Positions 1 through 64,000 of a DNA stretch of 64,000 nucleotides are shown here, in pieces. The DNA lies in contig NZ_PGEN01000001.1 of the NCBI RefSeq assembly GCF_002797435.1, forward strand, positions 3,966,501 through 4,030,500. Reading direction: 5' to 3'. The first letter of the stretch is position 1, and every line of letters begins with the position of its first letter. The translations under genes and the position numbers were made by a program. The notes under the pieces were generated by a model, which did not search any database, was not told the origin of the DNA, and saw only the letters and a program-made list of their open reading frames with translations. The stretch is from Sphingomonas koreensis. GTDB taxonomy: Bacteria; Pseudomonadota; Alphaproteobacteria; Sphingomonadales; Sphingomonadaceae.

Positions 1-1
1 G

Positions 2-1075
2 ATCCGCGATCCGCTGCGCTTCCAGCAGCGGCGCGACAGCGCCAGGCCGATCGTCACCGCGACGCTGCCGATCTATACCGGCGGGCAGATTTCCGGCACC
101 CAGGCCGGCGCGAAGGCACAGGTCGCGCAGGCGAGGGCGGACCAGGCGCTCGCGGTCGACAATGCGCTCGTTCAGCTGGTGAACGCCTATTACGGGCAGC
201 AGCTGGCGGAGCGGGCGCTGGGGGTACGCCGCGATGTTCTGACCGGTCTCGAGCGCCATGTGTCCGACGCGACGAAACTGGAACGCGAACGGTTCATCAG
301 CCGGGCGCAACGGCTGCAGGCCGAAGTCGCGCGCGACGATGCGGCGCGCGAATATGAAAAGGCGATCGCGGACCTAGCCACGGCGAACGCGGCACTTGCC
401 GGCCTGCTCCGCGCGCCTGCCGGGGTACGACCGATCAGTCCGCTGTTCATTATCTCGCACAGCCTTCCCCCTCTTGCGGTATTCAAGGCGGCGGCGCTCG
501 ACCACCACCCGCAGCTTGCCCGGCTGGAGGCGCTCGAGGATCAGGCGGCGGCCGGCGTCACGCTGCAGCAGAGCAAGCTGCGGCCGACGGTCTATGCATT
601 CGGCCAGTATAATTTCGACCGCCGGGATTCGCTGCTCACCGATCCGGACTGGTCCGTCGGGATCGGGGTCAAGTACAAGCTCGCCTCAGGCCTTGGCCGT
701 CGCCAGTCGGTTGAGGCCGCAAGGCAGGTCGCGGAGCAGGCAAGAGCGGGCGTCCGGGAGGCACGGACGCAGCTTGAGATCGGCGTCACCCAAGCCTGGT
801 ACGCGGTCGAGGCCGCACGGAAACGTTTCCTGCTTCTCGACGGCGCGGTGGCCTCGTCGCAGGAAAATCTGCGGCTGCAGACCTTGTCCTTCCGCGAGCA
901 GCAGGCGACGTCGCTCGACGTGATCGATGCCGAGCTGGGGCTGGGTCGCGTCCGCGTTCAGCGCGCGCAGGCGGCGAACGAATATGTGCAGGCGCTCGCC
1001 CAGTTGCTGAATGTCAGCGGGCAGATGTCGAAGATGCCGGACTATGTCGCACAGGCCGACAAGGTGATCCCATGA
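2..1075 (+). CDS. TolC-family outer-membrane efflux protein, 5' end missing
   Basis: The frame is open from the left window edge, so the signal peptide and the first part of the protein are missing; 357 residues remain. A PIYTGGQ motif near visible residue 23 is typical of the strand entering the barrel in TolC-type factors, and long Ala/Gln/Arg-rich helices around it match the two outer-membrane-efflux repeats. By family knowledge it forms the trimeric outer-membrane exit duct of a tripartite exporter. Its stop overlaps the ATG of the HlyD-type adaptor by four bases (ATGA), so it heads or belongs to the exporter operon that continues to 4489. An internal GTG at 179 also opens the frame but sits mid-domain and is not a real start. 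Confidence 0.9.
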   Translation: MRDPLRFQQRRDSARPIVTATLPIYTGGQISGTQAGAKAQVAQARADQALAVDNALVQLVNAYYGQQLAERALGVRRDVLTGLERHVSDATKLERERFISRAQRLQAEVARDDAAREYEKAIADLATANAALAGLLRAPAGVRPISPLFIISHSLPPLAVFKAAALDHHPQLARLEALEDQAAAGVTLQQSKLRPTVYAFGQYNFDRRDSLLTDPDWSVGIGVKYKLASGLGRRQSVEAARQVAEQARAGVREARTQLEIGVTQAWYAVEAARKRFLLLDGAVASSQENLRLQTLSFREQQATSLDVIDAELGLGRVRVQRAQAANEYVQALAQLLNVSGQMSKMPDYVAQADKVIP

Positions 1076-2187
1076 ACGAAGAGACGCCCGCAGAAGCCGC
1101 CAAGCCCGAGCCGCCCCCTCGTAAGGCTGTGGTGCCTGAAAAGCCGGAAGCTGCGCCCGCCCCGGCGACGGAGCCTGATCCCGTACCTGAAGCGGAGCCG
1201 GCACAGCGCGATCGGCCTCGCTGGTTGCTCCAGGTCATCGTCATTGCGATCATTGCAGCGCTCGGCACTGGCTTGTGGCTCAGCTACCGGCCCGTGCCCG
1301 ACCAGATTCAGGGCATGGTCGATGCGCGTGAGTTGCGCGTCACCAGCAAGGTGACCGGGCGAATCGCCGCATTCCATGTCGAGGAAGGCCAGGCGGTGCG
1401 TGCAGGGCAGCTGCTCTACACGATCACCAGCCCCGAAGTCGCCGCGAAGGAGCAGCAGGCCGGCGGCGCGCTTGCAGCAGCACAGGCGGTGGAGAGCAAG
1501 GCCGAGGAGGGCGCGCGGACCGAGGATATTCGCGCTGCCGAAGCCCAGTGGCGCCGTGCACAGGCTGCGGCTGATCTGGCCGGAGCGACGGCGGCGCGGA
1601 CTCAGCGGCTGTTCAACGAAGGCGTGATCGCCGGGCAGAAGGCGGACGAGGCGCGCACGAACGCCATCGCCTCCGCCGAAGCGGCCAAGGCCGCGCGCGC
1701 GCAATATGACCTGGCGCGTGCAGGTGCGCGGCGGCAGGACAAGGCGGCGGCGGCCGGGCAGGTGCAGCAGGCGCGCGGCGCTGCGGCGGAAGTCGCGGCA
1801 GCCGCGGCCGAGACGCGCATCCTTGCGCCATCGGACGGCGAAGTCGGCAAGCGCCTTGCCCAGCCGGGCGAGCTGGTGCCGCAGGGCTTTCCCGTCTTCC
1901 TGCTGACCGACGTGGCGCGGCCCTGGGTCACGCTCAACCTGCGCGAGGATCAGCTGCGCGGCCTTGCCCGCGGCGCCGAGATCAGCGGCACGATCCCGGC
2001 GCTCGGCCGGCAGCGCGCGCGCTTCCGCGTCGCCTATCTGGCGCCGGCGGGCGATTTCGCCACCTGGCGCGCGACCCGCCAATCTAGCGGGTTCGACGTC
2101 AAGAGCTTCGAGATCCGGGTGGTGCCGGTGGCGCCGATCCGCAATCTCAGACCCGGGATGACCGTGCTGTTCGACTGGCCGCAATGA
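1072..2187 (+). CDS. HlyD-family membrane fusion (adaptor) protein
   Basis: The product has 371 residues. A hydrophilic Pro/Glu-rich cytoplasmic leader (about 1-48) is followed by one membrane helix (about 51-71). A lipoyl-like half motif and an Ala-rich coiled-coil hairpin (about 105-225) follow, then the returning lipoyl/beta-barrel portion with the sequence APSDGEVGKRL. This is the layout of periplasmic adaptors that bridge an inner-membrane exporter and TolC. The ATG overlaps the TolC stop, and its own stop overlaps the next permease start (ATGA), which points to tight translational coupling. The closest architectural parallel is the YhiI-type adaptor that works with ABC-2 permeases. The substrate is not visible. 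Confidence 0.9.
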   Translation: MNEETPAEAAKPEPPPRKAVVPEKPEAAPAPATEPDPVPEAEPAQRDRPRWLLQVIVIAIIAALGTGLWLSYRPVPDQIQGMVDARELRVTSKVTGRIAAFHVEEGQAVRAGQLLYTITSPEVAAKEQQAGGALAAAQAVESKAEEGARTEDIRAAEAQWRRAQAAADLAGATAARTQRLFNEGVIAGQKADEARTNAIASAEAAKAARAQYDLARAGARRQDKAAAAGQVQQARGAAAEVAAAAAETRILAPSDGEVGKRLAQPGELVPQGFPVFLLTDVARPWVTLNLREDQLRGLARGAEISGTIPALGRQRARFRVAYLAPAGDFATWRATRQSSGFDVKSFEIRVVPVAPIRNLRPGMTVLFDWPQ

Positions 2188-3356
2188 AGCCAGCCGCCGC
2201 CTTTGCTGCGGGGTTCCGGCGGGAAGCGCGGTTCCTGCGGCACAGTTTCTGGGACCTGGCGCTGCTGACCTGGGTGCCCCTGCTGTTGCTTGCGGCGGTG
2301 GCGATCCAGCTTTCGGCGGGGGTCATGCGCGACCTGCCCATCATCGTCGTCGATCAGGACGGCAGCGGCATCGCGCGCGAGACCGCGCGGCGTCTGGACG
2401 CAGCACCTGGCCTTCGCGTCGCCGCGCTCGCGGGCGACATGAAAGAGGCCGAGCGTCTGGTGCGTGCGCGGCATGCCTATGCGGTGGTGCTGATCCCCAC
2501 CGGGACCGCACGCACCGTGATGCGCGGTGGAACCGCGCGCGTGCTCGCCTTCCACAATGCCAGCTACTCGACCGCGTCGGGGGCCGCGCTGCGCGAGATT
2601 GCGGGCGTGGTTCAGGCTTACGCCGCGAAGCTCGCGGCGGAGCAGTCCGCGATCGTCGCCGGGCCCGGCAAGGTCCGCCGCCCGCCGATCGCGGTCCAGT
2701 CGCGCATCCTGTTCAACCCGCAGGGAAGCTACGAACTCCAGCTGGTAGCGCTCATTCATCCGGCGCTGCTCCACCTCATCTTCATGGTCGCGGTCGCCGG
2801 CGCGCTGGGACGGGAACTGCGCGACGGCACCATCGGCGCGTGGATCGGCGAGACGGGCAAGGGAGAGGCCGCGATGCGGATCGCGGGCAAGATCGCGCCG
2901 TACTTCCTGGTCTTCATGGGCTGGGGCGCACTCGCGACCGCCTATCTCGCGCTTGGGCGGGGCTGGCCGGTGACGGGGAGCGTCGCGCTGCTGCTGGCGG
3001 GATATGCGGCAATGTACTTCGCCTATGTCGGGGTCGCGTTGCTGTTCGCCGGGCTGACCCTGTCGATGGGTTCGGCGCTGTCACTGACTGGCCTCTATGC
3101 CGGTGCCTCCTTCGCCTTTGCCGGGGCGATCTTTCCGATCGAGGCTGCCTCGGCCTTTGCGCAACTGTGGAGCGCCTTGCTTCCCTATACCGCCTTCGCC
3201 CAGTTGCTGGCGGAGCAATGGATGATGGGATCGCCGGTGGTGGTCTCGCTGCGGCATCTGCTGGTCATGCTGATCTTCCTCCCCGTCGGCCTCGCCATCG
3301 GCCTGCCGCGCTACATCGCCGCCGCGGCACAGCCCGACAGCTGGGGGCGCCGGTGA
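2184..3356 (+). CDS. ABC-2 type transporter permease (first of a pair)
   Basis: The 390-residue product has an N-terminal membrane helix (about 28-46), then a large periplasmic domain beginning VVDQDGSGIARETARRL, then five or six helices in the C-terminal half. This is the ABC2_membrane_3 arrangement of YhhJ-like permeases. It starts inside the adaptor stop (ATGA), and its stop overlaps the GTG of the second permease (GTGA). The two permeases are paralogous: both have the V-D-DHSG/DQDGSG segment after the first helix. No nucleotide-binding domain is fused to it and none is encoded in the operon, so the energy source is unclear. Permease identity is well supported; the substrate is unknown. 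Confidence 0.85.
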   Translation: MKPAAAFAAGFRREARFLRHSFWDLALLTWVPLLLLAAVAIQLSAGVMRDLPIIVVDQDGSGIARETARRLDAAPGLRVAALAGDMKEAERLVRARHAYAVVLIPTGTARTVMRGGTARVLAFHNASYSTASGAALREIAGVVQAYAAKLAAEQSAIVAGPGKVRRPPIAVQSRILFNPQGSYELQLVALIHPALLHLIFMVAVAGALGRELRDGTIGAWIGETGKGEAAMRIAGKIAPYFLVFMGWGALATAYLALGRGWPVTGSVALLLAGYAAMYFAYVGVALLFAGLTLSMGSALSLTGLYAGASFAFAGAIFPIEAASAFAQLWSALLPYTAFAQLLAEQWMMGSPVVVSLRHLLVMLIFLPVGLAIGLPRYIAAAAQPDSWGRR

Positions 3357-4489
3357 TCTGGCGCGGGTTCGCCGGTGCGTTCCGAACGATCCTGAGCGAT
3401 CGCAGCGCCCTGCTTCTGCTGATCGGATCGGCGATCCTCTATTCCTTCTTCTATCCCACCGCCTATTCGGGAGAGGTGCCGGAGCGGATGCCGGTGGTCT
3501 CGGTCGATCTCGATCATAGCGGATCGAGCCGGTCGCTCACGACCAAGCTCGCGGCGGTTCAGTCGGCTCGGCTCGTCGCGCGGCTGTCCTCGCCCGACGA
3601 AGCCGCGAAGTGGATCGCGGATCGTCGCGCCAGCGCTGCGGTGGTTATCCCGGCGGGGTTCGAACAGCGTATCCTGCGCGGCGAGCAGGGCAATGTCGCG
3701 CTATACGGTAACGGGGCCTATCTGTTGCGCAGCAGCACCGCGCTGGCCGGGGTGGGCAGCGCGATTGGCGCCTTTGGATTGGAGGCGGCGACCGGCCAGG
3801 CGATGGCGCTGGGTGCCCCTGCGCCGCCGCCGCTCGCATTGATCCAGCGGCCGCTGTTCAACACGCGCGAAGGCTATGGCAGCACGATCTTTCCCGGCGT
3901 GGCCTTTCTGATCATCCATCAGACACTGCTGATGGGGCTCGCGCTGCTGGCGGGCACGATCCGCGAACGGCACGGCATGCGGCGGCTGGCGCCAGCAACG
4001 CTGCTGGGTGTCGCGCTTGCCTTCTTCGTGATCGGCTGCGCCGACGTTGCCTATTTCACCGGCTTCGTCTTCTGGTTTCAGGACTATCCCCGGGCGCAGG
4101 GCAATATCGGTGTCTTGCTGGTGTCGGCGGCTGCGTTCATCGCCGCGACGGTGGCGGGGGCGCTTGCCTTGGCAAGTTTCTTCCGCACGCGCGAGCGGCC
4201 GATCCAGCTATGGATCGTCACCTCCGTTCCGATCTTCTTCCTGTCCGGTCTGTCCTGGCCGGTGGAGGCGACGCCGGACTGGCTCGCGATGCTCGGCCGC
4301 CTGCTTCCGACGACACCGGGCATCCATCTGATGGTCGGGGTCAACCAGATGGGGGCGTCGCTCACCGAGCAATGGCCGGAGCTGGTCAATCTCCTGGGGC
4401 TGACCCTGCTCTACGGAACGATCGCGTTCCTGCGCCTTGGCCGTTGGGGACGGCGCGAGGCCGAAAAGGGCGGGCCAGACAGCAGATAA
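3353..4489 (+). CDS. ABC-2 type transporter permease (second of a pair)
   Basis: I place the start at GTG 3353, which overlaps the preceding stop (GTGA) and begins VIWRGFAGAFRTILSDRSAL directly before the first membrane helix. The frame is open far upstream, but only in antiphase to the first permease. The product has 378 residues: one helix, a periplasmic domain starting SVDLDHSGSSRSL, then a six-helix ABC2_membrane_3 bundle. It would form a heterodimer with the product at 2184-3356 and work with the HlyD adaptor and TolC. The operon ends here; the next gene, cydA, lies about 145 bases downstream. Confidence 0.85.
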   Translation: MIWRGFAGAFRTILSDRSALLLLIGSAILYSFFYPTAYSGEVPERMPVVSVDLDHSGSSRSLTTKLAAVQSARLVARLSSPDEAAKWIADRRASAAVVIPAGFEQRILRGEQGNVALYGNGAYLLRSSTALAGVGSAIGAFGLEAATGQAMALGAPAPPPLALIQRPLFNTREGYGSTIFPGVAFLIIHQTLLMGLALLAGTIRERHGMRRLAPATLLGVALAFFVIGCADVAYFTGFVFWFQDYPRAQGNIGVLLVSAAAFIAATVAGALALASFFRTRERPIQLWIVTSVPIFFLSGLSWPVEATPDWLAMLGRLLPTTPGIHLMVGVNQMGASLTEQWPELVNLLGLTLLYGTIAFLRLGRWGRREAEKGGPDSR

Positions 4490-4516
4490 CCGGTTAGTCG
4501 CAATGAGCGAGTGCCC

Positions 4517-4545
4517 TGGACGATTTGTCCAAGACAATCTGTCCA
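4517..4545. promoter_or_regulatory. Overlapping inverted repeats upstream of cydA (candidate operator)
   Basis: The gap between the exporter and cydA holds TGGACGATTTGTCCA (4517-4531), an arm-5 inverted repeat. It overlaps TTGTCCAAGACAA (4525-4537), also arm 5, and a third TGTCCA half-site follows at 4540-4545. Dyads of this size suit a TetR- or MarR-type repressor. No regulator gene is adjacent, so the link to cydAB is inference from position only. Confidence 0.3.
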
Positions 4546-4634
4546 ATGGGATCGCCGCCCGGTTCGATCCAGGGATTGACCGGCACCCGAAGCCCGGCGC
4601 ATTCCAGGCGGGCAAGGGCATGAGGTTGGATTTC

Positions 4635-6044
4635 ATGTTCGAGGGCTTTGACCCGATCCTGCTGGCGCGGATCCAGTTTGCGTTCACCGTCAGCTTCCAC
4701 TTCGTCTTCCCCGCCTTCTCGATCGGGCTGGCGAGCTACCTTGCGGTGCTGGAAGGGCTTTGGCTCAAGACCGGCAAGCAGCTCTATCTCGACCTGTTCA
4801 AATTCTGGGTGAAGATCTTCGCCGTCGCATTCGCGATGGGTGTCGTGTCCGGGATCGTCATGTCCTATCAGTTCGGGACCAACTGGGCGGTATTCTCCGA
4901 CAAGGCTGGGCCGATCATCGGGCCGCTGATGGCCTATGAGGTGCTGACCGCCTTCTTCCTCGAGGCCGGCTTCCTCGGCGTGATGCTGTTCGGGATGAAC
5001 AAGGTGGGCCGGGGACTGCACTTCGCCTCCACCCTCGCGGTCTCGATCGGCACGCTGATCTCCGCCACCTGGATCCTCTCGGCGAACAGCTGGATGCACA
5101 CGCCGGTCGGGTTCGAGATCAACGCGGCGGGCCAGTTCGTCCCGTCGGGCAGCTGGTGGACGATCGTGTTCAACCCGAGCTTCCCCTATCGCCTAGCCCA
5201 CACGGTCATCGCCGCCTATCTTACCACCGCGTTCGTCGTCGGCGCGGTCGGGGCGTGGCATCTGCTCAAGGATCGCGCCGATCCGCATGCGCGGAAAATG
5301 TTCTCGATGGCGATGTGGATGGCGGCGATCGTCGCGCCGGTTCAGATCGTCGCAGGCGACATGCATGGTCTCAACACGCTTGAGCATCAGCCGGCCAAGG
5401 TGATGGCGATGGAGGGCCACTATCAGAGCCACCCGGACGGCGCGCCGCTGATCCTGTTCGGCATCCCCAATTCGGCCGAAAAGCGCGTCGACTATGCCGT
5501 CGAGATTCCCAAGGCTTCGTCGCTGATCCTGAAGCATGATGCGAACGCGCCGCTCGCCGGGCTCGACACGGTCGCACCACAAGACCAGCCGCCGGTCGGC
5601 ATCGTCTTCTGGTCGTTCCGCATCATGGTGGGCATGGGCATGGCGATGCTCTGCATCGGACTGTGGAGTCTGTTCGCGCGCTTCCGCAAGCGGCTGTACG
5701 ACTGGCCGCTGCTGCACCGCGCTGCGCTGGTGATGGGGCCATCCGGCTTCGTCGCGGTGCTGGCAGGATGGGTGACCACCGAGGTCGGGCGTCAGCCCTT
5801 CACCGTCTATGGCTTCCTGCGCACCGCCCATAGCGCGTCACCGTTGGAAGCGCCCGCAGTGGGCGCATCGTTGATCGCCTTCGTTCTGGTCTATTTCGCG
5901 GTGTTCGGCTTCGGCACCTGGTACATCCTCAAGCTGATGGCCAAGGGCGCGCATCGCGGCGAGGACGCCATCGACGTGGACGCACCGATCCGCACCGCCG
6001 GCATCACCCCCGGACCCGCACAGCGCCCGGAGGGCAAGCAATGA
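4635..6044 (+). CDS. cydA: Cytochrome bd ubiquinol oxidase subunit I (short-Q-loop type)
   Basis: This is subunit I of the bd quinol oxidase, which reduces oxygen with ubiquinol electrons in the inner membrane. I start at ATG 4635 (MFEGFDPILLARIQFAFTVS), nine bases after a GAGG; ATG 4620 is the alternative and adds five residues. Visible family signatures are the heme-ligand His22 in SFHFVFPAF, the segment GDMHGLNTLEHQPAK with MEGHY, and GRQPFTVYGFLRTAHSASPL. At 469 residues it is shorter than the E. coli protein (about 520), which fits the short Q-loop, CioA-like subgroup often associated with cyanide insensitivity. That last point is family knowledge, not shown here. The stop overlaps the cydB start (ATGA). 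Confidence 0.95.
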   Translation: MFEGFDPILLARIQFAFTVSFHFVFPAFSIGLASYLAVLEGLWLKTGKQLYLDLFKFWVKIFAVAFAMGVVSGIVMSYQFGTNWAVFSDKAGPIIGPLMAYEVLTAFFLEAGFLGVMLFGMNKVGRGLHFASTLAVSIGTLISATWILSANSWMHTPVGFEINAAGQFVPSGSWWTIVFNPSFPYRLAHTVIAAYLTTAFVVGAVGAWHLLKDRADPHARKMFSMAMWMAAIVAPVQIVAGDMHGLNTLEHQPAKVMAMEGHYQSHPDGAPLILFGIPNSAEKRVDYAVEIPKASSLILKHDANAPLAGLDTVAPQDQPPVGIVFWSFRIMVGMGMAMLCIGLWSLFARFRKRLYDWPLLHRAALVMGPSGFVAVLAGWVTTEVGRQPFTVYGFLRTAHSASPLEAPAVGASLIAFVLVYFAVFGFGTWYILKLMAKGAHRGEDAIDVDAPIRTAGITPGPAQRPEGKQ

Positions 6045-7051
6045 ACGCCGTCGATTTCGACCTCGCGACGGTGTGGGCGTTCATCATCGCCTTTGCGGTC
6101 TTCGCATACATCGTCATGGACGGGTTCGACCTCGGGATCGGTATCCTCTTTCCGACCTTCAAGGTCGGGCAGGAGCGCGATACCGCGATGAATTCGATCG
6201 CGCCGGTGTGGGACGGCAACGAAACCTGGCTGGTGCTGGGCGGCGGCGGGCTGATGGCGGCATTTCCGCTGGCCTATGGCGTGGTGATGACCGCGCTTTA
6301 CCCGCCGATCATCGCGATGGTGCTGGGGCTGGTGTTTCGCGGCGTCGCGTTCGAGGCGCGCTGGCGCGATCCTGATCACCGGCGCTGGTGGGACATCGCC
6401 TTTGCCGGCGGATCGATCGTCGCATCCTTCTGTCAGGGCGTCACGCTCGGCGCGATGCTTCAGGGTATCGCGATCGAGAACCGCGTCTATGCGGGCGGCT
6501 GGCTCGACTGGCTGACCCCGTTCAGCCTGCTGACCGGCGCCGGCGTGGTATGCGGCTATGCGCTGCTCGGTGCGACCTGGCTGATCTGGAAGACCGACGG
6601 CAGCATACAGGAGCGCGCCTTCCGCCTCGCCAAGCCCGCCGGCATCGCGACGCTGGCGGTGATCGGGCTGGTCAGCCTCGCGACGCTCAATCTCGATTAT
6701 GCTTATCGCGAGAAGTGGCTCGGTTATCCGGCGGTGCTGCTGACCGCTCAGGTGCCGCTGCTCACCGCGATCATCGCCTTCGCCTTCTACCGCTCGATCC
6801 GCAAGCGGCGCGAGGCGCGGCCTTTCTTCCTCGCGCTGGCGCTGTTCCTGATGAGCTTCATCGGTCTCGGCATCAGCATGTATCCCTATATCGTGCCGGA
6901 TCACCTCACGATCTGGGAGGCCGCGGCGCCCGCATCGAGCCAATGGTTCATGCTGGTCGGTGCGGTGGTACTGATCCCGATCATCCTCAGCTACACGGCC
7001 TTTTCCTACTGGGTTTTCCGCGGGAAGGTGACCGCAGAGGGATATCATTGA
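6041..7051 (+). CDS. cydB: Cytochrome bd ubiquinol oxidase subunit II
   Basis: The 336-residue product is a multi-helix membrane protein with the subunit II hallmark VMDGFDLGIGILFP near residue 25 and WDGNETWLVLGGGGL a little later. It pairs with CydA to form the bd oxidase. The ATG overlaps the cydA stop by four bases. No cydDC-type heme/thiol exporter follows in this window; the upstream ABC-2 permeases are a different family. Confidence 0.95.
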   Translation: MNAVDFDLATVWAFIIAFAVFAYIVMDGFDLGIGILFPTFKVGQERDTAMNSIAPVWDGNETWLVLGGGGLMAAFPLAYGVVMTALYPPIIAMVLGLVFRGVAFEARWRDPDHRRWWDIAFAGGSIVASFCQGVTLGAMLQGIAIENRVYAGGWLDWLTPFSLLTGAGVVCGYALLGATWLIWKTDGSIQERAFRLAKPAGIATLAVIGLVSLATLNLDYAYREKWLGYPAVLLTAQVPLLTAIIAFAFYRSIRKRREARPFFLALALFLMSFIGLGISMYPYIVPDHLTIWEAAAPASSQWFMLVGAVVLIPIILSYTAFSYWVFRGKVTAEGYH

Positions 7052-7053
7052 CG

Positions 7054-7176
7054 ATGGACGGCGAGGACGCAGGTCCCTGGTGGAAGCGAGTCGCCTGGCT
7101 GGTGGCGATCTGGGCGATGAGCCTCGCCGTGCTGGGCGCGGTCGCATTCGTCATCCGCTTCTGGCTCAGGGCCTGA
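7054..7176 (+). CDS. DUF2474-type micro-protein of the bd oxidase operon
   Basis: This 40-residue protein has a Trp-rich start (MDGEDAGPWWKRVAW) followed by one hydrophobic helix ending FWLRA. It begins two bases after the cydB stop. Tiny single-helix proteins of this kind (DUF2474, comparable in position to CydX) accompany cydAB/cioAB operons and are thought to be oxidase accessory subunits. An in-frame TTG at 7048 would add two residues and overlap the cydB stop. Confidence 0.75.
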   Translation: MDGEDAGPWWKRVAWLVAIWAMSLAVLGAVAFVIRFWLRA

Positions 7177-7236
7177 GCCAGATTGCTGCGCGCGGCAATC
7201 GATGCGACGATGCCTCCGCCTGGATGGAGTCGGATC

Positions 7237-9504
7237 GTGGCGGACGGTAAAGCGAGATACGCCCCCTACAACAGTCCTGCGGGGGGATGGGGGGCCGCCG
7301 CAGCGACCGCCAAGGTGTTGCTCGAACAGAGTGTGGTGACCAAGGGCTCGCGCGCCTTGCTGGCGATGAACCAGCCGGGCGGATTCAAATGCCCGAGCTG
7401 CGCCTTCCCCGATGCCGATTGCACGAAGAAGTTGGAGTTCTGCGAGAACGGCGCCAAGGCGCTGGCGCACGAGGCGACCAAGTTCCGCGTTACTCGCGAC
7501 TTCTTCGCGCAGCACAGCGTGACCGAGCTTAACGAGAAGTCCGACTACTGGCTCGAGATGCAGGGCCGGCTGACCGAGCCGATGCGCTACGACGCGGCAA
7601 GCGACCGCTATGTCCCCATCGCATGGGACGATGCCTTTGCGACGATCGGCCGGCACCTGCGCGCACTCGACAGCCCGGACCATGCGGAGTTTTACACCTC
7701 GGGCCGGACGCCCAACGAGGCGGCGTTCCTCTATTCGATCTTCGTGCGGGAGTTCGGGACCAACAATTTCCCCGATTGCTCCAACATGTGCCACGAGCCG
7801 ACCAGCCGCGGCCTGCCTCCGGCGATCGGCGTGGGCAAGGGGACTGTGGTGCTCGAGGATTTCGAGCATGCCGAGGCGATCTTCGTGATCGGGCAGAATA
7901 CCGGCACCAACTCGCCGCGGATGATGACCAACCTGGTCGAGGCGCGCAAACGCGGCGTGCCGATCGTCGCGGTCAACCCGATGCCGGAACGCGCATTGAT
8001 CCGCTTCACCGAACCGCAGGACATCGTCCAGATGGCGACGTTCGGCTCGACGCCGATCGCGAGCGAGTTCGTGCACATCCGCATCGGCGGCGACCTGGCG
8101 CTGATCAAGGGCATGATGAAGGTCATGTTCGAGCGCGAGGCGGCGGGCGAGACCATCCTCGACCATGACTTCCTGAGCGAGCACACCGTCGGGATGGAGT
8201 CGATCCGCGATGAGGTCGTCTCGCTCGACTGGGCCGATATCGTCCGCGTCTCCGGGATCGACGAGGCGCAGATCCGGCGCTGTGCGGAAATCTACATCCG
8301 TTCGAAGGCGACGATCATCTGCTACGGCATGGGTATTACCCAGCATCGCGAGGGATCGAGGCTGGTCCGCCAGATCGCGAACCTGCTGCTGTTGCGCGGT
8401 AATTTCGGCAAGCCGGGCGCTGGCATCTCGCCGATCCGCGGCCACTCCAACGTTCAGGGCGACCGTACCGTCGGGATCGACGAGAAACCGTCACAGGCCT
8501 ATCTCGACCGGGTCCGCGACGTGTTCGGCTTCGAGCCGCCGCGCGAATACGGCCACCACACGGTCGAGGCGGTCGAGGCGATGCATCGCGGGACCGCCAA
8601 GGTGTTCATTGCACTCGGCGGCAACTTCGTCCGCGCCATCCCCGACACCGAGCGCTCCTATGCGGCGATGCGCAAGCTCGACCTGACTGTCGCGATTACG
8701 ACCAAGCTCAACCGCGGGCACCTGATCCATGGCAAGGAGGCGTTGCTGCTGCCGGTAGTCGCGCGATCCGAACGGATCGAGACCGAAGCCGGCGAGCAGT
8801 TCGTGACGATCGAGGATTCGATGTCGAACGTCACCGCGTCGCGCGGCGTGCTCGCACCCGCCAGCCCCGATCTGCTGCCCGAGGTCGAGATCGTCTGCCG
8901 CATGGCGATGGCGACCTTGCCGGACAGCAAGGTACCGTGGGCGAGCTACATCGCGGACTATGGCCCGATCCGCGACAAGATCGCTGAAGTCTATCCCGCG
9001 ATCTACACCGATTTCTCGAAGCGTATCGAGAACCCCGCGGGGTTCCACCTCGACATCCCGCCACGCCGGCGCGTGTGGCCGACCCCGAACGGCAAGGCCA
9101 ATTTCCTGCCGCTGCCGGGCCTCGAAGTGAACGACGTGATCGACGATCCGGCGATGCTGCGGCTCGCGACGGTCCGCTCCCACGATCAGTTCAACACCAC
9201 CATCTACAGCTACAACGACCGCTATCGCGGCGTGTACAATGATCGCATGGTGCTGTTCATGAGCGCCGAGGATCGTGCGGCGCGCGGGCTTGAGGCGGGC
9301 GCGCGCATCGCGCTGGAGACGATCGCGCGCGACGGGGTCACCCGCCGGGTCGAGGGGCTGACGGTGATCGACTATCCGATGTCGCGCGGCGCGGTGGCGG
9401 GCTATTATCCGGAGCTCAACCCGCTACTGCCGCTTGATTATTATGACGAGATCAGCGGGACACCGACGGCGAAGTCGATCCCGGTCAAGGTCGTCGCGGC
9501 GTGA
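7237..9504 (+). CDS. FdhF/YdeP-family molybdopterin-dependent oxidoreductase
   Basis: This is a member of the formate-dehydrogenase-like YdeP family of bis-MGD enzymes; the physiological substrate is not established for the family. I choose GTG 7237 because a GGAG lies seven bases upstream and because this puts the GGWG motif about 15 residues from the N-terminus, close to E. coli YdeP. TTG 7183 and ATG 7210 are longer alternatives. The product has 755 residues. Visible signatures are CPSCAFPDADC followed by KLEFCENG near the N-terminus, CSNMCHEPTSRGL in the active-site region (a Cys that could ligate Mo), VIGQNTGTNSPRMM, and a C-terminal molydopterin-dinucleotide binding domain. The cofactor genes mobA and fdhD lie just beyond the next gene, which supports a molybdoenzyme role. 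Confidence 0.9.
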   Translation: MADGKARYAPYNSPAGGWGAAAATAKVLLEQSVVTKGSRALLAMNQPGGFKCPSCAFPDADCTKKLEFCENGAKALAHEATKFRVTRDFFAQHSVTELNEKSDYWLEMQGRLTEPMRYDAASDRYVPIAWDDAFATIGRHLRALDSPDHAEFYTSGRTPNEAAFLYSIFVREFGTNNFPDCSNMCHEPTSRGLPPAIGVGKGTVVLEDFEHAEAIFVIGQNTGTNSPRMMTNLVEARKRGVPIVAVNPMPERALIRFTEPQDIVQMATFGSTPIASEFVHIRIGGDLALIKGMMKVMFEREAAGETILDHDFLSEHTVGMESIRDEVVSLDWADIVRVSGIDEAQIRRCAEIYIRSKATIICYGMGITQHREGSRLVRQIANLLLLRGNFGKPGAGISPIRGHSNVQGDRTVGIDEKPSQAYLDRVRDVFGFEPPREYGHHTVEAVEAMHRGTAKVFIALGGNFVRAIPDTERSYAAMRKLDLTVAITTKLNRGHLIHGKEALLLPVVARSERIETEAGEQFVTIEDSMSNVTASRGVLAPASPDLLPEVEIVCRMAMATLPDSKVPWASYIADYGPIRDKIAEVYPAIYTDFSKRIENPAGFHLDIPPRRRVWPTPNGKANFLPLPGLEVNDVIDDPAMLRLATVRSHDQFNTTIYSYNDRYRGVYNDRMVLFMSAEDRAARGLEAGARIALETIARDGVTRRVEGLTVIDYPMSRGAVAGYYPELNPLLPLDYYDEISGTPTAKSIPVKVVAA

Positions 9505-9533
9505 CGGTCCTTGAGGCCGCACCGGCATAGAGA

Positions 9534-10514
9534 ATGGCGGGGAAACAGCAGACCATGACCGGACAGACCTGGGAACGCGTTCCAATCGATGCGCAGAGCG
9601 TCGAGGCGCCGTTGTCGAGCGCGGCGGTATTCCTGGTGGTCGATGTCGCGGAGGGGGAAACCGCACTGGCCAGCGTGCGCGGGCAACTGGCGGCGATCGA
9701 CGACCTGATCAAGACGGTCGGGTTCCGCGACCTGTCCGGACGCCTGTCCTGTGTCGTCGGCATCGGGCACGGGCTGTGGGTGCGGCTGGGCGCGGCCTCG
9801 CTCCCCGCCGAGCTCCACCCGTTCAGGCCGGTGCAGGGCCCGGTGCACGCAGCGCCGGCGACGCCGGGGGACATCCTGTTCCACATCCGGGCCGAGCGTG
9901 CCGATCTGTGCTTCGAGTTCGAGCGCCTGCTGCTTGCGGCTTTGGGTGATGCCGTGCGCGTCGTCGATGAAGTAACTGGCTTCCGATATTTCGATGCGCG
10001 CGACCTGCTCGGCTTCGTCGATGGCACCGCTAATCCGGCGGGCAACGACATTCCGCTCGCGGCGCTGGTGGGCGATGAGGATCCCGATTTCGCGGGCGGC
10101 AGCTATGTCGTGGTGCAGAAATATCTGCACGACCTCGCCGCATGGAATGCCGTGCCCACCGGCGAGCAGGAAGCGATCGTCGGTCGCACCAAGATCGACA
10201 ATGTCGAGATCGACGACGACGATGCCCCGCGCAAGTCGCACAAATCGCTCGCGACGATCGAGGACGAGCATGGCGAGGAGCTCGACATCCTGCGCGACAA
10301 CATGCCGTTCGGGAGCCCCGGGCGCGGCGAGTTCGGGACCTATTTCATCGGCTATTCGCGCCGCCTGTGGGTGATCGAGAGGATGCTCGAACGGATGTTC
10401 GTGGGCGATCCGCCGGGCAGCTACGACCGGCTGCTGGACTTTTCGACGGCAACGACCGGCACCGTCTTCTTTGCGCCGTCGCGCCGCGTACTGACGGGGT
10501 TGTGCGGCGGCTAG
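9534..10514 (+). CDS. Dye-decolorizing (DyP-type) heme peroxidase
   Basis: The 326-residue product carries the DyP signature GFVDGTANP with the catalytic Asp at residue 163, a probable proximal heme His at 236 in KSHKSLATIED, and the C-terminal GTYFIGYSRRL segment with the conserved Arg. Length and motifs fit the P-type (class B, YfeX/DypB-like) group. These are mostly cytoplasmic or encapsulin cargo and use peroxide to oxidise dyes, porphyrins or other reductants. No signal peptide is visible and no encapsulin gene is next to it. The start at 9534 follows the YdeP gene by 29 bases; ATG 9555 is a possible shorter start. It converges with mobA, with nine bases between stops. Confidence 0.9.
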   Translation: MAGKQQTMTGQTWERVPIDAQSVEAPLSSAAVFLVVDVAEGETALASVRGQLAAIDDLIKTVGFRDLSGRLSCVVGIGHGLWVRLGAASLPAELHPFRPVQGPVHAAPATPGDILFHIRAERADLCFEFERLLLAALGDAVRVVDEVTGFRYFDARDLLGFVDGTANPAGNDIPLAALVGDEDPDFAGGSYVVVQKYLHDLAAWNAVPTGEQEAIVGRTKIDNVEIDDDDAPRKSHKSLATIEDEHGEELDILRDNMPFGSPGRGEFGTYFIGYSRRLWVIERMLERMFVGDPPGSYDRLLDFSTATTGTVFFAPSRRVLTGLCGG

Positions 10515-10523
10515 CCGGGCTGG

Positions 10524-11048
10524 TCAGCGGCGGCTCAGCATATCCAGATCGTTGCGCGAATTGAGGTTGACCGGCGCCGGATGGTCCAGCGCCGTCGCGC
10601 CGACGGTGCGGGCCCAGCCCCGGACCGAGCGATCGGCGGCCTGATCGAGATAGGCATCGAGCCGAACCGCCAGATCGCCAGGCCAGCATGCCAGCACGGG
10701 CAGCGAAGCCAGATAGGCCGGTGCCGGGGCCGAAATCAGGGCGGCGAGCAGATCGCTGCCGATATAGGGGGTATCGCACGGCACCGTCAGAACCTTCGCG
10801 AAGCCATTGTCCGCCGCGTAGCGGAGCGCCGCATTGATCCCGCCGAGCGGGCCGAGCGCGGAGCGGGGCCGATCCGGCACGGCTTGCAGGCCCGGATAGG
10901 CGCGCCCGCAAACGATCATGCCGTCGACTTCGCCCGATATCGCCCTCGCGACGTGCTCGATGAGTGTGCGTCCTTCGAGCAGCGCAATCGCCTTGTCGCT
11001 TCCGAAGCGCGAGGACTGCCCTCCGGCGAGGATCGCACCGAGAATCAT
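10524..11048 (-). CDS. mobA: Molybdenum cofactor guanylyltransferase MobA
   Basis: This enzyme attaches GMP to molybdopterin to give the MGD form of the cofactor used by YdeP/FdhF-type enzymes. The 174-residue product begins MILGAILAGGQSSRFGSDKA, the nucleotide-binding loop of the family, and has PLGGINAALRYA and the metal-binding VPCDTPYIG. The ATG overlaps the fdhD stop by four bases (ATGA), so the two are co-translated. At 174 residues it is slightly short for the family (about 190-200), but all core motifs are present. Confidence 0.9.
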   Translation of the reverse strand: MILGAILAGGQSSRFGSDKAIALLEGRTLIEHVARAISGEVDGMIVCGRAYPGLQAVPDRPRSALGPLGGINAALRYAADNGFAKVLTVPCDTPYIGSDLLAALISAPAPAYLASLPVLACWPGDLAVRLDAYLDQAADRSVRGWARTVGATALDHPAPVNLNSRNDLDMLSRR

Positions 11049-11827
11049 ACGCGCGCCGCCAGCAGCGCGTCGGGGCGGACGAGCACATGGAGGGTCAGGC
11101 CCGCTTCGCGTGCCCGGCGCAGTGCCAGGTCCGTCGGTGCGGAGATCGTCGCCAGCATCGGGCACCCGGAGATCGCGGCTTTCTCGACCAGCTCGTACGA
11201 GCAGCGTGACGAGAGCAGGGCGAACCCGCCATCCCATCCGGCCCCGGCGTGCAGCATCGCACCGATCAGCTTGTCGAAGGCGTTATGCCGGCCGACATCT
11301 TCCCGCACCGCGAGGATCGTGCCGTCGAACGCGCACTGCGCGGCGGCGTGGACGCTTCCGGTCGCGCGGTTGAGCGGCTGGTGCACGGAGAGCGCCGCAG
11401 CCGCTGCGAAGACCGCATCGGCTGAGCCCGACCAGCGCTCGGCGACACGCGGGAGCGGGCGCATGGCCTGTTCGATGTTCTCGATACCGCACAGGCCGCA
11501 CGATGAATCGGTCGTGCGATGCCGCACCCGCTCGAAGAGGCGATCGGACAGATGCGCGACAAGCGTCGTGCGGACGATGAACCCGCCTTCGACCGGGTGG
11601 ACCTCCAGGTCGAGGATGTCGCATGCGCGGTCGATCAGGCGCTCGCTCAACGCGAAGCCGCGGGCGAGATCCTCCAGATCCGCCGGCGTCGCCATGAGCG
11701 TCGCGTAGCCGATGCCGTTGAACTCGAGTGCGACCGGCACTTCCTGAGCCAGAAGACGATCCACCGCCTGGTGCTTGCCGGAGGGATCGATCCGTTCGAA
11801 CCCGCGCATTTCCTGCATCTCGCTCAC
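11045..11827 (-). CDS. fdhD: Formate dehydrogenase accessory sulfurtransferase FdhD
   Basis: FdhD moves sulfur from a cysteine desulfurase to the molybdenum cofactor of formate-dehydrogenase-type enzymes. The product carries the functional Cys pair SSCGLCGIENIEQA and the family signature REDVGRHNAFDKLIG. I prefer GTG 11827, nine bases after a GGAG, giving 260 residues. GTG 11863 and ATG 11818 are alternatives. It forms an operon with mobA, on the strand opposite the molybdoenzyme gene at 7237-9504 and within 2 kb of it, which makes that enzyme its likely client. Confidence 0.92.
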   Translation of the reverse strand: MSEMQEMRGFERIDPSGKHQAVDRLLAQEVPVALEFNGIGYATLMATPADLEDLARGFALSERLIDRACDILDLEVHPVEGGFIVRTTLVAHLSDRLFERVRHRTTDSSCGLCGIENIEQAMRPLPRVAERWSGSADAVFAAAAALSVHQPLNRATGSVHAAAQCAFDGTILAVREDVGRHNAFDKLIGAMLHAGAGWDGGFALLSSRCSYELVEKAAISGCPMLATISAPTDLALRRAREAGLTLHVLVRPDALLAARV

Positions 11828-11958
11828 TCGATTCCGCTCCCGCGCGCCTTGATCCCGCGGCACGCGCCCCGGACCATAGCCGCGCCGACGACGCCGGACA
11901 AAGTCGCGCTATCGCTCCCGGATCAAACGGGATTTCGCCACGATCAGGACGGTGGCGG

Positions 11959-13299
11959 TCATGCGCCCGCCAAGGCGGCATGGACCTCGATGCTGGCGGC
12001 CAGCCATGCGCGGCGGGCTTCCGCGCCGGCTTCCTCGGCCTCGACCAGCGCGCGTTCGGCTTCGATCTGGTCGATCCGGCTCGCCGTACCGCGGGCGAAG
12101 CGGTCACCGACCAGTTTCAGCCGTTCCCGTGCATGTCCGACGGCGGCGCCCGCCGGTGCCTGGCGATCCTGCGCGGACATGAACGCAGCAAGCGCTGTCG
12201 CGAGCGAACGCTGCGCCCCGATCATCGTCTTCAGATACAGAGCTTCTGCCTCGGCAGCCTCGGCGGCGGCCCTGTCCGCGCGTGCGCGGGACTTGCCGCC
12301 GTCGAAGATCGCACCTTCGAGCCGGATACCGGGCACGAGGCTGAAGCCGGGATTGCTGAGGAAGCTGGAGAGCGTCTGGTTGCCGCCCTGGCCGCCGATA
12401 CTGAGCGCGATCCGCGGGCGGGCGTTGCGGATCTCCGCAAGGCGCTGCGAGTCCGCGGCGGCCAGCCGCGCCTCGGCGGCTTTGATATCGGGACGGGTAT
12501 CGAGCTGCTCGAGCGTCAGCGTTGCGGGCCGGTAGAGCTGGAGCGCGTCGAGCCCTTGCGGCGCGTCGAAACGAGCGGTTGGGCCGAGCCCGGCGAGTGC
12601 GACCAGGCGCAGGCGGATCGTCTCGCGATCGCTTGCAGCGGTCAGCCTCTCGTCGGCAAGCCGCGCAAGCGCGGTCTCACGGGCCAGCAGTTCGTCGCGC
12701 GTGGCATAGCCGGCCGCGATGCGCCGGCCGGCAAGGGCATGGCCTTCGCGCTCCATCGCCTCGCGCCGGGCGATGCGGGCCAGCTTGTCGTCAGTGGCGA
12801 CGAGCGCAAGCCAGCTGCGTGCCAGATCGGCGGCGAGCAGGGCGCGGGCCGCCTCCACATCGTGGCCCGCCGCTCGCGCTTCGGCACGCGCGGAATCGAC
12901 CGCAGCGCGCACGCTGCCCCAGAGATCGGGCGTCCAGCTCGCGGTCACACCCAGATCGACTCCCCGCGAATGGCGCTCCGCACCGGTGAGCGTTGTTTGC
13001 CATCCGGCAGAGGCCTCGACCCCAGGCTGGTTCCCGCCGCGCTGGACGCTGATCGCCGCGTCACGCGCCGCTGCCCGGGCGAGCGCGGCCTTCACGTCGA
13101 GCGATCCGAGATCGGCGCGATCGAGAAGCGCGGCGAAGGCCGGGTCGCCCAGATCATAATGCCAGCTGCGCGGGGTCGCGGGCTGGAGATCGGCGGCGCG
13201 GACGATTCGCCCTGCGCCCGCCGCATCGGGAAAGCTCGCGCATGCGGGGAGGGCGAGCGCCGCTCCCGTCAGTAGCAGGAGGGTGGCAGCGCGGCTCAT
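11959..13299 (-). CDS. NodT/OprM-type outer-membrane efflux lipoprotein
   Basis: The 446-residue product starts with a lipoprotein signal ending LALPAC, so acylation is expected at Cys20. Two outer-membrane-efflux repeats follow; APQGLDALQLYRPATLTLEQLDTRPDIKAAEARL, split here as APQGLDALQLYRPATL and DTRPDIKAAEARL, contains the Arg-Pro-Asp signature of OprM/NodT factors. It is the outer-membrane duct of the tripartite system encoded just upstream on the same strand. Its start overlaps the adaptor stop by four bases (13296-13299). It is the last gene of that operon; the fdhD-mobA unit follows after about 130 bases. Confidence 0.9.
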   Translation of the reverse strand: MSRAATLLLLTGAALALPACASFPDAAGAGRIVRAADLQPATPRSWHYDLGDPAFAALLDRADLGSLDVKAALARAAARDAAISVQRGGNQPGVEASAGWQTTLTGAERHSRGVDLGVTASWTPDLWGSVRAAVDSARAEARAAGHDVEAARALLAADLARSWLALVATDDKLARIARREAMEREGHALAGRRIAAGYATRDELLARETALARLADERLTAASDRETIRLRLVALAGLGPTARFDAPQGLDALQLYRPATLTLEQLDTRPDIKAAEARLAAADSQRLAEIRNARPRIALSIGGQGGNQTLSSFLSNPGFSLVPGIRLEGAIFDGGKSRARADRAAAEAAEAEALYLKTMIGAQRSLATALAAFMSAQDRQAPAGAAVGHARERLKLVGDRFARGTASRIDQIEAERALVEAEEAGAEARRAWLAASIEVHAALAGA

Positions 13300-14198
13300 T
13301 TGAGCACCTGGACCTGGACACGCTGCCCGATGCGAAGCGCCTGGCTGTCGCGGACGCTGACGACCATTTCGATCACTCGCATATCCTGGCGTTCGTTGGG
13401 ATCGTCATTGGCGAGCTTGCGCGCACCGAACACTTCGCCCAGCCGCAAGACCTGGCCGGCAAAGGCCTGCTTGCCGTCATAGTCCAGCAGGATCCGCGCC
13501 CGCTGGCCGGGGCGGACGTTGCTGACGAACTGTTCGTCGAGCTCGGCGCGGACGATGCGGTCGCTTTCGGGGGCGAGCAAGAACAATTCGGTCACGTTGA
13601 AGGTGGAGGCGCCGTCGCCGGGCTTCGCCGAGCGGCGGACGATGCGGCCGTCAAGCGGCGCTCGGATCCGGCGTGCTTCGATCTCGAACAGTTCGCGCTT
13701 GAGCTTCTCCCGCGCCACCGCGATTGCGGCCGCGGCCGTGGCCAGTTCGCCGCGCTGGACGCGTGCCTCGTCACGCGCCTTGTCGGCGTCCTGCACCGGA
13801 ACCGCCTTGGTCGCGGCCAGGTCGGCGAGGCGCTTGGCCTCGCGCTCGGCGGCTTGCAGCCGCGCCGCTGCGATGCCGTGCCGGGCCTGCGCCTCGCCTA
13901 AGTCGGCACGTGCCTGTGCCACGCCCAACTCGGCCTGACGGGTATCGATCTGGGCGAGCACTTGCCCCTTCTTTACGCGATCGCCTTCCTCGACGAACAC
14001 GGCCTGGATCAGGCCTTCGCGCTGGGCGGCGAGGCGGATCACCCCGCCTTCGACGTCGATCTTGCCCTTGGCGATCGCGACGAAGTCGCGCTGAGTCGCA
14101 GTGGCGGCGGGAAGCTCGGCCGGATCCCCGCAACCGCTCAACAAGGCAGCGGAAAGGAACATGAGGCCGAAGCTCGGCACGATGGAGCGGTTGGACAT
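13296..14198 (-). CDS. Periplasmic adaptor lipoprotein (HlyD/MacA-like)
   Basis: I start at ATG 14198 because it begins a lipoprotein signal (MSNRSIVPSFGLMFLSAALL, then SGC with Cys23); the frame stays open upstream but reads through the ATPase gene. The 300-residue product has a lipoyl-type half motif (GLIQAVFVEEGDRVKKGQVLAQID), given here as GDRVKKGQVLAQID, then a coiled-coil hairpin and a second half motif with APLDGRIVRRSAKPGDG. It links the inner-membrane permease to the outer-membrane lipoprotein encoded by the next gene. The ATPase gene ends two bases upstream. Confidence 0.88.
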   Translation of the reverse strand: MSNRSIVPSFGLMFLSAALLSGCGDPAELPAATATQRDFVAIAKGKIDVEGGVIRLAAQREGLIQAVFVEEGDRVKKGQVLAQIDTRQAELGVAQARADLGEAQARHGIAAARLQAAEREAKRLADLAATKAVPVQDADKARDEARVQRGELATAAAAIAVAREKLKRELFEIEARRIRAPLDGRIVRRSAKPGDGASTFNVTELFLLAPESDRIVRAELDEQFVSNVRPGQRARILLDYDGKQAFAGQVLRLGEVFGARKLANDDPNERQDMRVIEMVVSVRDSQALRIGQRVQVQVLK

Positions 14199-14200
14199 GA

Positions 14201-14932
14201 TCAATGGGTCTCGCGTTGAACGGCGGATGTGGGATCGGGGCGCTCGTCGCGGATGATCCGGCCATCCTCCATGTGGATGATGCGATCGGCGAAGCTGAGC
14301 AGCCGGGGGTCGTGGGTGACGCACAGGACGGCAGCGCCCTGATTGTGGGCGATGTCGCGCAGCAGGGCGATGACGGCATGGCCATTGTGCGAATCGAGCG
14401 CACTGGTCGGCTCGTCGGCGAACAGGATGCGGGGCTGCTTCGCCAGCGCGCGCGCGATCGCGACGCGCTGTTTCTCGCCGCCCGACAGCTCGAACGGCCG
14501 CAATCGCATCCGCGGGCCGAGCCCGACCGCCTCGAGCGCAGCGCGGGCGCGCTGCCTTGCCTCAGCGGGCTTCACCTTCATGCACTGGAGCACATAGGCG
14601 ACCTGTTCTTCGGCGGTGAGCGCGTTGAACAGGTTGAAGCCCTGGAAGACGAAGCCGGTATTCGCCAGACGAAAGGCATCACGCGCACCGGCTTTCATCC
14701 GGCAGATCGGGTTGCCGAGTGCGTCGACTTCACCTTGGTCGGGAAGCGTCAGCCCGGAAAGAATGGCGAGGAGCGTACTTTTGCCGCAGCCCGAGGGGCC
14801 TACCACCAGCGTCAACTCGCCGGGCATCACCGATACGCTGACGCCGAACAGAATCTGAGTGCGGACCTGGCCCACCGTGTAGGATTTGCTGACTTCGCGG
14901 GCGTCGATTGCCGCATCGGCCTTGATCATCAT
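14201..14932 (-). CDS. ABC exporter ATP-binding protein (MacB/DevA-like)
   Basis: The start is ATG 14932 (MMIKADAAIDAREVSKSYTV) or the adjacent ATG 14929; the longer open frame runs inside the permease gene. The 243-residue product has a Walker A at 45-53 (GPSGCGKST), a Q-loop in NTGFVFQGFNLF, the signature LSGGEKQRVAIARAL and Walker B ILFADEPTSALD. This matches the LolD/MacB/DevA branch of ATPases that serve FtsX-like permeases. It follows the permease with two bases between stop and start. Confidence 0.93.
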   Translation of the reverse strand: MMIKADAAIDAREVSKSYTVGQVRTQILFGVSVSVMPGELTLVVGPSGCGKSTLLAILSGLTLPDQGEVDALGNPICRMKAGARDAFRLANTGFVFQGFNLFNALTAEEQVAYVLQCMKVKPAEARQRARAALEAVGLGPRMRLRPFELSGGEKQRVAIARALAKQPRILFADEPTSALDSHNGHAVIALLRDIAHNQGAAVLCVTHDPRLLSFADRIIHMEDGRIIRDERPDPTSAVQRETH

Positions 14933-14934
14933 GG

Positions 14935-16068
14935 TCACCGGAGGAGAGCGGCCGGATCGGCCTTGGAAAGCTGACTGAGCGCGACGAAGCCGGAAAGGAT
15001 CGCGACGCAGAGAACGAGTACGGCGCAGCCGGTGGTGATCGGCACCGAGACCGAGACCGGGATGTAGGCGAGCTTCGCGAGCCACAGGATGAGCGCGGAA
15101 ACGAGGCCCGCGACCACCAGGCCGACCATGCCGACCCACAGCGCCTGCTGCAGCACGACGCTGCGCAGATGACTGCCGGGTGCGCCCAGCGCTCGCAGCG
15201 TCGCGAACTCGCGGATCGATGCGGCGACGGCGGCCATCAGCGTCTGGCTGGTGATCACGATCGCGACGATGACCGCGACGAGCGAGGAGAGGCCGAACGC
15301 GGTTCCCATGCCCGATTCGAACAGCCAGTAATTGGTCGAACGGTCGCCGAATTCCTTCGCCGTCCACGCCTGGTAGCGGGCGTTCTGCTCCTTGGGCGAG
15401 AGGGCGTCCTTGACCGCTGCCGGATCGGCGCCGGCGCGCAGCTTCACCAGATAATAAGCGACGTCGTCGGTGTGGTGGAGGCCGGGATCGAGATGCCGCG
15501 CGGTGCTGAGCGAGGAGATGACGTTGATGCTGCCGATGCCGCGCAGCCCTTCGGTAAAGCCGGCGACATGGACCTTCTTGCCGTTGATCTCCGCATTCGA
15601 CCCGATCGAGACGCCCAGCTTGTCGCGGTCGGCGATGTCGACCAGCACGGCACCGGGGATCGTCAGCTTGTCGCGCAGGTCGGGCGAGACCGCATGCGCG
15701 AAGGTCAGCGAGCCGGGGCGGGGATCGATCCCCGCGAGCACGACGCTCACGTCGCCCGCGCCGGGCCGCGAGCGCCAGACGCCGCCGGCCCAGGAGAAGG
15801 GCTCGGTCCGGTCGACATCGGGATGCATTCGCACGAAGGATTCGGTGCGGCTGGAGATATAGCGGCCCTGATCGATGCTCGGGGTGCCCGGGAATCCGAC
15901 CCAGAGTTCGGCGTCCGACTTCTCGATATAGACGGCGACCGTCGCGAAGAGGCCGACAGCGAGCGCCGCCTGGATCACCAGCAGGATGCCGGAGAAGGCG
16001 ATCGCGAAGATCGCAGGCGCGAAGCGGCGCCATTCGTGCAGGATGGATTTGCGGGCCAGCGAGATCAT
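14935..16068 (-). CDS. FtsX-like ABC transporter permease (DevC/MacB-type)
   Basis: I place the start at ATG 16068 (MISLARKSILHEWRRFAPAI), just before the first membrane helix; the upstream extension is Arg/Ala-rich and not hydrophobic. The 377-residue product has one N-terminal helix, a large periplasmic domain (about 45-250), and three C-terminal helices with the FtsX signature FATLRALGAPGSHLRSVVL. This is the DevC/MacB topology: permeases that drive extrusion mechanically through an adaptor and outer-membrane duct. It opens the exporter gene set and lies 70 bases after the histidine kinase stop, on the same strand. Confidence 0.88.
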   Translation of the reverse strand: MISLARKSILHEWRRFAPAIFAIAFSGILLVIQAALAVGLFATVAVYIEKSDAELWVGFPGTPSIDQGRYISSRTESFVRMHPDVDRTEPFSWAGGVWRSRPGAGDVSVVLAGIDPRPGSLTFAHAVSPDLRDKLTIPGAVLVDIADRDKLGVSIGSNAEINGKKVHVAGFTEGLRGIGSINVISSLSTARHLDPGLHHTDDVAYYLVKLRAGADPAAVKDALSPKEQNARYQAWTAKEFGDRSTNYWLFESGMGTAFGLSSLVAVIVAIVITSQTLMAAVAASIREFATLRALGAPGSHLRSVVLQQALWVGMVGLVVAGLVSALILWLAKLAYIPVSVSVPITTGCAVLVLCVAILSGFVALSQLSKADPAALLR

Positions 16069-16138
16069 GACTGGCGCAATGACGGGGGAGCGTGGAGCTA
16101 GGCCCCGCGGAATGTGGAGGCGCTGTCGAGAGCGAGGC

Positions 16139-17380
16139 TCAACAGGGGAGGCGGACTTCGAACTGGGCGCCGCCGCCGTCGCGCCGCGCCGCACACGCGC
16201 TGCCGCCATGCGCTTCGGCGATCGCCTTCACCACCGCTAGTCCAAGGCCGGTCCCGCCCGAATCGCGCGATCTGGAATCGTCGGCACGCCAGAAGCGCTG
16301 GAACAGGCGTTCGGCATCCTCGGCGCTGATGCCGGGGCCGCGGTCGAGTACGCGAAGAAAAGCGCCCCGGGCGTCGGAGCCCGTCTCGATCCTTACCGTC
16401 CCGCCCGATGCGGCGTAGCGGCGCGCATTGTCGAGCAGCGCGAGCAGGATCTGGCGCAATCGCGCGCCATCCGCCGCCAGGCGTACCGGCCCGAGATCGC
16501 GTTCGGCGGTCATGCCCGCTCGTGCCAGCTCGGCGGAGAAGGCATCGATCGTCTGGCCGGCTTCCGTCGCTAGCTCGATCATCGTTGGCCGCATCACCAG
16601 CCGGCCCGACATGGCAAGGCTGAGGATCCGAAGGTCCTCGATGATCTGGGAAAGCGCATCGGTCTGCAGGATCAGGCCGTCCAGTCCGTTCCGGTCGGGC
16701 GCGAAGACGCCGTCGGCCATGCCTTGCAGGCGACCGCGCAGGACCGTCAGCGGGGTGCGCAGTTCGTGCGCGATGGCCGCGATGCTCTCGCGCATCTCGC
16801 GTTCCGATCGCTCCATTTCGCGCGCCATCATGTTGAAGTCCGCGATCAGCTGATGGATTTCACCCACACCGTGGCCGGGCACCGCGACCCGCACCGTGCG
16901 GTCCCCCGCTGCCACGCGCCGGGCGGCGGCGGCGACCCGGTGCACGGGGTCGCTGATCCGCGCCGCGAGCCATCGCCCGGCGATGATGCCGACCAGAAGC
17001 GCGACGATGCCGAGCCCGATCAGTGCGATCAGCTCCCGGAACTCGAAGCCGGATTCCCATGCCTGATAGGCGTTCAGCAGCGCTTCGAGCTCCGTCTGCG
17101 ACGGGAGCTGGTTCAGCTCGACCAGATCGTAGGCACGCTGCGCGCTTGGAGAGAGCGTGCCGCGGAACAGATTGTAGGACCAGACATAGAAGGCGATCAT
17201 GCCGCCGAGCATCACCACGACGCTCAGAAAGGTGATGATCGCCATGGCGGCGGTCAATTGGGTCGCGAGCCGCGCGCGGCGGCGGTGCCGCGCGCGGCCG
17301 ATCACCCCGCGCAATCCCGCAAGGCTGGTCGGACTTGGCCGGCTTGCCCGGCGCGGATAGGTGTCGGGGTCAGCTTTCAT
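16139..17380 (-). CDS. Membrane sensor histidine kinase of the efflux locus (BaeS/AdeS-like)
   Basis: I start at ATG 17380 (MKADPDTYPRRASRPSPTSL); the frame is open upstream but carries no domain. The 413-residue product has two membrane helices around a short periplasmic loop, a HAMP linker, the phospho-acceptor motif AIAHELRTPLTVLRG, and the ATPase boxes LLALLDNARRYA, DRGPGISAEDAERLFQRF and GGTGLGLAVVKAI. It is the kinase partner of the regulator at 17745-18431. Gene order (regulator, kinase, permease, ATPase, adaptor, outer-membrane factor on one strand) suggests it controls the efflux genes. Confidence 0.92.
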   Translation of the reverse strand: MKADPDTYPRRASRPSPTSLAGLRGVIGRARHRRRARLATQLTAAMAIITFLSVVVMLGGMIAFYVWSYNLFRGTLSPSAQRAYDLVELNQLPSQTELEALLNAYQAWESGFEFRELIALIGLGIVALLVGIIAGRWLAARISDPVHRVAAAARRVAAGDRTVRVAVPGHGVGEIHQLIADFNMMAREMERSEREMRESIAAIAHELRTPLTVLRGRLQGMADGVFAPDRNGLDGLILQTDALSQIIEDLRILSLAMSGRLVMRPTMIELATEAGQTIDAFSAELARAGMTAERDLGPVRLAADGARLRQILLALLDNARRYAASGGTVRIETGSDARGAFLRVLDRGPGISAEDAERLFQRFWRADDSRSRDSGGTGLGLAVVKAIAEAHGGSACAARRDGGGAQFEVRLPC

Positions 17381-17526
17381 ATGCGTCTGCCACAGGCCAT
17401 GGGGTTGAAGTCCGGATGCGCCGGCCGCTGCCCGATGCACGCATCAACTCTCGACCGTATCTCGACGCGCCGTCGTGATAGCGGATCCGCGCTGCACAGG
17501 GGCAAGCGCATTGCGAGGAGTTGACC

Positions 17527-17694
17527 GTGCAGATGCAGCAACGATGGTGGCTTGGGTTTTTCGGTCTGATCGGTTTCTACAACGTCCCCGACATGCTCCT
17601 TGCCCTGCACGGGCGCGAAAGCGCGTGGCAATTTCTTTCGCTGGGCTGGTTTCTCTGGCTGCTGTGGTTCGTTCCCGTGCGCCGCAAGAGTTGA
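17527..17694 (+). CDS. Small membrane protein of unknown function (55 residues)
   Basis: I do not recognise the family. A GAGGAG at 17515-17520 lies six bases before GTG 17527, a well-placed ribosome-binding site; TTG 17521 and ATG 17533 are in frame but badly spaced. The product starts VQMQQRWWLGFFGLIGFYNV and has two hydrophobic stretches, the second Trp/Leu-rich, ending PVRRKS, so it looks like a two-pass or hairpin inner-membrane peptide with a positive tail. It lies on the plus strand in the gap between a response regulator and its kinase, both on the minus strand. Neither of those genes overlaps it, so it is not a shadow frame. Confidence 0.6.
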   Translation: MQMQQRWWLGFFGLIGFYNVPDMLLALHGRESAWQFLSLGWFLWLLWFVPVRRKS

Positions 17695-17744
17695 TGCCCA
17701 GCACGGCATCGTGCCGTGCCATTGCGGACGAGCGACCGTGCGCC

Positions 17745-18431
17745 TCACAGCGGCAGCAGGCGGTACCCAACGCCCCGTACACCCCCGAGCAGATCGGTGG
17801 CCCCCGCGACGTGCAGCTTGCGGCGCAGATTGCTGACATGGCTGTCGACCGTACGCTCGAGCGCATCGCTGTCGGGCATGCACGCATCGAGCAGCTCGCC
17901 GCGCGAAAAGGCCTTGGTCGGCGTCCGCATCATGTGCGCGAGCAGCTTGAACTCGGTTGTGGTGAGATTGAGCAGCTGCCGCCGGCCGCCAGCCTGTACA
18001 TAGGCGGCATGCGCCGCGCTATCGAGCTCGAGCGGTCCGTGCCGCACGACGCCGTCGCTACGCATCCGGCCCCGGCGCAGAATCGCCTTCGCCCGTTCGA
18101 CGACCTCGAGCGGGTTGAACGGTTTCACGACATAGTCGTCCGCGCCAAGGCGCAGCGCCGACAATTTGTCGAGATCCTCGGCAAGCGCGGTCGCCATGAT
18201 CACCGGTGTTCCGCCGCGGTGGCGAATCTCCGCCAGCACCGCGAAGCCGTCCGCCTTGGGCAGCTTGACGTCGAGGACCATCAGGTCGGGCGAGAGCATC
18301 GCATGATGCTGCAACGCGATCTCGCCATTGGAGGCCAGCACCGTCCGAAAGCCGTCCCGGGTGAAATAGGCATCGAGGATCGACGCGATTTCCGGCTCGT
18401 CCTCGACAATCAGGATCAATGCGCTTTCCAT
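17745..18431 (-). CDS. OmpR-family response regulator of the efflux locus (BaeR/AdeR-like)
   Basis: The start is ATG 18431 (MESALILIVEDEPEIASIL); ATG 18437 adds two residues. The 228-residue product has a receiver domain with acidic pocket E10/D11, phospho-acceptor Asp54 (VLDVKLPKADG) and Lys in YVVKPFNPLEVV, then a winged-helix DNA-binding domain (about 130-228) ending GGVRGVGYRLLPL. Similarity in memory is to AdeR/BaeR/ParR, which control efflux pumps. The kinase gene is about 360 bases downstream, an unusually long gap that holds the small opposite-strand gene at 17527-17694. Confidence 0.93.
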   Translation of the reverse strand: MESALILIVEDEPEIASILDAYFTRDGFRTVLASNGEIALQHHAMLSPDLMVLDVKLPKADGFAVLAEIRHRGGTPVIMATALAEDLDKLSALRLGADDYVVKPFNPLEVVERAKAILRRGRMRSDGVVRHGPLELDSAAHAAYVQAGGRRQLLNLTTTEFKLLAHMMRTPTKAFSRGELLDACMPDSDALERTVDSHVSNLRRKLHVAGATDLLGGVRGVGYRLLPL

Positions 18432-18518
18432 GTACAACTCCCGGGAATCGCTCTGTCCCTACACGGTCGAGGCCAAGCGGACGAATTGTGGAGAGTTGAT
18501 GGAGGGAAGCGCAGGCAC

Positions 18519-18551
18519 AAAAAGAGGCGGCCCGCCGAAGCGAACCGCCTC
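18519..18551 (-). terminator. Rho-independent terminator of the outer-membrane protein gene
   Basis: Read on the minus strand, GAGGCGG (18551-18545) and CCGCCTC (18530-18524) form a seven-base stem. It is followed immediately by five U residues (18523-18519). It lies 17 bases after the stop of the gene at 18568-19176 and would shield the downstream response regulator gene from read-through. Confidence 0.85.
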
Positions 18552-18567
18552 AGTCCTGCAAGGAAGA

Positions 18568-19176
18568 TCAGAAGCGGACCGCTGCGCCGACCAGGAGGCG
18601 GTCGCGCTTCAGTTCATCGCTGAACTTGACCCGGTCGAATTCGCCGCGGAGCGAGAAGGAGGGGCTCAGCGCGTATTCGATACCTGCGCCATACAGGAAT
18701 CCGTTTTCCTTGATCTTGGTGTCGACGGCCTTCGCGCCCGCCGCGGTCGACTTGGCGTTGACGTCGAAGCGCTGCCAGGCCCAGCCGCCCTTGGCGAAGA
18801 AGAGGACCGAATTGCCCGCGGCGTAGCCGATCCGGCCGGTCGCATCGATCGTGCGGCGCGGATTGACCTTGACGTTGGTCGCGCCGACCTTCTGCTCGAG
18901 GGTCTTGCCGCCGCCGCCGATGCCGACTTCGGCGCCGATCACGATGTTGCTGTCGGTCTGGATATCGTAGCCGAGATAGCCGCGCCAATCGAACGACTTC
19001 TTGTCGATGTCGAGCTTGGCGGTCTCGCCGGTGATCTTGCGATCGACATCCTGGCTGGTCCGGCCGGCCGAGGCACCGACCTTGAACCCGTCGAACGACT
19101 TGTCTTCGCCGGATTGCGCATGCGCGGTCTGGGCGGCGACAAGCGCGAGCCCGCTAAGCAGGATAGTCTTCTTCAT
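18568..19176 (-). CDS. Outer-membrane beta-barrel protein (OmpA/Omp25-like porin family)
   Basis: The start is ATG 19176, eight bases after a GGAG. The product has 202 residues with a clear signal peptide (MKKTILLSGLALVAAQTAHA, cleavage before QSGED). The remainder alternates polar and aromatic/hydrophobic residues and ends LLVGAAVRF, with the terminal Phe typical of barrel proteins inserted by the Bam machinery. An eight-stranded barrel of the outer-membrane protein beta-barrel family fits the length. It is monocistronic, with its own terminator. A specific transport function cannot be read from the sequence. Confidence 0.85.
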   Translation of the reverse strand: MKKTILLSGLALVAAQTAHAQSGEDKSFDGFKVGASAGRTSQDVDRKITGETAKLDIDKKSFDWRGYLGYDIQTDSNIVIGAEVGIGGGGKTLEQKVGATNVKVNPRRTIDATGRIGYAAGNSVLFFAKGGWAWQRFDVNAKSTAAGAKAVDTKIKENGFLYGAGIEYALSPSFSLRGEFDRVKFSDELKRDRLLVGAAVRF

Positions 19177-19393
19177 TGATCTAACTCCACAACAGCGACC
19201 CGGATCGGATCGACGGAACGTCCTCTGGCGCCGATCCGTGGAGCTTCGGTGGAGGCTGTGCCGATGCCGGGTCGAGCCAGGCGCGTTGGAACCGATCCGG
19301 CGGGCGATCCATGGAATCTCCATCCTCTGCCGACGCAGGCTGCATCGAACCGGCTCACCGCAATGCGATGAACAGCTTCGATGCAGGCGAGTG

Positions 19394-20593
19394 ATGGCGG
19401 CATATCCGATGAACGGCGCGCGCGCCTGGGAAGCGCCACGGACCGAGGGGCCGGGGCTGCGCATCGCCCTGTTCTCCGGCAATTACGATTGCGTGCGGGA
19501 CGGTGCGAACCAGGCGCTCAACCGGCTGGTCGATCATCTGCTGACCGAGGAAGGTGCCGCCGTGCGCGTCTATTCGCCGGTGGCGGCGGTGCCGGCGTTC
19601 AAGTCGGCCGGCGACGTCGTTCCGGTGCCCTCCGTCGCAATTCCTGGTCGCAGCGAGTACCGGGTCGCGCTCGGACTCCCGGCGAAAGTGCGGGAGGATA
19701 TCCGGCGTTTCGCCCCCAATATCGTGCATTTGTCGGCACCCGACTGGCTGGGCCGGAGCGCCCAGCGTTTCGCGCGCGAGATCGGAGTGCCTGTCGTGAG
19801 CAGCCTGCACACCCGCTTCGAGACCTATCTCGACTATTACGGCCTCCGGCTGCTCAGGGCGCCGGTCGAACACTATCTGAACCGCTTCTATCGCGGATGC
19901 GATCGCGTCCTTGCACCGACCGAGGCGATTGCCGGCGCATTCCGGAGCCAGGGGCTGGACGGGCGTGTCGCGGTCTGGGGGCGCGGTGTCGATCGCGGCC
20001 AGTTCAACCCGGGACGCCGGAGCCCGGAACTGCGCCGCGAACTGGGCTACGCACCGGACGAGATCGCGCCGCTCTTCTTCGGCCGGCTGGTGCACGAAAA
20101 GGGTCTTGCCGTCTTTGCCGGCGTCATCCGCGCCGCGCGCGAGCGGGGGTACCGGCTGCGGCCGATGATCGTCGGCGAGGGACCCGCGCGCCGGTGGTTC
20201 GCAGGGCAGCTGCCGGATGCGACCTTCCTCGGGCATCTTTCGGGCGAGCGGCTCGGCATGGCTGTCGCCAGCGCGGATGTCCTCATCAACCCGTCGGTGA
20301 CCGAGGCGTTCGGCAATGTGAACCTCGAAGCCATGGCCTGTGGCGTTCCGGTGATCTCGGCACGGGTGGCCAGCGCCGAGGCGTTGATCGCACACGGATC
20401 TTCGGGGCTGCTGGTCGAGGCCGGGGCGATAGCGGCCTACACCGATGCGTTGGAGCGGCTCGTCATCTCCCGCCCGCTGCGCGCGGCGCTTGGCGCTGCG
20501 GCGGCGCGATCGGCCTTGTCCCACGATTGGTGCCAGCAGCTTTCGGGTGTGGCGTCGGTGTATCGCGAGTGCGTGCAATCGGGGAGGCGCTAG
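19394..20593 (+). CDS. GT4-family glycosyltransferase
   Basis: I start at ATG 19394 (MAAYPMNGARAWEAPR); ATG 19409 is also possible. The 399-residue product has the GT-B fold: an N-terminal domain beginning LRIALFSGNYDCVRDGANQA with the acceptor-side helix, and a C-terminal GT4 domain with FFGRLVHEKGL and the nucleotide-sugar motif PSVTEAFGNVNLEAMACGVP. The layout resembles MgtA/SqdX-type enzymes that glycosylate diacylglycerol or polyprenyl acceptors. The acceptor here is unknown, and no other sugar-metabolism genes are adjacent. Its TAG stop overlaps the kdpD stop on the other strand inside a CTAG. Confidence 0.88.
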   Translation: MAAYPMNGARAWEAPRTEGPGLRIALFSGNYDCVRDGANQALNRLVDHLLTEEGAAVRVYSPVAAVPAFKSAGDVVPVPSVAIPGRSEYRVALGLPAKVREDIRRFAPNIVHLSAPDWLGRSAQRFAREIGVPVVSSLHTRFETYLDYYGLRLLRAPVEHYLNRFYRGCDRVLAPTEAIAGAFRSQGLDGRVAVWGRGVDRGQFNPGRRSPELRRELGYAPDEIAPLFFGRLVHEKGLAVFAGVIRAARERGYRLRPMIVGEGPARRWFAGQLPDATFLGHLSGERLGMAVASADVLINPSVTEAFGNVNLEAMACGVPVISARVASAEALIAHGSSGLLVEAGAIAAYTDALERLVISRPLRAALGAAAARSALSHDWCQQLSGVASVYRECVQSGRR

Positions 20594-23244
20594 ACCTCGC
20601 CCGCATGCGTCCCGCTATGGACGAGCTGGTTCGGGAAGCCGATGGTGAACACCGCGCCGCCGTCCGGGCCGTTGCCCGCCCGCACGCCGATCGACATGGC
20701 ATCTGCAAAGCCCTTGACGATCGCCAGGCCGAGACCGCTGCCGCCTTGGCGATCGCTGCCGCGGCCCTGCGCGAACGTCTCGAAGATGCGTTCTTCCATC
20801 CCGGGCTCCAGACCTGGTCCTTGATCGCGGATCGCGAGCAGCACCGCATCGGGCGTGCGCGAACCCTCGATCGTGATCCGGCCCGCTTCTCCGCCATGCT
20901 GCGCAGCATTGGCGAGCAGGTTGATCAGGATGTGGTGGAGCAGCGTCGGATCGGCGGTGACGAAAGGCAGGTTTGCGGGAACCTTGAGGTCGATATGGCG
21001 GCCGCGGAACAGATCCTTGAGGTCATGGACGGCGCTGGCGACTGCATCGGTCAGGTCGATCGGCTCGGGCGCGAGCGTGAGCGCGCCGGAATCGATGCGG
21101 ACCATGTCGAGCAGATTGTCGAGGAAGCGGCGCAGGCGCGCGACCTCCATCCGAGCGACAGGGAGGGCAGGGGAGCCGGGCTGCTCGACGCCCAGTCCTT
21201 CGATCGCGGTGGCGACCGAAGTGAGCGGCGTGCGCAGATCATGCCCGATCGAGGAGAGCAGAGCCGCGCGTAGCCGGTCGCGTTCCTTGAGCACCGAGAC
21301 CTCGCGTACCTCGCTCTCGAGCTTCAGCCGCTCGTGTGCGAGCGCGGCCTGGCCCAGCAGGGTGGAAAGCAGCACCGCGCGATCGGCGGTTACCGGTTCG
21401 CGGCCGTCGTCGCGCGACAGGCCGACCACGGCGAGCACGCCGAGCGCGGTCTTGAGCGGATGGAACTGCCAGTCCGCGGCGTTGAGCGTGGCGGTGCCCG
21501 CACCGGCAGGCTCGCCCCGCTTCATCGCCCACTCCGCGGCGGCCTGGTTGACCGGATTGAGCGGGCCGGTTTCCGGCGAGGCACCAGCGCGGACGAGTTC
21601 GCCACCGCGTTCACGCAGCAGGATGATGTTGACTTCGAGCAGCCGGGCCATCTCCTCACAGACCAGCTGACTGGTCGTCTGCCAGTCGGAGACGCGCGCG
21701 AGCATCTGGCCGAAGGCAGCGACCGCGGCATTCTCCTGTGCGCTGCGGGCGCCGAGCGTGGCGCGCGTCTTGAGCCGTCCGGCAAGGTTGGCGGTGAAGG
21801 CCGCGATCCCGATCAGCACGAACATCGTCAGAAGGCTCTGCGGATCGGCGATGGTGAAGGTATGAACCGGCGGCAGGAAGAAGAAATTATACGCCATTGC
21901 CGAGGCGAACCCGGTGAGCAGGCCCGGGCGAAGCCCATAGCGGCCCGAGGCGAGGATCACCGGCGAGAGGTAGATCAGGTCCACCCCGCCGCGCCCGATC
22001 AGCGGCTCGACCAGCTTGCCGAGCAGCGTTGCCGCCGCAACCAGCGCAGCGACCACCGCATAGGTGGCGGGATTGCCCCAACGCCCAAGCGTGCGTGGCG
22101 CGCGAGACGAACTCTCGCCCGATACCACCGCGGGGATCACATGCACCGCCACGCCGTCGCCAGTGCGCAGCATCGTGTTGACCACCGATCCGTGACGCAG
22201 CTCGAACCACCAGCTGCGCACCGACTTGCCGATGACGAGCTGAGTCGTGCGGGTCATCCGGATATGCTCGGCCAGCCCGTCGATCACCTTTTCGGCAGGC
22301 ACCGTCGCGATCGTAGCGCCCAGGCTGGCGGCGAGCCGCAGCGTATCGGCGATGCGGCGCTTCTGCGCCTCGTCGAACCCCTCGGCGCGGGGCGTGCGGA
22401 TATAGACGGCCTGCCACGGCGCGCGCAGCGCATCGGCAAGCCGCTTGGCGGCGCGCACCAGCGTGTCGGACCCGGCCAGCTCGCTCACCGCGACCAGCAC
22501 CCGCTCGCCGCCGGCGAAGGTGCCCTGCACCGCGCTTGCATCAAGCTCGTCGAGCAACGCCCGGTCGACGCTCAGCGCGGCGCGGCGCAGCGCCATCTCG
22601 CGCAGCGCCGAGAGGTTGGGCTTGGAGAAGAAGTGGCCGAGCGCGCGGCTGGCCTCGTCCGGGATATAGACCTTGCCCTGTTTCAGGCGCTCGATCAGCT
22701 CGTCGGGGGGAAGGTCGACCACCTCGATCTCGGCCCCTTCGAACACGCTGTCGGGCACGGTCTCGCGCACGCGGACGCGGGTGAAGCTGGCGACGACGTC
22801 GTTGAGGCTCTCGACATGCTGGATATTGAGCGTGGTGTAGACGTCGATCCCGGCGTCGAGCAATTCCTGCACGTCCTGCCAGCGCTTGGGATGGCGGCTG
22901 CCCTCGACATTGGTGTGCGCGAACTCGTCGACCAGCGCGAGCGACGGGCGCCGCGCGAGGATCGCGTCGAGATCCATCTCGGGCAGCGCGTGGCCCTGAT
23001 AGTCGATGGTCCGGCGCGCGATCACCTCGAACGGTTCGAGCAGCGCCGCGGTCTCGGCGCGGCCATGCGTCTCGACCACCGCGACGACGACATCGGTGCC
23101 GGCCTTGAGCCGTTCCGCCCCCTCCCGCAGCATCTCGAACGTCTTGCCGACGCCGGGCGCGGCGCCGAGGAAGATCTTGAGCTTGCCGCGCGCCTCGCGC
23201 TTGGCGGCGCGGAGCAGGGCTTCGGGCGAGGGACGCGATTCCAT
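20590..23244 (-). CDS. kdpD: Potassium/osmosensing histidine kinase KdpD
   Basis: KdpD senses potassium limitation and phosphorylates KdpE. I start at ATG 23244 (MESRPSPEALLRAAKREARG); the frame is open 17 codons upstream without similarity. The 884-residue product has the KdpD N-terminal domain with Walker A GAAPGVGKT and the segment LALVDEFAHTN, then a USP-like domain, four membrane helices around a short loop, a GAF domain, the acceptor motif SIGHDLRTPLTSVATAIEGL, and the ATPase boxes LLANAAQHG and GGSGLGLAIVKGFADAM. Unlike the usual kdpFABCDE order, it is transcribed away from kdpFABC, with kdpE at the far end of that operon. Confidence 0.96.
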   Translation of the reverse strand: MESRPSPEALLRAAKREARGKLKIFLGAAPGVGKTFEMLREGAERLKAGTDVVVAVVETHGRAETAALLEPFEVIARRTIDYQGHALPEMDLDAILARRPSLALVDEFAHTNVEGSRHPKRWQDVQELLDAGIDVYTTLNIQHVESLNDVVASFTRVRVRETVPDSVFEGAEIEVVDLPPDELIERLKQGKVYIPDEASRALGHFFSKPNLSALREMALRRAALSVDRALLDELDASAVQGTFAGGERVLVAVSELAGSDTLVRAAKRLADALRAPWQAVYIRTPRAEGFDEAQKRRIADTLRLAASLGATIATVPAEKVIDGLAEHIRMTRTTQLVIGKSVRSWWFELRHGSVVNTMLRTGDGVAVHVIPAVVSGESSSRAPRTLGRWGNPATYAVVAALVAAATLLGKLVEPLIGRGGVDLIYLSPVILASGRYGLRPGLLTGFASAMAYNFFFLPPVHTFTIADPQSLLTMFVLIGIAAFTANLAGRLKTRATLGARSAQENAAVAAFGQMLARVSDWQTTSQLVCEEMARLLEVNIILLRERGGELVRAGASPETGPLNPVNQAAAEWAMKRGEPAGAGTATLNAADWQFHPLKTALGVLAVVGLSRDDGREPVTADRAVLLSTLLGQAALAHERLKLESEVREVSVLKERDRLRAALLSSIGHDLRTPLTSVATAIEGLGVEQPGSPALPVARMEVARLRRFLDNLLDMVRIDSGALTLAPEPIDLTDAVASAVHDLKDLFRGRHIDLKVPANLPFVTADPTLLHHILINLLANAAQHGGEAGRITIEGSRTPDAVLLAIRDQGPGLEPGMEERIFETFAQGRGSDRQGGSGLGLAIVKGFADAMSIGVRAGNGPDGGAVFTIGFPNQLVHSGTHAGEV

Positions 23245-23292
23245 CGCGCGACAATTACGCGCGCGCAGCGGCGAACGCCACCGGCGGGGTTT

Positions 23293-23321
23293 CATCCTTA
23301 TGCTTTCTTAATGCCCGCCCG
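23293..23321 (+). promoter_or_regulatory. KdpE-type binding box upstream of the kdp operon
   Basis: The divergent kdpD/kdp intergenic region holds CAT-N2-TTATGCTTTCTTAATG followed directly by CCCGCCCG. From memory, the E. coli kdpFABC KdpE site reads CAT-N2-TTATACTTTTTTTACAC followed by CCCGCCCG, so both the AT-rich part and the C-rich flank align without a gap. It stands out because it is the only AT-rich tract in this region, about 70 bases before the first small ORF of the operon. Recruitment of KdpE here is inference. Confidence 0.6.
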
Positions 23322-23392
23322 CGGCTTTCACCGGCGAACCTTAACGGCATGCACGCCTAATTGAGCGTCCGAAACCATTCGGAGTCTGCCCC

Positions 23393-23476
23393 ATGCAGGA
23401 CGTGATCTGGCTCGCCGCGCTCGGCGGGCTTTTCCTCGTGACGCTCGCCTATCTTCGCCTCTGCGACGAGGCCTGA
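23393..23476 (+). CDS. 27-residue membrane micro-protein leading the kdp operon
   Basis: This short frame (MQDVIWLAALGGLFLVTLAY, then LRLCDEA) has one hydrophobic helix followed by an acidic/Cys-containing tail. It starts 12 bases after a GGAG and ends one base before the kdpF ATG. Similar-sized frames with a helix and R-L-C-(D/E) end are found before kdpF in other proteobacteria as I recall. Its role in the Kdp complex is unknown to me. It could also be a translational leader. Confidence 0.55.
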   Translation: MQDVIWLAALGGLFLVTLAYLRLCDEA

Positions 23477-23477
23477 G

Positions 23478-23567
23478 ATGAGCATCCATCTGACGCTCGC
23501 CGGGCTGACCGCGCTCGGCCTCCTCCTTTACCTCGTCGCCGTCCTCGTGCGGCCCGAGAAGTTCTGA
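23478..23567 (+). CDS. kdpF: Potassium-transporting ATPase small subunit KdpF
   Basis: KdpF is a single-helix lipid-like stabiliser of the KdpFABC complex. The 29-residue product ends with the family hallmark VRPEKF after one hydrophobic helix. It begins one base after the upstream micro-ORF stop and ends ten bases before kdpA. The Shine-Dalgarno sequence appears to be GAGG at 23469-23472, inside the end of the preceding small ORF. Confidence 0.88.
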
Positions 23568-23577
23568 AAGAACCGAC

Positions 23578-25281
23578 ATGACCATCCAGGGCTGGGGGCT
23601 GATCCTCGTCTTTGTCGCCATTCTCGTCGCGCTCGCGAAGCCGGTGGGGATGTGGCTGTTCGCGCTCTATGAAGGCCGCCGCACGCCGCTCCACGTCGTG
23701 CTGGGGCCGGTCGAGCGGGGTTTCTACAAGCTTGCCGGGGTCGATCCCGCGGCGGAGCAGGGCTGGCGCCGCTATGCCATCCATATGCTGCTGTTCCAGC
23801 TGGCGACCTTCCTGTTCACCTATGCCGTGCTGCGCCTGCAGGGCGTGCTGCCGATGAACCCGCGCGAGCTGGCGCCGGTCGGCGCGGACGGCGCGTTCAA
23901 CACTGCGATCAGCTTTACCACCAACACCAACTGGCAATGGTATGCGGGCGAAGTCGCACTGAGCAACTTGAGCCAGATGCTCGGCCTGGTCATCCACAAC
24001 TTCCTCTCCGCCGCGACCGGCATCGCCATCGCCTTCGCGATCTTCCGCGGCTTTGCGCGCCGGGAAAGCGGCACGGTCGGCAATTTCTGGGCCGATCTCA
24101 CGCGCGTGACGCTCTATCTGCTGCTCCCGGTCTGCATCGTCTATGCGACCTTCCTGATCGCCAGCGGCGTGCCGCAGACCTTCGCCGCGATGATCGACGC
24201 CACCACGCTCGAAGGTGCGAAACAGTCGATCGCACTCGGCCCGGTCGCCTCGCAGGAGGCGATCAAGATGCTCGGTACCAATGGCGGCGGCTTCTTCAAC
24301 GCCAACTCGGCGCATCCGTTCGAGAACCCGACCGCGCTTACCAACCTCGTCCAGATGCTGTCGATCTTCGTGATCGGCGCAGGCCTCACATGGACCTTCG
24401 GCAAGGCGGTGGGCAACCCGCGCCAGGGCTGGGCGATCCTGTCGGCGATGCTGGTGCTGTTCCTCGCCGGCGTCAGCGTCACCTACTGGGCCGAGGCCGC
24501 GGGCAACCCGAACCTGCATGCGCTGGGTGCGATGGGCGGCAATATGGAGGGCAAGGAAGTTCGCTTCGGCATTGCCGCCAGTGCGCTCTTCTCGGTCATC
24601 ACCACCGCGGCATCGTGCGGCGCGGTCAATGCGATGCACGACAGCTTCACCGCGCTGGGCGGCATGATCCCGCTGTTCAACATGCAGCTGGGGGAGATCG
24701 TGATCGGCGGCGTCGGCGCGGGCATCTACGGCTTCCTGCTGTTCGCCATCCTCGCGGTGTTCGTCGCGGGCCTGATGGTCGGCCGCACACCCGAATATGT
24801 CGGCAAGAAGATCGAAAGCCGTGAGGTCAAGCTGGCGGTGCTCGCCATCGCGATCGTGCCGCTCTGCGTGCTCGGCTTCACCGCGCTGTCCGCCGTCCTT
24901 CCGGCGGGCCTGGCCGGGCCGCTCAACAAGGGCCCGCACGGCTTCAGCGAGATCCTCTACGCCTATAGCTCGGCAACCGGGAACAACGGTTCGGCCTTTG
25001 CCGGCCTCACCGCGGGCACGCCCTTCTACAACGGCTTGCTCGGCGTCGCGATGTGGCTCGGCCGGTTCTTCATGATCGTGCCGGTGCTCGCCATCGCGGG
25101 CAGTCTTGCCGCCAAGAAGTACACCCCGGCCACCGCGGGCTCGTTCCCGACCACCGGACCGCTGTGGGTGGGCCTGCTCGTCGGGATCATCCTGATCGTG
25201 GGCGGCCTGACCTTCCTTCCCAGCCTCGCGCTCGGCCCGATCGCGGATCATCTCTCGATGATCAACGGCCAGCTCTTCTGA
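23578..25281 (+). CDS. kdpA: Potassium-transporting ATPase channel-like subunit KdpA
   Basis: KdpA binds and translocates potassium in the inner membrane. The 567-residue product is close to the usual length and shows the four selectivity-filter segments: [41 protein letters not shown] and [12 protein letters not shown]. About ten membrane helices are evident. It starts ten bases after kdpF and is followed by kdpB after eleven bases. Confidence 0.97.
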
Positions 25282-25292
25282 GGACGCATTCC

Positions 25293-27320
25293 ATGACGAC
25301 CAAGACGATGTTCTCGGGCGAGCTGATCCTTCCGGCGATCGGCGACGCCTTCAAGAAACTGAACCCGCGGGATCTGATCAAGAACCCGGTGCTGTTCACC
25401 ACCGCGGTGGTGGCACTGCTGCTGACGGTGCTGCTTGCGCTGGGCGGGGAGAGGCTCTCGATCCCCTTCCAGGCGCAGCTGATCGTGTGGCTGTGGCTGA
25501 CCGTGCTGTTCGGCACCTTTGCCGAGGCGCTGGCCGAGGGCCGGGGCCGGGCGCAGGCCGCGTCGCTGCGCGCCACCAAGTCCGAGCTTCAGGCCAAGCG
25601 CCTGATCGGCACGGGTGAGGCGTGGGAGCTGGTCGGCGCGGCCCGGCTCGAGCGGGGCGAGGTGGTGCTGGTCGAGACCGGCGACCTGATCCCCGCCGAT
25701 GGCGAGGTGATCGAGGGTGTGGCCTCGGTCAACGAGGCGGCGATCACCGGCGAAAGCGCGCCGGTGATCCGCGAGGCGGGCGGCGATCGCTCGGCCGTCA
25801 CCGCGGGCACGCGCGTCATCTCCGACCGGATCAAGGTGCGCGTGACGCAGGAGCCGGGACAGGGCTTCCTCGATCGCATGATCGCGCTGGTCGAGGGTGC
25901 CGAGCGCCAGAAGACCCCGAACGAGATTGCCCTCACGATCCTGCTCGTCGGCCTGACCATCATCTTCCTGATCGCGGTCGCGACCATCCCCGGTTTCGCC
26001 AGCTATGCCGGCGGCAGCATCCCGGTCGCGATCCTCGCCGCGCTGCTGATCACCCTCATCCCCACCACCATTGCCGCGCTGCTGTCGGCGATCGGCATTG
26101 CGGGCATGGACCGGCTGGTGCGCTTCAACGTGCTCGCCAAATCGGGCCGCGCGGTCGAGGCGGCGGGCGATGTCGACGTGCTGCTGCTCGACAAGACCGG
26201 CACGATCACGATCGGCGACCGCCAGGCGAGCGAGTTCCGCCATCTCGCGGCGGTACAGGTCGACGACCTTGCCCGTGCCGCGCTGCTCGCAAGCCTTGCC
26301 GACGAGACGCCCGAGGGCCGTTCGATCGTGACGCTGGCGCGCGAGAAGTTCGGCATCTCGGTGCCGAACCTGCCCGCTGGCGCCGAAGTGATCCCCTTCA
26401 CCGCGCAGACCCGCATCTCGGGCGTGAAGGTCGAGGGGACGCTGATCCAGAAGGGGGCAGTGGATTCGGTGCTTCGCGCCAATCCCGGCCTGGGCGACAC
26501 GCCTGCCGCCGCGGAACTGCGCAAGCTGACCGACGAGATCGCCCGCGCCGGCATGACGCCGCTCGCGGTGGCCAAGGACGGGCGACTGCTCGGCGCGGTC
26601 GCGCTCAAGGACGTGGTCAAGGCCGGGGTGCGCGAACGCTTCGCCGAGCTGCGCCGCATGGGCATCCGCACGGTGATGATCACCGGCGACAACCCGCTCA
26701 CCGCCGCGGCGATCGCGGCCGAAGCGGGGGTCGATGACTTCCTCGCCGAGGCGACGCCCGAGGACAAGCTGGCGCTGATCCGCAAGGAACAGGCGGGCGG
26801 CAAGCTCGTCGCGATGTGCGGCGACGGTACCAACGACGCGCCCGCGCTCGCCCAGAGCGACGTCGGCGTGGCGATGAACACCGGCACCCAGGCGGCGCGC
26901 GAAGCGGGCAACATGGTCGATCTCGACAGCGATCCGACCAAGCTCATCGAGATCGTCGGCCTCGGCAAGCAGCTGCTGATGACGCGCGGGGCGCTGACGA
27001 CCTTCTCGGTCGCCAACGATGTGGCGAAGTATTTCGCGATCATCCCGGCGATGTTCGTCACCCTTTATCCGGGGCTGGGCGTGCTCAACGTGATGGGCCT
27101 CGGCTCGCCCGAGAGCGCGATCCTCAGCGCGATCATCTTCAACGCGCTGATCATCCCGTGCCTCGTGCCGCTGGCGCTACGGGGCGTGACCTACAAGCCG
27201 ATGGGGGCGGGGCCGCTGCTCGCGCGCAACCTCTCGATCTACGGCCTTGGCGGCCTGGTCGCACCGTTCATCGGCATCAAGCTGATCGACCTCGCCGTCA
27301 CCGGCCTCAACCTCGCCTGA
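25293..27320 (+). CDS. kdpB: Potassium-transporting P-type ATPase subunit KdpB
   Basis: KdpB hydrolyses ATP to drive potassium uptake through KdpA. I start at ATG 25293 ([20 protein letters not shown]), eleven bases after kdpA and matching the family N-terminus; the frame is open further upstream inside kdpA. The 675-residue product has the TGES actuator motif in [11 protein letters not shown], the phosphorylated Asp300 in DKTGTIT, and the hinge motif [16 protein letters not shown]. Length is normal for the family. Confidence 0.97.
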
Positions 27321-27331
27321 GGACAATAGAC

Positions 27332-27916
27332 ATGCTTACCGACCTCAAATCCGCTCTGCGCCCGGCGATCGTGCTGACATTGCTATTCGCTGCGCTGCTC
27401 GGTCTCGCCTATCCCGCCCTGCTCACCGGCATTGGTCAGGCGGTCTTCCCGCATCAGGCCAATGGCAGCCTGATCCGAGAGGGAGACCGCGTGATCGGCT
27501 CCGAACTGATCGGCCAGAAGTTCGCGGGCGCGGGCTATTTCCACGGCCGCCCCTCCGCGGCGGGCAGTGACGGCTACGACGCTGCCGCCTCCGCCGGCTC
27601 CAACCTCGGCCCGACATCGCAAGCGCTGATCGATCGCGTGAAGACCGATGCCGATGCCATCCGCAACGCACCAGCCAATTCGGTCCCAACCGACCTGGTG
27701 ACGACCTCCGCCTCGGGGCTTGACCCCCATGTGAGCCCCGAGGCGGCTCTTTTTCAGGTCGATCGCGTCGCCAGAGCGCGCGGGATCGCACCGGAAAAGC
27801 TGCGGGCGCTGGTGGAGCAGCATCGCGAAGGCGCGTTGCTTGGCTTCCTTGGCGAGCCGCGGGTGAATGTCCTCGCGCTCAACCGCGCGCTCGACCAGAT
27901 GACGGCCGGGCGCTAA
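27332..27916 (+). CDS. kdpC: Potassium-transporting ATPase subunit KdpC
   Basis: The 194-residue product has one N-terminal membrane helix (about 11-30) and a periplasmic domain with [20 protein letters not shown] and the conserved C-terminal block [20 protein letters not shown]. KdpC stabilises nucleotide and potassium binding in the complex. It starts eleven bases after kdpB and is followed by kdpE after nine bases. Confidence 0.96.
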
Positions 27917-27925
27917 GCCCCGGGG

Positions 27926-28621
27926 ATGGCATTGCCGACCAAGGTTCTGATCGTCGAGGATGATGTCCACATCCGCCGCCTGCTCCGCGCCGCCCTCCAG
28001 CGCGCGGGGCATGCGGTGGTCGAGGCTGCGACTGCGCGCGAGGGGCTGTCGCTGCTCGACATCGACAAGCCCGACGCGGTGCTGCTCGACCTCGGCCTGC
28101 CCGACCGCGACGGGTTGGAGCTGATCCAGCCGATCAAGGCGCGCTCGACCGCCACGCTGCTGGTGGTCTCCGCGCGCGAGGATGTGGCGGAAAAGGTCGC
28201 CGCGCTCGATCTCGGCGCCGACGATTATCTGACCAAGCCCTTTGACACCGACGAGCTGCTCGCGCGCATTCGCACCGCGCTGCGTCACCGGCTGGCGAGC
28301 GATGCCGAACAGGCGACGGTGTCGCTGGGCGAGGTCGAGATCGACCTGACCCATCGCCGTGTGAAGCGGGCGGGGGAGGAAGTCCATCTCTCGCCCAAGG
28401 AATATGACGTCCTCGCCGAACTGGCGAAACGCCCCGACCGGGTGATCAGCCACGCACAATTGCTGCGCACCGTCTGGGGCCCGGCGCATGAGGGCCGCGT
28501 CGACTATCTGCGTATCGTCGTCCGCAACCTCCGCCAGAAGCTCGAGGCCGACGCCAGCCGCCCCGCGCTGATCCGCAACGAACCGGGCGTCGGCTACCGG
28601 CTGGTCGCCCCGCAGGCCTGA
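27926..28621 (+). CDS. kdpE: OmpR-family response regulator KdpE
   Basis: The 231-residue product has a receiver domain with E11/D12/D13, phospho-acceptor Asp55 (LLDLGLPDRDG) and Lys in YLTKPFDTDELL, then a winged-helix domain ending RNEPGVGYRLVAPQA. It lies nine bases after kdpC in the same operon, so phosphorylated KdpE would positively control its own gene. Its partner kinase KdpD is encoded divergently at 20590-23244. Confidence 0.94.
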   Translation: MALPTKVLIVEDDVHIRRLLRAALQRAGHAVVEAATAREGLSLLDIDKPDAVLLDLGLPDRDGLELIQPIKARSTATLLVVSAREDVAEKVAALDLGADDYLTKPFDTDELLARIRTALRHRLASDAEQATVSLGEVEIDLTHRRVKRAGEEVHLSPKEYDVLAELAKRPDRVISHAQLLRTVWGPAHEGRVDYLRIVVRNLRQKLEADASRPALIRNEPGVGYRLVAPQA

Positions 28622-28657
28622 CTGCCGCTCTTGCAAAGCGCCTCCAATCTGGCATCT

Positions 28658-28671
28658 TGTGAACGTTCACA
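28658..28671. promoter_or_regulatory. LacI-type operator (perfect palindrome) before the GH16 gene
   Basis: TGTGAACGTTCACA is a perfect 14-base palindrome with the central CG step typical of LacI-family operators. It ends 21 bases before the GH16 ATG. A possible promoter TTGCAA-N17-ATCTTG (28631-28659) places the operator over the -10/+1 region. The same core recurs at 33070-33083 and 33159-33170. Confidence 0.75.
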
Positions 28672-28692
28672 GTGCCGAGGGGAGGGTAGGCG

Positions 28693-29544
28693 ATGTTCGT
28701 CACGTTTGCGCTGGCGCTGCAATCGACCCTGAGCGCGACCAACGTCTCCGCCGACGTGCCCATGGTCGCGCCGACGACCAAGCCCAGCTTCGCCGACGAG
28801 TTCGACGGGCCCCGGATCGACACCGGTAAATGGCTGTTCGACACGCACCGCAACAAGACCGGCTGGTACAATAACGAGCTGCAATATTACGCCGACGGCC
28901 GGCCCGAGAATGCCCGGATCGAGAAGGGCGCACTGGTGATCGAGGCGCGGCGGGAAGCGCTCGAGAGGGCGAAGGACTGGGGCGGGCAGGCCTACACTTC
29001 GGCCAAACTCGTGACGCGCCAGCGCTACGGCTACGGCTTCTACGAGATCCGCGCCAAGCTGCCGTGCGGGCGCGGCATGTGGCCGGCGATCTGGATGCTG
29101 CCGACCGACGGCAAATGGCCTGAAGGCGGCGAGATCGACATCATGGAGATGGTCGGCTGGGACGCGAACGTGATCCACGCGACCGTCCACAGCTCCGCAT
29201 TCTACCACGTCAAGGGAACGCAGCGCGGGGCGCAGGTGAGGCTGCCCACGGCTTGTACGCAATATCACACCTACCAACTCGACTGGCGGCCGGATTCGAT
29301 CACGATCGGCATCGACGGGCGTGGACATATGCGGGTGAAGGACGATCAGCCCGGTGGTGCGGCGGCATGGCCGTTCACCAAGCCGTACGAGCTGATCCTC
29401 AACCTGGCGGTCGGCGGCGACTGGGGCGGGCAGAAGGGCGTGGACGATACCGCGCTGCCGCAGCGCATGCAGGTCGATTACGTGCGCTACTGGGCTAGCG
29501 CCGATGCCGGATCGCCGGGACCAGCAGCCCGCCCAGCAGAGTAA
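28693..29544 (+). CDS. GH16 family endo-beta-1,3-glucanase (laminarinase-like)
   Basis: The product has 283 residues, starting after a GGGGAGGG ribosome-binding site. An N-terminal segment of about 20 residues looks like a short export signal. The mature part begins PSFADEFDG, has WYNNELQYY and the catalytic motif GGEIDIMEM with nucleophile Glu147, Asp149 and acid/base Glu152. These are the hallmarks of bacterial GH16_3 enzymes, which cut beta-1,3 or mixed beta-1,3/1,4 glucans to oligosaccharides. It faces the MFS transporter gene and overlaps its 3' end by 50 bases. The upstream operator places it in the LacI regulon described for 28.7-40.6 kb. Confidence 0.9.
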   Translation: MFVTFALALQSTLSATNVSADVPMVAPTTKPSFADEFDGPRIDTGKWLFDTHRNKTGWYNNELQYYADGRPENARIEKGALVIEARREALERAKDWGGQAYTSAKLVTRQRYGYGFYEIRAKLPCGRGMWPAIWMLPTDGKWPEGGEIDIMEMVGWDANVIHATVHSSAFYHVKGTQRGAQVRLPTACTQYHTYQLDWRPDSITIGIDGRGHMRVKDDQPGGAAAWPFTKPYELILNLAVGGDWGGQKGVDDTALPQRMQVDYVRYWASADAGSPGPAARPAE

Positions 29545-30739
29545 GGCCGGCCAGCACCAGCATCACCGCGCGGAAATCGTGCGGCTTGGCGAGCGCCCAG
29601 GTGAGCAGGGGCCCGATCAGCGCGGGCAGCGTGTTGGTCAGGTTGATGATCCCCAGATCGCGGCCGCGGTGGCGCGGATCGGGCAGCAACTGCATGGCGA
29701 AGCCCGAATGGAGTGAGAGGAAGGCCGCGGAGCCAAGCGCGTAGAGCGTGAACGACGAAGCCGCCATAGTCCAGTCGCGCGCGAAGGCGAGGCCGACCAG
29801 GCCCAGCGCAGCCAACAGCGCGAAGGCGATCAGGAACGGCTTCCGCTGCCCGATCCGGTCCGACCAGCGCCCCGCCAGCACCGCGACGGGTACGGAGGCA
29901 AAATAGGCGATGGTCATCAGCTGACCGAGCGGTCCCACGCTTTTCGATGCGGGGGTGTGGGGGTCGATGCTGGCGAAGTAATAGACGAGGTAGAGCCACA
30001 GCACATTGCCGGCGACCTGCACCAGCAGCCGCGATGTCCAGGCGATCGCGAGGTCGCGACCCAGCAGCGGGTCTTCCTCCGCGGCAATGGCCGCGGGCGC
30101 GGTCCGTGCGGGCGTGACGATCAGCGGCAGGATGCAGAGCAGCGCTGCGGCGAAGACGAAGGCAAGCCGTGTCGGTTCGTCGCTGAACCCGATCGCAAGC
30201 ATCAGCGCGGCGACTGCGGAGGCAAGCGGCGCGCCCAAGGCGATCAGGCCGCCGGACAGGCCCTTCTGCGAGTCGGGGACTTCGTCGGCCATGACTGCGA
30301 ACATCGGGGCAAGGACGGCGTTCAGCGCGATCTGGAACAGCACCACCGCCAGAATGATCTGCAATGGCGCGGCGGCGGCGGCAACCGCTGCAAAGGACGC
30401 GGCGAGACCGGCCAAGCCGAGGACGATCCACTTGCGCCGTCCGTTGCCGCGGGCGACCGAGCGGTCGCTGAGCCAGCCGAACAGGATGTTCGATGCGCTT
30501 GCCGCGATCGCTCCGGCGATGACGGTGGCGGTGAAGACGGCGATGCGATCGTCGCCCGCCACCTCGGCGATCTTGACCGGAAGCAGCAGCGTGAGCAGCG
30601 GCAGAAAGCCGATGACACCGCCGGCATTTGCGAGCGCGACGAGCAGGATGAAGCGAAGCGACCGTCGCCCGGACTGAAACTCGCTCGCCAACCTGCACCC
30701 CCGCGCACCGGTCGTCGCGCCCGCATGGGTCGCAGGCAC
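29495..30739 (-). CDS. MFS transporter (probable oligosaccharide importer)
   Basis: The 414-residue product has 12 predicted membrane helices. The loop motif GWLSDRSVARGNGRRKWIVL after helix 2 and GRWSDRIGQRKPFLIA in the second half are the repeated MFS signatures; they resemble glycoside/sucrose carriers of the SLC45/GPH-like type. The start is GTG 30739, 19 bases after the GH3 stop on the same strand, so it is co-transcribed with the glucosidase. Import of glucan-derived glucose or oligosaccharides across the inner membrane is inferred from context. The 3' end overlaps the convergent GH16 gene. Confidence 0.85.
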   Translation of the reverse strand: MPATHAGATTGARGCRLASEFQSGRRSLRFILLVALANAGGVIGFLPLLTLLLPVKIAEVAGDDRIAVFTATVIAGAIAASASNILFGWLSDRSVARGNGRRKWIVLGLAGLAASFAAVAAAAAPLQIILAVVLFQIALNAVLAPMFAVMADEVPDSQKGLSGGLIALGAPLASAVAALMLAIGFSDEPTRLAFVFAAALLCILPLIVTPARTAPAAIAAEEDPLLGRDLAIAWTSRLLVQVAGNVLWLYLVYYFASIDPHTPASKSVGPLGQLMTIAYFASVPVAVLAGRWSDRIGQRKPFLIAFALLAALGLVGLAFARDWTMAASSFTLYALGSAAFLSLHSGFAMQLLPDPRHRGRDLGIINLTNTLPALIGPLLTWALAKPHDFRAVMLVLAGLTLLGGLLVPAIRHRR

Positions 30740-30758
30740 CGCCGGAGCGATCGCGAAG

Positions 30759-33005
30759 CTAGGGCTTCATCGTCGCAGGGTCGAGGCTCGTCGTGAGCAG
30801 CATCGAACGATCGGTCGCATCGCGCGCGATGGCGATGCGATAGGTGCCGCCGCGGATGCGCCAGCCGGGCAGGCTGGTGTCGTAGTCGGCAAGGATGCGC
30901 GGTTCCGCGGTGAGCGTGACGCGACGCGTCTCGCCCGGCTGCAATTCGATGCGCTTGAAGGCGGCGAGGCGCATCGGGATGTTCGATCCTTCGCGGGTCA
31001 CATAGACTTGCGGCACGTCGGCGCCCGCGCGCTTGCCGGTATTGGTGACATCGAAAGCGACGGTGAGGCGTTTGCCGCCGGTGACGGCCGCCTTGCCATA
31101 GGCGAAGCTGGTGTAGCTGAGGCCATGGCCGAAGGCGAAGAGCGGCTTGTGACCCTGCTTCTCGTACCAGCGATAGCCGACATCGCTGCCCTCGACATAG
31201 TCGACCGGGAAGCTTTTGAGTTCGTAGCCGCCGGGATTGGCAGGGTTCGCCGCCGCGGCCGCCTGAAGCGCGGTGAAGGTATCGAGCCCCACCGGCTGCG
31301 GGCGCGGCGCCTGCCCCTCATGCGCGGGGAAGGTGATCGGCAGCCGGCCCGACGGATTGACCTTGCCGGTCAGGATATTGGCGATCGCCTCGCCCCCGCG
31401 CTGGCCCGGATACCAGGCCTGGACCACCGCGGGCACCCGATCGAGCCAGGGCATCGTCACCGGCCCGCCGGTGGTGAGCACGGCGACCGTCTTCGGCTGC
31501 GCGGCGGCGACCGCCGCGATCAGCGCGTCCTGATGGTTCTGGAGCCTGAGGTCGGGCACGTCCTCTGCCTCCGTCGTCCATTGGGTCGCGAAGACGATGG
31601 CGAGATCGGCGGCCTTCGCCGCATCGACCGTGGCGTTGAGGTTGCGCCCGTCGACGAACCTCACCTGCGCCCCCGGCAGAGCCTTGCGCAGCGCTTCGAG
31701 CGGGGAGGAGGCGTGATAGGTCACGCGCACGAACGAAGCCGCCGGGCCGTGCGCCAGCGGGATCTCGATCGGCGCGCCGCCGACCGACCGCACCTGGCTC
31801 GACCCGCCGCCCGAGAGCACACCCACGTCCGCGCCGCCGCCGATCACGACGATCTTCTTCGCGGTGGCGGCAAGGGGCAGGATCCCGCCCTGGTTCTTGA
31901 GCAGCACGATCCCCGCCTCGGCCGCGCGCTGCGCGACCAGCGCGTTCGCTGCATAGTCGGGAGTCTGTGCGGTGGCCGGCATCGGCGTGTCATAGGCGCC
32001 GCTCTCGATCAGGCCGGTCAGATAGCGCACGACCATGTCGTCGAGCCGCGCCATCGGCACGCGGCCGTTCTCGACGGCCTCCTTGAGCGGCGCATCGAAA
32101 TACATCGCGCGGTCGAGTTCCTGTCCCGATTGCTGGTCGAGCCCGGCCTTCGCCGCCTTTTCGGTCGAATGGACGCCGCCCCAGTCGCTCATCACCCAGC
32201 CGGAAAAGCCCCAGTCGCGCTTCAGCACCTGATTGAGCAGGAAGTCGTTTTCGCACGCCCAGTCGCCATTGACCTTGTTGTAGGCGCACATGACCGACGC
32301 CGGCTTGCCCTTTTCGATCGCGATCTGGAAGGCGAGCAGGTCGCTCTCGCGCAGCGCCGCCTCGCCGATGCGGGCGTCGAGCACCATGCGGCCGGTTTCC
32401 TGCGAATTGAGCGCGAAATGCTTGATCGTCGAGACGATCCGGTTCGACTGGACGCCAGCGATATGCGCGCCGGCCAGCTCGCCGGCGAGCAGCGGGTCCT
32501 CGCCCAGATATTCGAAGTTGCGCCCGCCCCATGGGTCGCGGTTGAGGTTGACCCCGCCCGCGAGCAGCACGTTGAAGCGCTTGGCGCGCGCCTCTGCGCC
32601 GATCATCGCGCCGCCTGCACGCGCGATCTCCGGATCGAAGGTCGCGGCGGTGGCGAGGCTGGAGGGGAGGGCGGTGGCGACGTCGCCCTTGCGCTGCTCG
32701 ACCTGGTTGGCCACGCCGAGCGACGCATCGCTCTCCCGTACAAGCGGCACGCCAAGGCGCGGATTGCCTTCGATATGTCCCGCCGACGGCACCAGTTCGT
32801 TGACCGGCTTTACCTTAGTCAGGGGCGGGAACAGGCCGTGGACCAGCGCGATCTTCTCATCGAGCGTCATCCGCGCGACGATCGATTCGGCACGGACTCG
32901 GGCGTCGGTCGCGGCGGGGACAGGCGCCTGTTGCGCAACACCCTGCGTCGCCGTGAAGGCAGCGAGCGCGCTGGCCGTAAGCAATGCGGCGATGGTCCTG
33001 CTCAT
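30759..33005 (-). CDS. GH3 family beta-glucosidase, secreted
   Basis: I start at ATG 33005 (MSRTIAALLTASALAAFTAT), which begins a signal peptide ending GVAQQ and has AGGAGAGG just upstream; the longer frame adds a segment overlapping the operator. The 748-residue product has an N-terminal GH3 barrel with the nucleophile Asp274 in GWVMSDWGG, KHFALNSQETGR, a C-terminal alpha/beta sandwich and a fibronectin-III-like tail. It would release glucose from beta-glucan oligosaccharides in the periplasm. It forms an operon with the MFS gene. One LacI-type operator lies 65-78 bases upstream. Confidence 0.93.
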   Translation of the reverse strand: MSRTIAALLTASALAAFTATQGVAQQAPVPAATDARVRAESIVARMTLDEKIALVHGLFPPLTKVKPVNELVPSAGHIEGNPRLGVPLVRESDASLGVANQVEQRKGDVATALPSSLATAATFDPEIARAGGAMIGAEARAKRFNVLLAGGVNLNRDPWGGRNFEYLGEDPLLAGELAGAHIAGVQSNRIVSTIKHFALNSQETGRMVLDARIGEAALRESDLLAFQIAIEKGKPASVMCAYNKVNGDWACENDFLLNQVLKRDWGFSGWVMSDWGGVHSTEKAAKAGLDQQSGQELDRAMYFDAPLKEAVENGRVPMARLDDMVVRYLTGLIESGAYDTPMPATAQTPDYAANALVAQRAAEAGIVLLKNQGGILPLAATAKKIVVIGGGADVGVLSGGGSSQVRSVGGAPIEIPLAHGPAASFVRVTYHASSPLEALRKALPGAQVRFVDGRNLNATVDAAKAADLAIVFATQWTTEAEDVPDLRLQNHQDALIAAVAAAQPKTVAVLTTGGPVTMPWLDRVPAVVQAWYPGQRGGEAIANILTGKVNPSGRLPITFPAHEGQAPRPQPVGLDTFTALQAAAAANPANPGGYELKSFPVDYVEGSDVGYRWYEKQGHKPLFAFGHGLSYTSFAYGKAAVTGGKRLTVAFDVTNTGKRAGADVPQVYVTREGSNIPMRLAAFKRIELQPGETRRVTLTAEPRILADYDTSLPGWRIRGGTYRIAIARDATDRSMLLTTSLDPATMKP

Positions 33006-33069
33006 GCGTTTTCCTCTCCTGATTTTCGGTGCGCCCGGTCTGGCTGCGTGCAGGCAAAACAGCATAATT

Positions 33070-33083
33070 TGGGAACGTTCACA
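33070..33083. promoter_or_regulatory. LacI-type operator before the GH3 gene
   Basis: TGGGAACGTTCACA matches the perfect operator at 28658-28671 in 13 of 14 positions. It lies 65 bases before the GH3 ATG (minus strand) and 82 bases before the site facing the TBDT, in the divergent intergenic region. Confidence 0.7.
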
Positions 33084-33132
33084 ATATCGGTTTTCCGCCA
33101 TTTCTGTAGATCGTGCACCGGGTGCGCGGCAC

Positions 33133-33145
33133 TTGACAACGTTGT
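33133..33145 (+). promoter_or_regulatory. Probable -35 element of the TBDT gene with an overlapping dyad
   Basis: TTGACA (33133-33138) is a consensus -35 box. It overlaps the palindrome ACAACGTTGT (33136-33145), which has the same AACGTT centre as the LacI-type sites but different flanks. A matching -10 would fall near 33156-33161, over the operator at 33159-33170; no good -10 consensus is visible there. The dyad may be a weaker site for the same repressor. Confidence 0.4.
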
Positions 33146-33158
33146 ACAACGGGTTCAA

Positions 33159-33170
33159 GTGAACGTTCTC
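33159..33170. promoter_or_regulatory. LacI-type operator before the TBDT gene
   Basis: GTGAACGTTCTC has the same core as the sites at 28658 and 33070, with one arm position changed. It lies downstream of the TTGACA at 33133 and 42 bases before the TBDT ATG, so a bound repressor would cover the -10/+1 region. Confidence 0.65.
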
Positions 33171-33212
33171 AACGAGTGCGGATTCACCGTGCCGCTGAAG
33201 GGGAGGATGAGG

Positions 33213-36200
33213 ATGCGGGGCACGACTCGCTCAAATGCGCGCCTGAACAATGCGCGCCTTTCGATTCGACTGGCGATCGGGGCTTCGAGCCTCGCGATCG
33301 CCGCGACTCCGGCACTGGCTCAGGACACGCAGGACGCGCCGCCTCCGACCGAGGAAGCGGAAGAGGTTCTCGTCACCGGCATCCGTGCCAGCCTCGCGCA
33401 GGCGATGACGATCAAGCGCGACGCGCAGGGCGTGGTCGATGCGATCTCCGCCGAGGATATCGGCAAATTTCCCGATACGAATCTGGCGGAATCGCTTCAG
33501 CGCATCACCGGCGTTTCGATCGATCGTTCGAACGGCGAGGGTTCGTTCGTCACGGTCCGCGGCTTCGGCCCGGAATTCAACCTGGTGACGCTGAATGGCC
33601 GGCAGATGCCGACATCGGGTCTTGGCGACGGCGCCAGCGCGCCGGCCACGCGTTCCTTCGATTTCGCCAATCTCGCGTCCGAAGGGATTGCCGGGGTCGA
33701 GGTCTACAAGACCGGCCGTGCGGCGATCCCTTCGGGCGGCATCGGTTCGTCGATCAACATCAAGACGCCGCGCCCGCTCGACCGGCCCGGTCTGCGCGGG
33801 AGCATCGCGGTCAAGGGCGTGCTCGACAGTTCTTACAATCAGGGCGACGAGATCACGCCCGAAGTGTCGGGCATCTTCAGCACGACCCTTGCCGACGACA
33901 AGGTGGGGATCCTGATCGCGGGCTCGTACCAGAAGCGCAAGGCGAGCAACAACGACTACAAGACCGACTGGCGCGACGGCTATCTGGGCAGCGAGAACAA
34001 CTGGGGCTCGCTCGCGCAGCCGGGCGACCCGCGCTACGCCAACATCACCAACCGGCCCGATGCGAATGACGTGTACGAGGTCGCGCAGAACGGATCGTAC
34101 AACCTCAACGATATCGAGCGCGAGCGGATCAACGGCCAGCTGGTGCTGCAATTCCGCCCGATCGAATCGCTGACCGCGACGTTCGACTACACCTATTCCC
34201 GCAATACGGTGGAGGTGCGGACGAGCAGCGTCGGCATCTGGTTCAACCACAACGACACATCGAGCGCTTGGACCGACGGGCCGGTCGCCGGACCGGTCTT
34301 CTATTCGGAAGCGTTCGGCGCGAACGAGCGCAAGGACCTGTCGTACAGCGGCGCGCTGACCGCGAACCGCAGCGAGAATCACTCGTTCGGCGGCAACCTG
34401 GCCTGGGAGGCGCCTGGCGGCGTTACTGCGCAGCTCGATTTCCATCATTCGACCGCGACGTCGAAGCCGACCAACAAGTACGGCACCAGCGTATCGGTAG
34501 GGAACGCGGTATTCGGCCTGGCGAACCAGCGGATCAACTTCGACACCTATCTGCCGGTCATCACCACCAGCTTCCACCCTGGCTTCAATCCACTCGACAC
34601 GTCACAGATCACCCCGACCGGCAACGCGTTCCGCAACGCCTATTTCCGGGACGAGATCAATCAGGCGCAGCTGAAGGCGCGCTACGATCACGAAGGCGGG
34701 CTGCTCGACAGCATCGATTTCGGCGTCTCGTACGTCGAGAACAAGGTCCGTTCGGCCTATGGATTCCTTCAGAACGAAACCTGGAGCGGGGCAGGGCCGG
34801 CTTCGGACATTCCCGACGATATCTTCAAGCTGGTGAGCCTGCCCGACAAGTTCCGCGGGCTGGACGGCGCAGGCAATATCATCCCCAGCCTCTACAGCTT
34901 CGATTTCGAGCGGATGGTCGATATCATCGAGCAGCGCTACGGCACCTGCAGCCGTCCGCAGACGGGCAAGGCGCCGGCGGGAAGCTGCCTGGCCGATTTC
35001 ACGATCGACCGGCGCATCACCGAGAAGACGCTGTCGCCCTATGTACAGGTCGCGGGCAAGTTCAGCGCCTTCGGAAACGACGCGCATGTCGTTGCCGGTC
35101 TTCGATACGAGCATACCAGCATCGATTCGATGGCGCTGGTGCCGATCCCCAACGGCACGTCGTGGGACGCGGCCAACGAATTCTATATCTCCTATTCGGG
35201 CCAGTCGGATTTCTCGCGCTTCAAGGGCGATTACGAGCTCTGGTTGCCCGCCATCGACTTCGACATCTCGCCGTTCGAGAATGTGAAGCTGCGCGCTTCG
35301 TACAGCCACACCATCACCCGTGCGGACTATGCGAGCCTCCAGGGCGGTCTGACGCTCGACACCCAGTTCCGTATCGCGTTCGGCGGCGGCAGCCGCGGCA
35401 ACCCAGGTCTGCTTCCGTACAAGTCGAAGAATATCGATCTGTCGGCGGAATGGTATTACGGGCCGAGCAGCTACATCTCGGTCGGCTTCTTCAACAAGGA
35501 TGTCGAGAACTTCATCGCGCAAGACCGCGTGACCCAAACTGCGTTCGGTCTGCGCACCGTGGCGGGCGGGCCGCGCTACCAGGCGGCGCTCGCGGCACTC
35601 GGCTCCAACGCCAGTGCGCAGGATATCCGCCAATATATCTTCGTGAACTTCCCGGGTTCGACCCAGCGGACCGGCGTCGATCCGTCTGGCTACATCACCG
35701 GCAAGATCTTTGCGTTGCCCGAAGATCCGCTGGTGCCGTTCCAGGTCAACACGCCGGTCAACAACGACCGGACGGCGAACCTCTACGGCTTCGAATTCGC
35801 GGTCCAGCACAGCTTCTGGGATACCGGCTTCGGGGCCATCCTCAACTATACGATCGTCCGGGGCGATGCGACCTACGACAACAGCAAGCCGTCCTCGGTG
35901 ACGCCGCCTCAGTTCGCGCTGACCGGCCTCAGCGACAGCGCGAACGCGGTGCTGTTCTACGACAAGAACGGTATCCAGGCCCGCGTCGCGTACAACTGGC
36001 GCCAGAAATTCCTGTCCGGGACGGGGGCCAACCCGTCCTATGTCGAGGATTATGGCCAGATCGACGCCAGTGCGAGCTACGAGTTCATGCCCGGGCTGAC
36101 CGTATTCGGCGAGGTGATCAACCTGACGGGCGAAAGCCGGCGCGGACATCGCCGGTCGGATCGCAACGTCTATTTCGCCTCGCCTGGCTATGCCCGCTAC

Positions 36201-36227
36201 GCGGCCGGTGTCCGTTTCAATTTCTGA
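33213..36227 (+). CDS. TonB-dependent receptor for glucan oligosaccharides
   Basis: I start at ATG 33213, six bases after GGAGG; ATG 33207 is too close to it. The 1004-residue product has a signal peptide ending ATPALAQ, the TonB-box-like stretch EEVLVTGIRASLAQ, a plug domain with AISAEDIGKFPDTNLAESLQ and VTVRGFGPEFN, and a 22-strand-type barrel ending YARYAAGVRFNF. The plug start VVDAISAEDIGKFPDTN is characteristic of the large carbohydrate-type receptors of sphingomonads and Caulobacter. By context it imports laminarin-type oligosaccharides across the outer membrane. A terminator follows directly, and the sapC-like gene lies downstream of that. Confidence 0.92.
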   Translation: MRGTTRSNARLNNARLSIRLAIGASSLAIAATPALAQDTQDAPPPTEEAEEVLVTGIRASLAQAMTIKRDAQGVVDAISAEDIGKFPDTNLAESLQRITGVSIDRSNGEGSFVTVRGFGPEFNLVTLNGRQMPTSGLGDGASAPATRSFDFANLASEGIAGVEVYKTGRAAIPSGGIGSSINIKTPRPLDRPGLRGSIAVKGVLDSSYNQGDEITPEVSGIFSTTLADDKVGILIAGSYQKRKASNNDYKTDWRDGYLGSENNWGSLAQPGDPRYANITNRPDANDVYEVAQNGSYNLNDIERERINGQLVLQFRPIESLTATFDYTYSRNTVEVRTSSVGIWFNHNDTSSAWTDGPVAGPVFYSEAFGANERKDLSYSGALTANRSENHSFGGNLAWEAPGGVTAQLDFHHSTATSKPTNKYGTSVSVGNAVFGLANQRINFDTYLPVITTSFHPGFNPLDTSQITPTGNAFRNAYFRDEINQAQLKARYDHEGGLLDSIDFGVSYVENKVRSAYGFLQNETWSGAGPASDIPDDIFKLVSLPDKFRGLDGAGNIIPSLYSFDFERMVDIIEQRYGTCSRPQTGKAPAGSCLADFTIDRRITEKTLSPYVQVAGKFSAFGNDAHVVAGLRYEHTSIDSMALVPIPNGTSWDAANEFYISYSGQSDFSRFKGDYELWLPAIDFDISPFENVKLRASYSHTITRADYASLQGGLTLDTQFRIAFGGGSRGNPGLLPYKSKNIDLSAEWYYGPSSYISVGFFNKDVENFIAQDRVTQTAFGLRTVAGGPRYQAALAALGSNASAQDIRQYIFVNFPGSTQRTGVDPSGYITGKIFALPEDPLVPFQVNTPVNNDRTANLYGFEFAVQHSFWDTGFGAILNYTIVRGDATYDNSKPSSVTPPQFALTGLSDSANAVLFYDKNGIQARVAYNWRQKFLSGTGANPSYVEDYGQIDASASYEFMPGLTVFGEVINLTGESRRGHRRSDRNVYFASPGYARYAAGVRFNF

Positions 36228-36240
36228 GCCTCCTCCCCAG

Positions 36241-36269
36241 CCACCCTCTTCGGAGGGTGGCCTTTTTTT
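36241..36269 (+). terminator. Rho-independent terminator after the TBDT gene
   Basis: CCACCCTC-TTCG-GAGGGTGG is a perfect eight-base stem capped by a UUCG tetraloop (36241-36260). It is followed by CC and seven T (36263-36269). It lies 13 bases after the TBDT stop and 28 bases before the SapC ATG, so it should reduce expression of the downstream genes relative to the receptor. Confidence 0.92.
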
Positions 36270-36296
36270 GTTACGGGTGGGGAAACTGGAGAGGCA

Positions 36297-37016
36297 ATGG
36301 GCGAAACGGTGACGACGACGGGTCACGCACTGCTGACGGCGGAGGCGCATCGCGAGCTGAGCGTCCGCCGCGACCGCGGGCCGGCGCTGGGCGATGCGGT
36401 GATGAGCTGCGTGACCATGCCCGCCGAGTTCCGGCGGGTGCAGGTGCATTATCCGATCCTGTTCCGGCGCAATGCCGAGCGCGACGCGTTCACCGCGATC
36501 GCGCTGTTCGGCTTCCAGGAGGGCGAGAACCTGTTCCTGGAAGGCGGGATGTGGGGTGCGGACTATGTGCCGCTCGCGATCGATATCCAGCCCTTCCTGA
36601 TCGGCGGGACGGCCGATGCGCGACAGGTGCATGTCGATCTGGCCAGCCCGCGGATCGGCGCGGGCGAGCGCGTGTTCGACGATGCGGGACAGCCGACCCC
36701 CTATCTCGAGGCGGTCGCCGGGCAATTGGGCGAGCTCGACGAAGGCTATCGCGCGTCGGGCGATTTCTTCGCGGCGCTGCGGCGATACGAGCTGCTCGAG
36801 CCGTTGACGCTGGAGATCACGCTGGACGACGGATCGGTCAACCGGCTGGTCGGGTTTCATGTGATCGACGAGGCACGGCTGGCTGCGCTGGATGCCTCAG
36901 CGCTCGGCGCGCTGCATGCGGAGGGGCATTTGATGCCCATCTTCATGGCGGTCGCGTCGATCGGCAATTTCAACGCGCTGGTCGCGCGCAAGAACCTGCG
37001 GCTGAGCAATGGCTGA
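36297..37016 (+). CDS. SapC-family protein of the TBDT locus
   Basis: The 239-residue cytoplasmic-looking product has the SapC-like pattern: a region around VHYPILFRRN, ALFGFQEGENLFL, and a C-terminal FMAVASIGNFNALVARKN. The name comes from a Campylobacter surface-layer-associated protein; the biochemical role is unknown. It starts after a GGAGAGG and overlaps the cupin-like gene by eight bases. In sphingomonads, Caulobacter and xanthomonads such genes recur next to carbohydrate TBDTs together with cupin-like and halogenase-like genes, which is the arrangement here. Confidence 0.85.
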   Translation: MGETVTTTGHALLTAEAHRELSVRRDRGPALGDAVMSCVTMPAEFRRVQVHYPILFRRNAERDAFTAIALFGFQEGENLFLEGGMWGADYVPLAIDIQPFLIGGTADARQVHVDLASPRIGAGERVFDDAGQPTPYLEAVAGQLGELDEGYRASGDFFAALRRYELLEPLTLEITLDDGSVNRLVGFHVIDEARLAALDASALGALHAEGHLMPIFMAVASIGNFNALVARKNLRLSNG

Positions 37017-38040
37017 AGCCGATCCCGGCGCCCTGAGCGGACTGGCCACGGTGCCGGAGATCGCGGTGGCGAGCGCGGCCGAACTCGATGCGCGCTTGCG
37101 TACCGCCGGGGCGCCGTTCGTGGTGCGCGGGCTGGTCGTGGACTGGCCGCTGGTCGCTGCGGGCAAGTGGTCGGGCCAGGCTGCGCGCGACTATCTGCTG
37201 GGCAAACATCGCGACGTGCCCTTCACCGTCGCGGTCGGCAATGCGGCCGGGGATGCGCGGATCTTCTACGATCCTGCAATGGCGGTGAACTTCCGGACCC
37301 TGCGCGGGCGGCTGAGCGACATTTTCGCGGACATCGATGCGGCGGAGAACGATCCTGCCGCGCCGCCCATCTATGTCGCATCGACCGACGTGCACGACTA
37401 TTTCGACGGGCTGCACGCCGAGAATCATGTCGCGCTGGGCGACCGCCGCTGCCGGGCGGGCATCTGGATCGGCACGCGCACGCGGATCGCGGCGCATAAC
37501 GATTTCCCGGACAATCTCGCCTGCGTCGCGGTGGGGCGGCGGCGTTTCACGCTGTTTCCGCCGGATCAGTTCGGCAATCTCTATCTGGGGCCGCTCGACA
37601 ACACACCTGCGGGCCGCGCAGTGAGCATGGTCGATTTCGCGGAGCCCGATTTCGCTGCGCACCCCAGGTTCCGCGAGGCGCTGGCGCACGCCCAGGTCGC
37701 CGAACTGGAGCCCGGTGACGCGATCTTCATCCCTTCGATGTGGTACCACAATGTCGAGGGGCGCTCGGCGTTCAACGTGCTGATCAACTATTGGTGGCGC
37801 GAGACGCCCGGCTGGCTTGGCCAGCCCGAGGATGCGCTGCACCATGCGCTGCTCGCGATCCGCGATCTGCCGCGGGAGGAGAAGGCGCGGTGGCGCGCGC
37901 TGTTCGATCATTATGTCTTTGCCAATGGGGATGACGTGACGGAACATCTGCCCGAAGGAGCGCGCGGCATTCTCGATCCGTTGACACCCGAAACCGCGTC
38001 GCGCATCCGCGCCTATCTGCTGCGGCAGCTCAGCCAATGA
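37009..38040 (+). CDS. Cupin-like (JmjC/FIH-type) protein, probable Fe(II)/2-oxoglutarate oxygenase
   Basis: The 343-residue product has the Cupin_8/JmjC-like fold. The metal triad is visible as His163-x-Asp165 (AAHNDFPDN) and His247 (MWYHNVEGRS), 84 residues apart, and the C-terminal half carries RFTLFPPDQFGNLYLGP. Proteins of this type hydroxylate side chains of other proteins or small molecules. It starts eight bases before the SapC stop, and its stop overlaps the halogenase ATG (ATGA). The substrate is unknown; a link to the receptor or imported glycans is only contextual. Confidence 0.85.
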   Translation: MAEADPGALSGLATVPEIAVASAAELDARLRTAGAPFVVRGLVVDWPLVAAGKWSGQAARDYLLGKHRDVPFTVAVGNAAGDARIFYDPAMAVNFRTLRGRLSDIFADIDAAENDPAAPPIYVASTDVHDYFDGLHAENHVALGDRRCRAGIWIGTRTRIAAHNDFPDNLACVAVGRRRFTLFPPDQFGNLYLGPLDNTPAGRAVSMVDFAEPDFAAHPRFREALAHAQVAELEPGDAIFIPSMWYHNVEGRSAFNVLINYWWRETPGWLGQPEDALHHALLAIRDLPREEKARWRALFDHYVFANGDDVTEHLPEGARGILDPLTPETASRIRAYLLRQLSQ

Positions 38041-39533
38041 CGGAGAAACGCCCCACGCGCGTCGTCATTGCCGGTGGCGGCACCTCGGGCTGGATGGCCG
38101 CCGCCGCGATCAGCCGGACGATGGGCCGCACGGTCGACCTGACCTTGGTCGAATCCGAGCAGATCGGTACGATCGGAGTGGGGGAGTCGACCATCCCGCC
38201 GCTGGTCAACTTCAACCGCATCCTCGGGATCGGCGAGGCCGAGTTCATGGCCGCGGCGCAGGCGACGTTCAAGCTCGGCATCCTGTTCGACAACTGGAAG
38301 CATGACGGGCACAGCTATTTCCACAGCTTCGGCCTGTCGGGGAAGGATCACTGGTCGGCGGGGTTTCAGCATTTCTGGCTGTACGCGCGCTCGCGAGGCT
38401 GTCCCGAGCCCTATGACGACTATTGCCTTGAGCTTGCTGCGGCGATGCAGGGCAAGTTCGCGCACCTGCCGCAGGACCGGATGAACTATGCCTATCACGT
38501 CGATGCGACGCTATACGGCCGTTATCTGCGCAAACTCGCGGAGGAGTCCGGAACGAAGCGCGTCGAGGGCAAGATCCAACGCGTTGAATTGAATGGAGAA
38601 ACCGGCGACATCGCCGCCCTGCACCTCGATGGTGAGCGGCGGATCGAGGGAGATGTATTCGTTGATTGCACCGGTTTTCGAGGCCTGCTGATCGAAGGCG
38701 CGCTGCATGCCGGGTTCGAGGATTGGGGCCATTGGCTGCCCAACGACAGCGCCATCGCGGTGCAGGCGAGGCATCTGGGGCCACCGCAACCCTATACGCA
38801 GGCGATCGCGCACGATGCCGGCTGGCAATGGCGCATCCCGCTCCAGCACCGGATGGGCGCGGGCATCGTCTATTCGAGCGGTTATCTGTCGCGCGACGAG
38901 GCGCATCACCGGCTGATCTCGACCGTGGGCGAACCACTGATCGAGCCCTTTGATATCAAGTTCCGCGGCGGCGTGCGGCGAAAGCAATGGTATCGCAACT
39001 GCGTCGCGATCGGCTTGTCGGGCGGCTTTGTCGAGCCGCTGGAGGCGACGACGGTTCACCTGATCCAGCGCGCGGTGCTGCGCTTCGTGCGGCTGATGCC
39101 CAACGGCCGGGTAAGCGAGCGCGATGCTGCCGAGTTCAACGAGCAGCAGCGCCAGGATATCGAGCAGATCCGCGACTTCGTGATCCTGCATTACAAAGCG
39201 ACGGACCGGCGTGACAGTGCCTTCTGGCGGCACGTTGCCGCAATGCCGGTGCCGGATTCGCTGTCTCAGAAGATCGAGCTGTTCCGCGAGACCGGCCGTA
39301 CCTTCCGCAGGAACGAGGAACTGTTCGCGGAGAATAGCTGGGTGCAGGTGATGATGGGGCAGGGGATCGATCCGCAGAGCTGGCACCCGATCGCGGAGAA
39401 GCTGTCCGACGAGGAACTGATGCGCCTGATGTCGACGCTGCGTGAGGACGTGACGCGAACCGTGGCGACGCTGCCCGAACATCATACCTATGTCGCACAA
39501 TATTGCGGCGCGGCCGATCCGCTGGCGGCCTGA
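38037..39533 (+). CDS. Flavin-dependent tryptophan-halogenase-like protein
   Basis: The 498-residue product has an N-terminal FAD-binding motif (IAGGGTSGWMAAAAISR), the segment GVGESTIPPL, the catalytic Lys at residue 79 (FKLGILFDNW, the same number as Lys79 of PrnA as I recall), and the halogenase motif W263-x-W265-x-I-P (GWQWRIPL). It therefore retains the key residues of FADH2-dependent halogenases. No flavin reductase gene and no secondary-metabolite genes are nearby; it lies in a glucan-uptake operon with SapC and cupin-like genes. The true substrate in this recurrent setting is not known to me. Confidence 0.88.
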   Translation: MTEKRPTRVVIAGGGTSGWMAAAAISRTMGRTVDLTLVESEQIGTIGVGESTIPPLVNFNRILGIGEAEFMAAAQATFKLGILFDNWKHDGHSYFHSFGLSGKDHWSAGFQHFWLYARSRGCPEPYDDYCLELAAAMQGKFAHLPQDRMNYAYHVDATLYGRYLRKLAEESGTKRVEGKIQRVELNGETGDIAALHLDGERRIEGDVFVDCTGFRGLLIEGALHAGFEDWGHWLPNDSAIAVQARHLGPPQPYTQAIAHDAGWQWRIPLQHRMGAGIVYSSGYLSRDEAHHRLISTVGEPLIEPFDIKFRGGVRRKQWYRNCVAIGLSGGFVEPLEATTVHLIQRAVLRFVRLMPNGRVSERDAAEFNEQQRQDIEQIRDFVILHYKATDRRDSAFWRHVAAMPVPDSLSQKIELFRETGRTFRRNEELFAENSWVQVMMGQGIDPQSWHPIAEKLSDEELMRLMSTLREDVTRTVATLPEHHTYVAQYCGAADPLAA

Positions 39534-39549
39534 AGGAACGAACGAACAC

Positions 39550-40596
39550 ATGGCACGCCGCAAACAGGCCGTCACGATCCGGCACGTCGCCGCCGATGCT
39601 GGGGTTTCGCTCCAGACGGTGAGCCGCGTGATCAACAAGGAGCCGAATGTCCGGCCCGAAATGGCCGAGCGTGTCCGCGCGTCGATCGCCAAGCTGGGCT
39701 ATGTCCCCTCGATCGCGGCGCAGCGAATGAGCGGATCGCGGTCCTATCTCATCATGGCGCTCAACGATCGCGAGCGCACGATCGACGGCTGGCGTGCGCG
39801 CGACGGCACCGACTGGGTCGATCAGATGTTGCTCGGCGGCATGCTGACCTGCGCCGAACATGGTTACCGACTGATCGTCGAGCTGGTCGACACACATAGC
39901 GACCATATCGAGCGCGAGCTGAGCGCGGCCCTTGCGGCGCTGCAGCCCGATGGCGTGATCCTGACTCCGCCGCACTCGGCCAATCCCGCGATTCTGGCCT
40001 TGCTCGACGACGCGCATATTGGGCTCGCCCGGATCGGGTCGCTGGCCGAAGGGCCAGGGTTCCGGCTGACGATGGGGGACGATATCGCGGCAGGGCTCGC
40101 CACCCGGCATCTGATCGAGCTGGGCCATGAGCGGATCGGGCTGATCGCCGGGCCGGACGAGTATGAACTGAGCGGCTGGCGTGTCGATGGCTGGCGCGCG
40201 GCGATGGCCGAGGCAGGGCTGTCGATTGAAGGACTGCTGGCGCAAGGCGACTTCTCGCGTCAGTCGGGCCGTGCCGCAGCCCCGAGCCTGCTGGAGGCGG
40301 GGGCGACTGCGATCATCGCAAGCAATGACCAGATGACGCTGGGAACGCTGGAAATCGCGCGCGAGCGCGGGCTGGAGGTACCTGGTGATCTCTCTCTCAT
40401 CAGCTTCGACGACACGCCGATCGCAAGATTTCACCACCCGTCCCTGACCGCGGTTACGCAACCCATCGCTGATGTGACGGCGCGCGCCGTCGAACTGATC
40501 ATCGCCGAACGGGGCGGGGAGGCCGCACCAGACGGGCCGGTTGTGGTTTTCCCGTCACTGACTGTGCGCCAATCGACAGGGCCGCGCCGGGGCTGA
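39550..40596 (+). CDS. LacI-family transcriptional regulator of the glucan locus
   Basis: I start at ATG 39550 (MARRKQAVTIRHVAADAGVS); an upstream in-frame ATG at 39490 would lie inside the halogenase gene. The 348-residue product has the N-terminal helix-turn-helix and hinge helix (about 8-57, with VSLQTVSRVIN) and a periplasmic-binding-protein-like effector domain with SNDQMTLGTLEIARERG and SFDDTPIARFHHPSLTAV. The hinge helix inserts at a central CG step, matching the AACGTT core of the three operators at 28658, 33070 and 33159. It lies 16 bases after the halogenase gene, so it is probably co-transcribed. The effector is probably a beta-glucan-derived sugar (inference). Confidence 0.92.
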   Translation: MARRKQAVTIRHVAADAGVSLQTVSRVINKEPNVRPEMAERVRASIAKLGYVPSIAAQRMSGSRSYLIMALNDRERTIDGWRARDGTDWVDQMLLGGMLTCAEHGYRLIVELVDTHSDHIERELSAALAALQPDGVILTPPHSANPAILALLDDAHIGLARIGSLAEGPGFRLTMGDDIAAGLATRHLIELGHERIGLIAGPDEYELSGWRVDGWRAAMAEAGLSIEGLLAQGDFSRQSGRAAAPSLLEAGATAIIASNDQMTLGTLEIARERGLEVPGDLSLISFDDTPIARFHHPSLTAVTQPIADVTARAVELIIAERGGEAAPDGPVVVFPSLTVRQSTGPRRG

Positions 40597-40633
40597 TCAT
40601 CGATGAGGTCCCGGTACGGCCCGAGAATGCTGC

Positions 40634-40719
40634 TGGTACGGGCGGGGGGACTTGAACCCCCACGGGCCTAAGCCCAACGGATTTTAAGTCCGGTGCGTCT
40701 ACCATTCCGCCACGCCCGC
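40634..40719 (-). tRNA. tRNA-Leu (anticodon TAA)
   Basis: The minus strand folds into a class II tRNA. The acceptor stem is GCGGGCG with CGCCCGT followed by ACCA, the D arm contains GGAATGGTAGACGC, the anticodon loop is CTTAAAA with anticodon TAA, the variable arm is long, and the T arm contains GGTTCAAGTCC. The CCA end is encoded. It lies downstream of ihfB on the same strand. Confidence 0.97.
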
Positions 40720-40780
40720 GCGTGCGGAAAGCCTCTATCGGTTCAATGGATGGGTGCCAAGCGCGTTGGCGGTGCAGCCT

Positions 40781-41059
40781 CTAGACGTTGAGGCGGCTGC
40801 GCATTTCCTTGCCGGGCTTGAAATAGGGGACCCGCTTCGCACCGACATCGACGGTCTCGCCGGTGCGGGGGTTACGGCCGGTGCGTGCATCGCGGGCGCG
40901 GGTGGAGAAAGCGCCGAAACCGCGCAATTCGACGCGGCCATTGGAAACCAGGCGCGTGGTGATTTCTTCGAAGAAAGTATCGACGATGCGTTCGATCTCA
41001 CGCGCAGACAGGTCGGGATTGTCCGCCGCCAGCATCTGCACGAGTTCAGAACGGATCAT
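40781..41059 (-). CDS. ihfB: Integration host factor subunit beta
   Basis: The 92-residue HU/IHF-fold protein begins [20 protein letters not shown] and carries the DNA-bending arm [20 protein letters not shown]. It ends [14 protein letters not shown], as in IHF beta. It pairs with IHF alpha (encoded elsewhere) to bend DNA. It follows rpsA on the same strand, the conserved proteobacterial order. Confidence 0.95.
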
Positions 41060-41231
41060 TCCGTGTCCCCAAAATGCCCGGCGGTGTCATCAAACCGGGA
41101 AATCACCTCTCGGCCCTTCGCAGGGGGAGCGTGGGACTGAGTCTAGGCCCGATTCCGCAGCGGCATCAATAAAATCTTGCGGCGGGAATCCCGTTTTTGG
41201 AGGGGCGGCAGGGAAGCTGTTGAAAAGATTG

Positions 41232-41263
41232 GCGGGGCGGGCGGTAAAAACCGCTCGCCCCGC
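41232..41263 (-). terminator. Long hairpin between rpsA and ihfB (attenuator or RNA stabiliser)
   Basis: GCGGGGCGGGCGGT and ACCGCTCGCCCCGC pair over 14 bases with one mismatch on the transcript and an A4/U4 loop, six bases after the rpsA stop. There is no U tract after it on the minus strand, so it is more likely a partial terminator or mRNA-protecting structure than a full stop. Confidence 0.5.
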
Positions 41264-41269
41264 ACCAAA

Positions 41270-42985
41270 TCACTTCTTCTCTTCGCGCGCCTTGAGAGCT
41301 TCGCCGAGAATGTCGCCCAGCGACGCGCCCGAGTCGGACGAGCCATACTGCGCAACGGCCTGCTTCTCTTCGGCGATCTGCATCGCCTTCACCGAGAAGG
41401 TCGGCTTCTTCGAGCGGTCGAGACCGGTGACCATCGCGTCGAACTTCTGGCCGACCTGGAAACGCTCCGGACGCTGCTCGTCGCGGTCGCGGCCGAGATC
41501 GGTGCGCTTGATGAAGCCGGTTGCGCCGTCGTCGCCGACCTGCACTTCGAGGCCCGCATCACGCACTTCCAGAACCGTGACCGTAACCACTTCGTTCTTG
41601 TTGACGCGTGCGCTCGCGCCGGCAGCAGCCGCACCGGTGGGGACGCCACCGCGCTCGAGCTGCTTCATGCCGAGCGAGATGCGCTCCTTGTCCGGCTCGA
41701 CGGCCAGGACGACGGCCTTGACCATCTCGCCCTTGCGGTGAAGCGCCAGCGCGTCCTCGCCCGAGATGCCCCAGGCGATGTCCGACATGTGGACCATGCC
41801 GTCGACGTCGTTGTCCAGACCGATGAACAGGCCGAACTCGGTGGCGTTCTTGACTTCGCCCTCGACCTCGGTGCCGACCGGATGAGCAGCGGCGAAGGCT
41901 TCCCACGGGTTCTGGTGGGCCTGCTTGAGACCCAGCGAGATGCGGCGCTTGTCCTGATCGACCTCGAGCACCACGACATCGACTTCCTGCGAGGTCGAGA
42001 CGATCTTGCCCGGATGGACGTTCTTCTTGGTCCAGCTCATTTCCGAGACGTGGACGAGGCCCTCGATGCCCGGCTCGAGCTCGACGAACGCGCCATATTC
42101 GGTGATGTTGGTCACGCGGCCCGACAGCTTGGCGCCGACCGGGTACTTCGAACCCGCGCCATCCCACGGATCGCTTTCGAGCTGCTTCATGCCGAGCGAG
42201 ATGCGCTGGGTGTCGCGGTTGATGCGGATGATCTGCACCTTCACCGTGTCGCCGATGTTCAGCATCTCCGACGGGTGGTTGACGCGCTTGTAGCTCAAGT
42301 CGGTGACGTGCAGCAGGCCGTCGATGCCGCCGAGATCAACGAACGCACCGTAATCGGTGATGTTCTTGACCACGCCGTCGATCACCTGGCCCTCGGCCAG
42401 CGACTGGATCAGGCCCGAACGCTGCTCGGCGCGATTCTCTTCGAGAACGGCGCGGCGCGACACGACGATGTTGCCGCGCTTGCGGTCCATCTTGAGGATC
42501 TGGAACGGCTGCGGCAGGTCCATCAGCGGCTGCACGTCGCGCACCGGACGGATATCGACCTGCGAACCGGGGAGGAACGCCACGGCGCCCGACAGGTCGA
42601 CGGTGAAGCCGCCCTTGACGCGGCCGAAGATGATGCCCTCGACGCGGTTGCCCTGCGAGAATTCGAGCTCGAGCTTGTCCCATGCCGCTTCGCGGCGGGC
42701 GCGGTCGCGGCTGAGCATCGCTTCGCCGTTCGCATTCTCGACGCGGTCGACATAGACCTCGACTTCGTCACCGACCTTGAGTTCGGCGGGCTGGCCGGGG
42801 GCTGCGAACTCGCGCAGCGGCACGCGGCCTTCGCTCTTGAGGCCGACGTCGATGATGGCGAGGTCGTTTTCGATGCCGGTGACGGTGCCGATGACGACAC
42901 GGCCTTCGAAGCTCTCCGCACCGCCAAGGGTCTGGTCGAGCAGCGCGGCGAAATCGTCGCGCGTTGGGTTTGCCGAAGTGGCCAT
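41270..42985 (-). CDS. rpsA: 30S ribosomal protein S1
   Basis: S1 binds mRNA and helps its entry into the 30S ribosome. The 571-residue product contains six S1-type OB-fold repeats; recurring signatures are GAFVDLGGIDGLLHVTDLSY, YGAFVELEPGIEGLVHVSEM and FGLFIGLDNDVDGMVHMSDI. The length matches alphaproteobacterial S1 (about 560-570). It is followed by ihfB, the usual order, but cmk is not directly upstream: the 5' flank to 43323 has no gene. Confidence 0.97.
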   Translation of the reverse strand: MATSANPTRDDFAALLDQTLGGAESFEGRVVIGTVTGIENDLAIIDVGLKSEGRVPLREFAAPGQPAELKVGDEVEVYVDRVENANGEAMLSRDRARREAAWDKLELEFSQGNRVEGIIFGRVKGGFTVDLSGAVAFLPGSQVDIRPVRDVQPLMDLPQPFQILKMDRKRGNIVVSRRAVLEENRAEQRSGLIQSLAEGQVIDGVVKNITDYGAFVDLGGIDGLLHVTDLSYKRVNHPSEMLNIGDTVKVQIIRINRDTQRISLGMKQLESDPWDGAGSKYPVGAKLSGRVTNITEYGAFVELEPGIEGLVHVSEMSWTKKNVHPGKIVSTSQEVDVVVLEVDQDKRRISLGLKQAHQNPWEAFAAAHPVGTEVEGEVKNATEFGLFIGLDNDVDGMVHMSDIAWGISGEDALALHRKGEMVKAVVLAVEPDKERISLGMKQLERGGVPTGAAAAGASARVNKNEVVTVTVLEVRDAGLEVQVGDDGATGFIKRTDLGRDRDEQRPERFQVGQKFDAMVTGLDRSKKPTFSVKAMQIAEEKQAVAQYGSSDSGASLGDILGEALKAREEKK

Positions 42986-43323
42986 AAAGGGTTCAGTCCT
43001 AACTATCGTTTTTCCGGCCGGCTGGTTGGATCCAGCGGTCTTGAAGGCCGAAATGCCGTGGCGGCCGCATGCCGGTCACGGCATCCGGTGAGCGCGCGCT
43101 GCGGAGCGGGTGTCGCGCTTTGTTCAAAGCGAAAATGGCGCGTGAGATCATCTCTCCGCGCCCCCCTCCGCGAGCACTTGCCCGCCGGACGGAGCGCGCC
43201 TTAGCCGCAGCGGGTGCGAAAGGCAAGGAAATCCCAGAATTCGCGTGCCGCACCATGGGTCAACACGGATTGTTTACCTTGGCACGCCAAACCACGCGCC
43301 CAACAGATAGCGGGGGAGGGGCA
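42986..43323. other. Gene-free stretch: rpsA leader and promoter region
   Basis: This 338-base stretch between rpsA (minus) and the gene at 43324 (plus) has no convincing frame. One perfect inverted repeat, CGCTTT-GTTC-AAAGCG (43116-43131), is visible. It could be an RNA hairpin in the rpsA leader; rpsA of other bacteria is autoregulated through its leader, but I cannot show that here. Otherwise nothing is recognised. Confidence 0.4.
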
Positions 43324-43746
43324 GTGGCACCGGTGGCATCATCGGCGGCGGATGCGGAGTGCGTGGTCGTGGCGTCGGAGCCCGGCCTGTACGAGATCGT
43401 CCGCGACGACCGGGTCAAGATTCTGCGGATCAACAGCGTTGCCGTTCAGCAGCTCGCCGATGTCGATCGCTATCTGGCGACACTGGGCGATGTCGTGCGC
43501 GATGCACGGCTTCGCTTCGGCAAGGTGCGTGTCCTTGCCGATCTGCGCAATTCGCCGATCCGTACCCAGGAAGCGGCCGAGCGGATGCGGACGGGGAATC
43601 TGGCGCTGTATCGCGACGGCGATCGAGTCGCGCTGATCGTGGAATCGAGCCTGCTCAAGATGCAGCTCCGCCGTACGCTGGTCGAATATCAGAACATCTT
43701 CCTGTCGCCGAGCGCGGCGGAGACCTGGCTGACGGCGCTGGACTAG
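43324..43746 (+). CDS. Small soluble protein of unknown function, STAS-like in outline
   Basis: I start at GTG 43324 because GGGGAGGGG lies directly upstream at good spacing, giving 140 residues; ATG 43255 (163 residues) is the alternative. I do not recognise the family with certainty. The pattern of beta-strand and helix (YEIVRDDRVKILRINSVAVQ, then VRVLADLRNSPIRTQEAAER) and VALIVESSLLKMQLRRTL resembles SpoIIAA/STAS-like single-domain proteins. No signal peptide or membrane helix. It stands alone, convergent with ald. Confidence 0.7.
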   Translation: MAPVASSAADAECVVVASEPGLYEIVRDDRVKILRINSVAVQQLADVDRYLATLGDVVRDARLRFGKVRVLADLRNSPIRTQEAAERMRTGNLALYRDGDRVALIVESSLLKMQLRRTLVEYQNIFLSPSAAETWLTALD

Positions 43747-43760
43747 GACCGTTCAGGGTT

Positions 43761-43800
43761 GCCCGCCGCCGCCCGGGAAGAGGGAAAGGCGGCGGCGAGC
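43761..43800. terminator. GC-rich hairpin between convergent genes
   Basis: GCCCGCCGCCGCC (43761-43773) and GGCGGCGGCGAGC (43788-43800) form a 13-base stem with one mismatch and a 14-base loop. It lies between the stop of the unknown gene (43746) and the stop of ald (43808). No T tract is present on either side, so termination would be weak or factor-dependent. Confidence 0.4.
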
Positions 43801-43807
43801 GAGCGGC

Positions 43808-44914
43808 TTACGGCTTCCAGGCCGTAAACTGGAGATCGAGCGCTTCGGCCACCGCCTCATGGGTGATCGCGCCCTTGTAGACGTTGAGACCGGCGGCGAG
43901 GTGCGGATCGGCCGCCATCGCCTTCTCCGCGCCGAGATTGGCGAGCTTCATCACGAAGGGCAGCGTCGCGTTGTTGAGTGCAAAGGTGCTGGTGCGCGCG
44001 ACCGCGCCCGGCATGTTGGCGACGCAATAGTGGATCACGCCGTCGATCTCGTAGACCGGATCCTCATGCGTGGTGGCATGGCTGGTCTCGAAACATCCGC
44101 CCTGATCGATCGCGATATCGACCAGCACCGAGCCGCGCTTCATCGTCTTGAGCATGTCGCGCGTCACCAGCTTCGGTGCAGCGGCGCCGGGCACCAGCAC
44201 CGCGCCGATCACGAGATGGGCGTTCGCCACCGCGGCGGCGATCGCCGCCTTGCTGGCATAGGCGGTCTTGATCTGGCTGCCGAAATGCATGTCGAGTTCG
44301 GCAAGGCGCGAGTTGTTGATGTCATAGATGGTGACGTCGGCACGCAGGCCTGTCGCCATCTGCGCCGCGTTGATGCCCGACACGCCGCCGCCGAGGATCG
44401 CGACCTTGGCAGGCGCGACGCCCGGAACGCCGCCGAGCAGCACGCCGCGGCCACCCTGTTCCTTCTCAAGATAGTGCGCGCCGACCTGCACCGACATGCG
44501 GCCTGCGACCTCGCTCATCGGCTTGAGCAGCGGGAGCGACCGATCGTTGGCGGTGACGGTCTCATAGGCGATGCAGGTCGCGCCCGACTTGATCAGGCCT
44601 GCCGCCTGCTCGGGATCCGGGGCGAGGTGAAGGTAGGTGAAGAGCGTGTGGCGCGGTTCGAGCATCGCCACTTCCTGCGGCTGCGGCTCCTTGACTTTCA
44701 CGATCATGTCGGCCTGCGCGAAGACCTCGGCGGCGGTGGCGACGATGCGCGCGCCGGCGGCGACATAGTCGCTGTCTTCGAAGTCGATGCCCGAGCCCGC
44801 CTTGGTCTCGACGATCACGTCGTGACCCGACGCGGTCAGTTCGGCGACCAGCGGGGGCGTGAGGCCCACGCGATATTCATGATTCTTGATCTCTTTGGGA
44901 ACGCCGACGCGCAT
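43808..44914 (-). CDS. ald: Alanine dehydrogenase
   Basis: Ald interconverts L-alanine and pyruvate plus ammonia with NAD. I start at ATG 44914 ([20 protein letters not shown]), the family N-terminus; ATG 44920 adds two residues. The 368-residue product has catalytic Lys75 (VKVKEPQ) and His96 (FTYLHLAPD) at the usual numbers, the NAD-binding loop [12 protein letters not shown], and [16 protein letters not shown]. The Lrp/AsnC regulator gene at 45070 is divergent from it, the common arrangement for Lrp-controlled ald genes. Confidence 0.96.
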
Positions 44915-45069
44915 CTTCACTCTCCGGATTCGATCTGTTGGATTCGATTTGTCTCGAAGCGGAGCGTAACGCAGGATACCGCCGTGAATCTCTGCAAACT
45001 TATGTGCCTTGCGTGGTCGGATTGCATGAATATGCTGATCCTTGCGCCCTTAAGTGAGATTTATGCAAA

Positions 45070-45543
45070 ATGGACCGGATTGACGAAGCGATCCTGAAGC
45101 AGCTTTCGCTCAACGCCCGTGCGCCTGTGAGCCAGATTGCGGGGCAGGTGGGCCTGTCGCAATCGGCCTGCACCCGCCGCATCCAGGCGCTCGAGGCGTC
45201 GGGGCATATCCTGGGCTACAGCGCCCGGCTGGGTTTGCGGCGGCTGGGCTATAGCGTCACCGCGATGGTCGATATCACGCTGGGGACCGAAGTGGGTGAG
45301 GATCTGGCGCGATTCGAGGCGGCGGTGGCGCAGATCGACGGAATCGTCGAATGCGCGCTGGTTTCGGGCGGATACGACTATCGCCTCAAGATACTGTGCC
45401 GTGATCTGGACGATTATGAGCGCCTTCACCGAGAGGAGATGGGGCGGCTGCCCGGCGTGGTGAAGATCAGCTCCAGCTTCGTGCTGCGTGCCGTGCCGAC
45501 ACGGAGCGAGGCCAATGCGCTGTTTCCAGCGACGGGACGGTAA
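45070..45543 (+). CDS. Lrp/AsnC-family transcriptional regulator
   Basis: The 157-residue product has an N-terminal helix-turn-helix (MDRIDEAILKQLSLNARAPV, then GLSQSACTRRIQALE) and a C-terminal RAM/AsnC effector domain with ECALVSGGYDYRLKI. It lies divergent from ald with 155 bases between starts. The AT-rich sequence near both starts contains GCATGAATATGC (45025-45036), an imperfect dyad that could be part of a binding site. Alanine-responsive activation of ald is the likely role, by analogy with known Lrp-ald pairs. Confidence 0.9.
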   Translation: MDRIDEAILKQLSLNARAPVSQIAGQVGLSQSACTRRIQALEASGHILGYSARLGLRRLGYSVTAMVDITLGTEVGEDLARFEAAVAQIDGIVECALVSGGYDYRLKILCRDLDDYERLHREEMGRLPGVVKISSSFVLRAVPTRSEANALFPATGR

Positions 45544-45619
45544 AGGTCCCCGCAATTGCACCTTGATGTTGCACGTGCTAACTGCGCCGCCGTTTCAACG
45601 GACAGGTAGCCGGTCTGAC

Positions 45620-45664
45620 ATGACCACTGCATTGCTCGCCACGGTGCGCAAGTTTCTCCCGTGA
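45620..45664 (+). CDS. Possible 14-codon leader ORF overlapping kup
   Basis: ATG 45620 opens [14 protein letters not shown] and stops at TGA 45662-45664, overlapping the kup GTG (GTGA). kup itself has no good ribosome-binding site before its GTG, so re-initiation by ribosomes finishing this leader would explain its translation. The upstream AGG is about 13 bases away, which is poor. Coding status is uncertain. Confidence 0.35.
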
Positions 45665-47622
45665 GCGAGGCCAACGGAAGCCCCGAGCCGGCCGACGACT
45701 CGTCTTCGCATCCCACGCACGCTCAGCATCATGGGCATGGCCGCGAGGCCGCGTTGTGGAAGCTCGCGGTCGGTGCGATCGGAATCGTGTTCGGCGATAT
45801 CGGCACCAGCCCGCTCTATGCGTTTCGCGAGACGTTCAGCGCGGCGCATCACCCCGAACACCCCCTGCCGCTCGACGAATTGCACATCCTCGGCGTCATC
45901 AGCCTGATGTTCTGGTCGATGATGGTGGTGGTGACGCTCAAATATGTCAGCATCATCATGCGCGCAGACAACAAGGGCGAGGGCGGAAGCCTGGCACTGC
46001 TCGCGCTGATCAACAGGTCGAGCGGGCAGAAGCGATGGACCGCGGGAATCGTGTTGCTGGGCGTGTTTGCCACGGCGCTCTTCTATGGCGATTCGATGAT
46101 TACCCCGGCGGTTTCGGTGCTGTCGGCGGTCGAGGGGCTTGCGGTCGCCGCGCCAGCCTTCTCGAACTGGGTGCTTCCGATCGCGATCGCGATCCTGGTT
46201 ATCCTGTTTTCGATCCAGCGCACCGGCACCGCGCGGGTTGGCGCGATGTTCGGGCCGATCATGCTCACCTATTTCGCGACGATCGCGACGCTTGGGCTGA
46301 TCAGCGCGTCGCAGACGCCCGGCGTATTGTGGGCCTTTCTGCCCAGCTACGCGTTTAATTTCTTTGTCGTCGATCCATTCGCGGCGTTCCTTGCGCTGGG
46401 TTCGGTGGTGCTCGCCGTGACGGGCGCCGAGGCGCTCTACGCCGATATGGGGCATTTCGGCCGCAAGCCGATCCGCTTCTCGTGGCTGTGGTTCGTGCTG
46501 CCTGCGCTGATGTGCAACTATCTGGGGCAAGGCGCGCTGCTGATGCGCGACGCGACGGCGCTACAGAACCCGTTCTACATGCTCGCGCCCGAATATCTGC
46601 GGTTGCCGCTCGTCGGGATTGCGACGATGGCCGCGATCATCGCGTCGCAGGCGGTAATCACCGGCGCCTTCTCGGTGACCCAGCAGGGCATCCAGCTCGG
46701 TTTCATCCCGCGCCTGCGCATCACGCACACCAGCGCGTCGACCGCGGGACAGATCTACATCCCGCTGATCAACTGGGCGCTGATGATCGCGATCATCCTG
46801 CTCGTGCTGACCTTCCAGACCTCGTCCAACCTGACCGCGGCCTATGGCATCGCGGTGACCGGGGCGATGCTGATCGACAATTTCCTCATCGCGGTCGTGC
46901 TGTTCACGCTGTGGAAGTGGAAGAAGCGCTACGCGATTCCGCTGCTCGCGCTCTTCTTCCTCGTCGATCTCGCCTACTTCACTGCCAACCTCACCAAGGT
47001 TCCCGATGGCGGCTGGTTCCCGCTGCTGGCGGGCGTGGTGATCTTCACGTTGCTGACCACCTGGGCCAAGGGGCGCCGCCTGATGGTCGAGCGGATGCGT
47101 GAGAGCGCGATGCCCATCAAGGTGTTCATCCAGTCCGCCGCGGGATCGGCGGCGCGGGTGCCGGGGACCGCGGTGTTCATGACTTCGACCCCCGAAGGCG
47201 TGCCGCATGCGCTGCTTCACAATCTGAAGCACAACAAGGTGCTGCACGAGCGGGTGATCCTGCTGACCGTCAAGATCGCCGACATGCCCTATGTCGCCGA
47301 GGAAGCACGGGTGAAGGTCGACGATCTGGGGCAGGGCTTTCACCGTATGCTGCTCTATTACGGCTTCATGCAGGAAGCCGACGTGCCCGGAGCGCTGAAA
47401 GCGGTGGGGGCCTGTGGCGGCAAGTGCGGCGGTGCGTTCAACATGATGGACACGAGCTTTTTCCTGTCCCGCCAGACGCTGTTGCCCTCGGAACGGCCGG
47501 GGATGCGAATCTGGCGCGAAAAGCTGTTCGCCTGGATGCTGCGCAACGCGGAAAGCGCGATGGAGTTCTTCCGCCTGCCCACCAACCGCGTCGTCGAACT
47601 GGGCAGCCAGGTCGAGATTTGA
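45661..47622 (+). CDS. kup: Low-affinity potassium uptake protein Kup
   Basis: The 653-residue product starts at GTG 45661 with a His-rich hydrophilic N-terminus ([14 protein letters not shown]). It has the KUP signature [17 protein letters not shown], about twelve membrane helices (to about residue 450), and a long cytoplasmic C-terminal part. Kup imports potassium by proton symport and gives constitutive uptake, complementing the inducible Kdp system at 20.6-28.6 kb. Its stop overlaps the next TTG start (TTGA). Confidence 0.95.
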
Positions 47623-48146
47623 CCCCGGATCAGGTCCGGGCGGGCAGCGCGCCGATCATCGTTACCGCGCTGCTCGGGCGTGCGGATCAGGCGGCGCTGG
47701 ATGCAATGCGGCGCGAGCATTATCCGCCCGATCGCAACGTGCTGCCCGCGCATCTGACGCTGTTCCATCACCTCCCGCCTTCGGTGGAGGAGGAACTGAA
47801 ACATCGTCTGAACGCGGCCACGCGTGGCGTACGGGCGCCGGCGGCAAAGGCGGCGGGGCTGATGTCGCTGGGGCGCGGGGTCGCAGTGAAGATCGAATCG
47901 CCGGGGCTCGCTGCGATCCGCAACGAATTGAGCGAAGCGTTTGCGGGATTGCTGATGCCGCAGGATGCCGGCGGATGGCGGCCGCACATCACGATCCAGA
48001 ACAAGGTCGCTCCGTCGATGGCGAAGCTGCTTTTGGGCGCGCTGGGCAAGGAATTCCGCGCGCGGGATGTGGAGATCGCGGGGCTGGCGGCGTGGTGGTA
48101 TCGCGGCGGGCCATGGGAACCGCTGTCGCGACATATGTTCGCTTGA
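47619..48146 (+). CDS. 2H phosphoesterase family protein (2'-5' RNA ligase-like)
   Basis: I place the start at TTG 47619, overlapping the kup stop (TTGA), because no ATG or GTG occurs before the conserved strand [13 protein letters not shown]. The 175-residue product has both catalytic motifs of the 2H superfamily: HLTLF (His45, Thr47) and HITIQ (His123, Thr125). This matches ThpR/LigT-like cyclic phosphodiesterases and RNA 2'-5' ligases. It is probably translated together with kup. The physiological substrate is unknown. Confidence 0.85.
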
Positions 48147-48205
48147 CCCGGTTTCAAACCGCTCTTATGTGCGCCGCTCGCCCGCATCGCGGGCCGCCTT
48201 GGTAG

Positions 48206-48282
48206 GGCGGAGTAGCTCAGTTGGTTAGAGCACGGGAATCATAATCCTGGGGTCGGGGGTTCAAGTCCCTCCTCCGCTACCA
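48206..48282 (+). tRNA. tRNA-Met (anticodon CAT, elongator type)
   Basis: This 77-base cloverleaf has acceptor stem GGCGGAG with CTCCGCT followed by ACCA, D arm AGCTCAGTTGGTTAGAGC, anticodon loop ATCATAA (anticodon CAT) and T arm GGGTTCAAGTCCC. The G-U first acceptor pair and the absence of the three-GC anticodon stem of initiator tRNA point to the elongator form. Confidence 0.96.
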
Positions 48283-48311
48283 ATCCTAAATTGCGTGTGT
48301 CGCAGACATAG

Positions 48312-48346
48312 GAGACCGGGCCACCCCTCGGCCGCCCGGTCTCTTT
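48312..48346 (+). terminator. Terminator-like hairpin after tRNA-Met
   Basis: GAGACCGGGC (48312-48321) and GCCCGGTCTC (48334-48343) form a perfect ten-base stem with a 12-base loop, followed by TTTGTCT. It lies 30 bases after the tRNA. The T run is short, so strength is uncertain. Confidence 0.65.
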
Positions 48347-48360
48347 GTCTGTATGCTGGC

Positions 48361-48786
48361 TCAGCGCTTGTCGAAGCTGATCCGGCCGGCTCCGTATGCG
48401 ACGACCTGGAGCAGGCCGCCGGCGATGGCGAGATTCTTGAAGAAGTGGATGAACTGGTTCTGGTCGCCCAGTGCATTGTGGAAGAAGATTGCCGCGGCGA
48501 CGGTGAAGAGCGCCAGCGCGGCCGCTACGAAGCGGGTGCGGTAGCCGATAGCGAGCAGGAGCCCGCCGACGATCTCGACCAGAAGGGCGATGGCATAGCC
48601 TGCCTCGGGCAACGGGAGTCCCGCCGAGGCGATGTAGCCGATCGTGCCGGCCGGCGCGCCGAGCTTGGACAGGCCGCTGAGAATGAAGATCGCGGCGATC
48701 GACACGCGTGCAATCAGCGGAAGCACGCCGGCGGTGGTGACGGCCGAAGCCGTGGCAAGGGCAGGCGAAGCGGTGGTGGTGTTCAT
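48361..48786 (-). CDS. DoxX-family membrane protein
   Basis: The 141-residue product has four membrane helices in the DoxX pattern: LIARVSIAAIFILSGLSKLG near residue 24, then LLVEIVGGLLLAIGYRTRF and HNALGDQNQFIHFFKNLAIA. DoxX-like proteins of this length are linked to thiol/redox or sulfur stress in some bacteria; a specific reaction is not established. It starts eight bases after an AGGAG and lies 74 bases downstream of the pirin gene on the same strand, probably in one operon. Confidence 0.88.
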   Translation of the reverse strand: MNTTTASPALATASAVTTAGVLPLIARVSIAAIFILSGLSKLGAPAGTIGYIASAGLPLPEAGYAIALLVEIVGGLLLAIGYRTRFVAAALALFTVAAAIFFHNALGDQNQFIHFFKNLAIAGGLLQVVAYGAGRISFDKR

Positions 48787-48860
48787 GTCTTGGGTCTCCT
48801 GTTGTCTTCAAAAAAGGTGGCCGCCGGGCAGGGGAGGGGTATGGCCCGGCGGCCGGGGGA

Positions 48861-49559
48861 TCAGGCTGCGTCGACGAGCACGATCTCACTGTCCTCGATC
48901 GCGGTGACGCGCAGCGTCTCGAGATCGCTGATCGCGGCGCCGTCGCGGGCGTTGACGCGAACGCCCTCGATTTCCACGGATCCCGTCGCGGGGACGAGAT
49001 AGGCCTTGCGCGCTGCGGTCAGCGGATACTCCGCACTCTCGCCCGCTTTGAGCGTTGCAGCGATCACACGCGCATCGGTACGGATCGGCAGCGCGTCGCC
49101 ATCGCCATCGTAACCGCTCGCCAGCGTCACGAACTGGCCGGTGCGATCGCCCTTGGGAAAGGGTCGCGAGCCCCAGCTCGGCTTCTCGCCATTGCGGGTC
49201 GGAATGATCCAGATCTGGAAGATCTGGGTGACCGTATCCTCCATATTATATTCGCTGTGCGTGATGCCGGTGCCGGCGCTCATCACCTGTACGTCGCCCG
49301 CTTCGGTGCGGCCCTTGTTGCCGAGGTTATCCTGATGGGTGATCGCACCCTTTCGGACATAGGTGATGATTTCCATGTCGCGATGGGGGTGAGGCGGAAA
49401 GCCGGTCTTGGGCTGAATCGTGTCGTCGTTCCAGACGCGCAGATTGCCCCAGTTGACGCGCTTCTCATCGTGATAATTGGCAAACGAGAAATGATGCTTG
49501 GCATCCAGCCAGCCATGATTGTCGCCGCCAAGGCTGTCGAAAGGACGAAGTTCGATCAT
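48861..49559 (-). CDS. Pirin-family protein (YhaK-like bicupin)
   Basis: I start at ATG 49559 (MIELRPFDSLGGDNHGWLDA) with AAGGAG upstream; the longer frame has no similarity. The 232-residue product has the metal-binding residues His57, His59 (HPHRDMEIITYV), His101 and Glu103 (GTGITHSEYN). It belongs to the pirin/YhaK group, some of which have quercetinase activity or act as redox sensors. Divergent from the LysR gene at 49675 and next to DoxX, a pairing common in redox-responsive units. Confidence 0.92.
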   Translation of the reverse strand: MIELRPFDSLGGDNHGWLDAKHHFSFANYHDEKRVNWGNLRVWNDDTIQPKTGFPPHPHRDMEIITYVRKGAITHQDNLGNKGRTEAGDVQVMSAGTGITHSEYNMEDTVTQIFQIWIIPTRNGEKPSWGSRPFPKGDRTGQFVTLASGYDGDGDALPIRTDARVIAATLKAGESAEYPLTAARKAYLVPATGSVEIEGVRVNARDGAAISDLETLRVTAIEDSEIVLVDAA

Positions 49560-49573
49560 TGTTTGTCTCCTTG

Positions 49574-49598
49574 CTGCCGCGCTGTCTGGTCGCGGCAG
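49574..49598. promoter_or_regulatory. Perfect inverted repeat in the pirin/LysR intergenic region
   Basis: CTGCCGCG and CGCGGCAG (arm 8, 9-base spacer) lie directly upstream of the pirin ribosome-binding site. It may be an RNA hairpin in the pirin leader or a protein-binding site. The AT-rich stretch at about 49641-49670, with repeated GTTCGA, is a second candidate LysR contact region. Confidence 0.35.
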
Positions 49599-49674
49599 CT
49601 GTGAGGCGGAGATAGGCCTTGTCATGGGTATTGATCAGTGGAATAAAATCGTTCGATTTGTTCGAGAAAATAGA

Positions 49675-50604
49675 ATGGTTCAGCCCGGTACGCCGACCTA
49701 CGACCAGCTCCGCATTTTCCTCGCCGTGGTTGAGGCGGGGAGCTTTGGCGCGGCGGCGCGTCGGCTCAACCGCGCGGTCTCGGTGATCAGCTACGGCATC
49801 ACCAATCTCGAGGCGCAGCTTGGCGTCGACCTGTTTGAGCGTGAAGGCTCGCGGCGCCCGCAACTCACCGTTGCTGGGCGTGCTGTTCTGGCAGAAGCGC
49901 GAACGGTCGCGCAGGGAATGGACGGGTTGCGGGCCAAGGTGCGCGGGCTGCTTGAGGGACTCGAGGCGGAGGTGAGCCTAGCGGTCGATGTCATGGTTCC
50001 GGCAGAGAGGCTCGGTACTGCGCTCCGCGAGTTCCGCATCGCCTTTCCGACCGTGTCGCTGAGGTTGCACGTCGAGGCGCTGGGCGCGGTGACCGCGCTG
50101 GTGCTCGATGGGAAGGCCGGAGTAGGGATCAGCGGTCCGCTTGCCACCGATGCCGATGGCATCGAACTGGTCGCGGCGGGATCGGTGGAGATGATCCCGG
50201 TCGCCGCGCCCGATCATCCGCTCGCACAGCTTCATCCGATGCCGCCAGGTGCCGCGCGAGGGCATATCCAGCTCGTCTTGACCGATCGCTCTCCGCTCAC
50301 GCAGGGGCGCGATTTCGCCGTGCAAAGTCCTCGGACCTGGCGTCTCGCCGATCTTGGCGCCAAGCACCAGTTGCTGCGCCAGGGGATCGGTTGGGGCAAT
50401 ATGCCGCTGCCGATGGTCGAGCCCGATCTGGTGGACGGCACGCTGGTTCGGCTCGCGATGCCCGAGCAGCCGGGCGGCGCCTATCGTTTTTCTGGCATCT
50501 ATCGCCGAGACACCCCACCGGGCCCTGCCGCAGCCTGGTTACTGGACCGGTTCGTGGCGATCGGCGACGAAGCCGGGGTCCGACCGGGACTTCCCGACAT
50601 CTGA
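49675..50604 (+). CDS. LysR-family transcriptional regulator
   Basis: I start at ATG 49675 (MVQPGTPTYDQLRIFLAVVE), which puts the helix-turn-helix at the usual distance; ATG 49624 would add 17 residues. The 309-residue product has the winged-helix motif SFGAAARRLNRAVSVISYGI, the linker helix and a periplasmic-binding-type effector domain. It is divergent from the pirin-DoxX genes and, as is typical for LysR pairs, probably activates them. Confidence 0.9.
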   Translation: MVQPGTPTYDQLRIFLAVVEAGSFGAAARRLNRAVSVISYGITNLEAQLGVDLFEREGSRRPQLTVAGRAVLAEARTVAQGMDGLRAKVRGLLEGLEAEVSLAVDVMVPAERLGTALREFRIAFPTVSLRLHVEALGAVTALVLDGKAGVGISGPLATDADGIELVAAGSVEMIPVAAPDHPLAQLHPMPPGAARGHIQLVLTDRSPLTQGRDFAVQSPRTWRLADLGAKHQLLRQGIGWGNMPLPMVEPDLVDGTLVRLAMPEQPGGAYRFSGIYRRDTPPGPAAAWLLDRFVAIGDEAGVRPGLPDI

Positions 50605-50767
50605 GGCCCTGGCTCAGCATATCTGCCTCATGGGAAGCGCCAATCAGTACGTTCGCCAGGCGGGTATACGGCCGGGGTTCCAGGGAAGTGGAGCAAACGT
50701 ATCGCATTCGCCCGGGCGTTCGTGACGATGGGGCAACAGTCCGTTTGCCGGCCAACGCATGCGGAGA

Positions 50768-52126
50768 CTAGAGTTTCAGCATGAATTCCGCCCCGACCAT
50801 CCGGATCGTGCGTGCGGGACCCGTTTCCTCGATGAAGGCACCGGGGCGAAAGGCCGACAGCGAGGCGGTGAAGGAAAGGATCTCGCTCGCCTGCCAGCTC
50901 GCCGAAATCTCGACCTGATTGCCGATATGGCGCGCGGTGCTTCCGGCTGCCGGCCGGATCAGCTGGCCGGGAATATCGTAGATGCCGTCGCCGCGGCTTT
51001 GACGCCAGAAGGCAGCGGCGGCGATCTCGACACTGACCCCGGAGCCCAGGTCGAGATCGGTGCTTGGATGGATATTGACGATGTTGCGCGGGCCGATCGG
51101 CGATAGTTCGCCGAAATACTTGCCCTTGGGAAAGAGCGCGTTGAAGGTGCCGAGCTTGTCATCGGCTGCGTCCCGATCGCCGCTCGCGATATTGGCGCGC
51201 AAGCGAAAGCGAGGGCTGAGGGGCGTGTGCGGGAAGCTCCACGCGGTCTCGGTTGCCAGCGACCAGGCGCGGATCCTGTCGCCATCGAAGCGTCCGCGCT
51301 GGAGCATCGCTTCCCAGTTCCAGCCGAAATTGCCCCGCTTGCCGAAGAAGCGGATGCCGAAGGTGCCGCGTGTCTCGAGTGCGGTACGGCCGGCGAAGCC
51401 GGCGGCTTCATTTTCATAGCCGAGCCAATAGACGTCGATACCGACTTCCTTTGCGGCGGTGATGGTCGCGTAGATGCCGTCGAGCCGCCGGGTCCTGGAG
51501 GCCTCGTCGTCGAAATCGCCGCCGCCGATGGCGACGGGGCGCAGATGGAACGCATCGACGCGGATCGCGCCATGCCCGGCGATGAGCCGGGCCCCGTCGA
51601 AGGCCTGAGGGATATTGGGGCCGTAGCGGATGCCGACCAGCCGCTCCGATCCGAGCGCCATCAGCTCGCGCCCGCCGCGCAGGGTCAGGAAGCTCTCTTG
51701 GCCGAGCGGGAAGCGGATCTCGGCGAACCCCTGGAGCAGGTCGATCCCGGTCTCGTCGGACGGGCCTTTGCCTGCGCCGACGCCGCGCGCATAGCCCGCG
51801 ATACTCTGCACGAAAACGCGTGCCGGGCCGGCCTGCAGATCGGCATGCGGCATGGCGCGGAGCCAGAGATAGCCGTTGTCGGGTGCGGGCGGATCGCCCC
51901 AGAGATTATTGTCGAAGCCCTCGAACCGCGCGCGCGCTTCGCCGCCGAGGGTCAGATAGATGTCGCCGCCCGCGTCGAGCGGTAAATATTTGGCCTGACG
52001 CCAGTCGTGCTGCTCCTTTTCGCGCAGCACCGACCAGTCCTCGTCATAGCGCAGGTTCGTCTGCTCGACCTGCTGCGCCCATGCGGCGACGGGCGCGAGT
52101 GCGGCAAGAAGCGCCAGCGCGCGCAT
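50768..52126 (-). CDS. Alginate-export-type outer-membrane porin
   Basis: I start at ATG 52126, which begins a signal peptide (MRALALLAALAPVAAWAQQ); it overlaps the preceding MFS stop by one base (TGATG). The 452-residue product carries the alginate_exp signature DEDWSVLREKEQHDWRQAKY and GGEARARFEGFDNN near the N-terminus and a beta-barrel with the terminal segment GAEFMLKL. Family members are AlgE-like outer-membrane channels, often of unknown substrate. Last gene of the minus-strand series that starts at 56873 or further upstream. Confidence 0.85.
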   Translation of the reverse strand: MRALALLAALAPVAAWAQQVEQTNLRYDEDWSVLREKEQHDWRQAKYLPLDAGGDIYLTLGGEARARFEGFDNNLWGDPPAPDNGYLWLRAMPHADLQAGPARVFVQSIAGYARGVGAGKGPSDETGIDLLQGFAEIRFPLGQESFLTLRGGRELMALGSERLVGIRYGPNIPQAFDGARLIAGHGAIRVDAFHLRPVAIGGGDFDDEASRTRRLDGIYATITAAKEVGIDVYWLGYENEAAGFAGRTALETRGTFGIRFFGKRGNFGWNWEAMLQRGRFDGDRIRAWSLATETAWSFPHTPLSPRFRLRANIASGDRDAADDKLGTFNALFPKGKYFGELSPIGPRNIVNIHPSTDLDLGSGVSVEIAAAAFWRQSRGDGIYDIPGQLIRPAAGSTARHIGNQVEISASWQASEILSFTASLSAFRPGAFIEETGPARTIRMVGAEFMLKL

Positions 52127-53709
52127 CAGCGGCGCGTGACGAAGTGGCGCACGACGGGCAGCGCATCTCCCGAACGGAAAGCGGCGAGCGCCTCTTGCTG
52201 AATGCGGTCGGCATTGGTGACGCGCTCGTGCTGGCGCAAATGCTCGAGCCAGCTTTCGACGGTGAAGGTTTCGACCACAGTGCCGGGCTGCGACGTATCT
52301 TCGTAGACGCCCCAATGGATCGCGCCGTCGCGGCGGCGGATGCGGCGCATCTCCTGCATCGCGGCAAAGAAGTCGGAGACCTTGGCAGGATCGACGCGAT
52401 ACTCGATCGTCACGAGCACCGGGCCGCTGTCATGCTCGACCGTGCCATCGACGAGCGGCGCGGGCCAATGCGCCGAGGGGGCGAGGTCGAGCGTGCTCGC
52501 GCGGTCGAGTGGAAAGCGCCAGGCGAGGATCAGGCTGGCGGCGGTGAGCAGACCGGCCGCGACGAGCAACGTCAAAGGCACGCCGATTGCCGAGGCGACC
52601 GAGCCCCACAAGGTCGAGCCCGCCGCCATCGATCCCTGGAAGACGAGAAGATAGATGGCGAGCGCGCGCGCCTTGACCCATCCGGGCGAGGTCGCCTGCG
52701 CGCCGCCGTTCAGCGACGCCATCATCGCGATCCACGCGAGCCCGGCAACGAAGAGCGCGGCGGCGGCGGTCGCGAACACGCTCGCTTGCGACAGGCCGGC
52801 CATCGCCGCAGCGAGCAGGATCGAAGCCGCGAGCGTAATCGCATTGGCACCCATTCGCCCGCGCAGCTTCGGCATCAGCACCGCACCGGTAATGGCGCCG
52901 AGGCCCATGAAGGTGAGCAGGCCGCCATAGCCGAGCGGGCCCAGCTCGAGATCGCGCCTTGCGATGATCGGGAGCAGCGCCCAGAGCCCGCTTGCGAAGA
53001 GGAAGAAGCCGACCGACCGGATCAGCACCACCTGCAGTTCCGGCGCGCGCAGCGCATAGCGGAGCCCGGCGCGCATTGCGCCGACCATATGTTCGGCGGG
53101 AAGGTGGCGGTCGGGCGCCACGCGCCGCCAGCGTGCTAGCACCGCCAATATGCCGAGGATCGAGAGCGCGTTGGCCGCGAACACCGCGGCGGGTCCCGAC
53201 GCGGCGATAATCAGCCCGCCGAGCGCCGGGCCGATCGCGCGCGCGATATTCACCCCGAGCGAATTGAGCGCGACCGCCTGTTGCAGCGCGGATCGCGGGA
53301 CGAGTTCGGGGACGATCGCCTGGAAGGCGGGCGCCGAAAATGCGGCACCCATCGCGATCGCGGCGGTGAAAACGAGCAGGATCCAAGCGGTCGTGAAGCC
53401 GGCGAGCGTGATTGCCGCGAGCGTCATCGCGGCGACAAGGCCGAAGAGCTGGGCGCCCAACAGCAGCCTGCGCCGGTCGACGATATCGGCGAGCGCGCCG
53501 GCGGGGAGCGCGAGCACGAACATCGGAAAGGTGGTCGCGGCCTGCACCAGCGCCACCATCAGCGGATCTGGCGAGAGCGAGGTCATCAGCCAGCCCGCGC
53601 CGACATCGTGCATCCAGGTGCCGATGTTCGACACGACGGTCGCGATCCACAGCGCGCGGAAGACGGGATTCGCCAGCGGGCGCTGATCGGGTTGGGCGGC
53701 GTCGCTCAT
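52126..53709 (-). CDS. MFS transporter with fused C-terminal monooxygenase-like (ABM) domain
   Basis: I start at ATG 53709 (MSDAAQPDQRPLANPVFRAL), overlapping the DoxX stop by four bases; the upstream open frame runs inside the amidohydrolase region. The 527-residue product has 12 helices of the MFS_3/EntS type (about 15-410) with LPAGALADIVDRRRLLLGAQ, then a soluble tail (about 430-527) starting LVTIEYRVDPAKVSDFFAAM, which resembles antibiotic-biosynthesis-monooxygenase (ferredoxin-like) domains. The fusion is unusual. The transporter part resembles enterobactin-type exporters; the substrate is unknown. Confidence 0.82.
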   Translation of the reverse strand: MSDAAQPDQRPLANPVFRALWIATVVSNIGTWMHDVGAGWLMTSLSPDPLMVALVQAATTFPMFVLALPAGALADIVDRRRLLLGAQLFGLVAAMTLAAITLAGFTTAWILLVFTAAIAMGAAFSAPAFQAIVPELVPRSALQQAVALNSLGVNIARAIGPALGGLIIAASGPAAVFAANALSILGILAVLARWRRVAPDRHLPAEHMVGAMRAGLRYALRAPELQVVLIRSVGFFLFASGLWALLPIIARRDLELGPLGYGGLLTFMGLGAITGAVLMPKLRGRMGANAITLAASILLAAAMAGLSQASVFATAAAALFVAGLAWIAMMASLNGGAQATSPGWVKARALAIYLLVFQGSMAAGSTLWGSVASAIGVPLTLLVAAGLLTAASLILAWRFPLDRASTLDLAPSAHWPAPLVDGTVEHDSGPVLVTIEYRVDPAKVSDFFAAMQEMRRIRRRDGAIHWGVYEDTSQPGTVVETFTVESWLEHLRQHERVTNADRIQQEALAAFRSGDALPVVRHFVTRR

Positions 53710-54116
53710 CCCTTGCGGTCGCGCAGGATGGCCGCCAGCATCAGTCCGCCGATCAGCCCGAGATGTTCGAGGAAGGTGTTGCGCTCGTGGAAACGCGCCA
53801 TCGGGTCGGATACCTGCCAGAAGGGGTGCGCGATCAGCGTCGCGATTGCGGTGAACACGCCGAGCGCGCCCGCGCCGAGCCAAGCCTGGCGGCCGAGGAT
53901 GATCAGCAGCGACCCGCCGATCTGGACGAGGATCGTCGCGGCAACGGTCAGGATCGCGGGCTCGAGCCCGAAATGCCGCGCTTCGCTGAGCGCGCCGGGC
54001 AGGTCGGTGAGCTTGGCGGTGCCGCTCGTCCAATAGGGGAGCGTCAGCAGCGTTGCAGCGAGGACCGCGAAGCGATCGTCGCCGAGCAGGCGAGCGATGG
54101 GGGTCGGGGTGGCCAT
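53706..54116 (-). CDS. DoxX-family membrane protein (second copy type)
   Basis: The 136-residue product has four helices with the DoxX-like LLTLPYWTSGTAKLTDLPGA near residue 24 and FHERNTFLEHLGLIGGLMLA at the end. It starts three bases after the amidohydrolase stop and overlaps the MFS start (ATGA). It is distinct in sequence from the DoxX at 48361-48786. Confidence 0.8.
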   Translation of the reverse strand: MATPTPIARLLGDDRFAVLAATLLTLPYWTSGTAKLTDLPGALSEARHFGLEPAILTVAATILVQIGGSLLIILGRQAWLGAGALGVFTAIATLIAHPFWQVSDPMARFHERNTFLEHLGLIGGLMLAAILRDRKG

Positions 54117-54119
54117 CGG

Positions 54120-56057
54120 TCAGACCGCCCAGCAGCCGCAGCCGAACGCGCCCCAGAAGCTCTGGACATTGGCGGCTGGCACATTGGCGCCGAGCGCCGC
54201 GGCATGGTCGTGGCCGTGGACCGCGCAGGCCGAAGCGCAGCCGCAGGCCGAAGCCATCTTCTGCGCGGCTTCGGGCCGGCGATAATAGCCGCCGAAGGTG
54301 GCAACCGGCGACCAGTCGGGCATTGGTTTCGGCAGCGCAGGGGCGATCGGGCCGTAATCGCCCTCGCCGTGCACGACCTTGCCGCCGAGGATGGTCAGGA
54401 CCGAACGGAGGTGGACGATCTCGCTCTCGGCGACGCTGAAATAATCGTCCGACAGCAGCGCGAGATCGGCGAGTTGGCCGGCCTTGATCTGGCCCTTCTT
54501 GCCGACCTCGTTCGAGAACCATGTGTTCTTTTCGGTCCACAGGCGCAGCGCGGTCTCGCGGTCGAGGCGGTTGCGCACAGGATAGAGCGTCGTGCCGCCG
54601 AGCGTCTTGCCGGTGACCAGCCATGACAGCGAGACCCAGGGGTTATAGCTTGCGACGCGTGTCGCATCGGTGCCCGCGCCGACGGGCAGGCCTGCATCCA
54701 TCATCCGCTTGATCGGCGGCGTCGTTTCGGCGGCTTTCGCGCCATAGCGTTCGATGAAATATTCGCCCTGGAACATCATCCGATGCTGTACCGCGATACC
54801 GCCGCCGAGCGCTGCGATGCGGTCGATGTTGCGCTCGCTGATCGTCTCGGCATGGTCGAAGAACCAGTTGAGCCCCTTGAGCGGAATGTCCCGGTTCACC
54901 TTCTCGAACACGTCGAGCGCGCGAGAGATCGTCTGGTCGTAGGTCGCGTGAAGGCGCCAAGGCCATTTGCGTTCGGCGAGCAGGCGGATGACGGGTTCGA
55001 GGTCGGCCTCCATGTTCGGCGGCATGTCGGGGCGCTCGACCCGGAAATCCTCGAAGTCGGCGGCCGAATAGACGAGCATCTCGCCCGCGCCATTGTGCCG
55101 ATAGGTGTCGTCGCCGTCGCCGGGTTTCACCTTAGTCGACCAGGTCGCGAAATCCTTGAGTTCCTCTTTCGGCTTCTGCGTGAAGAGGTTGTAGGCGATG
55201 CGCAGCGTCAATTCGCCGTCCTGGTGCAGCTTCTCGATGATCGCATAGTCGTCGGGATAATTCTGGTAGCCGCCGCCCGCGTCGATGACGCTGGTGACCC
55301 CGAGCGAATTGAGCTCGCGCATGAAATGCTTCGTCGAATTGACCTGATAGTCTTGCGGAAGCTTGGGTCCCTTGGCGAGGGTCGCGTAGAGGATCGTCGC
55401 ATTGGGCTGCGCGAGCAGTAGCCCGGTCGGATTGCCCGCGGCATCGCGGACGATCTCGCCGCCCGGCGGGTTCGGCGTGTCCTTCGTATAACCGACGGCG
55501 CGGAGTGCCGCGGCATTGAGCAGCGCGCGGTCGTAGAGGTGGAGGATGAACACCGGCGTCTCGGGCGCGGCGGCGTTGATTTCGTCGAGCGTCGGCAGCC
55601 GCTTTTCGGCGAACTGATGCTCGGTAAAGCCGCCGACGACGCGTACCCATTGGGGCGGCGGCGTGTTCGCAGCTTGGCGTTTCAGCATCGCCATCGCGTC
55701 GGCGAGGCTCGGGACGCCCTCCCAGCGCAGCTCCATATTGTAGTTGAGACCGCCGCGAATGACGTGGATGTGGCTGTCGATCAGCCCCGGGATCAGACGG
55801 CGGCCCTTGGCGTCGATGATCTCCGCATCGGGCCCGGCGGCGGCGCGCACCTCGGCCTCGCTTCCGACGCTGAGGAATTTGCCCCCGCGGATCGCGACCG
55901 CTTGCGCGCTAGGATTGGCGCGGTCGAGCGTTGTGATCTTGGCGTTGAGGATCAGGATGTCGGGCATGTTGTTTTCCTTGTTCCGGGCCCATGCGTTGGT
56001 CGCGAGCAGCGCGGACGCGCCGCTTGCGAGAATGGTGCGGCGGTTGAGCTCGGTCAT
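54120..56057 (-). CDS. Tat-exported YtcJ-type amidohydrolase with a Cys/His-rich tail
   Basis: The 645-residue product begins with a twin-arginine signal (LNRRTILASGASALLATNAW) followed by an internal Met31 where cytoplasmic homologs would start. The metal-dependent hydrolase barrel carries His96-x-His98 (LIDSHIHVIRGG), LHATYDQTISRALDVFEK, WFFDHAETISERNID and GAGTDATRVASYNPW, as in YtcJ/amidohydrolase-3 enzymes. The last 45 residues are odd: Cys605, Cys607, Cys611, His614, His616, His618, then Cys640 and Cys642. This looks like a metal- or disulfide-binding extension. The start overlaps the membrane-protein stop by four bases. The substrate is unknown. Confidence 0.88.
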   Translation of the reverse strand: MTELNRRTILASGASALLATNAWARNKENNMPDILILNAKITTLDRANPSAQAVAIRGGKFLSVGSEAEVRAAAGPDAEIIDAKGRRLIPGLIDSHIHVIRGGLNYNMELRWEGVPSLADAMAMLKRQAANTPPPQWVRVVGGFTEHQFAEKRLPTLDEINAAAPETPVFILHLYDRALLNAAALRAVGYTKDTPNPPGGEIVRDAAGNPTGLLLAQPNATILYATLAKGPKLPQDYQVNSTKHFMRELNSLGVTSVIDAGGGYQNYPDDYAIIEKLHQDGELTLRIAYNLFTQKPKEELKDFATWSTKVKPGDGDDTYRHNGAGEMLVYSAADFEDFRVERPDMPPNMEADLEPVIRLLAERKWPWRLHATYDQTISRALDVFEKVNRDIPLKGLNWFFDHAETISERNIDRIAALGGGIAVQHRMMFQGEYFIERYGAKAAETTPPIKRMMDAGLPVGAGTDATRVASYNPWVSLSWLVTGKTLGGTTLYPVRNRLDRETALRLWTEKNTWFSNEVGKKGQIKAGQLADLALLSDDYFSVAESEIVHLRSVLTILGGKVVHGEGDYGPIAPALPKPMPDWSPVATFGGYYRRPEAAQKMASACGCASACAVHGHDHAAALGANVPAANVQSFWGAFGCGCWAV

Positions 56058-56572
56058 GGTGCAAATCCTTCAGCCTCTGCCTTTCGCCTGTTGATCGCTA
56101 GCGGCTGGAATCGGAGCGTGGCCCGCCAGCCCAGGATCAGGAACAGGAGAAGGGCGATGCCCTGAGCAATTGCGAAGGGTGGCTCGCTTTGTGTCGGCGC
56201 CAGGCGGTTGAGCGGGGCGATCTTCTGGAACGCCTGGGCAATGCTGACAAATACGAGGAAATAGAGGCTCGCCACCAGGCCTGCGGCGTAGACCCCGCGC
56301 CAACGGCCCGCGAGGCGGAAGCGATAGACCGCGAACAGCACCAGGGCGATGACGGCGAGCGCGATCACGCCAACGATGACGGCGGGCGTGATACCCTGGA
56401 ACGGAAAGACATAGCCCGTGATGCTGACGGCCGCGGCAAGGATGAGAAACCATCGGGTCCAGCCGGGGTAGCCATCGCTTCGAAACAGGCCCGCAACCGC
56501 AACCACGCCGGCGCCGATCGCGGCGAAGCAGATCGCGGTATGAACCACGGTGATCAGCTGCAGATAGGTCAT
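56054..56572 (-). CDS. Membrane protein of unknown function
   Basis: The 172-residue product has about five hydrophobic helices, beginning MTYLQLITVVHTAICFAAIG, and a basic C-terminus. I do not recognise a named family. It overlaps the amidohydrolase start (ATGA), so it is co-translated with that enzyme, and lies 31 bases after the XapX gene. Confidence 0.75.
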   Translation of the reverse strand: MTYLQLITVVHTAICFAAIGAGVVAVAGLFRSDGYPGWTRWFLILAAAVSITGYVFPFQGITPAVIVGVIALAVIALVLFAVYRFRLAGRWRGVYAAGLVASLYFLVFVSIAQAFQKIAPLNRLAPTQSEPPFAIAQGIALLLFLILGWRATLRFQPLAINRRKAEAEGFAP

Positions 56573-56603
56573 CGCAGATTCCTTTCGGGCATGGCCGCGT
56601 GCA

Positions 56604-56873
56604 TCACCCTTGCTTGTCGGACTGATCCGGCCGCGCCGTGGGAAGCTGTCCCATCACATGCTCGGCGCATTCGGTGCGGACATATGCCGCCACTTCGTCG
56701 CCTCGCATCAGCCGCTTGGCGACGGGTACGATCTGTTCGCCGATGAGAATGCCGAGCAGGCCGACGAGCGCGATCACGGGCGGGGCGGGTGAGCGGACGT
56801 TGAGCCCTCCATAGATGCCGCCGACGAGCAAACCGACCGCCAGCGCAATCGCATAGGATTTGAAGTCAGCCAT
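56604..56873 (-). CDS. XapX/DUF1427-domain small membrane protein
   Basis: The 89-residue product has two hydrophobic helices with the XapX-type motif GLLVGGIYGGLNVRSPAPPV and ALVGLLGILIGEQ, then a soluble tail of about 35 residues. XapX proteins often sit beside isochorismatase-type hydrolases and amidohydrolases, as here, but have no known activity. Fifty bases separate it from the hydrolase gene upstream. Confidence 0.85.
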   Translation of the reverse strand: MADFKSYAIALAVGLLVGGIYGGLNVRSPAPPVIALVGLLGILIGEQIVPVAKRLMRGDEVAAYVRTECAEHVMGQLPTARPDQSDKQG

Positions 56874-56923
56874 CGCGGGTCTCCGGAAGATGGGTGCGGG
56901 CCGGGCTAGCCGGCCCGCGAGGG

Positions 56924-57607
56924 TCAGGCTGCCGCGACCGGATCGAGGCGCTGCCCGTGCGCGACGCGCTCGTCGGCGCCGTGAACCATCGTATAGGCGT
57001 AATCGACGCCCATGCCGTAAGCGCCGCTATGCTCGCGGACGATCGCCATGACGCCGTCATAGCGTGCCTTGCGTGCCCAATCGCGCTGCCATTCGAGCAG
57101 AACCTGCTGCCAGGTCACCGGGACGATCCCGACCTGGATCATGCGCTGCATCGCATAGTCGTGCGCCGTCTGGCTGGTGCCGCCCGAGGCGTCCTCGACC
57201 ATATAGATTTCGTACCCGCCCTCGAGCATCGCCGAGAGCGCGAAGCTGTTGTTGCACACTTCGGTCCAAAGGCCCGAGACAACGACCTTCTTCCGGCCGT
57301 TCTTTGCAAGCGCATCGCGCACCTTCTGGTCGTCCCAGCTGTTCATCGATGTGCGCTCGAGGATCGGATGCTCGGGGAACACGGCGAGCAGCTCGGGATA
57401 GGTATGGCCCGAAAAGCCGAGCGTCTCGACGGTCGTGATCGTCGTCGGGATATCGAACAGCTTCGCCGCCTTGGCGAGGCCGACGGTGTTGTTCTTGAGT
57501 GTCTGGCGATCGATCGACTGGACGCCGAACGCCATCTGCGGCTGGTGATCGATGAAGATCAGCTGGCAATTGTCGGGGGTCAGCAGTTCAAGTTTGGGGT
57601 CAGTCAT
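56924..57607 (-). CDS. Isochorismatase-family hydrolase (YcaC-like)
   Basis: I start at ATG 57607 (MTDPKLELLTPDNCQLIFID); the longer frame adds non-conserved residues. The 227-residue product has the cysteine-hydrolase catalytic set Asp20 (FIDHQ), a Lys around 106-107 and Cys118 (SGLWTEVCNNSFAL). Cys118 is the same number as in YcaC as I recall. YcaC enzymes are cytoplasmic and of unknown substrate. It lies 14 bases after the alpha/beta hydrolase gene. Confidence 0.9.
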   Translation of the reverse strand: MTDPKLELLTPDNCQLIFIDHQPQMAFGVQSIDRQTLKNNTVGLAKAAKLFDIPTTITTVETLGFSGHTYPELLAVFPEHPILERTSMNSWDDQKVRDALAKNGRKKVVVSGLWTEVCNNSFALSAMLEGGYEIYMVEDASGGTSQTAHDYAMQRMIQVGIVPVTWQQVLLEWQRDWARKARYDGVMAIVREHSGAYGMGVDYAYTMVHGADERVAHGQRLDPVAAA

Positions 57608-57621
57608 GATTGGCTCCGTGG

Positions 57622-58605
57622 TCAGGCTTTGATGAAGGCGAGCAGGTCGGCGTTGATGGTGTCGGGGTGCGTTGTGCACATGCCGTGCGGGAGACCTTTG
57701 TAGGTCTTGAGCTCGCCCTTCTTCAGCAGCTTGACCGAGAGCGGCGCGGAGTCCGCATAGGGGACGATCTGGTCGTCATCGCCGTGCATGACGAGCGTCG
57801 GCACGGTGATCGCCTTGAGATCCTCGGTGAAATCGGTCTCGCTGAACGCCTTGATGCAGTCATAGTGCGCCTTGGCGCCGCCCATCATGCCCTGGCGCCA
57901 CCAATTGTCGATGACGCCCTGGCTGACCTTCGCGCCCGGCCGGTTGAAGCCGTAGAAGGGGCCCGCGGGCACATCGTGGAAGAATTGCGCGCGGTTGGCG
58001 ACAAGCGCCGCACGAAAGCCGTCGAACACCTCGATCGGCAGGCCGCCGGGGTTGGCAGGTGTCTTGAGCATGATCGGCGGCACGGCGCCGATCAGCACCG
58101 CCTTGGCGACGCGGCCCGGCTTCGCTCGGGCGACATAGCGCGCGACCTCGCCGCCGCCGGTCGAATGGCCGATATGCACCGCGCCCTTGAGGTCGAGATG
58201 GTCGGTCAGCGTGGCGACGTCGGCCGCGTAGGTGTCCATCTCGTTACCGGTGTCGGTCTGCGTCGAGCGGCCATGCCCGCGGCGATCGTGCGCGATGACG
58301 CGAAAGCCCTGCAGCCGGAAGAACATCATCTGGTTGTCCCAGTCGTCCGCCGACAGGGGCCATCCGTGGTGGAACACGATCGGCCGCGCGTCCTTCGGAC
58401 CCCAGTCCTTGTAGAAAATCTCCGTTCCGTCCTTGGTCGTCACGTAATCCTGGCTCATTGGAGCATCTCCCGTCGAAGCTGAGTGTGAGATCGGCAGGGC
58501 CGCAGTGGCGCCTGCCTCCGCTGTTCCCGCGAAAGCGATTGCAGCCGCCATTCCGGCGGCCCCGCCGAGAAGCTCTCGGCGTTCGATCTGTGGTCCCTTG
58601 TTCAT
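57622..58605 (-). CDS. Tat-exported alpha/beta hydrolase (non-heme chloroperoxidase-like)
   Basis: I start at ATG 58605 ([20 protein letters not shown]), a twin-arginine-like signal with cleavage near ATAALP; GTG/ATG 58626 is slightly longer. The 327-residue product has the nucleophile elbow GHSTGG with Ser148, an oxyanion [12 protein letters not shown], the acid in [11 protein letters not shown] and catalytic His in [10 protein letters not shown]. The motifs match the esterase/perhydrolase group sometimes called non-heme chloroperoxidases. It may share a transcript with the following hydrolase. Confidence 0.9.
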
Positions 58606-58647
58606 AGCCGTCCCTTCGTCTCCCATCGCGTCCTGCCTTCGAGGAGC

Positions 58648-58998
58648 CTATTCCAGCGCGATGACCTTGCGCCCGAAGATCCGCGCATCGATCGAATAGC
58701 CACCGGCCCCGATCATCGAGAGCGCTGCCGCGGCAACGCCATGCAGCAGCGCGGACAAGCCCAGCGCCCCACCGATATCGGAACCGATCCACACCGCCGC
58801 GACCAGGCCGCACGCCCCCGCGAAGCGCGTCAGGGCGCCGAGGACGAGCATCGCCGCGACCATAAAGATCGGCCACTCCGCCCACGGCGCCGCAGTCAGG
58901 GTTGCGCTGAATGCCAGCGCGGCCGCCACCGACAACCGGAGGAGCAGGAGAGCCCATCCAACCAGGCCCGTCGGATACTGAAAGAGGCTCCTGGTCAC
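58648..58998 (-). CDS. Small membrane protein of unknown function (DoxX-like outline)
   Basis: The 116-residue product has four hydrophobic helices (LLLLRLSVAAALAFSATL near residue 17). The outline resembles DoxX/DUF-type quartet membrane proteins, but conserved residues are not clear. It is divergent from the sensor kinase (97 bases between starts) and lies 42 bases before the alpha/beta hydrolase on the same strand. It may head the minus-strand operon. Confidence 0.7.
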   Translation of the reverse strand: MTRSLFQYPTGLVGWALLLLRLSVAAALAFSATLTAAPWAEWPIFMVAAMLVLGALTRFAGACGLVAAVWIGSDIGGALGLSALLHGVAAAALSMIGAGGYSIDARIFGRKVIALE

Positions 58999-59095
58999 AG
59001 CTCGAGACTAGGAAGCGGGCCTGCCGTTCGCTATGCCGGAAAGGGGGGAAGCGCGACTACACTTTCGGGTTTGCCGCACGCTCGCCGCGCGGCGC

Positions 59096-62000
59096 ATGGC
59101 CGCTCCCATCGGCAAGGATTTGCGAGGAGACGGGGACATCGGGATTCGCGGTGGGAAACGGGTTGGCGCCTGGCTGATCGGCGCGCTGATGCTCGCCATG
59201 ATCCTGCCCGCGCGCGCGCTCGACCCTGAGCGCAAGCTCGCCCAGCTCCACCACACGGCGTGGACGATCGAGGATGGCGCGCCGCCCGATGTCTGGGCGC
59301 TCGCGCAATCGGCGGACGGCTTTCTGTGGCTGGGGACCGGGGGCGGCCTCTACCGGTTCGACGGCGTTCGATTCGAGGAGTTTCGGCCCGCTCCGGGCGA
59401 GCGCCTCCCTTCGGCCAATATCAACTCCCTTTACGCTGCTCCCGGCGGCGATCTCTGGATCGGCTTCGAAGCGGGGCAGATATCGCGGTTGCGGGGCGGC
59501 AGGCTGAAGACCTTCTCGCCAACCGGTAGCGGCGCGTCGGTCTTTCAGATTGCCGGCGATCGGAACGGCGGCATTTGGGCGGCGACGACGAGCAGAGGGC
59601 AGGGCGGACTTACGCACTTCGCCGGCGGCAGATGGACGATTGTGGGGCCTGAGCGCGGCTTGCCGCCCGGAGGCGTCTCGAGCGTGCTCGCTGCGCGCGA
59701 CGGATCGGTCTGGGCCGCAACAGCCGGATGGCTATGGGTACTGCGGCCCAAGGCGCAACGCTTCGAGCGGACCCGTGAGCGAGCTCTCGATCGCGCGCGC
59801 ATCTTCCAGGCGCGCGACGGCCGAATCTGGCTCTCGCCGGGCGGCAGCCTGCCGATCCATGCCATCGCGGATGCGCTTCAGCCGCCGGGACTCGGTGTTT
59901 CGCCGATGGCGCCCGTCGCGCCGGGCGTCGAGGGAAGCGGTGAGCAGCTCTGGGTCGATCGCGACAATGTTTTCTGGGGCGCACGGAGGGGCGGCGGCAT
60001 TTTCCGGATTGCTCCCGCGCGGCACGGCACCGGGTCGACCGATTTGCCGATCGAGCGCTTCACGCTTGCCGACGGGCTGAGCTCCGACATCGCCAGTCCG
60101 CTGCTGGAGGATCGCGAAGGGAATATCTGGGTCGGTACCAATCTCGGCCTCGATCGGTTTCGCGCCACCAATGCGATCGCGGCGTCAGGCTTGCCCACCA
60201 CGTCGCGCCAGGGTTTCCAGGCCGCAGCCGACAAAGACGGCGCCGTCTTCGTGGTCACGGGTGACCGATTGTTCAAGGTCCGTCCCGACCGCAATGCCGA
60301 GGTGATTACGCGGCTTGAACAGCGGCCTCGATCGATTCATGTCGATCGTGCGGGCAGCGTCTGGATCGGGTTCGATCGGGGCATTGCCCGTCTCGATGGC
60401 ACGCGTCTCCGCTTCGTGACATTGCACGGGGGTGCCAGCGGCGCCGTTTTCGGCTGGCTCGAAACCCCGGGCGGCCTGCTCTGCGCATCTGTGCTCGGTC
60501 AAGGCATCTACTGTGACAGTCCGACCGGTTGGGTGCGCGCCCCGGCACCGCTCGGCACCCTGCAGCGCGCCCCGATACAGATGATCGCGGATAACGCGAA
60601 CCGGCTTTGGCTCAATTACGAAGACCAGCTCGTGATGCTCGATGGTGCGCAGCGGCGGGTTTTCGAGGCAAAGCAGGATCTTGCGATCGGCAGCATCGAG
60701 ATCGTTACGGCCCTCGATGACAAGGTCTACGCGCTCGGCGACTTTGGCTTGGCCTGGTTCGACGGACGACGCTTCCGGACGCTGCGATCCGATCGCCATC
60801 CCGCGCTGAGCCGCATCTCAGGCATCGCCAAAGGCGCAGACGGCGCGATCTGGCTCAACGGGCTCAAAGGTGTCGTTCGCATCCAGCCTGCCGATCTGGC
60901 TTCGGCTTTTGCCGGTCCCGATGGCGATCTGCGCGCCACGCTCTTCGATCTCGACGACGGTTTGCCGGGGGTCGCGCAACAGGATTCGAATACACCGACG
61001 GTAATCTCCGCGAGCGACGGCAGGCTGTGGTTTGTCACCAGCCATGGCGTCGCGTCGATCGATCCGCGCAACCTGTCGCAAAATCCGCTCCCGCCTCCCG
61101 TATCGATTGTCAGGCTCGTTGCCGGCGGGCAATCGTTCGCAGGACTTGCGACGATCGAGCTTCCTGCCGGAACAAGCAGCTTCCAGATCGACTATGCCGC
61201 GCTCAGCCTCTCGATACCCGAACGCGTGCGCTTCCGGTATCAGCTCGAAACCGTCGATCCCGGTTGGGTCGATCCGGGGCGGAGGCGGCAAGCCTTCTAT
61301 ACCGGGCTTGGACCTGGCCGATATCGGTTCCGGGTTATAGCCGCCAACAACGATGGAGTCTGGAACGATACCGGCGCGACGCTGACCGTCATCATTCCCC
61401 CGACGTTTCTGCAGAGCATCTGGTTCAAGATCATGATCGCCGGCGCGCTTCTGGCCGGTGCCTGGTGGCTCTATTCTATGCGCATGCGTCAGATCGCCGC
61501 GACGATCCGGCTGCAGCTCGAGGAGCGTTTGCGCGAGCGCGAACGCATCGCGCGCGAACTCCACGACACGCTGCTGCAGGGCTTTCAGGGACTCGTCTAT
61601 CGCTTTCAGTCAGCGATCAATCAGCTCCCGAAGTCGCATCGCGCGCGCGCCGATCTCGAAGAAGCGCTGGACCTCGCCGACGTTGCACTCGCCGAAGGAC
61701 GCGACCGCGTGCGCAATCTGCGGACCGGCCCGGTCGACGATCACGATGTCGCGCAGCATTTCGCGAACATCGCAGCGCAGAGCGACGCAGCGAACGGCGG
61801 TGCGTTTCAGATCGTCACCGAAGGACGGCCCCGTGCGCTTCAGCCGGTCGTCCGCACTGAAATTTTCCGCATCGGCGACGAGGCCATCCTGAATGCCATC
61901 CGCCATTCACGTGCGCAGAAGACGGTGGTGAATATCGTCTATCATCCGCGTGAATTCAGGCTTCACATCGACGACGATGGAATCGGCATCGCACCCGACC

Positions 62001-62203
62001 TGATCGAACAGGGAGGGCGGCACAATCATTTCGGCATGATCGGCATGCGCGAGCGGGCGGAGGTAATCCGGGGCCGCTTTTCGATCGCCAGCCGGCCCGG
62101 AAGCGGTACCCAGGTGACACTCTCCGTGCCGGCGTCCATAGCCTATCTGCAGAAGGGGAAAAGGAAACGCCTCTTCGGTTGCCGTGCCTTGCTCGGAAAG
62201 TGA
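59096..62203 (+). CDS. Sensor histidine kinase with periplasmic beta-propeller (reg_prop/Y_Y_Y type)
   Basis: I start at ATG 59096 (MAAPIGKDLRGDGDIGIRGG), followed by a signal-like helix (AWLIGALMLAMILPARAL). The 1035-residue product has about 640 residues of two-component propeller repeats (for example GFLWLGTGGGLYRFDG, GNIWVGTNLGLDRF, GSVWIGFDRGIARLDG), a Y_Y_Y domain, one membrane helix (about 780-800), the HisKA_3 motif ERIARELHDTLLQGFQGLVY with His823, and a HATPase with DEAILNAIRHS. It senses something outside the cytoplasm and phosphorylates the next regulator. ATG 59033 is an alternative without a signal advantage. Confidence 0.92.
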   Translation: MAAPIGKDLRGDGDIGIRGGKRVGAWLIGALMLAMILPARALDPERKLAQLHHTAWTIEDGAPPDVWALAQSADGFLWLGTGGGLYRFDGVRFEEFRPAPGERLPSANINSLYAAPGGDLWIGFEAGQISRLRGGRLKTFSPTGSGASVFQIAGDRNGGIWAATTSRGQGGLTHFAGGRWTIVGPERGLPPGGVSSVLAARDGSVWAATAGWLWVLRPKAQRFERTRERALDRARIFQARDGRIWLSPGGSLPIHAIADALQPPGLGVSPMAPVAPGVEGSGEQLWVDRDNVFWGARRGGGIFRIAPARHGTGSTDLPIERFTLADGLSSDIASPLLEDREGNIWVGTNLGLDRFRATNAIAASGLPTTSRQGFQAAADKDGAVFVVTGDRLFKVRPDRNAEVITRLEQRPRSIHVDRAGSVWIGFDRGIARLDGTRLRFVTLHGGASGAVFGWLETPGGLLCASVLGQGIYCDSPTGWVRAPAPLGTLQRAPIQMIADNANRLWLNYEDQLVMLDGAQRRVFEAKQDLAIGSIEIVTALDDKVYALGDFGLAWFDGRRFRTLRSDRHPALSRISGIAKGADGAIWLNGLKGVVRIQPADLASAFAGPDGDLRATLFDLDDGLPGVAQQDSNTPTVISASDGRLWFVTSHGVASIDPRNLSQNPLPPPVSIVRLVAGGQSFAGLATIELPAGTSSFQIDYAALSLSIPERVRFRYQLETVDPGWVDPGRRRQAFYTGLGPGRYRFRVIAANNDGVWNDTGATLTVIIPPTFLQSIWFKIMIAGALLAGAWWLYSMRMRQIAATIRLQLEERLRERERIARELHDTLLQGFQGLVYRFQSAINQLPKSHRARADLEEALDLADVALAEGRDRVRNLRTGPVDDHDVAQHFANIAAQSDAANGGAFQIVTEGRPRALQPVVRTEIFRIGDEAILNAIRHSRAQKTVVNIVYHPREFRLHIDDDGIGIAPDLIEQGGRHNHFGMIGMRERAEVIRGRFSIASRPGSGTQVTLSVPASIAYLQKGKRKRLFGCRALLGK

Positions 62204-62845
62204 ATGATGCCCGCTCGAAAACCAGCGCCCGTGATCAAGCTGATGACGGTCGACGATCATCCACTGCTGCGCGACGGCCTCGCTTCGTTGATCCGCGCCG
62301 AATCCGATATCGAACTGGTCGCCGAAGCCTCGAACGGGATCGAGGCGCTCGAATATTACCGACGCTTCCAGCCCCACGTCACGCTGATGGATTTACAGAT
62401 GCCCGAGATGGGCGGACTCGACGCGATTGCCGCGATCCGCTCCGAATTCGGGAGCGCGCGGATCATCGTGCTGACGACCTACGCCGATGAGAACAAGGCG
62501 GTGCGGGCGCTGAAGGCCGGGGCCGTCGGCTATCTTCTCAAAAGTGCGGTGCGACGGGATCTGCTCGACACGATTCGCGTCGTGCACGCGGGGCAACGCC
62601 GCGTTCCCCCGGACATCGCCTGCCAGATTGCGGCGCACCTCGGCGACGAAGACCTGACCGACCGCGAAATATCGGTGCTGCAACTCGCCGCCGGGGGCAA
62701 CGCCAACAAGCAGATCGCCTGGCAGCTCTCGATCACCGAAGATACGGTCAAGGCGCATATGAAGAGCATCTTCGCCAAGCTCGACGCGTCCGATCGCGCA
62801 CACGCGGTCGTGATCGCGGCCAAGCGAGGATTTATCGAAATCTAG
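62204..62845 (+). CDS. NarL/LuxR-family response regulator
   Basis: The 213-residue product starts immediately after the kinase stop. The receiver has D17/D18, phospho-acceptor Asp63 (TLMDLQMPEMGG), Lys in YLLKSAVRRDLL, and the C-terminal LuxR helix-turn-helix has DLTDREISVLQLAAGG and NKQIAWQLSITEDTVKAHMK. It is the partner of the beta-propeller kinase. The adjacent divergent minus-strand operon is the natural target (inference). Confidence 0.93.
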   Translation: MMPARKPAPVIKLMTVDDHPLLRDGLASLIRAESDIELVAEASNGIEALEYYRRFQPHVTLMDLQMPEMGGLDAIAAIRSEFGSARIIVLTTYADENKAVRALKAGAVGYLLKSAVRRDLLDTIRVVHAGQRRVPPDIACQIAAHLGDEDLTDREISVLQLAAGGNANKQIAWQLSITEDTVKAHMKSIFAKLDASDRAHAVVIAAKRGFIEI

Positions 62846-62920
62846 TCGGCGTTTCCGGGCGCGCGACTGGCTAGCGCACGATTTATCGGTCTGCTGTCCT
62901 GAGCGCTGCAGGAAGCTGTC

Positions 62921-63802
62921 TCACATGGTCGACATTCGATTTGCGATCGCCAGCGCTTGCCGGATCAACGGCATCCGCTTGCGTTCAGTGCGGACCGCCA
63001 GATAGCCCTTGATCTCGATCAGCGACGAACGCGTATCGAGGGGCATTACGCGAATGCGGCTGTCGGGCGGGCATTCCTTCTCGAACATCAGGCTCATGCC
63101 GATCCCTTGCGCGACCGCCTCCCGGATCATCTCGCGCGTGTGCAGTTCCATCGTTCTGCCCGGTGCGATCTCCGCATCGGCGAGCAGGCGATTGACCGTC
63201 GCGAGCGTGCGCGAGGTGGATTCGCGAACCAGTAGCGTCTCGCGCGCGAGCCGCTCGAGCGGAAAGGCGGCAAGACCTTCGTCCGGCCAGGAGGCGGGCA
63301 TGATCGCCACGAGCCGGTCGCTGTAAATCGGCGAATAGGTATAGTCGTTCTGGATTGTCGGTTCGCAGATGATGCCGATATCGACCTGGGCACGGAGCAA
63401 CAGCTCGTTGGTCTGGAGGGCGTTGGCGATGGTGACACGGAACTGAGCGCTGGGCACTGCTGCCTTGAACGCCGCCATGAACTCGGCGGCATAGGGGGGC
63501 GAATCCGCGCCGAGGCGGAGCAGGGTGCCGCTGTCGATATCGTCCTCGCCGAGCAGCGCGCCGATCTCGTCTGCGACGGCGAACAGCTGCCGCGCCTTCT
63601 CGAATAGCTCCTGGCCGGCATTGGTCAGCGTGAGCGGCGGGCGGGAGCCTTCGATCAGCTTGACCTTGTAACGCTCCTCGAGCGCCTTGAGCTGCTTTGA
63701 CAGCGTTGGCTGGGAAATATTCAGCCGTCGTGCGGCGCGGCTGACGCTGCGTTCGCTCGCGACCGCGTAGAACGAGCGCAGATGCAGGAAATTGATGCTC
63801 AA
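62921..63802 (-). CDS. LysR-family regulator, aminoethylphosphonate-catabolism type
   Basis: I start at TTG 63802 (decoded as Met; SINFLHLRSFYAVASERSV follows) because GGGAG lies five bases upstream and no ATG or GTG is close. The 293-residue product has the helix-turn-helix SVSRAARRLNISQPTLSKQL and an effector domain. The pattern ALEERYKVKLIEG resembles LysR regulators found with phosphonate breakdown genes (TIGR03339-like), as I recall. The divergent partial FAD oxidoreductase at 63932 fits that setting. Phosphonate sensing is inference. Confidence 0.85.
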   Translation of the reverse strand: MSINFLHLRSFYAVASERSVSRAARRLNISQPTLSKQLKALEERYKVKLIEGSRPPLTLTNAGQELFEKARQLFAVADEIGALLGEDDIDSGTLLRLGADSPPYAAEFMAAFKAAVPSAQFRVTIANALQTNELLLRAQVDIGIICEPTIQNDYTYSPIYSDRLVAIMPASWPDEGLAAFPLERLARETLLVRESTSRTLATVNRLLADAEIAPGRTMELHTREMIREAVAQGIGMSLMFEKECPPDSRIRVMPLDTRSSLIEIKGYLAVRTERKRMPLIRQALAIANRMSTM

Positions 63803-63931
63803 ACCGACTCCCGCGGTGCGTGCGTCGCACCGTCTATGATCCCCATGCCCCCAATGCATTGGCGCTGATGCGCCGGGGCGATCAAAGCCCTGTGCCGCAG
63901 GATTGTTACAAGTCAGGTCACAGGCAACAGA

Positions 63932-64000
63932 ATGGACAGCAATTTCGACGTGGCGGTGGTGGGGCGCGGGATCGTGGGTCTCGCTCATGCGCTCGCCGCG
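63932..64000 (+). CDS. FAD-dependent oxidoreductase, 3' part beyond the window
   Basis: Only the first 23 codons are inside: MDSNFDVAVVGRGIVGLAHA then LAA. VVGRGIVGLAHA is a dinucleotide-binding loop (GxGxxG) of FAD oxidoreductases and closely matches TIGR03364-type enzymes associated with aminoethylphosphonate metabolism, as I recall. It diverges from the LysR gene. Confidence 0.75.
   Translation, partial: MDSNFDVAVVGRGIVGLAHALAA

Follow-up and report, generated by a model that had tools for sequence, protein, structure and literature searches.

The sux locus of Xanthomonas with SuxR, a CUT locus, brings together genes for a TonB-dependent receptor (TBDT), an MFS transporter, a hydrolase and a LacI-family repressor (PMC1790865, partial text), and in alphaproteobacteria beta-glucoside operons have predicted LacI-family regulators, such as BglR of Caulobacterales (PMC4052901, partial text). 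The latter source also describes tandem operators of the LacI family spaced by 13, 22 and 32 bp, of which the 22- and 32-bp arrangements were read as cooperative dimers. In the 64,000-nucleotide stretch of Sphingomonas DNA analysed here (the window), a putative beta-glucan locus carries the same combination of TBDT, inner-membrane (MFS) transporter, degradative enzyme and LacI-family regulator, all recognised by Pfam, while it differs from sux, as far as that partial text describes it, in its substrate, its divergent layout and an additional SapC-cupin-halogenase block. The LacI of the locus and BglR are both alphaproteobacterial members of their family with a predicted beta-glucan or beta-glucoside role, a likeness by description; a word-start search of the main text of PMC4052901 returned neither 'sphingomonad' nor 'aacgtt', and a search with few terms and partial literature coverage returned no publication dealing with the present regulon in Sphingomonas or with its phased operator pair. 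Along the window, the locus is composed as follows:

28658-28671: candidate operator 1, TGTGAACGTTCACA, 21 bp 5' of the GH16 start codon
28693-29544, + strand: GH16 endo-beta-glucanase, laminarinase-like (Pfam and homology)
29495-30739, - strand: MFS transporter (Pfam), probably the second gene in a unit with GH3, convergent with GH16 with a 50-bp overlap
30759-33005, - strand: GH3 beta-glucosidase-like enzyme (Pfam and homology); start 33005 read from the sequence, with AGGAGAGG upstream
33070-33083: candidate operator 2, TGGGAACGTTCACA, on the GH3 side of the divergent pair
33133-33138, + strand: TTGACA, likely -35 element for the TBDT, lying 28 bp upstream (start to start) of the GAACGTTC in operator 3
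33158-33171: candidate operator 3, AGTGAACGTTCTCA, on the TBDT side, 88 bp (8 x 11) centre to centre from operator 2
33213-36227, + strand: TonB-dependent receptor with plug (TBDT, TIGR01782); start 33213 read from the sequence, 33207 possible too
36240-36261, + strand: terminator-like hairpin with T-run in the gap between TBDT and SapC
36297-37016, + strand: SapC-family protein (Pfam)
37009-38040, + strand: Cupin_8 protein (Pfam)
38037-39533, + strand: tryptophan-halogenase-family protein (Trp_halogenase; Pfam)
39550-40596, + strand: LacI-family regulator of 348 aa (Pfam), with the helix SLQTVSRVIN

The three matching AACGTT-centred palindromes described in the first-pass annotation are real, share the core GAACGTTC and, as even palindromes with a central CG (TGTGAACGTTCACA and its variants), have the form of LacI-family sites, so that we treat them as predicted operators. 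The genome-wide pattern search proposed together with them showed that the 4,398,689-base genome contains exact GNGAACGTTCNC five times, with three of these copies in the glucan locus. The other two lie within ORFs (1283-2188 of locus L001, + strand, 301 aa; 1451-2500 of locus L005, - strand, 349 aa), which as ORFs are not proof of coding, and the genome holds no exact copy outside both the locus and ORFs. A wide regulon of exact sites was rejected on this ground. An ORF-coverage test on 20 loci did not discriminate, because in this GC-rich DNA long frames also cover the three locus sites. With up to one mismatch the pattern is not rare in the window (four found, three of them exact, against a mean of 3.3 expected by shuffling); a 14-base genome search allowing up to three mismatches gave, among the matches listed, at least 52 places versus at least 23 for the reversed pattern, and weaker regulon members beyond the exact sites may exist. 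Close to the TBDT promoter, ACAACGTTGT was observed as a single occurrence in the genome.

The putative assignment of beta-glucan as substrate is based on homology: the closest match of GH16 is the GH16 protein 6xof, followed by laminarinases and beta-1,3(4)-glucanases, and the closest PDB matches of GH3 are beta-glucosidases, while its best NCBIfam model, an arabinopyranosidase, scores far under the cut-off. The earlier proposal of one repressor over uptake, depolymerisation and hydrolysis genes is supported for GH16, GH3 and the TBDT, each preceded by a predicted operator, and had to be amended for the MFS gene, which has no site to itself, starts 19 bp past the stop codon of GH3 in the same orientation and probably shares the predicted GH3 operator. 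A LacI-family gene does close the locus, ending at 40596, and the sequence before it indeed lacks an operator, as had been noted; lacI, however, starts 16 bp past the halogenase stop and closes the TBDT cluster, whose operator probably governs its expression, so that a separate one may be unnecessary. An escape of the regulator from control was rejected: in 129 of 149 unique relatives a same-strand locus gene lies less than 200 bp upstream of it. Among the remaining 20, a site or one-off site occurs within 220 bp 5' of lacI in three and none in 17; direct autoregulation of lacI is therefore not general. A hairpin similar to the one between TBDT and SapC is present in 37 of 103 unique loci.

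The regulator itself scores above cut-off with PF00356, PF13377 and PF00532, corresponding to an N-terminal HTH and a periplasmic-binding-like effector domain. The listed orthologues align with it from the first few residues after the start at 39550 onward; an in-frame ATG is also found upstream, at 39490. Aligned to the lac repressor structure 1lbg, it reaches position 327 of the 360-residue chain with residue 341 of its own 348, which leaves the C-terminal extension, and thus a lac-type tetramerisation helix, absent.

Conservation was followed in LacI-match loci from 40 of 63 other genomes of the family and from 40 of 84 other genomes of the genus, the genus set being taken best matches first with gaps; 40 further loci were added since they contain a pair, and figures are also given without them. 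When the pair-selected loci are left out, exact GAACGTTC is present in 81 of 87 unique TBDT upstream regions, and it follows TTGAC at an offset of 27-29 bp in 76 of these 81; with those loci included, the count is 97 of 103, versus 25 for the next palindromic octamer. The proposal of one local LacI acting at these sites gains from this conservation of motif with regulator: of the 85 genus genomes with the LacI orthologue, 40 contain paired sites, as against 0 of the 66 that lack it. The palindromes might instead be read by another DNA-binding protein, a thought encouraged by the 11 LacI domains (the locus LacI included) that exceed the family cut-off in the genome. We consider this extremely unlikely, as the pairs track this particular orthologue and the helix [LM]QTVSRV[IV]N is kept in 146 of 148 unique LacI orthologues (144 by pattern, two by eye), while in the eight readable paralogues out of ten the recognition helix starts with FK, KK, TA, AM, AM, MP, QP or IA, and never with LQ.

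New in this locus is the operator pair between GH3 and TBDT, with a spacing that ranges from 45 to 100 bp across the genus and changes by roughly 11 bp at a time. After removal of one further genome whose sole pair was judged to be chance, 75 of 295 genus genomes contain the paired form, whereas reversed-pattern controls for the genus pair searches gave two and zero genomes; 45 of the 85 genus genomes with LacI have no exact pair. Before counting, the pairs of G453 contig 13, G446, G206 at 962395, G095 and G193 were dropped by eye for having no TTGAC inside, and the 12-bp pair of L251 was excluded. All of the resulting 75 unique pairs have TTGAC between both sites, and in 70 of them the spacing deviates by at most 2 bp from a multiple of 11 (R = 0.82 at 11 bp), which places them in helical register; the five out of step have spacings of 74 (three times), 80 and 91. 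Seven further loci with a degenerate partner show 56, 58, 87, 88, 89, 89 and 102 bp (five within 2 bp), and 11 of the 103 unique regions have a single site with no clear partner. Three control distances gave R values at 11 bp of 0.32, 0.26 and 0.17 (at best 0.41, 0.28 and 0.21 over 9.5-12 bp). Outside the genus, a search of 397 family genomes found a pair with TTGACA inside in two genomes of other genera, at 45 and 68 bp (reversed pattern: two genomes), and no longer-range pair, for which the reversed pattern gave five genomes; 10 unique regions assigned to other genera by name or code contain tandem cores (some one-off) at 12 or 18 bp, distances that do not fit the 11-bp multiples.

Such regularity could in principle reflect shared ancestry, with a few founder spacings lying 11 bp apart by chance and spreading by descent with no constraint. 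The spacing classes do partly follow the TBDT tree, and R drops to 0.69 for distinct spacings alone, with a null p of 1/20,000 that is slightly too small owing to a coarser period grid than that of the observed value. Nevertheless, R stayed at 0.82 after thinning to 35 dissimilar pairs, where jittered sets have a 95% value of 0.43 and none of 5000 reached the observed maximum. By parsimony over one quick TBDT tree and depending on the scheme, 15-17 of 18-19 inferred jumps of at least 5 bp amount to a multiple of 11 give or take 2 bp, as do nine of 12 path-disjoint pairs (p = 0.0003). We therefore disfavour descent without constraint as very improbable.

In related species the two sites thus usually lie on the same side of the helix, an arrangement suggesting that the bound repressors may touch, and the 11-bp steps point to dimer-dimer contact over the promoter, by looping or cooperative binding. 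Unlikely, if of some weight, is a reading in which the regulon is as described and the steps are set by the two divergent promoters, with each operator anchored to the core of its own promoter and a need for the polymerases (or a common activator or DNA-bending protein) to be aligned on one helix face. Given the fixed distance of operator 3 from the TTGAC box, operator and promoter phase are inseparable on the TBDT side; on the GH3 side, however, no conserved -35 box was recognised by eye, and in G101 (L064) a 68-bp pair is flanked by LacI with a halogenase-like stretch on one side and by an MFS gene on the other, in a locus with no TBDT match. The earlier reading of LacI-family pairs at helical steps of 22 and 32 bp as cooperative (PMC4052901, partial text) likewise argues for contact between repressors.

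Taken together, this LacI very likely switches the genes for beta-glucan uptake and digestion through the three candidate sites, a statement based on sequence comparison. According to the explanation we favour as a whole, at a probability of roughly 0.7, a dimeric LacI would bind the TGTGAAC|GTTCACA palindrome at three places and, until released by a beta-glucan-derived sugar, would keep GH16 off from operator 1, the GH3-MFS unit off from operator 2 and the TBDT-SapC-cupin-halogenase-lacI cluster off from operator 3. On one helix face and with the TBDT -35 box in between, the two dimers at operators 2 and 3 would probably be in contact, through a short loop or another cooperative complex, closing both divergent promoters jointly. 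Whereas the sites, their locality and conservation, the fixed TTGAC distance and the spacing steps are computed, we infer this LacI as binder, repression, the operons, the dimer-dimer contact and the inducer. More tentatively, at somewhat less than even odds, the genus may have kept a bridge formed by a LacI without the lac tetramer helix over a divergent promoter, at operators 45-100 bp apart, while changing the DNA length mostly by whole turns, so that about 19 natural indels would record an in vivo helical repeat near 11 bp.

Most of what is known about the helical phasing of repressor sites stems from E. coli constructs with engineered spacers; here, a set of close relatives seems to contain many natural versions of that experiment, for a repressor from the alphaproteobacteria that lacks the known tetramer part. 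The pairs offer a ready test for the cooperation of dimeric LacI proteins at four to nine helical turns and a sequence rule for spotting real operator pairs in other sugar loci. In the E. coli lac repressor, two operators act phase-dependently and a C-terminal tetramer helix is present; operator phasing is alike in our locus, but its LacI ends seven residues after the alignment to lac residue 327 of 360, and a loop would therefore need another contact or a bending protein. A precedent for such contact is the E. coli GalR repressosome, in which dimers without a tetramer helix meet across a loop between gal operators about 114 bp apart and HU is required; the locus LacI likewise lacks this helix and its dimers are proposed to touch, at the shorter Sphingomonas spacing. 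With the LacI-family tandem operators described in the partial text of PMC4052901, finally, the pair has the helical-step spacing in common, whereas it is set apart by its greater distance, by spanning a -35 box between divergent genes and by its whole-turn changes within one orthologous regulon.

The locus lies within a single-contig genome of 4.4 Mb and occupies part of the 64-kb window in the following order:

Putative LacI operators and neighbouring features, left to right
28658-28671: operator 1
plus strand: GH16
minus strand: MFS transporter
minus strand: GH3
33070-33083: operator 2, in the divergent GH3-TBDT region
33133-33138: TTGAC(A), likely -35 box of the TBDT promoter
33158-33171: operator 3, in the same divergent region
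plus strand: TBDT
36240-36261: terminator-like hairpin
SapC, then Cupin_8, then a tryptophan-halogenase-family protein
plus strand: LacI, starting 16 bp after the halogenase stop

As GH3 and MFS are separated by 19 bp on one strand, both are probably served by the putative operator 2. The top match of GH16 was 6xof (a GH16 family protein), followed by laminarinases and beta-1,3(4)-glucanases, and the closest PDB matches of GH3 were beta-glucosidases, homologies that make a mixed-linkage or beta-1,3-glucan the likely substrate. Neither enzyme reached an NCBIfam equivalog cut-off, the best such model for GH3 being an arabinopyranosidase below its cut-off, while the TBDT scored above that of TIGR01782. 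Kdp potassium genes occupy 20590-28621, with KdpA preceded by a minus-strand KdpD; a KdpE-like regulator scoring below its NCBIfam cut-off lies directly 5' of GH16, and a Kup-type transporter (45661-47622) lies beyond the locus.

The first-pass annotation had taken the three palindromes for operators of one regulon, and the genome-wide pattern search agreed with it: GNGAACGTTCNC occurs at five places, three in the window and the other two inside ORFs. The eight-base core occurs 30 times against 20 for its reversed control, so that by itself only the longer form is informative. For comparison, 201 sequences (the window, 120 loci and 80 further loci) were assembled. A TBDT orthologue (≥ 50% identity) was found in 152 of them, and these yield 103 unique regions upstream of the TBDT. 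GAACGTTC is present in 97 of these, the next palindromic octamer in 25. Since 40 of the fetched loci had been chosen for holding an operator pair, we also removed them; the core was then found in 81 of 87 regions, and the remaining ones each contain a one-off form of it. A hairpin similar to that at 36240-36261 follows the TBDT in 37 of the 103 unique regions, and transcription of the genes 3' of it may be lower than that of the TBDT. Within L147-L186, 38 loci show both TBDT and SapC, and in 32 of these a second halogenase-family gene (32-37% identity) was counted by eye between the two; the window (36227-36297) has none there.

That a single local LacI acts on these sites, as also proposed earlier, gained support from co-occurrence: a LacI orthologue (E ≤ 1e-60) is carried by 64 of the 199 family genomes and by 85 of the 151 genus genomes, and the exact pair of operators 2 and 3 was present in 40 of these 85 versus none of the 66 without one. 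In the collection of named genomes, the best LacI relatives are mostly from Sphingomonas. Of 148 unique orthologues, 146 retain the helix [LM]QTVSRV[IV]N (144 matched the pattern and two were recognised by eye), and it differs from all eight readable helices among the ten paralogues of the genome; a twelfth, sub-threshold LacI-domain match (L032) resembles a TetR-type helix-turn-helix. The lac repressor helix contains YQTVSRV, and the lac operator half-site resembles the TGTGA of the present motif.

Searching 295 genus genomes for two cores 45-106 bp apart gave a match in 76, or 75 once a genome whose only pair was judged to be chance was dropped.

Centre-to-centre spacing in bp (number of genomes)
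45 (2), 55 (3), 56 (9), 57 (8), 65 (3), 66 (17), 67 (8), 68 (2)
74 (3), 76 (1), 77 (4), 80 (1), 87 (1), 88 (7), 89 (4), 91 (1), 100 (1)

The window pair is spaced at 88 bp. The unique TBDT upstream regions hold 75 pairs of more than 20 bp, including one from another genus (L088), a count equal to that of the genomes by coincidence. Seventy of these deviate from a multiple of 11 by no more than 2 bp, with about 45% expected under free phase, and the strength of phasing at 11 bp (R) is 0.82. This value was unchanged in the 59 pairs outside loci fetched for pairs and after thinning to 35 dissimilar inter-site sequences, for which 5000 jittered sets (shifts of up to 5 bp) never attained the observed maximum; the 17 distinct spacings alone gave R = 0.69, a value that 1 of 20,000 random sets reached. 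Control distances gave R = 0.32 (operator 3 to start codon, n = 75), 0.26 (operator 3 to aligned TBDT start, n = 75) and 0.17 (operator 2 to divergent start, n = 73), and are rough because start codons were called mechanically and two of the three vary less widely. Regarding shared ancestry, a quickly built TBDT protein tree of the 75 pairs yielded, under three parsimony schemes, 18-19 jumps of ≥ 5 bp, 15-17 of them within 2 bp of a multiple of 11; among path-disjoint pairs differing by ≥ 5 bp, 9 of 12 were within 2 bp (p = 0.0003).

Pairs at 74, 80 and 91 bp are out of step, and 45 of the 85 LacI-carrying genus genomes lack the exact pair. Fewer than two exact cores occur in 27 unique regions. 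In seven of them the distant partner is degenerate, five of these being in step; another nine have their partner 12 or 18 bp away, and for the other 11 no partner site was found. Across 397 family genomes, other genera contributed two long pairs enclosing TTGACA, one of 45 bp in G127 and one of 68 bp in G101, while the longer spacing range gave none; pairs this long are almost exclusive to the genus. Tandem cores 12 or 18 bp apart, some one-off, replace the long pair at the TBDT promoter in relatives from other genera (L065, L069, L251; L078, L098, L236, L252, L259, L262, L266).

Other palindromes occur near this promoter. CGTTGTACAACG (33140-33151), which separates TTGACA from operator 3, is perhaps the site of a different regulator; it is present in 4 of 103 unique regions (window, L147, L148, L187), all with 88-bp spacing. 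In 16 of these 103 regions (L156, L159, L165, L170, L171, L175, L181, L190, L212, L218-L220, L245, L254, L258, L297), the paired operators enclose a TAGCG[CGA]TA or TATCGCTC core; it resembles the xylose-type LacI palindromes of Caulobacter, pointing to a possible second regulator.

Counted start to start, the operator 3 core lies 28 bp downstream of TTGACA. The operator is therefore expected to span the -10 region and the start site, and bound repressor would suffice for repression by simple occlusion. The whole-turn steps indicate that operator 2 influences operator 3, or one promoter the other, through a helix-face-dependent factor. The likeliest form would be LacI dimers at operators 2 and 3 touching in a GalR-like manner, GalR being known for dimer-dimer contact; the main rival is that promoter geometry imposes the whole-turn steps. 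A tetramer like that of the lac repressor is unlikely, as the alignment with that protein runs to its residue 327 and the present LacI ends seven residues later.

LacI-controlled TBDT loci are already described in PMC1790865. Our literature search, with few terms and partial coverage, found no description of a 45-100 bp pair evolving in whole-turn steps within a single regulon. The LacI-family site pairs in PMC4052901, interpreted as cooperative, are spaced at 22 and 32 bp, whereas the spacing of the present pair ranges from 45 to 100 bp among relatives and changes by whole turns.
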